A stretch of 32,202 bases of DNA from Comamonas sp. lk (GTDB lineage: Bacteria; Pseudomonadota; Gammaproteobacteria; Burkholderiales; Burkholderiaceae_C): contig CALPLW020000008.1 in assembly GCA_943324505.2 (NCBI GenBank), positions 1 through 32,202 on the forward strand. The letters run 5' to 3'. Of the stretch, positions 1 through 32,202 are shown piece by piece. The notes below the pieces were generated by a model that did not search any database, had not been told where the DNA came from, and was given only the letters and a program-made list of their open reading frames with translations. The position numbers were made by a program, and so were the translations under genes. How positions within the stretch are numbered: position 1 is the stretch's first letter; every line of letters starts with the position of its first letter.

Positions 1-561
1 CCGACAAAACAGGCGTTCGACCCGGGCCAAGGCGATCGGGTTCACGTTCCAGGTGTCGCCGCTCAAGTAGGTCACATGCTCCACGGTCATGTCCTGGGGT
101 GCATGAAAGCGGTGGTACATGCTTGATGTCAGGCGCAGGGTGATGTAGCTGCCATTCATAAACACATTGGTGTCCTGGCTGGGGCCAAACAGCTCGCTGA
201 TCGAATACGGGAAGCCCTTGGCCTGCAGCACCATGCCATCCACCACGCGACCGCAAGCCCCCACAATGCCGTCGCTGGGGCTGCACAGAACCGCCGGGTC
301 GGGGTCAATGGCGCGCGAACCGGGCACCAGCTCACGGGTAAAGCAGTCATGCAGGCTGGCAAAGTGCTGCTGTCGGGCGTCGCTCAAGTCCAGGTCGGTG
401 AACAGGCGCCAAACCCTGATCGACAAGCGCGCCAGTAGTGGGCTCTTGATGTGACTGAACCAGCCCATCCACCGCGTTAACAGCAAGCGCGGGACCCGGT
501 TGGTGAGCAGAAAGTTGAGGTCTTCCTGGAGAAAAAAACGACGGATCAGATTGGTTTTCAT
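1..561 (-). CDS. psd: Phosphatidylserine decarboxylase, N-terminal part (C-terminus beyond the window)
   Basis: Decarboxylates phosphatidylserine to phosphatidylethanolamine at the inner membrane. Read on the minus strand, the frame stays open to the left edge and gives about 187 residues. Family hallmarks are visible: QEDLNFLLTNRVPR near the N-terminus, CSPSDGIVG in the middle (catalytic-triad Asp), and MYHRFHAP followed by SGDTWNVNPIAL (catalytic His region). The GST-type motif where the pyruvoyl group forms lies outside the window, so integrity cannot be judged. I place the start at the ATG ending at 561 (MKTNLIRRFF). An in-frame ATG at 594 would add 11 residues, and neither has a clear Shine-Dalgarno. 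It is divergent from the aminotransferase at 615 with only 20-53 bases between them. Identity is confident; the start is not. Confidence 0.9.
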   Translation of the reverse strand, partial: MKTNLIRRFFLQEDLNFLLTNRVPRLLLTRWMGWFSHIKSPLLARLSIRVWRLFTDLDLSDARQQHFASLHDCFTRELVPGSRAIDPDPAVLCSPSDGIVGACGRVVDGMVLQAKGFPYSISELFGPSQDTNVFMNGSYITLRLTSSMYHRFHAPQDMTVEHVTYLSGDTWNVNPIALARVERLFCR

Positions 562-565
562 ATGG

Positions 566-594
566 CTGTCAATAAAGTTCGGTACGTTTGTCAT
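566..594 (+). promoter_or_regulatory. Two Pho-box-like half-sites in 11-bp phase, divergent psd/aminotransferase region
   Basis: CTGTCAA at 566-572 and TTGTCAT at 588-594 each match the PhoB half-site CTGTCAT at 6/7 and 6/7, and they lie exactly two 11-bp repeat units apart. The middle unit (577-583) does not match. The position is awkward for the plus-strand gene, because a PhoB promoter here would start transcription at or after the ATG at 615. A role on the psd side or chance are both possible. Confidence 0.25.
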
Positions 595-614
595 ATTTCT
601 ACTTGGAGGATTTG

Positions 615-2261
615 ATGGACAACAGCATGGCTCTTCCCTTATTGGCCCTGGGCGTCCTGGCTTGGGCCCTGCCCAAAGCCAAACGCCGGCTTGAGCTCTC
701 GCGTGCCAAACACCGTTCTCTCGCAGGTCACTCGCGTATTGCCAAGCGCATCGCAGGCCTGTTGCCTGGGTATGCCTATGACGAAGACACCTTCTTCAAC
801 TCGGACAGTGCCGATGGCCCTGTGGTGCAGCGTCGCCGTGACGGCTTTGCCAGGCTGGCCGCCCTGTATGACGCGAGGTATCCCAAAAGTGTCGCAATGA
901 CAGCGAGTGCCCGCAGCATCATTTCGGACATGCAGTTCACAGGGCGGTATCGGGTGCCGTACCAATACACCGATTACCTGACACGCCACATCAAAAGCGG
1001 CAGTTTTCTGCAGTCGTCGCAAGGCGTGACCGTGACTGACCTCGACGGCAATGTCTTTTTTGACCTGACCGGTTCCTACGGCGTCAACCTCCTGGGCTAC
1101 GATTTCTACAAAAGCTGCATCGAGGCCGGCCAGCAAACGGTGCAAGAACTGGGGCCGGTGCTTGGCGCCTACCACCCCTGCGTGCTCGACAACGTGACTC
1201 GGCTTAAACGGATTTCCGGGTTGGACGAGGTGTCGTTTCATATGTCGGGTACCGAGGCTGTGATGCAGGCCGTGCGCCTGGCCCGCTACCACACCGGGCG
1301 CAGCCATCTGGTGCGGTTTTGTGGTGCCTACCACGGCTGGTGGGAAGACGTGCAGCCTGGCCCCGGCAACCCGCTGCCACCGCGCGAAACGCATACCCTC
1401 AAGGACATGGATGAACGCAGCCTGCACGTACTGCGCACCCGAAAAGATATCGCTTGTGTGTTGATCAACCCTTTGCAGGCCTTGAACCCCAATGCACCTG
1501 CGCCGGGCGACTCGTCGCTGGTCGACAGCAGCCGCAAGGTGGCCTACGACCGTGCCGCGTACACCGCCTGGCTGCAGCGCCTGCGGCAAGTCTGCACCGA
1601 GCGCGGCATCGTGCTGATCTTTGACGAGGTGTTTCTCGGGTTCCGGCTGGCTGCGGGCGGCGCGCAGGCCTATTTTGGTGTCCAGGCCGATATGGTGACG
1701 TACGGTAAGACACTGGGCGGTGGCCTGCCGGTGGGTGTGGTCTGTGGCCGTGCTGCCCTGATGAAGCGCTACCGGGAAAACCGGCCGGCTGATATCTGCT
1801 TTGCCCGCGGCACCTTCAATGCCCATCCGTATGTGATGGGCGCAATGCAGGCATTTCTGAATGCCATCGAGACACCGGAGATCCTGGCACTTTACGACGG
1901 CATCGACGAGCGCTGGAACGGCAGGGCGCATCAGCTCAATGCCAGACTTGAACAGCAGGGTTTGCCGGTGCGAGTGGCGAACATGTCGACGGTCTGGACG
2001 GTGTTGTATACCCAACCCTCCCGGTACAACTGGATGTTTCAGTTCTATTTGCGGGCACATGGCTTGGCCTTGAGCTGGGTGGGCAGTGCTCGACTGATCT
2101 TTAGCCTGAACTACACCGACAGTGATTTTGAGGCCGTGGTTCAGGCCTTTGTTGGGGCAGCCAAAGCCATGCAAGATGACGGTTGGTGGGATGGCCCGGT
2201 GCAAAGCAACCAGACCATCCGCAAAAGCATCTTCAGGGAGATGCTGCGCCAACCGCGCTGA
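615..2261 (+). CDS. Class III PLP-dependent aminotransferase with N-terminal hydrophobic segment
   Basis: A 548-residue fold-type-I PLP enzyme of the class III / glutamate-1-semialdehyde aminomutase-like group. Visible motifs are HMSGTEAVMQAVRLAR, CGAYHGWW, IFDEVFLGFR (cofactor Asp) and TYGKTLGGGLPVG with the Schiff-base lysine at about residue 365. The family core begins only near residue 120. Before it are a short hydrophobic stretch (residues 5-20) followed by KAKRR, suggesting membrane attachment, and a segment I do not recognise. The ATG at 615 is chosen because GGAGG lies at 605-609; an in-frame ATG at 588 has no such site. The substrate is unknown. Its place beside psd and a glycosyltransferase suggests an amine-containing lipid or lipid head group, but that is inference. 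A heme-pathway hemL role is unlikely given the extra N-terminus and context. Confidence 0.85.
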   Translation: MDNSMALPLLALGVLAWALPKAKRRLELSRAKHRSLAGHSRIAKRIAGLLPGYAYDEDTFFNSDSADGPVVQRRRDGFARLAALYDARYPKSVAMTASARSIISDMQFTGRYRVPYQYTDYLTRHIKSGSFLQSSQGVTVTDLDGNVFFDLTGSYGVNLLGYDFYKSCIEAGQQTVQELGPVLGAYHPCVLDNVTRLKRISGLDEVSFHMSGTEAVMQAVRLARYHTGRSHLVRFCGAYHGWWEDVQPGPGNPLPPRETHTLKDMDERSLHVLRTRKDIACVLINPLQALNPNAPAPGDSSLVDSSRKVAYDRAAYTAWLQRLRQVCTERGIVLIFDEVFLGFRLAAGGAQAYFGVQADMVTYGKTLGGGLPVGVVCGRAALMKRYRENRPADICFARGTFNAHPYVMGAMQAFLNAIETPEILALYDGIDERWNGRAHQLNARLEQQGLPVRVANMSTVWTVLYTQPSRYNWMFQFYLRAHGLALSWVGSARLIFSLNYTDSDFEAVVQAFVGAAKAMQDDGWWDGPVQSNQTIRKSIFREMLRQPR

Positions 2262-2284
2262 GCAACGACGGGTCAGCGCAACAG

Positions 2285-2893
2285 TCACCGATGACGCGCA
2301 TGCGTCATCGGGTCGATCAGTTCGCCGCGCAGCAGGGCGAGGGGCGCCTTGTGATAGAGCATGATGTCGTGGAACGGGTCAGTGATGATCTTGCTGGCCC
2401 AGACAATCCCGGTCCACAGGTCTTGCTGCGCCCAAAGCTGGCATACGCGGAACAACAGGCCGGCCACGCCCAGAGCCAGCCAGGCGATGCCTACGTCGTG
2501 CAAAAACTCCAGCCAGTTGCCCGCAGGCGCAATTTGACCGAACAAGGTGGGCTGCAGCCAAAGCACCACGGGCGCGGCGGCCCAGACTGCCAGCAAAACA
2601 ATCTTGCGCCGAATGTTGTAGCCAATCTTGATCGCCTCTTTGTGCTCGTCGGTGGCTTGATTAACCTCGTCATAACCGCGTGGCTCAAAAAAGAAGTGAC
2701 CGGCTTGGCGGCTGGTCATAGACACCGACCATGCAAGCAAGGCGGCCCATGCTGGCTCAATGAACAGCAAGACGTAAGAGATAACAAAAACGATTGCGCT
2801 CAGCAGATGCAAACTTTGGTTAATGCGGCTGTGGTGGTAATAACGGTGGTCGTCCCAACGTTGCGTCTTGAGCTCTTGCAAATAGCGGTTCAT
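2285..2893 (-). CDS. Small integral membrane protein, Mpo1/DUF962-like
   Basis: A 202-residue protein with an HH-SRINQSLHLLS segment (His16, His20, His21, His29), a hydrophobic stretch, then RQAGHFFFEP (His66) and further hydrophobic segments around residues 97-115 and 130-155. The spaced His / N..LH / GHFFFE pattern resembles the DUF962/Mpo1-like family. Yeast Mpo1 is an Fe(II) dioxygenase of 2-hydroxy fatty acid alpha-oxidation. The resemblance is from memory and partial, so no enzymatic function is claimed. The start at 2893 is preferred over 2917 because GAGGT sits 5 bases upstream. It converges on the aminotransferase gene with a 23-base gap and is divergent from the glycosyltransferase, whose upstream region contains Pho-box-like repeats. 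Confidence 0.7.
   Translation of the reverse strand: MNRYLQELKTQRWDDHRYYHHSRINQSLHLLSAIVFVISYVLLFIEPAWAALLAWSVSMTSRQAGHFFFEPRGYDEVNQATDEHKEAIKIGYNIRRKIVLLAVWAAAPVVLWLQPTLFGQIAPAGNWLEFLHDVGIAWLALGVAGLLFRVCQLWAQQDLWTGIVWASKIITDPFHDIMLYHKAPLALLRGELIDPMTHARHR
2288..2311. terminator. Perfect 10-bp hairpin at the junction of convergent genes
   Basis: CCGATGACGC (2288-2297) and GCGTCATCGG (2302-2311) form a perfect 10-bp stem with a GCAT loop. It sits inside the last codons of the minus-strand membrane protein and 26 bases past the stop of the plus-strand aminotransferase. No T-run follows on either strand, so it is not a textbook intrinsic terminator. A bidirectional 3'-end stabiliser or Rho-linked terminator fits the position. 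Confidence 0.45.
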
Positions 2894-2963
2894 AGCGACC
2901 TCGAAAATAGCGGGCATGGCGCCCGGGGTAATGAAAAAGGCTAGATCACTCTAGCGAGCCAAT

Positions 2964-2981
2964 GTGAAACTCGCATGACAG
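2964..2981 (-). promoter_or_regulatory. Candidate Pho box (minus strand), weak second half
   Basis: On the minus strand the sequence reads CTGTCAT-GCGA-GTTTCAC: a perfect first half-site, correct 4-base spacer, and a second half with 4/7 matches. It lies 71 bases upstream of the 2893 start of the Mpo1-like gene. Confidence 0.35.
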
Positions 2982-3006
2982 CGGGGTTTCATATCAGCGA
3001 ACAGGG

Positions 3007-3024
3007 TTGTCATCATTTTGTTAT
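3007..3024 (+). promoter_or_regulatory. Pho box upstream of the glycosyltransferase
   Basis: TTGTCAT-CATT-TTGTTAT: two 7-bp direct repeats (6/7 and 5/7 matches to CTGTCAT) separated by 4 bases, the standard PhoB arrangement. It ends 22 bases before the ATG at 3047. A PhoB-activated promoter would therefore start transcription close to that ATG, implying a leaderless message or a start further in. Confidence 0.65.
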
Positions 3025-3046
3025 CAAGAGCTGACACCATCCACAA

Positions 3047-4297
3047 ATGGACACTGACGCAAGCTCCGAATTCGAGGTCGATAATTTTCCTGCCCGCCAA
3101 CGGTCATGGCGCGTGGCGGTCGTGACGGAGACTTACCCGCCCGAGGTGAATGGCGTAGCCCTCACCTTGGCGCGACTGGTCGAAGGCCTCAGAAGTGCTA
3201 ACCATGACGTGCAGCTGGTTCGGCCTCGGCAAAGTGAGTCAGACCAGGCAAGTCAAGAGGCACTGCAGCCGGGGTTTCACGAGGTACTGATGCGAGGCCT
3301 ACCTATCCCGAGGTATCCCGAGCTGCGAATGGGTTTACCGTCAAAGGGGGCGCTAATTAAGTTGTGGCAGCTGCGTCGACCTGATGTGGTCCATATCGCC
3401 ACCGAAGGCCCACTCGGCTGGTCTGCTTTAAGGGCAGCCTTGTATTTGAAGCTGCCAATCGCTACCGATTACCGTACCAATTTCCAAAGCTACAGCGCCC
3501 ACTATGGAGTGGGTTTTCTTCATAAGCCCATCATGGGGTACCTGCGCAAATTTCATAACCGGGCACACTGCACCATGGTGCCGACCAAGGCGCTGATGGG
3601 AGCCCTTGCCGCCGCGGGCTTCCACAAGCTCAAGGTGGTCAGTCGGGGCGTTGATACAGCCGCCTTTGACCCGGCACACCGCCAGCAGCTGCTGCGGACC
3701 CAGTGGGGGCTAGACGCCGATGACCTGGCCGTGCTCAGCGTGGGTCGACTCGCGCCCGAAAAAAATCTATCACTGCTGGTTCAGGCCTATGAGGCAATCA
3801 AGCAACGGTTGCCCCGCGCCCGACTGATTCTGGTTGGGCAAGGACCCTTGCGGCAGGCCCTGCAAGCGCAGTGCCCTGACGCCATCTTTGCTGGTCAACT
3901 TCGAGGCAGCGTATTGGCTGCTCACTACGCCAGTGCCGACCTGTTTCTGATGCCTAGCATGACCGAGACCTTCGGCAACGTTACCACCGAAGCCATGGCC
4001 AGCGGCTTGCCGGTGGTCGCCTTCAATGACGCCGCCGCCGCAGAGTGGTTGGTTGATGGCGTCAACGGCCGGGTGGTTGCCTTGGGTGACGCTCAAAGCT
4101 TTGTCTCAGCCGCCGTAGCATTGGCTGAACAGTCCCCAGTGCGTACCCGCCTTGGCCAAGCAGCCCGTCACACGGCCTTACAACTGGACTGGTCGCGAAT
4201 CGTTCAACAGTTTGAGGGTGTGTTGCAGGAAGTAATGCACCAAGCCAACATCAGCGGTGCGGCTGCCGTGGGCCATGATCGGCCTCAGCCGACCTGA
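3047..4297 (+). CDS. GT4-family glycosyltransferase, probably for phosphate-free glycolipid
   Basis: A 416-residue GT-B fold glycosyltransferase. VTETYPPEVNGVA near residues 26-38 is the N-terminal donor/acceptor loop typical of MgtA/SqdX/Agt-like enzymes. SVGRLAPEKNL and ETFGNVTTEAMASG (the E-x7-E nucleotide-sugar site) lie in the C-terminal half. Related enzymes transfer a sugar from a nucleotide donor to diacylglycerol or to another glycolipid, and in several bacteria they replace phospholipids during phosphate starvation. The Pho box at 3007-3024 and the neighbouring LplT gene support that reading. About 22 residues precede the usual family start, and no Shine-Dalgarno is seen before 3047, so a GTG start near 3113 is possible. 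Its last 47 bases overlap the end of the convergent lplT. The sugar and acceptor are not determinable here. Confidence 0.85.
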   Translation: MDTDASSEFEVDNFPARQRSWRVAVVTETYPPEVNGVALTLARLVEGLRSANHDVQLVRPRQSESDQASQEALQPGFHEVLMRGLPIPRYPELRMGLPSKGALIKLWQLRRPDVVHIATEGPLGWSALRAALYLKLPIATDYRTNFQSYSAHYGVGFLHKPIMGYLRKFHNRAHCTMVPTKALMGALAAAGFHKLKVVSRGVDTAAFDPAHRQQLLRTQWGLDADDLAVLSVGRLAPEKNLSLLVQAYEAIKQRLPRARLILVGQGPLRQALQAQCPDAIFAGQLRGSVLAAHYASADLFLMPSMTETFGNVTTEAMASGLPVVAFNDAAAAEWLVDGVNGRVVALGDAQSFVSAAVALAEQSPVRTRLGQAARHTALQLDWSRIVQQFEGVLQEVMHQANISGAAAVGHDRPQPT

Positions 4298-5513
4298 ACG
4301 CGGCCCGGGTTAGTACGGCCATCGCCATAGCGATGGCTACGCCAAACAGGGTCATGAGCGGGCTGATGGGCATGTCCGCTGCAACCAGGGCGGCGTACAG
4401 CCCCAGCATGCACAGCACGCTCAGGTTCTCATTGAAACCTTGCACCGCAACAGAGCGACCGGCGCTCAGCAGAGTGAACCCGCGATGCTGCAGCAGGGCA
4501 TTGAGTGGCACCACCAGGATGCCGCCCACAACACCAACGAAAGCCAGTAACGGTATAGCCACCCACAGCGATGACACTTGGGACACGATGGGCATCATCA
4601 AGCCCAGCAATATGCCGGCCGGTAGGACGCGTCTGGCTTGGTGCAGCACCACCCAGCGTCCGGCCACTGCTGCGCCCACGACCACCCCTACCGCGACTGC
4701 GGCCTGCAAATAGGCGGCTTGGTCCAGCGGTAGGTTCAGCACATCGCCTGCCCATTTCAACACGACAAATTGAAGCGTGGCGCCCAATCCCCAAAAAATT
4801 GTGGTGACTGCCAGCGACAAGCCACCTTCGCGGTCGCGCCAAAGCGTGCGGTTAGCCCGGATGAAGTCGTGGATCAGCACCAGCGGGTCCAGCGAGGTGG
4901 CTGGGTAACGGGCCCCGCTGTGAGGGATCCAGATGTTGAGTAGCCCAGCCACGATGTAGACCAGCAGCAGCAACACCAACGATGGGACCAACCTGGACGT
5001 GCTATCCAGCGCCCCAGATTCAAAGAGGGCATGTAGCTTGTCAAGTACCCCAACGTTCACAAGTACACCGCCCAGCACTGCGCCTAAAAGCGCCGCGCAG
5101 ACCACGGACACCTCCAACCACCCATTGGCACGCACCAGCCGTTGCGCCCCGACCATCTCGGTGATCAGACCGTATTTGGCCGGCGCGTAAGCCGCTGCAC
5201 CCAGGCCTGCAATGGTGAAGGCCAGCAAGGGATTCATACCCAGCAGCAAAGCCACCACGCCCAACATCTTGACCCCATTCATCCACGCCATCAGGCGTGC
5301 TTTGGGAAACGCATCGGCCAATGGCCCAACAAACGGTGCCAGCACCACATAGGAGATCGTGAAAACAAACTTAAGTAGGGGCGCCCACCACACGGGCAAG
5401 CCCTGCTCGGACAAAAGGGCGATGCTGACGATCAATAGCGCGTTATCGGCCAGCGCGGAGGCAAACTGGGCCGCGATGATCAGGTAGAAGCCGGGCGGCA
5501 TGCGGCCGTTCAT
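4251..5513 (-). CDS. lplT: Lysophospholipid transporter, LplT-type MFS protein
   Basis: About 420 residues with roughly 12 hydrophobic segments. The N-terminal half carries AAQFASALADNALL and AAAYAPAKYGLITEMV, closely resembling E. coli LplT (397 residues), which flips lysophosphatidylethanolamine inward for re-acylation. No fused acyltransferase (Aas) domain is present, and no aas gene is in the window. The ATG at 5513 (MNGRMPPGFYL) begins 2 bases after the stop of the upstream ykgJ-like gene, implying one transcript. An ATG at 5501 is an alternative. The role here would be recycling lysophospholipids, consistent with lipid turnover next to psd and the glycosyltransferase. Confidence 0.85.
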   Translation of the reverse strand: MNGRMPPGFYLIIAAQFASALADNALLIVSIALLSEQGLPVWWAPLLKFVFTISYVVLAPFVGPLADAFPKARLMAWMNGVKMLGVVALLLGMNPLLAFTIAGLGAAAYAPAKYGLITEMVGAQRLVRANGWLEVSVVCAALLGAVLGGVLVNVGVLDKLHALFESGALDSTSRLVPSLVLLLLVYIVAGLLNIWIPHSGARYPATSLDPLVLIHDFIRANRTLWRDREGGLSLAVTTIFWGLGATLQFVVLKWAGDVLNLPLDQAAYLQAAVAVGVVVGAAVAGRWVVLHQARRVLPAGILLGLMMPIVSQVSSLWVAIPLLAFVGVVGGILVVPLNALLQHRGFTLLSAGRSVAVQGFNENLSVLCMLGLYAALVAADMPISPLMTLFGVAIAMAMAVLTRAAFRSAEADHGPRQPHR

Positions 5514-5515
5514 AT

Positions 5516-5989
5516 TTAGTCCGGCTTGCGCACCAGGTGAACCACTTGGTAGCTGGGGCAGGCGTAGCGTGCAATGTCGTGTGCGTTCAAGGGAAATGAG
5601 CCGCAATTGGACCATCGGCGAAATGGAGAGTGGTAAATCCCGCATTGGTAGCGTCCGTCACTGATAGGCTCTAAAAACACGCAGCGTTTATCCATGCAGC
5701 AGTTGCCGCACTGAACGCAAGAGCCGGTGATGTCGGCTGGCACTTCGCTGGCTCGGCCCATCACATCCTCAAAGTAATGCAGGGCTGGGCCCTCCCGCAG
5801 CGCCGAAATATGAATGCGCATTTTTTTGATAAAGCCGGCGTAGTCGCGCACGTACTTCCACCGCCCAAAAAGCAGGCTGGCGAACAGAGGCGTCAGCGGC
5901 AACACTGCTGAAAGGCCCCCCAAATAAGCGGTCGCTAACCAAGGGGCGACACGGCTGGAGAAAGCAGATGGCGGAGTGGATGAGCGCAT
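5516..5989 (-). CDS. YkgJ-family cysteine cluster protein with N-terminal hydrophobic segment
   Basis: A 157-residue protein. Residues 15-42 are hydrophobic, consistent with one or two membrane segments. Residues 91-103 hold C-x2-C-x2-CC-x4-C, the CxxCxxCC hallmark of the YkgJ/UPF0153 family, followed by further cysteines at YQCGIYH, SNCGSF and YACPSY. The family is thought to bind metal (zinc or an iron-sulfur cluster), but its biochemical function is not established. It is the first gene of a two-gene minus-strand unit with lplT and has a minus-strand Pho-box-like sequence about 64 bases upstream. A lipid-related redox or modification role is only suggested by context. Confidence 0.75.
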   Translation of the reverse strand: MRSSTPPSAFSSRVAPWLATAYLGGLSAVLPLTPLFASLLFGRWKYVRDYAGFIKKMRIHISALREGPALHYFEDVMGRASEVPADITGSCVQCGNCCMDKRCVFLEPISDGRYQCGIYHSPFRRWSNCGSFPLNAHDIARYACPSYQVVHLVRKPD

Positions 5990-6052
5990 AAATAGTGGCG
6001 TGGTGTCGCCGCCAAAACAGCGGGGTAACTACTTAGATTCTGTGTCGTTCAA

Positions 6053-6070
6053 ATGAACCTTTGATGACGT
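6053..6070 (-). promoter_or_regulatory. Candidate Pho box (minus strand) for ykgJ-like/lplT unit
   Basis: The minus strand reads ACGTCAT-CAAA-GGTTCAT, two half-sites (5/7 and 4/7) with a 4-base spacer, 64 bases upstream of the 5989 start. It lies 15 bases from the plus-strand Pho box, so the two would form a divergent PhoB-controlled region. Confidence 0.35.
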
Positions 6071-6085
6071 ATTTAAGGACACAGC

Positions 6086-6103
6086 CCGTCATTGGCTTGA
6101 CAC
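6086..6103 (+). promoter_or_regulatory. Pho box upstream of phoD-like gene
   Basis: CCGTCAT-TGGC-TTGACAC, half-sites matching CTGTCAT/CTGTCAC at 6/7 and 5/7 with the standard 4-base spacer, ending 59 bases before the ATG at 6163. An extra single half-site CTGTCAC lies at 6130-6136. Confidence 0.6.
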
Positions 6104-6162
6104 ACCAGCGGACCACACTGCACCCATCGCTGTCACCTTCATTAACCTTTCAGGAGCCGCTC

Positions 6163-7755
6163 ATGGACCGTAGAACATTTCTCACAACCAGCACCACTTT
6201 GGCAGGCACCAGTTTGGCTGTGCCAAGTCTGGCGCTGGCTCAGACAGCCACCCCGCTAATCACCCGAGATGCCATGCGGCCACAGATGGCACACGGCATG
6301 CAGTCGGGCGACCCAAAAGCCGACGGCGCCGTGATATGGACACGCAGCGACCGTCCGGCACGGATGTGGCTGGAATGGGCCACCACGGCCAGCTTTAACA
6401 ACCCCACCCGAGTGCGTGGCCCCTATCTGATGGAGGACAGTGATTTCACCGGTCGGGTCGACTTAGTCGGGCTGCCGGCTGGCCAGGAAATTTTTTACCG
6501 CGTGGTGCTGCAGGACCTGCACAACGAGCGAGTCCTGTCTGAGCCCTTGGCCGGTCATTTGCGCTTGCCTTCGATGGCCGGTGCCAAAGCAAGCCGTGAT
6601 GTGCGCTTCACCTGGAGCGGCGACACCGCCGGCCAGGGTTGGGGCATCAATGAAGCCTGGGGTGGCATGAAGATCTATGAGCAGATGCGCAAGGTTAACC
6701 CCGACTTTTTCTTGCACAGTGGTGACACCATCTATGCTGACGGGCCGATCCAGGCCCAAGTCAAGCTGGCAGACGGCACACTGTGGACCAACGTTGTCAC
6801 CGATGAGGTCAGTAAGGTGGCCGAGACTTTGAACGAGTTTCGGGGCCGCTACCGCTACAACCTGATGGACGCTAATGTTCGCCGCATGGCCGCTGATGTG
6901 CCGCAAATCTGGCAGTGGGACGACCATGAGGTGAGCAACAACTGGTCAGACGCCAAGGACGTCAGCGGCGACAAGCGCTACACCGAAAAGAATGTGCCTC
7001 TGTTGGTGGCGCGTGCCACCAAGTCGTTCATGGAGTATGCGCCGCTTCGGCGTACCGCCGACATTGAGAGCGAACGGGTTTATCGCCATCTGCCCCAGGG
7101 CCCGTTGCTGGACCTGTTTGTCGTGGACATGCGCAGTTACCGCGGCCCCAACAGCGCCAACCTGCAAACCATTGAGAACGACGAGAGCGCCTTCATGGGC
7201 CGGCCGCAGATCGCCTGGCTGCTTGATGGCCTTAAGCGTTCCAAGTCCACCTGGAAAGTAATAGCCGCCGACATGCCGCTCAGCCTGCATGTGGGCGACG
7301 GCAAGGATGCGCAGGGTCGTGACCGCTGGGAGGGTTCGGCCAACGGCGATGACGGTGCGCCACTGGGGCGCGAGTTGGAGATTGCCCGACTCCTGCGCGA
7401 AATCAAACGTGCCGGTATCAAGAACGTGGTGTGGCTGACGGCCGATGTGCACTACACCGCCGCCCATTACTTTGACCCAGCCAAGGCCAAGTTCAGCGAC
7501 TTTGCACCGTTCTGGGAATTTGTCTCCGGCCCGCTGAATGCCGGCGGCTTTGGCCCCAACAAGACCGACGCCACCTTTGGTATGCAGGTGATGTACCAGA
7601 AGGCCCCGACCGAAGTAAACGCCCCACCGACCAACGGCATGCAGTTCTTTGGTCAGGTGGATATTGACGCCAAGACCCGCGCCATGACCGTCACCCTGAA
7701 GGACCTAGCCGGCGCCTCGCTCTACGCCAAGACCTTGGCGCCGCAACGAGCCTGA
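6163..7755 (+). CDS. phoD: PhoD-like alkaline phosphatase/phosphodiesterase, Tat-exported
   Basis: A 530-residue secreted metallophosphoesterase that releases phosphate from phosphomono- or diesters outside the cytoplasm. The start at 6163 (MDRRTFL) is chosen because AGGAG lies 6 bases upstream and it places a twin-arginine signal at the N-terminus (RR at 3-4, hydrophobic 13-26, cleavage near ALA-Q). Earlier in-frame starts would include the Pho box. A PhoD N-terminal domain (MQSGDPKADGAVIWTRS) is followed by the metal-binding core: HSGDTIYADGP, QWDDHEVSNNW, and VVWLTADVHYTAAHY towards the C-terminus. Length and motif order match PhoD. It lies directly upstream of phnCDE but a separate Pho box intervenes. 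Confidence 0.92.
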   Translation: MDRRTFLTTSTTLAGTSLAVPSLALAQTATPLITRDAMRPQMAHGMQSGDPKADGAVIWTRSDRPARMWLEWATTASFNNPTRVRGPYLMEDSDFTGRVDLVGLPAGQEIFYRVVLQDLHNERVLSEPLAGHLRLPSMAGAKASRDVRFTWSGDTAGQGWGINEAWGGMKIYEQMRKVNPDFFLHSGDTIYADGPIQAQVKLADGTLWTNVVTDEVSKVAETLNEFRGRYRYNLMDANVRRMAADVPQIWQWDDHEVSNNWSDAKDVSGDKRYTEKNVPLLVARATKSFMEYAPLRRTADIESERVYRHLPQGPLLDLFVVDMRSYRGPNSANLQTIENDESAFMGRPQIAWLLDGLKRSKSTWKVIAADMPLSLHVGDGKDAQGRDRWEGSANGDDGAPLGRELEIARLLREIKRAGIKNVVWLTADVHYTAAHYFDPAKAKFSDFAPFWEFVSGPLNAGGFGPNKTDATFGMQVMYQKAPTEVNAPPTNGMQFFGQVDIDAKTRAMTVTLKDLAGASLYAKTLAPQRA

Positions 7756-7779
7756 AGCTGCTTCAGCATTGACTTAGAG

Positions 7780-7797
7780 CTGTCATAACTTCGTCAT
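7780..7797 (+). promoter_or_regulatory. Pho box upstream of phnCDE
   Basis: CTGTCAT-AACT-TCGTCAT: a perfect first half-site and 5/7 second half with a 4-base spacer. A weaker third repeat, TTGACTT at 7769-7775, is in the same 11-bp phase. GATAAG at 7806-7811 is a plausible -10 element 8 bases after the box, and the phnC ATG is 40 bases after it. This is the strongest Pho box in the window. Confidence 0.72.
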
Positions 7798-7837
7798 GTT
7801 GGCTGGATAAGGTCGCACGAATCATTGGGAGCATGAG

Positions 7838-8707
7838 ATGACCACAGCCATACATATTCGGGCCTTGAGCAAGACCTTCTCCAGCGGCAGACAGGCGCTG
7901 CAAGGCATTGACCTCACCATTCGCGCCGGCGAGATGGTGGCGCTGATTGGTGCGTCGGGGTCTGGCAAGTCCACACTGCTGCGCCATTTGGCGGGCCTGA
8001 TGCCGGCTGATCGGTCAACCGAAAGCCTGATCCAGATTCACGGCCGAACCGTCCAAAAAGCGGGCCGAATTGCCGACGATGTGCGTGATATCCGGTCCGG
8101 TGTCGGTTTCGTCTTTCAGCAGTTCAACCTGGTTGATCGACAGCCTGTGATTGTGAATGTTTTGGTGGGTACCTTGCACCGGGTTCCACTCTGGCGCAGC
8201 TTAATCCGGCGCTTTACGCGGGATGAAGTGGCGCGCGGCGTTTCGGCTCTGCAACGGGTGGGCATCGAAGATTGCCGTAACCAACGAGCGTCGACCTTGT
8301 CGGGTGGCCAACAGCAGCGGGCCGCGATTGCCAGGGCCTTGGTGCAGGGCGCCAAAGTCATTCTTGCTGATGAGCCGATTGCCTCGCTGGACCCAGAGTC
8401 CTCGCGCAAGGTGATGGACATTTTACAGCGCGTCAATCAGGAAGACGGCTGTACGGTGGTCGTCTCCCTGCATCAGGTCAACGTGGCAATCAAGTATTGC
8501 CCACGCACCATTGCGCTGAACCAAGGGCGTGTCGTGTACGACGGCCCATCCACGGCGCTCACCCCTGAGCTTTTGCGCGATCTCTATGGGGCCGAGGCCG
8601 ATGACATCTTGTCGCTCGGAGACCATATTTCGGTGCTGCAGAACGCCAAGCGGTCGTCCCGGTTGGAGCGGCCCTTAGAGCCGGTTGCGTTGACCCAAGC
8701 AGCTTGA
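7838..8707 (+). CDS. phnC: Phosphonate ABC transporter ATP-binding protein
   Basis: A 289-residue cytoplasmic ATPase that powers phosphonate (and related phosphate-ester) uptake with PhnE and PhnD. Walker A is GASGSGKST (38-46), the signature [15 protein letters not shown], Walker [16 protein letters not shown], and an H-loop SLHQVNVA follows. The start has GGGAG at 7827-7831. It is the first gene of phnCDE, 41 bases before phnD, and follows a Pho box. Confidence 0.95.
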
Positions 8708-8748
8708 ACCTCCCCCATCATTACCGCCTGACATTTTAAGGAAACCTC

Positions 8749-9723
8749 ATGTTAAAAAAACTCATCACCAGTTTCGCGGGCGCCACACTGATGGCAGCAC
8801 TGCCGTTGGCTGGTCTGGCGCAGGACTTGAAAGAAATCAATTTCGGCATCATTTCAACCGAGTCGTCTCAAAATCTGAAGTCAGACTGGCAGCCGGTGCT
8901 GGACGATATGGCCAAGAAATTGGGCATGAAAGTCAATGGCTTTTTTGCCTCGGACTACGCTGGCATCATCGAAGGCATGCGCTTCAACAAGGTCCAAGTG
9001 GCCTGGTTTGGCAACAAGTCGGCCATGGAGGCGGTGGACCGGGCTAGCGGTGAGGTCTTTGCACAGATGATCAATGCCGATGGCACATTGGGCTACTACT
9101 CACACCTGATCGTGCACAAGGACAGCCCCATCAAAAGCTTGGACGACATGCTGAAGCAGGGCAAAAATCTGTCTTTTGGCAACGGTGATCCCAATTCCAC
9201 CTCTGGCTTTCTGGTGCCTGGCTACTACGTGTTCTCGCAGAACAACATCGACCCCAAGACCTTCTTCAAGGTGTCGCGTGGCGCTAACCACGAGAGTAAC
9301 GCCCTCGCGGTGGCCAATAAGCAGGTGGATGTTGCGACCAACAACAGCGAAAACCTGGACAAGATCAAAGACAAATTGCCCGGGAAGTTCAACGACATCC
9401 GGGTGATCTGGACGTCGCCGCTGATCCCTTCGGATCCTTTGGTAATTCGCAAAGACATGGCCGAGCCACTCAAGGGCAAGATCAAGGAGTTTTTTTACAG
9501 CTATGGCAAGGGAAGCCAGCAGGAGAAAGACAATCTTTATAAACTTTCCAAGTTGTCGTCTTTTAAGCTATCAACCAATAGCCAATTGATCCCGATTCGG
9601 CAGTTGGAACTGTTCAAAGACCGCAACAAGATCGACGCTGACGCAAGCCTCGCAGCCGCTGACAAACAGTCAAAACTAGCTGACATTGACCGTCAGCTCG
9701 CTGCCTTGGCCAAGAGCCAGTAA
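8749..9723 (+). CDS. phnD: Phosphonate ABC transporter periplasmic binding protein
   Basis: A 324-residue periplasmic ligand-binding protein. Residues 1-24 form a Sec signal peptide (cleavage after LAGLA), preceded by an AAGGAAA ribosome site. The mature protein has the PhnD features INFGIISTESSQNL at its N-terminus, DYAGIIEGMRFNKVQVAWFGN, SFGNGDPNSTSGFLVP and a YGKGSQQEKDN segment. It delivers alkylphosphonates such as 2-aminoethylphosphonate to PhnE. Exact substrate preference cannot be read by eye. Confidence 0.95.
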   Translation: MLKKLITSFAGATLMAALPLAGLAQDLKEINFGIISTESSQNLKSDWQPVLDDMAKKLGMKVNGFFASDYAGIIEGMRFNKVQVAWFGNKSAMEAVDRASGEVFAQMINADGTLGYYSHLIVHKDSPIKSLDDMLKQGKNLSFGNGDPNSTSGFLVPGYYVFSQNNIDPKTFFKVSRGANHESNALAVANKQVDVATNNSENLDKIKDKLPGKFNDIRVIWTSPLIPSDPLVIRKDMAEPLKGKIKEFFYSYGKGSQQEKDNLYKLSKLSSFKLSTNSQLIPIRQLELFKDRNKIDADASLAAADKQSKLADIDRQLAALAKSQ

Positions 9724-9735
9724 CGGAGCGAGCAA

Positions 9736-10539
9736 ATGATTGCACCCGCCAAACCTCTGAGCCCCAGCACGTTGACGGGGCTGCCACGCAACAGCCTGAT
9801 CACGCTGTTGTCTTGGGCGGTATTGTTAGCCTTGCTGGCGGGTTCGTGGCGGGGCGCCGATATGCGACCCTTGGACCTGGTTCGTGACGCTGGCAACATG
9901 GCCACCTATGCAGCTGATTTCTTCCCGCCTAAATTTGCCCAGTGGCCGCTCTACCTGACCGAAATGGTGGTCACGATCCAGATTGCTCTGTGGGGCACGG
10001 TGCTGGCGGTGATTTTTGCGGTCCCGCTTGGGCTCCTGTCCTCGGCCAATATCACCCCGCGTTGGGTGCACCAGCCGGTGCGTCGCTTGATGGATGCGGC
10101 GCGCGCGATCAATGAAATGGTCTTTGCCATGTTGTTCATTGTGGCCGTTGGCCTGGGCCCGTTTGCTGGCGTACTGGCCCTGTTCGTGCACACCACCGGC
10201 GTGCTCGCCAAGTTGTTTTCGGAGGCTGTGGAGTCGATTGATGCCCAACCGGTCGAGGGCATCCGGGCGACTGGTGCGAATGCACTTGAGGAAATCATCT
10301 ATGGGGTGATCCCACAGGTGCTGCCGCTGTGGATTTCCTACTCCCTTTACCGGTTTGAGTCGAACGTTCGTTCAGCATCTGTGGTCGGTATGGTGGGAGC
10401 CGGTGGCATCGGTGTCATTCTTTGGGAGATCATCCGTGGCTTCCAGTATGCTGAAACCTGCGCCGTGATGATCATCATCATCGTGACCGTATCGGTCATT
10501 GACTTGGTGTCCGCGCGCATCCGCAATTCACTGGTTTAA
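9736..10539 (+). CDS. phnE: Phosphonate ABC transporter permease
   Basis: A 267-residue inner-membrane permease with about six hydrophobic segments. The coupling loop [26 protein letters not shown] carries the EAA-type G, and [12 protein letters not shown] plus the C-terminal [13 protein letters not shown] pattern is typical of PhnE. It starts 12 bases after phnD. A single permease gene is present. Its stop codon lies in a 12-bp palindrome that also holds the stop of convergent phnN, with 4 bases of overlap. Confidence 0.94.
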
Positions 10540-10547
10540 GCGCTTAA
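10536..10547. repeat. 12-bp perfect palindrome holding the stops of phnE and phnN
   Basis: TTAAGCGCTTAA is its own reverse complement. phnE ends with TAA at 10537-10539 and phnN, on the other strand, with TAA at 10538-10536, so the two genes overlap by 4 bases inside the palindrome. No T-run accompanies it, so I do not call a terminator. Confidence 0.6.
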
Positions 10548-11108
10548 CGGGTGGTTTGGTCCCGTCGTGTTGAGCCCGTCTGTCAGGTAGGCCAGAAGTT
10601 GCTGGCCCGCATCCGCCAGCGCCCCATGGTTGTAGATGGTGCAGTGGGTCTGTAAGCTGTCAAAGCGGGCATTGCGGCTCAGTCGACTGTGGACGGCTTG
10701 GGGATCATCCCGGCCACGTTGTGCCAGTCGGTTTGCCAGTTGCTGCGGCTCGGCCAGGATCTGCACTACCCGGATGTCGGCGCCGGGTGCCAGGCCTTGC
10801 ACGTGCTCACGCGATCCGTTCACCACCACGGTCCTTCCTTCCTGCACCGCCGCCGCGTAGTGCGCGCCTATGCCATAGCGCAAGTCATGGGCCCGCCAGT
10901 GCCAGGACAAGCCGCCGCTCAGGCGCAGGGCATCAAATCGGGCCAGCGTGACAGGGGTGTCCTCGGCGCCAGGCTGGGCCTCCCGCGTCACCACCCGTCT
11001 GGAAAACACAATGTCGGGTCGCTCGGTCAGTCGCTGTTGAGCCCACGCCATGACGCTGTCCTTGCCCGCGCCGGAGGCACCGCAGACAAACACCCAGACG
11101 CCGCTCAT
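10536..11108 (-). CDS. phnN: Ribose 1,5-bisphosphate phosphokinase
   Basis: A 190-residue guanylate-kinase-like P-loop enzyme that converts ribose 1,5-bisphosphate to PRPP, the salvage step for the ribosyl product of C-P lyase. Walker A is GASGAGKDS (10-18), and [16 protein letters not shown] and [15 protein letters not shown] match the substrate-binding segments of PhnN. Its ATG overlaps the stop of the 2H phosphoesterase gene (ATGA at 11105-11108), so translation is probably coupled. It is last in the minus-strand set phnF - DUF1045 - phnN, away from phnGHIJKLM. Confidence 0.92.
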
Positions 11109-11800
11109 GCCCCTAGCACCAGGTCGTGGACCCGGCGAAAGGCTTGCCCTGGCGCGGGTTCCTCAAAAATGCACAGGCGGTCCAGGCTCAGCGGCGTCTG
11201 CGTATTCAGGCGCGCCACCTGGGCTGATACGGCCTCTGTCACCTGGGCTGCTTGTGTCTCGTTGACCGGGTCGGTCAGTGTCAAGTGAAAGCGAAAGCGC
11301 TCCAGCACATGGGGGTAGCCGTAACGGTGCAGCAGCTCAAGTTCGCGTGCATCCAGGGTGGCCGGCTGGCGGCGGGCCAGCTCGTCCGGGGTTAGCGGCT
11401 GGCGCAGGTCGTCCAGCTCGATCACACAGGCGCTGGCCAGATCAGAGGCGGCAGTGTGATGATCAGGCGTGACCAGCACCACATAGGGCCCCAGGCGTTG
11501 CACCTGCAAGGGCGACAGTGGTACGGGGCGCAGCCGTTGCGCCAGTGACCGGGTGCGAGCCAGCAACTCGGCCGGGGTAACCCCCAAGCGTAAGTGAAAT
11601 GGTGCTTTCAGCGTGGCGTGGAAGCCGTAGCGGCGGGCCTGGGTGGTGATGTGGTGGCGTTCGGGCGCGGGCAGCATCGGCGCCACAAACTCCGGCGGTG
11701 TGCCGTCAAGGGATTCATCCCGTCCCAGCCAGCCGGCGCCGAACGTCCACCAAGGCGAGCTGTGGGCTGGCGCAAAGTAAATGGCGTGGCGCATGGTCAT
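11105..11800 (-). CDS. DUF1045 2H phosphoesterase of phosphonate operons, candidate PhnP substitute
   Basis: A 231-residue protein of the DUF1045 family long noted in phosphonate operons. It has two H-x-T motifs, FHATLK (His61, Thr63) and FHLTLT (His172, Thr174), the hallmark of 2H phosphoesterases, which open cyclic phosphates. The C-P lyase route makes 5-phosphoribosyl 1,2-cyclic phosphate, normally opened by the metallo-beta-lactamase-fold PhnP. No phnP occurs here, and this gene is translationally coupled to phnN, which acts one step later. A PhnP-replacing function is therefore a reasonable inference, not shown by the sequence. GGAGA precedes the ATG, which overlaps the phnF stop (ATGA at 11797-11800). 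Confidence 0.85.
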   Translation of the reverse strand: MTMRHAIYFAPAHSSPWWTFGAGWLGRDESLDGTPPEFVAPMLPAPERHHITTQARRYGFHATLKAPFHLRLGVTPAELLARTRSLAQRLRPVPLSPLQVQRLGPYVVLVTPDHHTAASDLASACVIELDDLRQPLTPDELARRQPATLDARELELLHRYGYPHVLERFRFHLTLTDPVNETQAAQVTEAVSAQVARLNTQTPLSLDRLCIFEEPAPGQAFRRVHDLVLGA

Positions 11801-12555
11801 GGGCGATCTCCCCGCTCAACCACCAGTTGTACACGGTCACCGCAAAAATAGCACTCACCGTATTTGATGGGTACGCTCTCCAGGTCGACATCGGTACTCT
11901 CCACCCACAACAAGGGGCGGCTCGCTGGTTGACCGAGGAGTCGGGCTGTTTCATCGTCAGGCATTTTGGTGCCTATTCGGCTGAGCTTGCGCACATAGTC
12001 TTGCACCCCGAAATGTTTGAGGATATCTGACGTGGGCCGGTCGTTGGTCAGCATGGCCAGCAGGCCGTCAAAGCGTTGCGCCGGGTAGTAGGCGGTGGCC
12101 AGACCAATCGGCTCGTCATTGGCCTCGTTCAGGGTTTGCACCATCAGCGCCGAGCTGCCTTTTGGCAGGCCCAGCGCCTGTGCGGCACGCTCGGGTGCCG
12201 TCACCGCCCGCGCCGTCAGCAGTTGTCGGCCCGGTAACAGGCCCTGTTGCAGCAGGTTTTCATTGAACCGGGTCCGCTGCGTCAGATGGTAGTCCAGTAC
12301 GCCATGCTGCACAAAGGTGCCGCGACCCGCTTCGATGCGAACCAAGCCCTCCAACTGCAGGGCGGCGACGGCCTGGCGCAGGGTATGCCGATTGACACCA
12401 AAGCGCGCCGCAAGCTCTATCTCGCCTGGCATGCGGCCAGTGTCGGCATAGCGTCGGTCCTGGATCTCGGTTTTCAGGGTGTCAGCGATCTGGCGCCAGA
12501 CCGAGACGCCGCGCCGGCGACCCGGCAATGAGGACCGAAATTGTTCCATGGTCAT
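11797..12555 (-). CDS. phnF: GntR-family (HutC-type) repressor PhnF
   Basis: A 252-residue regulator. The N-terminal winged helix-turn-helix is seen in VWRQIADTLKTEI, MPGEIELAARFGVNRHTLRQAV and VRIEAGRGTFV (residues ~17-85). The C-terminal UTRA effector domain contains TLNEANDEPIGLATAYYP and a final LWVESTDVD...VPIKYGE segment. The start is taken as MTMEQFRSS at 12555; a longer reading frame to 12747 would run into divergent phnG and lacks family similarity. Divergent from phnG, it probably represses both directions through the dyad at 12586-12611 and is relieved by a phosphonate-pathway ligand. It is first in the coupled set with DUF1045 and phnN. Confidence 0.9.
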   Translation of the reverse strand: MTMEQFRSSLPGRRRGVSVWRQIADTLKTEIQDRRYADTGRMPGEIELAARFGVNRHTLRQAVAALQLEGLVRIEAGRGTFVQHGVLDYHLTQRTRFNENLLQQGLLPGRQLLTARAVTAPERAAQALGLPKGSSALMVQTLNEANDEPIGLATAYYPAQRFDGLLAMLTNDRPTSDILKHFGVQDYVRKLSRIGTKMPDDETARLLGQPASRPLLWVESTDVDLESVPIKYGECYFCGDRVQLVVERGDRP

Positions 12556-12585
12556 AAATCTTTCATGTTGGCGCGGTGAACTAGG

Positions 12586-12611
12586 GGCCTGGCGCATAAG
12601 GGCGTCAGGCC
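12586..12611. promoter_or_regulatory. 26-bp dyad between phnF and phnG, candidate PhnF operator or leader hairpin
   Basis: GGCCTGGCGC (12586-12595) and GCGTCAGGCC (12602-12611) are inverted repeats matching in 9 of 10 positions (the other is a G-T pair), with a 6-base centre. This is the only clear symmetric element in the phnF/phnG divergent region. It ends immediately before an in-frame ATG at 12612, which argues that phnG starts at 12648 instead. Confidence 0.5.
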
Positions 12612-12647
12612 ATGCCCAGCAATCTACCCACTGATTTAGACATCTGT

Positions 12648-13112
12648 ATGACAACTGAGTTACCTGTCCAAAAACAAGCCAGCCGACCGGCCTGGCTGGC
12701 CGTGCTGGCTCGCGCCAGTCAAGAGGACCTCGCGGCCTGTTTGCCAACGCTTGGCCCCCTGCCAGAGGTCCATACCATCAGACCGCCTGAAGTGGGCATG
12801 ATGATGGTGCGTGGGCGTATTGGCGGCACCGGCAACCCGTTCAACCTTGGAGAGGCCAGCGTGGTTCGATGTGCCGTGCGGGTGGGGGAGGGCCCCTTGG
12901 GTGTCTCCTGCGCTCTTGGACGGGACAAGCCTCGCGCCAAACTTGCCGCCCTGTTCGACGCCCTGTTGCAGGACCCGCAGCAACATGACCACCTGCAGCA
13001 GACCCTGATCGAACCCCTGGCGCAGGCGCAACGACAACAGCGCGATTCCCGCCAGCAACAGGCGGCTGACTCCAGGGTTGAGTTCTTCACTCTGGTGCGA
13101 GGCGAATCATGA
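12648..13112 (+). CDS. phnG: C-P lyase complex subunit PhnG
   Basis: A 154-residue subunit of the PhnGHIJ core, which with PhnI and PhnL couples the phosphonate to ribose from ATP. Similarity to E. coli PhnG (150 residues) is clear: RPPEVGMMMVRGRIGGTGNPFNLGE, GVSCALGRDKPRAKLAALFDALLQ and the C-terminal SRVEFFTLVRGES. The start at 12648 (MTTELPV) gives the normal length. An upstream ATG at 12612 would add 12 residues and would sit directly after a hairpin. No strong ribosome site is visible before either. Its stop overlaps the phnH start (ATGA at 13109-13112). Confidence 0.92.
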   Translation: MTTELPVQKQASRPAWLAVLARASQEDLAACLPTLGPLPEVHTIRPPEVGMMMVRGRIGGTGNPFNLGEASVVRCAVRVGEGPLGVSCALGRDKPRAKLAALFDALLQDPQQHDHLQQTLIEPLAQAQRQQRDSRQQQAADSRVEFFTLVRGES

Positions 13113-13705
13113 ACCAGCGCCATCTCGCCGGTGGATTGGCTGATGGTGTGCATGACAGCCAGAACACCTTTCGCGCCTTGCTTGACGCCATGGCCCGCCC
13201 GGGTCAAGCGCGCAGACTGGGACCCGCCTTACCTGGTGTTGCGCTGGGCGGCGCCATGGCCCGGCTCTTGCTGAGTTTGGCCGACGATGAAACCGCGGTC
13301 TGGTGGCAGCACGATGGTGCCGGCCTGGCGCCGTGGCTGCGTTTTCATACCGGGGCGCCGTTGGCAGACCAGCCACAAGCGGCCGCCTTTGCCGTGGTCA
13401 CCGACCTGAGCCAGATGCCGTGCCTGGCCGACTTCGCCCAGGGCAGCCCAGCATCACCTGAGCAATCGACCACCTTGATGCTGGAGCTGCCCGCATTCGA
13501 GGGCGGGGTGCCGCAGGCCTGGCGTGGGCCAGGCATCGAGAACGTCACAGTCGTCAACCTCGCCGGGCTGTCGGACGAGTTCTGGCGCCAATGCCAGGTC
13601 AACCAGGCCGGGTTTCCACAGGGGGTGGACATGGTCTTAACTTGCGGAGAGTGGGTCATCGGCTTGCCCCGCAGCACGCAGGTGCAAGCTGCCCAGGAGC
13701 ACTGA
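13109..13705 (+). CDS. phnH: C-P lyase complex subunit PhnH
   Basis: A 198-residue structural subunit of the PhnGHIJ complex with no catalytic residues of its own known. The N-terminus GGLADGVHDSQNTFRALLDAMARPG and the central LLLSLADDETAVWW, followed by GPGI and a final PQGVDMVLTCGEWVIGLPRST, match PhnH along its length. The start overlaps phnG and the stop is one base before phnI, so the operon is tightly packed. Confidence 0.94.
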   Translation: MNQRHLAGGLADGVHDSQNTFRALLDAMARPGQARRLGPALPGVALGGAMARLLLSLADDETAVWWQHDGAGLAPWLRFHTGAPLADQPQAAAFAVVTDLSQMPCLADFAQGSPASPEQSTTLMLELPAFEGGVPQAWRGPGIENVTVVNLAGLSDEFWRQCQVNQAGFPQGVDMVLTCGEWVIGLPRSTQVQAAQEH

Positions 13706-13706
13706 T

Positions 13707-14831
13707 ATGTATGTTGCAGTCAAGGGCGGCGCAGCTGCCATCGAGGGCTCATGGCGTTTGCTGGACCAGCAGCGCCGGGGTGATACCCGCCTGGCGGCGC
13801 TGAGCGTGGCGCAGATCCGGTCCCAGCTGTCCCTGGCGGTGGACCGCGTGATGACCGAGGGCTCACTTTACGACCCCGAGCTGGCGGCGCTGGCCATCAA
13901 ACAGGCCAGTGGCGATTTGGTCGAGGCCATCTTCCTGTTGCGGGCCTACCGCACGACTCTGCCGCGCCTGGGCTACACCCAGCCGCTGGATACGGCGCGC
14001 ATCACCTTGAGCCGGCGCATCTCGGCCGCCTTCAAGGACGTGCCGGGCGGGCAATTGCTGGGCCCGACTTATGACTACACCCAGCGCCTGCTGGACTTCG
14101 CCTTGTTGGCAGAAGAGGGCGAGCATGCCGCAGCTTCGGTAGCCGAAACGGCCGAGGGCCCAGACAGCGCACTGGGGCCGGTGGTGCCGCGCATCAACGA
14201 CCTGCTGGCGCATGAAGGCCTGCTGGAGACTCCGGCACCCTGTGCGGGCACTGAGCCTGGCGACCTGACCCGCAGTCCGTTGATGTTCCCCGCCGACCGT
14301 GCCCAGCGTCTGCAGGCGCTGGCGCGCAGCGACGAAGGCTGGTTGCTGGCGATGGGTTATTCGACCCAGCGCGGCTACGCCAACTCGCATCCGTTTGCCG
14401 GTGAGATTCGCCGTGGCTTGGTCAGTGTGATGGTGGTGCCTGATGAGCTGGGGTTCGAGGTGGACATCGGCGAGATCGAAGTCACCGAATGCCAAATGAT
14501 CAACCAGTTCAGCGGTAACCGCGAGACCCCGCCGCAGTTCACGCAAGGCTACGGCCTGGCCTTTGGCGGCGCTGAGCGCAAGGCCATGGCCATGGCCTTG
14601 ATGGACCGCGCCCTGCGGGCTGGTGAATTGGGCGAAACCGTGGTTGCACCAGCGCAGGACGAAGAATTTGTGCTGGCACATGCTGACAACGTGGAGGCTT
14701 CCGGTTTTGTACAGCACCTGAAATTGCCGCACTACGTGGACTTTCAGGCGGAGCTGGCACTGGTCCGCAAGCTGCGTGCCAGTCACGTCGCCGCCGGCGA
14801 CGCAACATCCATGAACCAGGAACCGTCGTGA
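13707..14831 (+). CDS. phnI: C-P lyase core subunit PhnI (nucleosidase)
   Basis: A 374-residue subunit. PhnI removes the base from ATP/GTP and, with PhnG, H and L, installs the phosphonate at ribose C1'. It starts MYVAVKGGAAAIEG as in E. coli and retains LSLAVDRVMTEG, LALKQASGDLVEAIFLLRAYRTTL-like sequence, DVPGGQLLGPTYDYTQRLLDF and GYSTQRGYANSHPFAGEIR. AGGAG at 13695-13699 supports the ATG at 13707. The last bases overlap the GTG start of phnJ (GTGA at 14828-14831). Confidence 0.95.
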   Translation: MYVAVKGGAAAIEGSWRLLDQQRRGDTRLAALSVAQIRSQLSLAVDRVMTEGSLYDPELAALAIKQASGDLVEAIFLLRAYRTTLPRLGYTQPLDTARITLSRRISAAFKDVPGGQLLGPTYDYTQRLLDFALLAEEGEHAAASVAETAEGPDSALGPVVPRINDLLAHEGLLETPAPCAGTEPGDLTRSPLMFPADRAQRLQALARSDEGWLLAMGYSTQRGYANSHPFAGEIRRGLVSVMVVPDELGFEVDIGEIEVTECQMINQFSGNRETPPQFTQGYGLAFGGAERKAMAMALMDRALRAGELGETVVAPAQDEEFVLAHADNVEASGFVQHLKLPHYVDFQAELALVRKLRASHVAAGDATSMNQEPS

Positions 14832-15733
14832 CCGAGTCCCATTACAACTTTGCTTTTCTTGACGAGCGCACCAAGAAGCGCATTCGCCGGGCCCTGCTCA
14901 AGGCGGTGGCCGTACCGGGCTACCAGGTGCCGTTCGGCTCGCGTGAGATGCCCTTCGCCTATGGCTGGGGCACTGGCGGCGTGCAGATCACCGCCAGCAT
15001 CATCGGGCGAAGCGACGTGCTCAAGGTGATCGACCAGGGCGCCGATGACACCACCAATGCGGTCAACATCCGGCGCTTCTTTGCCCGCACCACCGGCGTA
15101 GCGACCACCCAAAAAACCCGGGACGCGACGCTGATTCAGACCCGGCACCGGATCCCCGAGGAGCCCTTGACGGCGTCTCAGATCTTGGTGTACCAGGTGC
15201 CCATGCCCGAGCCATTGTCCAAGCTGGAGCCGCGTCGGCGTGAGTCCATCAAGATGCACGCGCTCAGTGAGTATGGGCTGATGCATGTGCGACTGTACGA
15301 AGACATAGCCCAACTTGGCGCCATTGCGCGGGCCTACGACTATCCGGTGATGGTCAATGAGCGTTACCTGATGTCGCCTTCGCCTATCCCGAAGTTTGAC
15401 AACCCCAAGATGCACATGAATCCCGCCTTGCAGCTGTTTGGTGCCGGTCGGGAAAAGCGCCTGTATGCGGTGCCACCCTACACCCGGGTACGCAGCCTTG
15501 ATTTTGAGGACCATCCTTTCGAGATCGAGCGCTGGCCGCACGCCTGTGCCTTGTGTGGCGCTGCTGACAGCTACCTGGACGAAATGATTGTGGACGACCA
15601 GGGCGGCCGGCTGTTTGTGTGCTCGGACAGCGACTACTGCGAGGAGCGCCGCGAGGCTGGGCACGTCGGGACCCAGCAGGCGGTGACCTTGACCAATGTT
15701 CTTTCCGCGCAAGATGCCGGGGGTGGCGCGTGA
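14828..15733 (+). CDS. phnJ: Radical-SAM C-P lyase PhnJ
   Basis: A 301-residue enzyme that cleaves the C-P bond, releasing the alkane and 5-phosphoribosyl 1,2-cyclic phosphate. Cysteines at 240, 243, 265 and 271 line up one residue off E. coli Cys241, 244, 266 (4Fe-4S ligands) and Cys272 (thiyl radical). Gly31 corresponds to the glycyl-radical Gly32. All catalytic residues are therefore present. It starts with GTG, with AGGA a few bases upstream, inside the stop of phnI, and ends overlapping the GTG of phnK. Confidence 0.96.
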   Translation: MTESHYNFAFLDERTKKRIRRALLKAVAVPGYQVPFGSREMPFAYGWGTGGVQITASIIGRSDVLKVIDQGADDTTNAVNIRRFFARTTGVATTQKTRDATLIQTRHRIPEEPLTASQILVYQVPMPEPLSKLEPRRRESIKMHALSEYGLMHVRLYEDIAQLGAIARAYDYPVMVNERYLMSPSPIPKFDNPKMHMNPALQLFGAGREKRLYAVPPYTRVRSLDFEDHPFEIERWPHACALCGAADSYLDEMIVDDQGGRLFVCSDSDYCEERREAGHVGTQQAVTLTNVLSAQDAGGGA

Positions 15734-16536
15734 AGCCGGGCGCCCTGCTGTCGGCCCGCCAGGTCGGCAAAGCCTTTGTGTCAAACAGCGCGCAACGCTG
15801 GGCTTGCCGCAACATCAGCTTTGACCTCTATCCTGGCGAGGTGCTGGCTGTCGTGGGTGAGTCCGGCTCGGGCAAGACCACCCTGCTGCGGCTGCTGGCG
15901 GCACGCCTGGCGTGTGACGAAGGTGCCGTCGGTTACCACGCGCGCTGGCCCGGCCACGCGCCGTTGGATAGCTTGACCGATCTGGCCGCCATGTCCGAGG
16001 CACAACTGCGTCAACTGGCCCGCACCGACTGGGGTTTTGTTGAGCAGCACGCCCGCGACGGGTTGCGCATGAACGTGTCTGGCGGTGCCAATGTCGGCGA
16101 GCGGTTGATGGCCCTCGGAGAGCGCCACTACGGGCAATTGCGCAGCCAGGCACTGGACTGGATGGCACGGGTGGAACTGGATGCCGAGCGCGTGGATGAC
16201 CTGCCTGGCACCTACTCGGGTGGCATGCAGCAGCGTCTGCAGATCGCACGCAATCTGGTGACCCGCCCGCGCCTAGTCTTCATGGATGAGCCGACCACCG
16301 GGCTCGACGTGTCAGTGCAAGCCCGCCTGCTGGACCTGCTGCGACAACTGGTCGACGAGCTTCAGCTCGCCGCTGTCGTGGTCACGCATGACCTGGCTGT
16401 GGCCCGGTTGCTGGCGCACCGGATGTTGGTCATGAAGGATGGGCAGGTGGTGGAACAGGGTCTGACTGACCGGGTGCTGGATGACCCCCAGCACCCCTAC
16501 ACCCAGTTGCTGGTGTCCTCCGTGTTGACCCCGTGA
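15730..16536 (+). CDS. phnK: C-P lyase ATP-binding subunit PhnK
   Basis: A 268-residue ABC-type ATPase that docks on PhnJ in the C-P lyase complex. It is not a transporter component. Walker A GESGSGKT (43-50), signature YSGGMQQRLQIARNL and Walker B LVFMDEPTTGLD are intact, followed by TGLDVSVQARLLDLLRQL and a VVVTHDLAVARLLA H-loop. The GTG start at 15730 overlaps the phnJ stop (GTGA). Upstream in-frame starts would lie inside phnJ and are rejected. Confidence 0.94.
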   Translation: MKPGALLSARQVGKAFVSNSAQRWACRNISFDLYPGEVLAVVGESGSGKTTLLRLLAARLACDEGAVGYHARWPGHAPLDSLTDLAAMSEAQLRQLARTDWGFVEQHARDGLRMNVSGGANVGERLMALGERHYGQLRSQALDWMARVELDAERVDDLPGTYSGGMQQRLQIARNLVTRPRLVFMDEPTTGLDVSVQARLLDLLRQLVDELQLAAVVVTHDLAVARLLAHRMLVMKDGQVVEQGLTDRVLDDPQHPYTQLLVSSVLTP

Positions 16537-16546
16537 AAGCCAAACC

Positions 16547-17260
16547 ATGAATGCACCCTATCCGTCACCGGTCATCGAAGCCCTCGCCTTGGCCAAAACC
16601 TTCACCTTGCATGCACGCGGTGGCTTGTCACTGCCGGTGTTTCACGGGATCAACCTCAGCGTGCGCCCCGGCGAGTGTCTGGCACTGACCGGCCAGTCCG
16701 GCGCTGGCAAAAGCTCGCTGTTACGCTGCCTGTACGGCAACTACGCGGCCACCAGCGGTGAGGTGCGAGTTCACCACCAGGGTGAATGGTTCGCCCTGTC
16801 TAGCGCCGAACCGCGTGACGTGCTTGCCGTGCGGCGGCACACCATGGGCTACGTGTCCCAGTTTCTGCGTGTGATCCCGCGGATCAGTACGCTGGACATC
16901 GTCGCCGATCCTTTGCGGCGTCTGGGTGTGCCGGTATCGCAGGCGCGCGACCGAGCGGCCGAATGGCTGCAACGCCTGAACCTGCAAGAGGCACTGTGGA
17001 CCTTGCCGCCAGCCACGTTTTCAGGTGGTGAGCAGCAGCGCGTCAACATTGCTCACGGCATGATCACCGAGCCTGCGGTACTGCTGCTCGACGAGCCAAC
17101 CGCTTCGTTGGACGCCGCCAACCGGCAGGCCGTGGTGGCGCTGATCTGCGCTGCACGCCAGCAAGGCAGCGCCATCATCGGGATTTTTCATGATGAAGAG
17201 GTGCGCGCGCAGGTTGCCACCCGCCACCTTGACATTGGACAGCACCGGGCGCAGCCCTGA
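16547..17260 (+). CDS. phnL: C-P lyase ATP-binding subunit PhnL
   Basis: A 237-residue ABC-type ATPase acting with PhnG, H and I in forming the ribose 1-phosphonate triphosphate. Walker A GQSGAGKS (49-56), YVSQFLRVIPRISTLDIVADPL, the PhnL-type signature FSGGEQQRVNIAHGM and Walker B VLLLDEPTASLDAANR are present. It follows phnK by 10 bases. No strong ribosome site is seen, so translation may depend on phnK. Confidence 0.94.
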   Translation: MNAPYPSPVIEALALAKTFTLHARGGLSLPVFHGINLSVRPGECLALTGQSGAGKSSLLRCLYGNYAATSGEVRVHHQGEWFALSSAEPRDVLAVRRHTMGYVSQFLRVIPRISTLDIVADPLRRLGVPVSQARDRAAEWLQRLNLQEALWTLPPATFSGGEQQRVNIAHGMITEPAVLLLDEPTASLDAANRQAVVALICAARQQGSAIIGIFHDEEVRAQVATRHLDIGQHRAQP

Positions 17261-17278
17261 ACCACAAAAGCAAGCACC

Positions 17279-18421
17279 ATGACCTCACTGATCATCCGCA
17301 ACGCCACCATTGTGGCCACTGAAGAATGCTTTATCGGCACCGTGCTGATCGAAGATGGCGTGATCCGCCGCGTCGACCGGGGCGACACCGGCGTGCCCGC
17401 TGCACAGGATTGGGCTGGTGACTGGCTGATGCCGGGCCTGGTCGAACTCCATACCGACAATCTGGAGAAGCACCTGGTACCACGCCCGGGCGTGCTCTGG
17501 AATGCCCATTCGGCCATGACGGTTCATGACGCGCAGTGCGCTGCGGCCGGCATCACCACGGTGCTGGATTCGGTCGTAATTGGCGACATGGACCAGGGTG
17601 GAGCCCGGGCCCAGACCCAGCACACGGCCATCGCTGCCATGCACCAGTGCCGCGATGAGGGGCTGATGCGCATCGAACACCTGCTGCACTTGCGTTGCGA
17701 GCTGTCAGCACCCGACATCCTGTCGGTGTTCCAGCAATATGCCCACGACCCCTTGCTGCGCTTGGTCAGTGTGATGGACCACACGCCCGGCCAACGCCAG
17801 TGGCGCGATTTGGTTAGCTTTCGGCGCTATGCCGAGCGCAACCAGCGTTTTAGCGATGCTGAGTTTGATGCTGTCATCGCACAGCGCCGCGCCGACCAAC
17901 AGGCGTTCGCCATCCCGCACCGCGCAGCGATTGTCAAGGCCAGCCGGACCCTGCAGTTGCCGCTGGCTAGCCATGACGATACGCTGGTCACTGACGTGGA
18001 AGCGGCAGTTGCTGAAGGCGTGAGCATGTCGGAGTTCCCGACCACCGTCGAAGCAGCGCACGCGGCGCGCCAGCACGGCATGGCCATCATCATGGGTGGC
18101 CCCAATATGGTCAAGGGCGGTTCGCACTCGGGCAATGTCTCGGCCGCCGAGCTGGCGCAAGCTGACCTGCTTGACATTTTTTCGTCGGACTATGTGCCCA
18201 GCAGCCTGCTGCTGGCAACCTTCATGTTGGCCGAGCTGGCCGGCTGGTCGCTGCCCAAGGCGGTCCGCACGGTAACCTGCAACCCGGCGCGTGCGATTGG
18301 TCTGCAGGATCGTGGCCAAGTGGCCGTTGGCCAGCGTGCCGACCTGCTGCGGGTGCGCATGAACCGCGCTGGCATGCCCTCGGTGTTGCAGACCCTTTAC
18401 GGCGGCCAGCGTGCGTTCTAA
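17279..18421 (+). CDS. phnM: Alpha-D-ribose 1-methylphosphonate 5-triphosphate diphosphatase PhnM
   Basis: A 380-residue amidohydrolase-fold enzyme that removes pyrophosphate to give the 5-phosphate substrate of PhnJ. The metal site begins with MPGLVELHTDNLEKHLVPRPG (His58, Asp60), and SVMDHTPGQRQW, LASHDDT, EFPTT, NMVKGGSHSGN and IFSSDYVPSSLL follow in family order. It lies 18 bases after phnL. Length and motif order are typical. Confidence 0.95.
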   Translation: MTSLIIRNATIVATEECFIGTVLIEDGVIRRVDRGDTGVPAAQDWAGDWLMPGLVELHTDNLEKHLVPRPGVLWNAHSAMTVHDAQCAAAGITTVLDSVVIGDMDQGGARAQTQHTAIAAMHQCRDEGLMRIEHLLHLRCELSAPDILSVFQQYAHDPLLRLVSVMDHTPGQRQWRDLVSFRRYAERNQRFSDAEFDAVIAQRRADQQAFAIPHRAAIVKASRTLQLPLASHDDTLVTDVEAAVAEGVSMSEFPTTVEAAHAARQHGMAIIMGGPNMVKGGSHSGNVSAAELAQADLLDIFSSDYVPSSLLLATFMLAELAGWSLPKAVRTVTCNPARAIGLQDRGQVAVGQRADLLRVRMNRAGMPSVLQTLYGGQRAF

Positions 18422-18463
18422 CCAGCGCGCGCTGTTGCCCATCCTCATTAACCGGACACTCCC

Positions 18464-19042
18464 ATGACTGCTTTGCAAGATCCGTTGAAGACTATCACTC
18501 TCATATTTGATACCAGTGGCACGCTACGCTATGGCGAACATGTCAACCAGATGGAACACGCCCTGCAATGTGCCCTGCTGGCGCAACTGGCCGGCGCCAA
18601 TGATGAACTGGTTGTAGCGGCGCTGCTGCATGATGTCGGTCATTTGCTGCACCGCGATGCGCGGGGGGCTCTGCTGGCGGGGGTTGATGACGTCCATGAA
18701 AATCTAGGCGCCAAGTATTTGGCTAAATGGTTTGGCCCGGCGGTCTGCCAGCCTATTGCCCTCCATGTCCAGGCCAAGCGCTTTCTGTGCCTGCGCGAGC
18801 CCGCGTACCACGATCTGCTGTCACCGGTGTCGCAACGCAGCCTCGCCTTGCAGGGCGGACCGATGTCAGAGGCGCAGGCCCTTGAGTTTGAATCCAGCGA
18901 GCATGCGGCGGCCGCAGTGATGCTGCGCCGCTGGGATGATGAGGCCAAGGTGGCCGGATTGACCACGCCGCCACTGGCGCACTTCATGGCGATGGCCGAA
19001 AAATGCGGACAGATGCCGGTGGCGGTCAGTTCGCCAAATTAA
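18464..19042 (+). CDS. PhnZ/TmpB-like HD-domain mixed-valent diiron oxygenase of phosphonate operons
   Basis: A 192-residue HD-domain protein of the phosphonate-operon-associated HDIG group. His32, His56-Asp57, His78, His101 and Asp158/159 align with the iron ligands of PhnZ (His34, His58-Asp59, His80, His104, Asp161). His60 and Lys105 correspond to PhnZ His62 and Lys108. PhnZ oxidatively cleaves (1-hydroxy-2-aminoethyl)phosphonate to glycine and phosphate, but needs the hydroxylase PhnY, which is not in the window. It sits 42 bases after phnM and is probably co-transcribed. It could handle a hydroxylated phosphonate side product or extend the substrate range. The substrate is unknown. Confidence 0.85.
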   Translation: MTALQDPLKTITLIFDTSGTLRYGEHVNQMEHALQCALLAQLAGANDELVVAALLHDVGHLLHRDARGALLAGVDDVHENLGAKYLAKWFGPAVCQPIALHVQAKRFLCLREPAYHDLLSPVSQRSLALQGGPMSEAQALEFESSEHAAAAVMLRRWDDEAKVAGLTTPPLAHFMAMAEKCGQMPVAVSSPN

Positions 19043-19132
19043 GTTGAACCGTTCCAGGCCATTGCCGGGATGACATACCAGGGTCACACGTTGGCGATAA
19101 CCTGATTTCATCCCAACTTCTTGAGCCCTCCC

Positions 19133-20428
19133 ATGATCGAAACCAACCGCCGCAGCTTTGTCCTCGGCCTTGCCGCTGCTTCTGCCACCATCACCGGCGC
19201 ATCCGCCCAAGCGCAGACTGGCGCTGCTGCTCTGCCCACGCTCAACAGCAGCGCCATGGCGACCGACGGTACTTACTGGGACGCAGTGCGCAAGCTTTAT
19301 GCTGTTTCTCCCAGCATCGTCAACCTGGAGAACGGCTACTGGGGCATCATGGCCGAGTCGGTACGTTTGGATTACTTGGGCAAGACCGACATGGTCAACC
19401 GCGAGAACTCTTTTTATGCGCGCACGCAGTTTGGCCGTGATGCTGAAGCAGCCCGGCTGGCAGTCGCCGCCGCGGTGGGCGCCGCGCCCGAAGAGGTGGC
19501 CCTGACACGGGGCGCCACTGAAGCACTGCAACTGTTGATTGGCGGCTACAACAAGTTGCAGCCGGGCGACACCGTGCTGTATTCCGACCTGGATTACGAC
19601 TCGATGCAGTACGCCATGAATTGGCTCAAGGAGCGCCGTGGCGTGAATGTCGTCAAATTCAGCATCCCTGAGCCGGCCACGCGGAGCGCAGTTCTGCAGA
19701 CCTACCAGAAGGTGCTGGCTGACCACCCCAAGGCGGCCCTGCTGCTTGTCACGCACGTTAGCCACCGCACCGGGCTGGTCATGCCGGTGGCCGAGATTGC
19801 TGGGCTGGCCCGCGCCCGCGGCGTGGATGTGGTGCTGGACGCCGCCCATTCCTGGGGCCAGATCGACTTCAAAGTGCAAGACCTGGGCGTAGACTTCATT
19901 GGCTTTAACCTGCACAAATGGATTGGCGCGCCGCTGGGTATCGGCTTCATGTATGTGGCCAAGTCGCGGCTGGCCGATATCGACCGTGCCATGGGTGACG
20001 AAGACTGGGCCCCGACCGATATCCGCTCGCGGGTGCACACCGGCACCTACAACTTTGCCTCGGTGTTGGCGCTACCAGGTGCGCTGGCATTGCACCAGCA
20101 GATCGGGCCGCGCGCCAAGGCGCCGCGCCTGCGCCATCTGCGAGATTACTGGGTCAGCCGGGTTCGCGGCTTCAAGGGCTTGGAGATCTTGACGCCCGAC
20201 GAGCCGGGCATGGCCGCTGGCATCACCTCGTTCCGGCTGGCCGGCAAAGGCACGGCTGCCGACAACAACGCCATCGTCGCGCAATTGCGCGACCAGTTTG
20301 GTGTTTTTACGGTGCGGCGTGCCGGTGTGGCCAAGGGCCAGTGCATTCGGGTGTCGCCTGCGATCTACACCTCGGAGACCGATCTGGACCGGCTGGTGCA
20401 GGCGCTGCGCGCTGTGACCTCCGTTTGA
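19133..20428 (+). CDS. Tat-exported class V PLP-dependent aminotransferase-fold protein
   Basis: A 431-residue fold-type-I PLP enzyme, resembling isopenicillin-N epimerase/cysteine-desulfurase-like proteins. The N-terminus MIETNRRSFVLG carries a twin-arginine motif (RR at 6-7) and a hydrophobic stretch ending near ASAQA, indicating Tat export of the folded, cofactor-loaded protein. RGATEALQLLIGGY, VVLDAAHSWGQ (cofactor Asp) and FNLHKWIGAPLG (Schiff-base Lys at about 262) are intact. The ATG at 19133 is preferred over a TTG at 19121. It follows the HD oxygenase by 90 bases, so co-transcription with the phn genes is possible but not shown. The reaction is unknown. Confidence 0.85.
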   Translation: MIETNRRSFVLGLAAASATITGASAQAQTGAAALPTLNSSAMATDGTYWDAVRKLYAVSPSIVNLENGYWGIMAESVRLDYLGKTDMVNRENSFYARTQFGRDAEAARLAVAAAVGAAPEEVALTRGATEALQLLIGGYNKLQPGDTVLYSDLDYDSMQYAMNWLKERRGVNVVKFSIPEPATRSAVLQTYQKVLADHPKAALLLVTHVSHRTGLVMPVAEIAGLARARGVDVVLDAAHSWGQIDFKVQDLGVDFIGFNLHKWIGAPLGIGFMYVAKSRLADIDRAMGDEDWAPTDIRSRVHTGTYNFASVLALPGALALHQQIGPRAKAPRLRHLRDYWVSRVRGFKGLEILTPDEPGMAAGITSFRLAGKGTAADNNAIVAQLRDQFGVFTVRRAGVAKGQCIRVSPAIYTSETDLDRLVQALRAVTSV

Positions 20429-20436
20429 TTTGTGCT

Positions 20437-20460
20437 TGTCCGGCGCTTAAGAGTCGGGCA
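20437..20460. terminator. Weak hairpin between convergent genes
   Basis: TGTCCGGC (20437-20444) and GTCGGGCA (20453-20460) can pair over 8 positions including two G-U pairs, with an 8-base loop. It lies in the 38-base gap between the class V PLP gene and the convergent enoyl-CoA hydratase. There is no T-run, so this is low confidence. Confidence 0.25.
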
Positions 20461-20466
20461 GGCCGC

Positions 20467-21294
20467 TCAATGACCGGTGAATTTTGGTGTTCGCTTTTCG
20501 AAGAACGCTGAGATCGCTTCTTTGGCATCGTCGCTGCGCAGAACTCGTACCTGGTTCAAGGCCTCCATCGCCACCATGTCCTCGGCGGTACGAGTTTCTG
20601 CGGCATTGAGGTTGGCCTTGATGAATCGGTAGGCTAACGGTGGGCCGTCCGCAAGGCGCCTTGCGAAGGTGGTCACCTCGTCGTTGAGCTCGGCATCCGC
20701 GACCACTTTGTTGACGAGCCCGATTCTCAATGCCTCCGCCGCAGGGACACGGTCAGCGAAGAAGAAAAGTTCACGGGCCTTGGCGATGCCAACCAGTTTG
20801 CTGAGGTAATAGCTAGCGCCCAACTCGCCCGAAATTCCGATGCGCGCAAACGCCGTCGAGAAAAAAGCGGTGTCAGACACGATGCGAAAGTCGCAGGCTG
20901 CCGCCAGTGCAGTGGCGGCTCCTACGCAGGCGCCGCGGACCATGGCAATCGTCGGTTTGGGCATGCCGTGCAGCAGCAGCGGCCCCTCGCTGGCCCGGCG
21001 AGTGCGCTCAGCTGAGTTGTCGATGTCATTCCAAATAGGATCGTCTTTCCATTTCACCCATTGCGGATCATTGCGGTCGATCGCCTCGAACTCCTTGATG
21101 TCACCGCCTGCGCAGAAGGCCTTGCCCGCACCGGTCAGAACGACTACACGCACGTCAGGTGCTGCAGCGGCTTCGCGCAGGCGGTCGTTGAGTTCCCGCG
21201 TCATTGAGATCGTCAGCCCATTCATCGAAGCTGGACGGTTGAGTGTCACGGTCAGAATGCCATCTTCCAGGGTAGTAAGGATGTCTGTGCCCAT
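20467..21294 (-). CDS. Enoyl-CoA hydratase/isomerase family protein
   Basis: A 275-residue crotonase-fold enzyme acting on acyl-CoA esters in beta-oxidation-like pathways. VRVVVLTGAGKAFCAGGDIKEFE (oxyanion-hole region) and MVRGACVGAATALAAACDFR are typical. GISGELGASYYLSKLVG holds a glutamate in the position of a catalytic acid. The C-terminus EAISAFFEKRTPKFTG is the usual family end. GGAG precedes the ATG at 21294. It is downstream of the DUF1295 gene by 27 bases on the same strand. The exact substrate is not readable. Confidence 0.9.
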   Translation of the reverse strand: MGTDILTTLEDGILTVTLNRPASMNGLTISMTRELNDRLREAAAAPDVRVVVLTGAGKAFCAGGDIKEFEAIDRNDPQWVKWKDDPIWNDIDNSAERTRRASEGPLLLHGMPKPTIAMVRGACVGAATALAAACDFRIVSDTAFFSTAFARIGISGELGASYYLSKLVGIAKARELFFFADRVPAAEALRIGLVNKVVADAELNDEVTTFARRLADGPPLAYRFIKANLNAAETRTAEDMVAMEALNQVRVLRSDDAKEAISAFFEKRTPKFTGH

Positions 21295-21321
21295 AGGGTT
21301 CTCCGTTGGTCAAAGCAAATG

Positions 21322-22134
21322 TCAGTGTTGACGGGGTAGCCAAGGAATGAATGCGCTGGTCCGCCGGACGTAGTCTTGATAGCCAGGGTTTTTCTTGCCC
21401 AAACGGCGCTCCAGCAGGTTGGCGCCCAAGGGGCCGATGATCATGGCGCTCAACAGCGCTGGGGCAAAGATGGTCAGCATGCCTATCAGCCCGGTGTCGC
21501 ATGCCATCAGATACAAACCCCATTGCACCAACATTTCGCCGAAGTAGTTGGGGTGGCGCGAATAGCGCCATAGACCTCTGTCCATGACCTCGCCTGGCGA
21601 TCGCCTTTGCCGCCGGAAGCGAGCCATTTGCCAATCGGCCAGAGCCTCCACTGAAAGACCGACAACAGACAGCCCAAAGCCGATCCAGACCAGCAGGCCG
21701 GGTGGGCCGGACGACGGCATGGCTATCGCGACCACCACAGGCATGGTGCACAAAAACATCAGCAGACCTTGCAGGCCAAAAACGGCGCGCAGGCTGTACA
21801 ACGCGTAGTTTCGGCCCTGGCCTGTCACGTGCTGTCGCAACCGCGCATAACGGCGGTCCTCAGCGCCCCAATTGCGGATGCCGATATACAGGCCAAGCCG
21901 CACACCCCACATGGTCGCCACCAAAAGCACCAGGGTCTCACGGGTGCCGCCACCGCCCACCGTGAGCCAAGCCACCCAGGCCACAGCAGCGCTACCCAGT
22001 CCCCAGAAGATATCGACGATGCTTGAATCGCGCATCGCAACGCTGATCAGCCAAAGTGTGATCACAAAAAACCCGGCAATGAACAGCGCGGTATTTGCGA
22101 ACACCGGCAGCAATGGCGTGATCAGTTCTGTCAT
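21322..22134 (-). CDS. DUF1295 membrane protein (steroid 5-alpha-reductase-like C-terminal fold)
   Basis: A 270-residue protein with about six to seven hydrophobic segments and the C-terminal motif GLWRYSRHPNYFGE shared by DUF1295 proteins, isoprenylcysteine methyltransferases and steroid 5-alpha-reductase-like enzymes. The family contains NADPH-dependent reductases and many members of unknown function. GAGGAG lies just before the ATG at 22134; an in-frame start at 22179 lacks this. It is divergent from livJ and followed by an enoyl-CoA hydratase, so it may belong to the same catabolic unit and reduce a double bond in a lipid-like substrate (inference). Confidence 0.8.
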   Translation of the reverse strand: MTELITPLLPVFANTALFIAGFFVITLWLISVAMRDSSIVDIFWGLGSAAVAWVAWLTVGGGGTRETLVLLVATMWGVRLGLYIGIRNWGAEDRRYARLRQHVTGQGRNYALYSLRAVFGLQGLLMFLCTMPVVVAIAMPSSGPPGLLVWIGFGLSVVGLSVEALADWQMARFRRQRRSPGEVMDRGLWRYSRHPNYFGEMLVQWGLYLMACDTGLIGMLTIFAPALLSAMIIGPLGANLLERRLGKKNPGYQDYVRRTSAFIPWLPRQH

Positions 22135-22197
22135 GCAGTCTCCTCTGAGGGGTTTGTCATCGCGATTGGGGCCTGACAAGTGCGCGACATCGAATTT

Positions 22198-22226
22198 TTT
22201 ACTTTCTTAGTCAAACTAACTATACT
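22198..22226 (+). promoter_or_regulatory. Sigma-70-type promoter for livJHMGF
   Basis: TTTACT (22198-22203), a 17-base spacer and TATACT (22221-22226) form a plausible -35/-10 pair about 75 bases before the livJ ATG. The surrounding AT-rich patch stands out in this GC-rich window. Confidence 0.5.
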
Positions 22227-22235
22227 TGATTTGAC
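22210..22235. promoter_or_regulatory. 26-bp dyad over the livJ -10 box, candidate operator
   Basis: GTCAAA (22210-22215) and TTTGAC (22230-22235) are perfect inverted repeats. The inner sequence is also partly symmetric (10 of 13 position pairs agree), centred on the -10 box. A dimeric repressor (for example TetR- or GntR-type) bound here would block the promoter. No regulator gene is adjacent. Confidence 0.5.
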
Positions 22236-22301
22236 AGGCCGCAAAGAGCCGCGTTATCGGAAGTGTTAGCAAGCCAACCCATACAACCAACAGGAGACAC
22301 C

Positions 22302-23477
22302 ATGGGCTTTAAGAAGACTTCTCTCGTCGCCATTGCCGTTGCGGCCACGCTTGTGGCGGCGAACACCAGCGCGCAAGTACGCGGCGTTACCAAAGATGAA
22401 ATTCTCCTCGGCAGTCACATTGACTTGTCTGGGCCAATCGCCGAACTGGGGCGAGCCGGCGTCAACGCCGGCAAGATGGCAGAGGAGGAGATCAATGCGG
22501 CCGGCGGCATTCATGGCCGCAAATTGCGCATTATTTGGGAAGATTCTGGCTATGACCCTAAAAAAGCGGTTCTGGTTACCCAGAAGATGATTGACAAAGA
22601 CGGTATCTTTGCGCTGATCATGGCCACCGGCAATGCCCCCGCTGAAGCCACTTATCCGATGCTGATCAAGTCTGGCGTGCCCAACCTGTTCGCATGGGCG
22701 GGTAGCCCGATGTTCACTGAGCCCTTGGAGAAAATTAGCTTCGCCTTCTTTCCAACCAATGGCGACACCATGGCCCCGGCTGTCAAGCACTTCGCTGATC
22801 AGGGCAAAAAACGCTTCTGCTTCATCTACCAGGACGATGGTTTTGGCGCCGATGTGAAGGAGGGTGTGGACCGCGCCCTGAAGGCCGCCAAGCTCCAGGT
22901 GATTGAAGAGGTTGGCTACAAGCGCGGCACAACCGATTTCAGCGCTCAGGTCGCCCGTATGCAGCGAGGCAACTGCGACATGCTGCTACTGGGCACAGTG
23001 CCTGCACCTGCCGCCGGCATTGTGCAGGAGGTGCGCCGCCGCAACTGGAATATACCGATCCTTGCCTCCTCCAACACCTACGATGAGTCAACGCTAAGAC
23101 TGGGCAAGGAGGCTATGGAAGGTGTCCATGCGGCAGTCGTTATCCCCAACCCGGATCCCGATCGTTCGCCGCCTGCGGTCAAGGAGTGGCTGAAGAAATA
23201 CCAGGCCAAGTACAACCAGCCCGGTTCCTTGTATGGCGCCTATGGCTACGCCATCGTGCACCTGGCCGCTGAAAGTCTGCGCCGTGCCGGCCCCAACCTG
23301 ACGGTGGACTCGCTGGTCAAAGGCGTTGAATCCATCAAGGGCTATAAAACTATATTTGGCGGACCCACGGTTAATTTCAGCGACAAGGATCACAAAGGCA
23401 TGCGTGGCGCACTGCTCTACAAGGTAGAGGGTGGTCGCTGGGTTCCTGAAGGGGGCGAACTGCAACCTGTCCAGTGA
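22302..23477 (+). CDS. livJ: ABC transporter substrate-binding protein, LivJ/branched-chain-amino-acid type
   Basis: A 391-residue periplasmic type-1 binding protein. The start at 22302 is supported by AGGAG at 22292-22296; residues 1-24 form a Sec signal peptide cut after NTSA. ILLGSHIDLSGPIAELGRAGVNAGKMAEEEINAAGGIHGRKLRIIWEDSGYDPKKAV is represented here by its typical start and the VTQKMIDKDGIFALI region; IYQDDGFGADVKEGVDRAL and VARMQRGNCDMLLLGT follow. Clusters with acyl-CoA genes often use such proteins for aromatic or fatty acids rather than amino acids, so livJ is a family label. A hairpin follows the stop. Confidence 0.88.
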   Translation: MGFKKTSLVAIAVAATLVAANTSAQVRGVTKDEILLGSHIDLSGPIAELGRAGVNAGKMAEEEINAAGGIHGRKLRIIWEDSGYDPKKAVLVTQKMIDKDGIFALIMATGNAPAEATYPMLIKSGVPNLFAWAGSPMFTEPLEKISFAFFPTNGDTMAPAVKHFADQGKKRFCFIYQDDGFGADVKEGVDRALKAAKLQVIEEVGYKRGTTDFSAQVARMQRGNCDMLLLGTVPAPAAGIVQEVRRRNWNIPILASSNTYDESTLRLGKEAMEGVHAAVVIPNPDPDRSPPAVKEWLKKYQAKYNQPGSLYGAYGYAIVHLAAESLRRAGPNLTVDSLVKGVESIKGYKTIFGGPTVNFSDKDHKGMRGALLYKVEGGRWVPEGGELQPVQ

Positions 23478-23484
23478 CCGTCTG

Positions 23485-23532
23485 CCGGGCATGGCGGGAG
23501 GGATCATGCCCGGTCTCCTGACCCATTTTTTT
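23485..23532 (+). terminator. Hairpin plus T-run between livJ and livH
   Basis: CCGGGCATG (23485-23493) and CATGCCCGG (23505-23513) form a perfect 9-bp stem with an 11-base loop; seven T follow at 23526-23532, 12 bases on. The gap before the T-run is longer than usual. Such elements after binding-protein genes partially terminate or protect the upstream message, giving more binding protein than membrane components. Confidence 0.5.
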
Positions 23533-23543
23533 CAGCGAACCTG

Positions 23544-24416
23544 ATGAACGAATTCCTGCAACAACTTGTCAGTGGAATCGCGGTAGGTTGCGTCTACGCT
23601 TTGGTGGCCCTGGGCTTTGTGCTGATCTACAAAGCTACCGACATCGTGAACTTCGCCCACGGTGAAGTCATGATGGTGGGGGCGTTCCTGGGCTTGACCT
23701 TCATCGAGATCCTGAAGATGCCCTATTGGATCGGGTTGCTGCTGGCAATTGCTTGCATGACCGTGTTTGGTATGCTGCTCAACCGCTTCTTGTTGCGCCC
23801 ACTGGCTGGGCAAGGCATTCTGGCGGTGATTGTGGTGACCTTGGGCCTGTCGATCCTGTTGCGCGCTTTTGCCAGTGTGATTTGGGGACCCGAGACGTTC
23901 TCTCTGCAAACACCGTTCTACAACCGCGTGGTTCGGGTTGGCGAGGTGGTGCTCAGTCAGGAGCATGTGGCGATCATTGTGCTCACCATTGTGTTGGTGG
24001 CCGCCTTGTATGTCTTCTTTCGCTACAGCCGTATTGGTATCGCGATGCAGGCGACATCAGAAAACCAATTGGCGGCCTACTACGTCGGTATCCCGGTACA
24101 AAAAGTGCATTCTCTGATCTGGGCCCTTGGCGCGGCTACGGCCGGTGTGGCTGGCATCATGCTGGCCCCGATTGCCTTTGTCCAGGTCAACATGGGTTAT
24201 GTCGGACTGAAGGCTTTTCCAGCGGCCGTGCTGGGTGGTTTCGGCAGCATTCCAGGGGCGATCGTGGGTGGGGTGATCATCGGCGTCGTCGAATCGATGG
24301 CGGTGCTCTACCTCCCAGAGGGTATCAACAATGTGGCTGCTTACATCCTGCTTTTGTTGGTGCTCATGGTGCGCCCCCAGGGCTTGTTCGGCATTCAGTC
24401 CAAACGTCGCGTATAG
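23544..24416 (+). CDS. livH: ABC transporter permease, LivH type
   Basis: A 290-residue inner-membrane permease with about eight hydrophobic segments. QQLVSGIAVGCVYALVALGFVLIYKATDIVNFAHGE is the characteristic LivH opening, with YYVGIPVQKVHSLIWALGAATAG and the coupling segment AVLGGFGSIPGAIVGG near the C-terminus. It forms a heteropair with LivM. It begins 66 bases after livJ, past the hairpin. Confidence 0.92.
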   Translation: MNEFLQQLVSGIAVGCVYALVALGFVLIYKATDIVNFAHGEVMMVGAFLGLTFIEILKMPYWIGLLLAIACMTVFGMLLNRFLLRPLAGQGILAVIVVTLGLSILLRAFASVIWGPETFSLQTPFYNRVVRVGEVVLSQEHVAIIVLTIVLVAALYVFFRYSRIGIAMQATSENQLAAYYVGIPVQKVHSLIWALGAATAGVAGIMLAPIAFVQVNMGYVGLKAFPAAVLGGFGSIPGAIVGGVIIGVVESMAVLYLPEGINNVAAYILLLLVLMVRPQGLFGIQSKRRV

Positions 24417-24427
24417 GGCACTCCACC

Positions 24428-25504
24428 ATGCATTTCCCTAAACGAACCTCTTACCGGGATGATCTGCGGTTGTTTCCGGATCGTTTCACTTTGTGGCAAT
24501 ACCTGGCTCTTTTTGCTGGCCTGCTGTTGTTGCCCCTGGCGGCCGATGGCTACATTCTGAGCCAAGCCACTTTCGTTTTCATTTATGGCATCGTGGCTGT
24601 GGGCATGATGCTGTTGGTGGGCTACACCGGCCAGATATCACTGGGCCATGCCGCTTTTTTCGCGGTAGGGGCCTATACCGCCGCGGTGTTGCAGTCCCGT
24701 GGCATGGCTTTTTTGCCGGCCTTTGTGGCGGCCGGTGCTTTGTCTGGTGTTGTTGGCATCATTATTGGCCTGCCGGCCTTGCGTGTGAAGGGGGTTTACT
24801 TGGCCATGGCCACGTTGTCCTTCGCCTTTATCGTCGAAGAAGTGATTGTGCGCTGGAGCAGCGTGACTCGCGGGAATCGTGGCATGACCGTCAATGACCC
24901 TGTCATCTTCGGTTTGAAGCTGTCTGGCCCGGTCCACATGTATTACCTTTCAGGCATCGTGTTCTGGCTGGTGATGCTGGTCGTGCTCAATGTGCTGCGA
25001 TCGCGAACCGGCCGCGCCCTGGGTGCATTGCGTGACAGCGATGTGGCTGCTGAGAGCATGGGCATCAATCTGGCGAAGTTCAAAACGACCGCGTTTGCGA
25101 TTTCGGCTGTGGCGACGGGTCTGGCCGGTGCACTGTATGCGCACAAGCTGTCTTACATCAGTCCCGAACAATTCGGCATCATGGTGTCTGTTGAATTCCT
25201 CATGATGATCATCATTGGTGGTCTCGGCTCCTTGCATGGCGCGGTATTTGGTGCCATGTTCTTCATCGTGCTGCCGCAGATCATCGTGGGCATCAAGAAT
25301 TATTTACCTTCTAGGATCGCTGAGTTACCTGTATTGGAGTCTGTGAGCTTTGGAGTCTTGGTGATCCTGTTTGTGCTTTTCGAGCCCCGCGGACTCAATG
25401 GTTACTGGGTACGCCTGAAGACCTACGCGTCGCTGTTTCCGTTCTACCGGCAAGGCATGTTCAAGCGCAACAAGATTGCCGCCAGCGACCTGATCAAGCA
25501 TTGA
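24428..25504 (+). CDS. livM: ABC transporter permease, LivM type
   Basis: A 358-residue inner-membrane permease. The ATG at 24428 (MHFPKRTSY) lies 11 bases after livH; a longer in-frame reading back to 23726 overlaps livH and is rejected. MMLLVGYTGQISLGHAAFFAVGAYTAA, GRALGALRDSDVAAESMGINLAKFKTTAF and IIGGLGSLHGAVFGA are the LivM hallmarks in order. A hydrophilic C-terminal tail of about 30 residues (KTYASLFPFYRQGMFKRNK) is somewhat longer than in typical members. Confidence 0.92.
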   Translation: MHFPKRTSYRDDLRLFPDRFTLWQYLALFAGLLLLPLAADGYILSQATFVFIYGIVAVGMMLLVGYTGQISLGHAAFFAVGAYTAAVLQSRGMAFLPAFVAAGALSGVVGIIIGLPALRVKGVYLAMATLSFAFIVEEVIVRWSSVTRGNRGMTVNDPVIFGLKLSGPVHMYYLSGIVFWLVMLVVLNVLRSRTGRALGALRDSDVAAESMGINLAKFKTTAFAISAVATGLAGALYAHKLSYISPEQFGIMVSVEFLMMIIIGGLGSLHGAVFGAMFFIVLPQIIVGIKNYLPSRIAELPVLESVSFGVLVILFVLFEPRGLNGYWVRLKTYASLFPFYRQGMFKRNKIAASDLIKH

Positions 25505-25514
25505 GACTGACACT

Positions 25515-26273
25515 ATGAGCCTCTTTCAGGTCAAAGATCTTGCCGTTCATTTCGGTGGCATTAAGGCGGTCGATGGTGTCTCTTTTGAAGTTGAAAAGGG
25601 CAGTATTTTCACCATCATCGGACCCAACGGCGCCGGGAAAACCACCATTTTCAATTTGGTCAGCCGCATCAATGACCCTACTGCTGGCAGCATCCATTTT
25701 GAAGGGCGTGACATCACCCGGGTAGCTGCCAATCGGGTGGCCAGCCTGGGTATTGCGCGAACGTTCCAGAATATCGAGCTTTTCGACAACGCCAACGTCC
25801 TGCAGAACATCCTGGTTGGGTGTCATGTCCATGTGGGGACCAGCTTGTTGAGCGAAATTCTGCGGCTGCCTTCTTTCAAGCGCCATGAAATTGAGTCGCG
25901 CAAAAACGTCGAGAAGATCATTGATTTTCTCGGGCTTGATGCCTACCGCGACAGCACGGTCGGTAGCCTGCCTTATGGTGTGCGCAAGATGGTGGAGCTC
26001 GGCCGTGCGTTAGCGGTTTCTCCCAAATTGTTGCTGCTTGATGAGCCATCCTCGGGCTTGAATGTTGAGGAGACTGACAACATTGGCTCCTGGATTCGCG
26101 ATATACGCGATGTACTGGGGATCACCATCCTGATGGTCGAACACGACATGCGACTGGTGTCTGCTGTCTCTGACCGTGTTCTGGCCTTGAATTACGGCAA
26201 ACTGTTGGCGATTGGTACGGCCGCGCAGGTGCAGCGTGATCCGGCTGTGATCAGCGCCTACCTTGGCAATTGA
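25515..26273 (+). CDS. livG: ABC transporter ATP-binding protein, LivG type
   Basis: A 252-residue ATPase. Walker A GPNGAGKT (36-43), IARTFQNIELFDNANVLQN (Q-loop region), LPYGVRKMVELGRAL (the divergent LivG signature replacing LSGGQ), Walker B LLLLDEPSSGLN and a VEHDMRLVSAVSDRV H-loop. It starts 10 bases after livM and pairs with LivF to drive LivHM. Confidence 0.93.
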   Translation: MSLFQVKDLAVHFGGIKAVDGVSFEVEKGSIFTIIGPNGAGKTTIFNLVSRINDPTAGSIHFEGRDITRVAANRVASLGIARTFQNIELFDNANVLQNILVGCHVHVGTSLLSEILRLPSFKRHEIESRKNVEKIIDFLGLDAYRDSTVGSLPYGVRKMVELGRALAVSPKLLLLDEPSSGLNVEETDNIGSWIRDIRDVLGITILMVEHDMRLVSAVSDRVLALNYGKLLAIGTAAQVQRDPAVISAYLGN

Positions 26274-26289
26274 GCGGGAGACATACGCC

Positions 26290-27057
26290 ATGGCCTTGCT
26301 TGAAGTCAACAACATTGAAGCCGCTTACGGCGCTGTTCAGGCCTTACGAGGGGTGTCGCTGAAGGTGGAGCAGGGCCAAATCGTTGCCCTTCTGGGTGCC
26401 AATGGCGCCGGTAAGACGACAGTGCTCAAGGCCATCAGCGGGATCGTGGAGCCTCGTCAAGGCAGTGTGAGTCTTGAAGGTCGCGATCTTGCGGGCATTG
26501 AGCCCGACAAACTGGTGAGCCTGGGCTTGAGCCATGTGCCAGAGGGTCGCGAGATCTTTCGCATGCGGACGGTGCACGAGAACCTGGTACTCGGTGCCTA
26601 TCTGCGCAAGGACCATGCCGTCATCCAAGCCGACATGGCGCGTATCTTTACGTATTTTCCCATTCTGCGGGAGCGACAGCAGCAGCGCGCTGGTCTGCTC
26701 TCGGGTGGGCAACAGCAGATGCTGGCCATCGGCCGTGCCTTGATGGCCCGACCCCGGGTGATGCTTATGGACGAGCCATCCTTAGGGCTATCACCACTGC
26801 TGGTCAAAGAGATCTTTACCATCATTCGCCGACTACGTGATGACGGGATGACTATTTTGTTGGTGGAACAGAATGCCAGCGTGGCCCTGGATGTCGCTGA
26901 TCATGGGTACATCATGGAGGTTGGCCGCGTTGTCTTGGAGGACAGTGCCCAAGCCTTGCGTAACAACCCAACCATTCGTGAGTTTTACCTTGGCATTGCG
27001 CAGGATGGTGCGCTGGCGTCCACGGGCAACCGTCGAAACCGGAAGAAACAATGGTGA
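26290..27057 (+). CDS. livF: ABC transporter ATP-binding protein, LivF type
   Basis: A 255-residue ATPase. Walker A GANGAGKT (36-43), HVPEGREIFRMRTVHENLVLGAY, signature LSGGQQQMLAIGRAL, Walker B VMLMDEPSLGLSP and a LVEQNASVALDVADHGYIME tail are in LivF order. The ATG at 26290 is chosen for its GGGAG ribosome site (26276-26280); an in-frame TTG at 26263 overlaps livG. The final 7 bases overlap the next gene, so the ligase is probably in the same transcript. Confidence 0.93.
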   Translation: MALLEVNNIEAAYGAVQALRGVSLKVEQGQIVALLGANGAGKTTVLKAISGIVEPRQGSVSLEGRDLAGIEPDKLVSLGLSHVPEGREIFRMRTVHENLVLGAYLRKDHAVIQADMARIFTYFPILRERQQQRAGLLSGGQQQMLAIGRALMARPRVMLMDEPSLGLSPLLVKEIFTIIRRLRDDGMTILLVEQNASVALDVADHGYIMEVGRVVLEDSAQALRNNPTIREFYLGIAQDGALASTGNRRNRKKQW

Positions 27058-28868
27058 CCGCTTCAGACACATTACCCGCCCGTTTCTGGCGCGTGGCAGC
27101 TCAGCGCAAGGCTGGCGTGGCCTTGCGCTGGAACCACCTGGGCCTCTGGAATGACATCACTTGGGCCGATTACGCCGAGGCGGTGAGAGCGCTTGGCTTG
27201 GGCTTGCTGGCCATGGGGGGTCGACGCGGTGACCGGGCCGTCGTGCTGTCCGACGTGCGCCCCGAGTGGTGTCAAATCGAATTCGGGACGATGGGTGTGG
27301 GCATCCAGTCGGTCGGGCTGCACAACACCGATTCCGCAGCCCATCTGGCACAGGCGGTCCAAGACAGCGCGGCACGCTGGCTCTTTGTGCAAGATCAAGC
27401 CCAACTCGAGAAGGCCTTGTCCGTACTGGGCGAGATGCCCGGCATCGAGAAAATCTTCTTTTTTGATGGCAGTGGTCTGCATGCCCTGGCGCATCCTCTG
27501 GTTGCTGATTTCGAGGCAGTGCTGCAGGCCGGCCGTACTTTTAATGGCAACCATCCTGATCGCTGGGAGACCGAGGTGGGCATAGCTCGCCCCGACGATG
27601 TTGCCACCATCGTCTACACCTCTGGCCGCACGGGCTCCCCTCAAGGCGCCCTGCTCACGCACAGCAACCTGATGTTCCAAATGCAGGCAATGGGGCAGCT
27701 GTGTCCCAGCCAACCCGGTGACGACCAACTCGGCTTCCTGTCCATGGGCGCTGCCCTGGAGCGCTACTTCTCCCTCTACCGTGCGCTGGATCACGACATC
27801 GTCGTGCATCTGGGCAAAGGCCTGCCCACGCTGCTCGACAATTTGCGCGAGATATCGCCTCACGTTGTGATGGCGGTACCCAGGGTCTGGGAAAAACTCT
27901 ACACCACCGTATCCATGGGGGTAGCTGATGGCACACCCACGGAGCGATGGGCTTACGCCAAGGCGATTGAGCTGGGAAATCGCGTGGTGGCCTGTCGGCA
28001 ATCCGGCCAGACTGTACCGTTTGGGTTGAAGCTACAGTATGCGTTGGCCCGCCAATTTGTTCTCAACCGAGTGCGTACCCTGATCGGCTTGCGGCGCGCG
28101 CGCCTTTTAGTGTCCAGCGCAGCGCCTATGTCGCCGGCATTGACCCGCTGGTTTGAGGCCCTGGGCCTCACCATGGTGGAAGCCTATGGCCAGACCGAAT
28201 GCAGTGGAGTGGCTACCATCAGCTGCCCGGGTGAAGGCCCATCGGGCGCGGTTGGCAAGGCATTGCCAGGCACAGAGATCCGGCTTGCGCCCCAAGGCGA
28301 AATTCTGGTACGCGGCCCGCACGTCTTCGGGGGCTACCTGCAACCGGCCCCTGAACAGGCGGCTAATCTGACCGATGGTTGGCTGCACACAGGTGACCGT
28401 GGCCGGCTGGATGCAGAGGGCCACTTGCATGTCACCGACCGAATCGCTGACGCCATTGAGTTGCCGTCCGGGGTGCGAGTGTCGCCGGCGGACATCGAAT
28501 CACGTCTTAAGCTCAGCCCCCACATTGCCGATGCCATTGTGCTTGGCAATGGGCAGCCCCACCTCGCCTGCCTGCTGCTGATCGAGCAGGAGACCGTAGC
28601 GCGTTATGTGCGTGACCGGAAACTGGTTGTCACCGGCTTTGCCAATCTGACCAGAGCTGCCGAGGTACTGGCCTTGATTCAGCAAGATGTCGACCGGGTC
28701 AACCGCGAGATTGGCCCGCATGCCAGCGTCAGCCGCTTCGCATTACTTGAGACGGACATCACGGTGCATGACGCCGAGATGACCCCGACGCTTCAGTTGC
28801 GCCGCAAGATGGTGCTTGAGATCAACCGTTCACTGGTCAAGAGCCTTCTTGCGGGCCCGGCCGACTGA
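27051..28868 (+). CDS. Acyl-CoA synthetase-like AMP-forming enzyme with altered signature lysines
   Basis: A 605-residue ANL-superfamily protein of the long-chain acyl-CoA synthetase type, expected to activate an imported carboxylic acid to its CoA ester. The P-loop reads YTSGRTGSPQGA (residues 189-200): the usual Thr is Arg193 and the usual Lys is Gln198. The C-terminal TPTLQLRRK has Gln582 where relatives commonly have TPTLK, and the hinge reads TDRIADAIEL instead of TDRKKD. VEAYGQTECSG and GWLHTGDRGRLD are normal. It overlaps livF by 7 bases (ATGGTGA), so it is linked to the transporter. It may be a divergent subfamily with a changed mechanism, or a weak or inactive ligase. Confidence 0.85.
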   Translation: MVTASDTLPARFWRVAAQRKAGVALRWNHLGLWNDITWADYAEAVRALGLGLLAMGGRRGDRAVVLSDVRPEWCQIEFGTMGVGIQSVGLHNTDSAAHLAQAVQDSAARWLFVQDQAQLEKALSVLGEMPGIEKIFFFDGSGLHALAHPLVADFEAVLQAGRTFNGNHPDRWETEVGIARPDDVATIVYTSGRTGSPQGALLTHSNLMFQMQAMGQLCPSQPGDDQLGFLSMGAALERYFSLYRALDHDIVVHLGKGLPTLLDNLREISPHVVMAVPRVWEKLYTTVSMGVADGTPTERWAYAKAIELGNRVVACRQSGQTVPFGLKLQYALARQFVLNRVRTLIGLRRARLLVSSAAPMSPALTRWFEALGLTMVEAYGQTECSGVATISCPGEGPSGAVGKALPGTEIRLAPQGEILVRGPHVFGGYLQPAPEQAANLTDGWLHTGDRGRLDAEGHLHVTDRIADAIELPSGVRVSPADIESRLKLSPHIADAIVLGNGQPHLACLLLIEQETVARYVRDRKLVVTGFANLTRAAEVLALIQQDVDRVNREIGPHASVSRFALLETDITVHDAEMTPTLQLRRKMVLEINRSLVKSLLAGPAD

Positions 28869-28901
28869 TCATTCAACCCCACAATCAACAGGAGACAGTG
28901 C

Positions 28902-29276
28902 ATGAAAACCAAGAGCCAGATATACAAAGATTCCCTGGACGCCTGGGGCCGAGGCGACGTGGAAGGCATGGCGGCACCCTACCATGAGGACATTGTTTGG
29001 TATCCCAACCGCTCCATGCGACCGGTCAAAGGCAAAGCCGCCATGCTGGAATTCATGGCCAAGTTCGGCGCCGGCATGAGCAACCCCCACTACGACCAAA
29101 CGCTCATGATCGAAAAAGACAATATGTTGTTTGTAGAGGGCACTGAAAACTACACTAAAAATGGTCGACAAATCAGCATCCCCTATGCGGGGGTGGTGGA
29201 GTTCCAGGGCGACAAGATCATCGCGTGGCGGGACTACTTCGACCTAAAGTCGCTGGAAAAGCAACTGGCGGGGTGA
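28902..29276 (+). CDS. SnoaL-like / NTF2-fold small protein
   Basis: A 124-residue protein with the SnoaL/NTF2-like pattern: YKDSLDAWGRGDVEGMAAPYHEDIVWYPNR near the N-terminus and a final GVVEFQGDKIIAWRDYFDLKSLEKQL. The fold includes polyketide cyclases, limonene-epoxide hydrolases, delta-5-3-ketosteroid isomerase relatives and many uncharacterised members. AGGAG precedes the ATG and it lies 33 bases after the ligase, so it is likely the last gene of the liv operon. No catalytic residues can be assigned safely. Confidence 0.8.
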   Translation: MKTKSQIYKDSLDAWGRGDVEGMAAPYHEDIVWYPNRSMRPVKGKAAMLEFMAKFGAGMSNPHYDQTLMIEKDNMLFVEGTENYTKNGRQISIPYAGVVEFQGDKIIAWRDYFDLKSLEKQLAG

Positions 29277-29302
29277 GTCGGCGCCGCGTGCGTCTTGGTA
29301 TG

Positions 29303-30940
29303 TCAGCTGCGCAGCCGCTCGCGTTTGACCACGATGCCCGCGGCGTCACGGTCCCAGGTATCTGCGGTAATGCCCTCCTTGCGCAACTCCGCTTTCTGGA
29401 TCTTGTTGGTCGGTGTTTTTGGCAGCGACGCCACGATGCGCACATAGCGGGGCACCATGAAGTGCGCCATGCGCGGGATCAGGAACTGCAGCAGTTCTGC
29501 AGGGTCAATAACGACACCAGGCTTGGGCGCCACCACAACCATCACATCATCTTCGCCCCCAGGGTTGGGGGCAGGAATGGCCCCTGCTTCCTGCACCGCA
29601 GGGTGTGCCAGCACTTCGCGCTCCACCTCCAGGGACGAGATATTTTCGCCGCGACGCCTGATCGCATCCTTGGCGCGGTCGACGTAAAAATAGTTGTCCT
29701 CCGCGTCCTTGCGGAAGACATCGCCCGTATGGAACCAGCCATTGCGCCAAGCCTTGGCGGTAGCTTCGGGCATCCCGTTGTAGCCGGTGGTCATGGCCCA
29801 CGGCAAGTCGGATCGCAAAATCAGTTCGCCCAGCTGGCCGACAGGTACCTCGATATCATTCTCATCGACCAGGCGGCATTGGATACCAGCGCGTGGCTTA
29901 CCGCAACTGCCGAAGGCACGCGTGTTGAGCTCCGCCACCAGGGGCACCGAGACTTCGGTCATGTTGAAGCCGGTCATGTAGCTGAAGCCGTACCGCTCAG
30001 CCAGCGCAACAGTTTGCGGTGTTACCGGGCCCAGCGTCACGATCGTGAGGGGGTTGTCCCTCTCACCTTCGGCCTGCGGTGCCTTGGCAAGAAATTCGGT
30101 CATCGCGCCGATCAGCCCCGATGTGGTGGTGCAACGGTACTTCTTGATCTGCGCCCAGAAATTGCGGCTGTCAAAACTGTCTACGAGATAGAAGGAGGCT
30201 CCACGAACCAATGCCGTGAAGATCGAATTCGTCCCGCCGACATGGAACATGGGCAGGTTGACCAGGATACGGTCGTCCGGCCCCATGTAGCCATAACACA
30301 GCACACCAGAAGCGTACAACTGCAGGTAGGACGCGAGCACGCCCTTGGAGGGGCCCGTGGTGCCCGAGGTGTAGATGATGGCGTAGATGTCCCAGGGCTG
30401 CACGTCGGGCACCGGGCCCAGCGCTTGGGCATCGCCGTCCAAGGCAGACGGCGGAAGCAGGGTGCGGCCGCCGGGTGCAGGGCCACTGTAGTCACCCGAC
30501 ACAATGATGGTCTGGACCTGTGCCAGGTCCACGTCATGCAAGCGGTCCATCAGGCCGGCGTGGCAGACCAGCACCGTTGCCCCCGCGTTGCTGATCACGT
30601 GCGCCAGCAGGTTGCCACGGAAAGACGTATTGATCGGGCAGTACCGGGCGCCCAGATAGTTGGTCGCAAACCAGACCAGCACGATGGCCTTGCCGTTGGG
30701 CAGCCAAACACCGACCGAGTCACCTTGCTTGATACCGAGTTGGCGCAGGGCTTGGGCCGTGGCCAGTACCTTGGTCCGGGTTTGCGCCCAGGTCCACTGT
30801 TCGCCGTCCTCGAACACCGCAAAAACCCGCTCTGGCGTGGTTGCCGCCCAATGGTCGAGCAGTGGGCCAAGCACCGAGCGTTCCCGCGATGGCATAGCCG
30901 GGTTGAACCACGGGGGATTGAAATCTCCTTCGATGTACAT
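29303..30940 (-). CDS. AMP-dependent acyl-CoA ligase, CaiC/crotonobetaine-CoA-ligase-like
   Basis: A 545-residue ANL-superfamily ligase. The P-loop YTSGTTGPSKG, GFNMTEVS, NGWFHTGDVFRKD, FYVDRAKDAIRRRGENISSLEVE and the C-terminal LPKTPTNKIQKAEL with its Lys are all canonical, in contrast to the ligase at 27051. The start at 30940 has AGGAA about 7 bases upstream; the frame continues to 31048 but without a family match. It converges on the SnoaL-like gene (26-base gap) and is divergent from the SDR. It would form the CoA ester of a carboxylic acid; the substrate is not readable. Confidence 0.9.
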   Translation of the reverse strand: MYIEGDFNPPWFNPAMPSRERSVLGPLLDHWAATTPERVFAVFEDGEQWTWAQTRTKVLATAQALRQLGIKQGDSVGVWLPNGKAIVLVWFATNYLGARYCPINTSFRGNLLAHVISNAGATVLVCHAGLMDRLHDVDLAQVQTIIVSGDYSGPAPGGRTLLPPSALDGDAQALGPVPDVQPWDIYAIIYTSGTTGPSKGVLASYLQLYASGVLCYGYMGPDDRILVNLPMFHVGGTNSIFTALVRGASFYLVDSFDSRNFWAQIKKYRCTTTSGLIGAMTEFLAKAPQAEGERDNPLTIVTLGPVTPQTVALAERYGFSYMTGFNMTEVSVPLVAELNTRAFGSCGKPRAGIQCRLVDENDIEVPVGQLGELILRSDLPWAMTTGYNGMPEATAKAWRNGWFHTGDVFRKDAEDNYFYVDRAKDAIRRRGENISSLEVEREVLAHPAVQEAGAIPAPNPGGEDDVMVVVAPKPGVVIDPAELLQFLIPRMAHFMVPRYVRIVASLPKTPTNKIQKAELRKEGITADTWDRDAAGIVVKRERLRS

Positions 30941-31092
30941 GGCGGATTCCTGATGGTGAGGGAAAGGACAGCCCGGTGGAGCTCTGTTTGCAGCCTTACT
31001 CGAATTATGGTCCACAGCGCCACCGGGCGGGTGGCACCAACACGACACAACGCCAGCCGCATCGGCTCGGTAAACTTTGAAAGCCCAAGCAC

Positions 31093-32055
31093 ATGAACCT
31101 GCAGCAACTCCGAAAAATCATGGTCTTTTATGGCCGTTTCACGCCGAGCTACACCCAGATCGGGTACCGCACTCGCGCCTTATTTTGGCGAGATCCGAAA
31201 CCGGACTTCGCTGGCCAGACCTGGTTGGTGACAGGTGCCTCCGGTGGACTTGGCCGGTTCATGGCATTGGAGGCGGCCCGGCTGGGTGCCACGGTCATTG
31301 CCGTCGCCAGAAATCAGTCCAAACTCGATCAGGTCGTTGCCGATGCCCGGGCCAAAGGAGCGGACCGAATTGAGACTGCTGTGTGCGATTTTTCGATGCA
31401 GGCTGATACCCAGCGTCTGGTCAATGACCTGGTCGGGCACGGGCGCAAGATCGACGTGCTCGTCAACAATGTCGGGCTGCTCAGTCACGCACACCAGATC
31501 ACGTCCGAAGGACGCGAGCAAACCTTCACCACCAACCTCCTGAGTCACTATGTGCTCACCGAAGGACTGATCCGCGGAGAGGCCTTTCAGATGAAACGCC
31601 CGCTGGTGATCAACATGACTTCAGGTGGCGGCTACAACGTGGCACTCAGCACCCGAGCGCTCAACACCCTTGACCCCAAAAAATACAATGGGACACTGGC
31701 TTATGGCTGGCACAAGCGTGCCCAAATGGTGCTTAATCAGCATTGGCGCGATACCTATGGCCAGCGCGGGTTCAATTTTTATGTGATGCACCCGGGCTGG
31801 GCCGACACCGACGGCGTCAAGACCGCGCTACCGCGTTTTCGCGAGGTGCTTAAGGCCGTGCTGCGAGATGAAAAGTCAGGGACGGACACGGCCATCTGGC
31901 TCGCCGCTGTGCGTCCTGGGCAGCGCGAAGAGGAAAGCGTTTGGTTTGATCGCAAGCAGCGTGCCGCGCATGTTTACCCCCACACCCGCACCAGCAAGGA
32001 CACGCCTAAAACGCTGCTGGCTTGGTTGGAGGCCGAAGCGGCTCGCTTGACCTGA
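31093..32055 (+). CDS. Short-chain dehydrogenase/reductase (DHRS12-like)
   Basis: A 320-residue NAD(P)-dependent oxidoreductase. The cofactor motif TGASGGLG is at residues 47-54, preceded by a 40-residue extension (YGRFTPSYTQIGYRTRALFW) resembling the N-terminus of DHRS12-like proteins. VNNVG marks the core, INMTSGGG gives the catalytic Ser and YGWHK (Tyr204, Lys208) the catalytic pair. HPGWADTDGVKTALPRF follows as in SDRs. It is divergent from the acyl-CoA ligase with 152 bases between them. It probably acts on a hydroxy or keto intermediate of the neighbouring pathway. Confidence 0.88.
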   Translation: MNLQQLRKIMVFYGRFTPSYTQIGYRTRALFWRDPKPDFAGQTWLVTGASGGLGRFMALEAARLGATVIAVARNQSKLDQVVADARAKGADRIETAVCDFSMQADTQRLVNDLVGHGRKIDVLVNNVGLLSHAHQITSEGREQTFTTNLLSHYVLTEGLIRGEAFQMKRPLVINMTSGGGYNVALSTRALNTLDPKKYNGTLAYGWHKRAQMVLNQHWRDTYGQRGFNFYVMHPGWADTDGVKTALPRFREVLKAVLRDEKSGTDTAIWLAAVRPGQREEESVWFDRKQRAAHVYPHTRTSKDTPKTLLAWLEAEAARLT

Positions 32056-32068
32056 CACCGCGGTGTCA
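32053..32068. repeat. 16-bp perfect palindrome at the SDR stop codon
   Basis: TGACACCGCGGTGTCA is its own reverse complement and begins at the TGA stop of the SDR. It lies in the 32-base gap before the convergent enoyl-CoA hydratase end. No T-run follows on either strand. It could act as a 3'-end element or protein site. Confidence 0.5.
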
Positions 32069-32087
32069 AAGGGTACCCGGCCCCAAC

Positions 32088-32202
32088 TCATAGCCGCCCT
32101 GCGGCAAAGTCTGCAATCCGCTGCGCGGTGTCGGGGTCGGCAAAGCAGGCCATGGCGGCCTCGCGCTCCAGCTCCAGTGCCTTAGCCAGTTGGGTCTGCA
32201 GC
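32088..32202 (-). CDS. Enoyl-CoA hydratase/isomerase, C-terminal fragment (rest beyond the window)
   Basis: The minus strand from the right edge reads an open frame of 37 residues ending at 32088. The text LELEREAAMACFADPDTAQ and a final ADFAAGRL resemble the C-terminal tail of crotonase-fold proteins, where an ER-AA-CF-DPD segment precedes the last helix. The gene start and catalytic residues lie outside the window. It converges on the SDR. Confidence 0.6.
   Translation of the reverse strand, partial: LQTQLAKALELEREAAMACFADPDTAQRIADFAAGRL

Follow-up and report, generated by a model that had tools for sequence, protein, structure and literature searches.

Which genes of this Comamonas sp. 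lk locus take part in phosphate-controlled lipid remodelling, and what might the less familiar ones among them make? The window, that is the whole 32,202-nt stretch of DNA analysed, had been predicted to hold one phosphorus-economy island, in which a block of lipid genes adjoins phoD and phnCDE and a class III PLP enzyme (PLP3) and an Mpo1-like membrane protein (Mpo1L) might be unrecognised members. Remodelling of the PlcP-Agt kind under Pho boxes is already known in print, where plcP occurs with glycosyltransferases and Pho boxes (PMC4796936, section 13; PMC8528852, in excerpt).

Pfam and NCBIfam matches bore out the names given to psd, the class III PLP enzyme, the Mpo1-like protein, GT4, lplT, phoD and phnCDE (Table 1). 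The name YkgJ-like, given by eye to a small Cys-rich ORF, is unsupported, as neither Pfam nor NCBIfam gave this ORF a match at E<=0.01. The psd gene, here called psd2, is truncated by the contig end, with its start codon at 594 or 561. Mpo1L starts at 2917 or 2893, and lplT and GT4 overlap at their 3' ends.

Table 1. Genes and Pho-box sites of the window
Feature	Position	Strand	Evidence
psd2, 5' part of second phosphatidylserine decarboxylase paralogue	1..594	-	PF02666 104 bits
Weak Pho-box-like site, 60 bases upstream of PLP3	555..572	+	11.2 bits
PLP3, class III PLP enzyme	615..2261	+	PF00202 118 bits
Mpo1L, Mpo1-like membrane protein (2-hydroxy fatty acid dioxygenase-like)	2288..2917	-	PF06127 23.5 bits, cut-off 24
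Pair of weak, overlapping Pho-box sites facing Mpo1L	2964..2992	-	11.7 and 9.5 bits
Pho box facing GT4, 40 bases upstream of its start	3007..3024	+	14.9 bits
GT4 glycosyltransferase, Agt-like candidate	3047..4297	+	PF13692 108 bits; PF13439
lplT, lysophospholipid transporter	4251..5501	-	NCBIfam LplT PRK11195 495.7 bits, cut-off 297
Small Cys-rich ORF, YkgJ-like by eye	5516..5989	-	without family match
Pho box facing phoD	6086..6103	+	12.998 bits
phoD, alkaline phosphatase	6163..7755	+	PF09423 326 bits
Pair of overlapping Pho boxes facing phnC	7769..7797	+	13.4 and 17.0 bits
phnC, phnD, phnE, phosphonate importer	7838..10539	+	TIGR02315, TIGR03431, TIGR01097 above cut-off

An independent Pho-box matrix, with an information content of 18 bits, was derived from the regions upstream of 30 pstS genes in the window's genome and in relatives. 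Scanning the window with it yielded five sites of at least 13 bits, two of which overlap each other before phnC, and one further site at 12.998 bits; under a first-order Markov model, 1.1 sites of at least 13 bits are expected by chance per window length. The boxes predicted before GT4, phoD (13.0 bits after rounding) and phnC (17.0 bits at 7780 to 7797) were all recovered. Of the two predicted minus-strand copies, the one at 2964 to 2981 is marginal at 11.7 bits but stronger sites occupy this place in relatives, and the one at 6053 to 6070 was ruled out as a Pho box at 4.5 bits. The weak site before PLP3 was absent from the original prediction, and one half of it falls on a possible start codon of psd2.

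Conservation of the block was examined in a family sample of 120 genomes, the window's included, which are not independent of each other. PLP3 orthologues of nearly full length and 58-73% identity occur in 33/120 genomes, the window's genome among them; among the matches listed, the next one beyond these 33 has an E value of 1.6e-47 and the rest are 26-36% identical. Mpo1L was found in exactly the 33 PLP3 genomes and in no others when the two sets were compared by eye. Two psd genes are present in 33/33 PLP3 genomes vs 2/87 others, and GT4 of at least 50% identity in 33/33 vs 1/87. A PlcP-like homologue at E<=1e-50 occurs in 33/33 vs 53/87.

Gene order was compared among loci whose ORFs were called mechanically, each cluster being named from one representative. 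The 80 named loci are the best 80 of at least 591 stretches encoding some relative (E<=1e-3), so this sample leans to near relatives. Four duplicate loci (L139, L146, L173, L174) were excluded from the 109- and 118-locus counts and from the Pho-box counts in relatives; they are still in the 113-locus set, and further duplicates may remain. psd2, PLP3, Mpo1L and GT4 occur together in 94/109 loci, 88 of these 94 having the window's order. Isolates with the complete set include Variovorax sp. OV329 (L125) and Methyloversatilis thermotolerans (L134). One genome (G075) keeps the Mpo1L-GT4 pair even though it lies about 15 kb away from psd2-PLP3. The four-gene set was found again outside the class, also in other orders, including one-strand runs PLP3-GT4-psd2-Mpo1L in five distant loci (L195, L229, L230, L232, L239). 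In six loci outside the class GT4, a Pmt-like methyltransferase and Mpo1L are consecutive. Seven relatives (L204-L206, L208, L210, L223, L224) have neither psd2 nor Mpo1L within 1.5 kb; the wider flanks of four of them (L229, L230, L232, L239) hold both. In two genomes of one genus (L197, L198) PLP3 and Mpo1L are fused. The fused gene is adjoined by PlcP-like and GT4 genes, by a methyltransferase gene and by a DUF3419 gene, which we take to be of the BtaA family of betaine-lipid synthesis (BtaA/BtaB). psd2 was not found in the 20 kb of these two loci, whereas the window's cassette has psd2 and no BtaA/BtaB genes. Co-inheritance, order and fusion support well the suggestion that the PLP enzyme and the Mpo1-like protein are members of phosphorus-economy lipid remodelling.

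The matrix was then applied to the relatives, leaving out gene matches of fewer than 100 residues and, for spacers, using only gene pairs that diverge within 800 bases (Mpo1L-GT4 in 93/109 loci, psd2-PLP3 in 101/109). The Mpo1L-GT4 spacer has a Pho box of at least 12 bits in 68/93 loci and none at that threshold in 25/93. By comparison, 200 column-permuted matrices gave a mean of 1.1 and a maximum of 9. GT4 has an upstream box in 46/96 loci at a median position of -40, and the Mpo1L side has one of at least 13 bits in 49/101. On these results GT4 and Mpo1L are predicted Pho-regulon genes. The psd2-PLP3 spacer is not similarly equipped, with 2/101 loci at 12 bits (permuted mean 0.4). Sites of at least 13 bits do precede PLP3 in 21/107 loci at a median position of -60. 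However, 15 of the 21, in near relatives, start with TTTTCA, which is also the reverse complement of the psd2 start (ATGAAA or GTGAAA), so the PLP3 signal may be partly coding constraint. In the distant set PLP3 has 7 upstream hits, a number equalled by 1/200 permuted matrices. The one-strand runs have a Pho box at their head in L195 (20.5 bits) and L230 (15.8 bits) and no 13-bit box there in L232 and L239. psd2 has no box of its own (0/106 and 0/20 loci).

The missing psd2 box, together with the shared descent of the family genomes, would fit a reading in which GT4 is the sole Pho-regulon lipid gene and psd2, PLP3 and Mpo1L are unrelated genes kept beside it by descent. Such hitch-hiking is disfavoured and very improbable, as it does not account for the PLP3-Mpo1L fusion, for the same gene set in different orders, for the pair retained at a distance in G075 or for the boxes directed at Mpo1L.

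The idea of a single island did not hold in full. Its lipid block is conserved, but phoD and phnCDE are rarely there: within the flanks covered, and counting the window itself, phoD was found in 4/109 loci and phnC in 7/109 (phnC, phnD and phnE in 6-7/109). They were rejected as constant members and are occasional neighbours only; 5/7 phnC copies have a Pho box before them. With 44/109 and 8/109 loci, the latter in near relatives only, lplT and the YkgJ-like ORF are optional. The lplT family match is the one basis for a possible lysophospholipid recycling at the window.

The conserved block resembles the PlcP-Agt system of Agrobacterium, SAR11, Phaeobacter and Pseudomonas aeruginosa in its Pho-boxed GT4-type glycosyltransferase. 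The nearest NCBIfam models of GT4, those for GlcN-PG synthase (139 bits) and MGlcDAG synthase (108 bits), are both far under their cut-offs; they describe enzymes acting on phosphatidylglycerol or diacylglycerol. The window's genome also encodes a PlcP-like phosphoesterase (G000:C57:5015-5722), 84% identical to the one in locus L052, and ugd. Both are preceded by Pho boxes (13.0 and 15.9 bits, respectively, in L201), as is GT4. In many relatives genes of known remodelling type lie near the cassette: PlcP-like in 40/118 loci, ugd in 28/118 and OlsB-like in 14/118. A PlcP-like copy examined against LpxH models (L149) scored 44 and 36 bits, with cut-offs of 134 and 190. The difference from PlcP-Agt is that psd2, PLP3 and Mpo1L are co-inherited with the glycosyltransferase; none of them is named in section 13 of PMC4796936 or in the excerpt of PMC8528852. 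The locus is probably a PlcP-Agt-type cassette for lipid remodelling under Pho control, with an additional, unrecognised trio of psd2, PLP3 and Mpo1L, a judgement from sequence comparison that extends to the cassette and its membership alone.

What the trio might do was considered protein by protein. The psd2 fragment passes Pfam (PF02666, 104 vs 22 bits) and falls under the TIGR00163 cut-off (96 vs 112), which a full-length relative (L040) exceeds with 145.5 vs 111.75 bits. It is not the sole psd of the genome, a second being present on contig C24, and as second paralogue it may have a substrate other than phosphatidylserine. PLP3 exceeds the gathering score of class III PLP aminotransferases (118 vs 30.5 bits), and HemL was ruled out (TIGR00713, 167.7 vs cut-off 527.3). 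Another match in the window's genome, on C147, is 32% identical. Profile search placed the AMT domain of mycosubtilin synthase MycA (6kfm, 206 bits) ahead of the best glutamate-1-semialdehyde aminomutase (GSAM, 147 bits), and Foldseek likewise gave 6kfm as best match to the PLP3 model. PLP3 shares its fold, catalytic lysine and flanking motifs with these proteins (6kfm, 6kfr; GSAM); Lys365 and Asp337 are invariant in 32 sequences and would be catalytic by homology. Unlike the AMT domain, to which it is 27% identical, PLP3 is free-standing and has at its N-terminus both a helix, modelled at residues 6-31, which is probably a membrane anchor, and a conserved region about 100 residues long.

Mpo1L is just under the Pfam gathering score, although 41/43 Mpo1L sequences match PF06127 at E<=0.01. 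His16, His20, His29, His66 and Glu70 are invariant in 43 sequences, and they would correspond to the catalytic residues of Mpo1. The structure model is helical (pLDDT 90); Foldseek found no match among solved folds at E<=0.001. Mpo1L would share its helical membrane nature and its His and Glu motif with yeast Mpo1, a 2-hydroxy fatty acid dioxygenase of PF06127. It differs in its score, its length of about 200 residues and its fusion to or co-inheritance with PLP3.

Yeast Mpo1 carries out alpha-oxidation of 2-hydroxy fatty acids, and the AMT domain aminates a beta-keto acyl chain. The retained His/Glu motif, the closeness of PLP3 to the AMT domain and the frequent presence of lplT would suit acyl-chain recycling, with Mpo1L alpha-oxidising 2-hydroxy fatty acids from dismantled phospholipids, PLP3 converting the keto-acyl chain and psd2 merely sustaining PE. 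This is unlikely, as it accounts neither for the strict co-inheritance of a second decarboxylase nor for the Pmt-like and BtaA-like neighbours. The PE-type neighbours that recur (psd2, lplT, PlcP-like, Pmt-like), and the class III fold itself, would also fit a scavenging of head groups in the manner of class III phospho-lyases. PLP3, fed by psd2, would then remove or exchange the amine of phosphatidylethanolamine or phosphoethanolamine and recover nitrogen or phosphate. With AMT and GSAM as the best PLP3 matches and Mpo1L left without a part, scavenging is more doubtful still.

We favour a single pathway of psd2, PLP3 and Mpo1L on membrane lipid head groups. GT4 would glycosylate the diacylglycerol released by PlcP, whose candidate gene lies on another contig of this genome next to ugd, the UDP-glucuronate supplier, each with Pho-box sites of its own. 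Mpo1L might be an iron oxygenase preparing the keto substrate of PLP3, PLP3 a membrane-anchored aminotransferase and psd2 the enzyme that decarboxylates the amino-acid head group so formed; in relatives beyond the class, the amine might then be methylated by a Pmt-like enzyme. The order of these steps and the substrate are guesses, and unlikely to be right as drawn. Such a pathway would yield a lipid with an amine, which would offset the neutral or acidic glycolipids as phospholipids are withdrawn. Among the matches listed in literature on Mpo1/DUF962, psd-aminotransferase-Pho, Burkholderiales remodelling and Bradyrhizobium Pmt, no description of a joint product of the trio was found.

Replacement of phospholipids at low phosphate shapes bacterial phosphorus use, and in P. 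aeruginosa it protects against a last-resort antibiotic (PMC8528852, in excerpt). We tentatively propose, at somewhat less than even confidence, that the trio, with the Pmt-like methyltransferase outside the class, is a new route to an amine-bearing, phosphorus-sparing lipid, switched by PhoB together with glycolipid synthesis in probably hundreds of proteobacterial genomes. If the trio is part of the low-phosphate response, widespread and largely environmental Proteobacteria make a lipid overlooked by present gene lists. It would also allow a free-standing aminotransferase of the AMT type and a protein like Mpo1 to be assigned to a pathway in bacteria.

The lipid gene block at the left end of the window is real and conserved. 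The predicted psd, class III PLP enzyme (PLP3), Mpo1-like membrane protein (Mpo1L), GT4 glycosyltransferase, lplT, phoD and phnCDE were all confirmed; the small Cys-rich ORF of the window had no family match. The psd gene is a second paralogue (psd2), cut at the window's left contig end. The source genome is incomplete (86.7%, 390 contigs), and the window is its contig 8. Judged by the family score of a full-length relative, psd2 is predicted to be a normal decarboxylase. Among solved structures PLP3 comes closest to the mycosubtilin synthase AMT domain (profile 206 bits; fold TM 0.82 on target), followed by GSA aminomutase; the PLP3 model (pLDDT 79) has a long N-terminal helix. PF06127 is matched by 41/43 Mpo1L members (E≤0.01), the window copy falling slightly below the cut-off. 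Five His/Glu positions of Mpo1L are invariant, and a fold search with its model (pLDDT 90) found no match. The models nearest to GT4 include lipid glycosyltransferases, at scores well below their cut-offs.

Positions of features in the window and in related loci (L numbers)
Locus	Feature	Position	Strand
Window	psd2 fragment	1-594	-
Window	PLP3	615-2261	+
Window	Mpo1L	2288-2917	-
Window	GT4	3047-4297	+
Window	lplT	4251-5501	-
Window	Overlapping 3' ends of GT4 and lplT	4254-4297	opposite
Window	Cys-rich ORF	5516-5989	-
Window	phoD	6163-7755	+
Window	phnC/D/E	7838-10539	+
Window	Pho-box sites	12549-12566	+
Window	Pho-box sites	12637-12665	-
Window	phnG-like ORF (by eye)	12612
L197	Small protein, HAD-like start	7000-7740
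L198	Small protein, HAD-like start	11557-12519
L195	Long GT4 protein	10843-13551
L229	Long GT4 protein	5374-8109
L232	Long GT4 protein	5607-8483
L104	Membrane protein, ~280 residues	8607-9461
L132	OlsB-like protein	7046-7960
L167	PPK2	8075-9049

PLP3 orthologues (58–73% identity) were found in 33/120 family genomes, sampled at one per genus and including the window's own. Beyond these the next match had E 1.6e-47, and the others among the matches listed were 26–36% identical. The strict order psd2, PLP3, Mpo1L, GT4 occurs in 27/32 relatives with wide flanks; the remaining five are cut, rearranged or have genes overlapping at estimated starts. After removal of four recognised duplicates, 109 loci contained psd2 in 106 cases, Mpo1L in 104 and GT4 in 96. 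All four cassette genes are present together in 94/109 loci, and the window's order is kept in 88 of those 94. Fifteen loci miss a gene: 11 are situated at the end of a contig, and four (L060, L152, L175, L178) are not. Searching named genomes gave at least 591 stretches encoding some relative, the best 80 of which include, by record title, Rhodoferax, Paucibacter, Variovorax, Pelomonas, Methyloversatilis, Zoogloea, Propionivibrio and Accumulibacter. Two loci with PLP3 at 69–70% identity, L164 and L171, come from records whose titles name Verrucomicrobia and Klebsiella pneumoniae, which may reflect misnamed bins or misplaced contigs.

The original prediction placed lipid and phosphorus genes in a single island. 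The lipid block survives, with lplT (44/109) and the Cys-rich ORF (8/109) optional, but the phosphatase and phosphonate genes lie near it only occasionally (phoD in 4/109 loci, phnC in 7/109).

The guess that the aminotransferase (PLP3) and Mpo1L are block members was borne out by co-inheritance. Mpo1L is present in the same 33 genomes as PLP3 and in 0/87 others (sets compared by eye; Fisher p ~3e-30, ignoring relatedness). Two psd genes occur in 33/33 PLP3 genomes; of the other 87, a single psd is found in 82, two copies in G033 and G048, and none in three genomes that are incomplete. At ≥50% identity GT4 is limited to the 33 PLP3 genomes and G073, whose copy lies alongside ugd and a PlcP-like gene; five further genomes of the 87 have a match of 46–49% identity at E≤1e-60. 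A PlcP-like protein (E≤1e-50) is encoded in 33/33 PLP3 genomes versus 53/87 others. In genome G075 a psd2-PLP3 pair and an Mpo1L-GT4 pair lie ~15 kb apart, and both are retained. PLP3 and Mpo1L belong to the lipid block, and by the same evidence psd2 is also a member.

Pho boxes were scored with a matrix independent of the cassette, derived from 30 loci (the window's genome and relatives) by taking the best site before pstS in each. The predicted boxes before phnC (17.0 bits), GT4 (14.9) and phoD (12.998) were recovered; of two weaker minus-strand copies, that at 2964 scores 11.7 bits, and that at 6053, with just 4.5, could not be upheld. Five window sites reach 13 bits (two overlapping), versus 1.1 expected in Markov sequence. 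Genome-wide, the E. coli-type pattern with ≤3 mismatches gave 75 matches on one strand and 97 on the other, whereas its reversed form gave 42 and 33. Where the next run of phosphonate genes begins, both strands have Pho-box sites of 13.5 bits.

Among relatives, 68/93 Mpo1L-GT4 spacers have a site of ≥12 bits, compared with a mean of 1.1 (maximum 9) for 200 column-permuted matrices and 0.8 (maximum 3) for shuffled spacers. Gene-directed sites (≥13 bits, in the stretch between 250 bases before the start and 30 bases into the gene) precede GT4 in 46/96 loci, Mpo1L in 49/101, lplT in 10/44, phnC in 5/7, phoD in 1/4, psd2 in 0/106 and PLP3 in 21/107, with the caveat that 15 of these 21 start with TTTTCA, also the reverse complement of a psd2 start. 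Sixty permuted matrices gave means ≤0.4 (maximum 3). In 24 distant loci directed sites precede Mpo1L (5/23), GT4 (5/18), a methyltransferase (1/5), psd2 (0/20) and PLP3 (7/24, with the caveat that a box overlaps the mechanically called start in L237 and L243); 1/200 permuted matrices equally gave seven for PLP3 (mean 0.1). The strongest PLP3 sites, 20.5 bits in L195 and 20.7 in L196, are from the same genus.

PLP3 was also found in nine genomes from other families of the class (11/321 counting the window's genome, G000, and G114; E≤1e-60) and in 25/398 genomes of a phylum draw (including G000, G091 and G114; E≤1e-50). Outside the class, loci that we guess to be alphaproteobacterial retain the order psd2, PLP3, Mpo1L. 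In L197 and L198, from two genomes of one genus, PLP3 is fused to an Mpo1L domain in a single reading frame of ~740 residues. Nearby are a methyltransferase, a PlcP-like protein, GT4 and a BtaA-like DUF3419 protein (346 bits). Between GT4 and the fusion lies a small protein with a HAD-like start by eye, whose L197 copy had no NCBIfam match.

L195, L229, L230, L232 and L239, from three families, carry PLP3, GT4, psd2 and Mpo1L on one strand, and GT4 of L195 and L232 is clearly part of a much longer protein. These GT4 proteins, also seen in L229, have 900–960 residues and an N-terminal part resembling a PHP-type phosphoesterase by eye (in L195 Pfam matched the GT4 part only), which may stand in for PlcP. 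Outside the class, six loci (L231, L233, L234, L235, L237, L243) have GT4 and a methyltransferase ORF before Mpo1L, and L236, L240 and L241 have the methyltransferase without a GT4 match. The model nearest to the methyltransferases of L231, L233 and L240 is PmtA (134–151 bits, below the cut-off of 390).

A ~280-residue membrane protein without Pfam or NCBIfam match lies near the cassette in 10/118 loci, adjoining psd2 in L192 and L194. An OlsB-like ornithine N-acyltransferase (150 bits, below the cut-off of 350) recurs in 14/118 loci and PPK2 in 10/118, further signs that phosphorus-related genes cluster around the cassette.

Published work describes six plcP contexts that combine glycosyltransferases or btaA/btaB with Pho boxes (PMC4796936), production of MGDG and GADG at low phosphate by P. 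aeruginosa PlcP, Agt1 and Agt2 (PMC8528852), and plcP-agt in methanotrophs (PMC9239053). The word "aminotransferase" is absent from PMC4796936 and PMC9239053, and "decarboxylase" from PMC9239053. A search of titles and abstract starts outside subscription journals gave no description of psd2, PLP3 and Mpo1L together among the matches listed.

The lipid block is probably Pho-controlled. Recycling of acyl chains by psd2, PLP3 and Mpo1L is the main rival account of their chemistry; in the chemistry proposed here, the three would constitute a head-group pathway.
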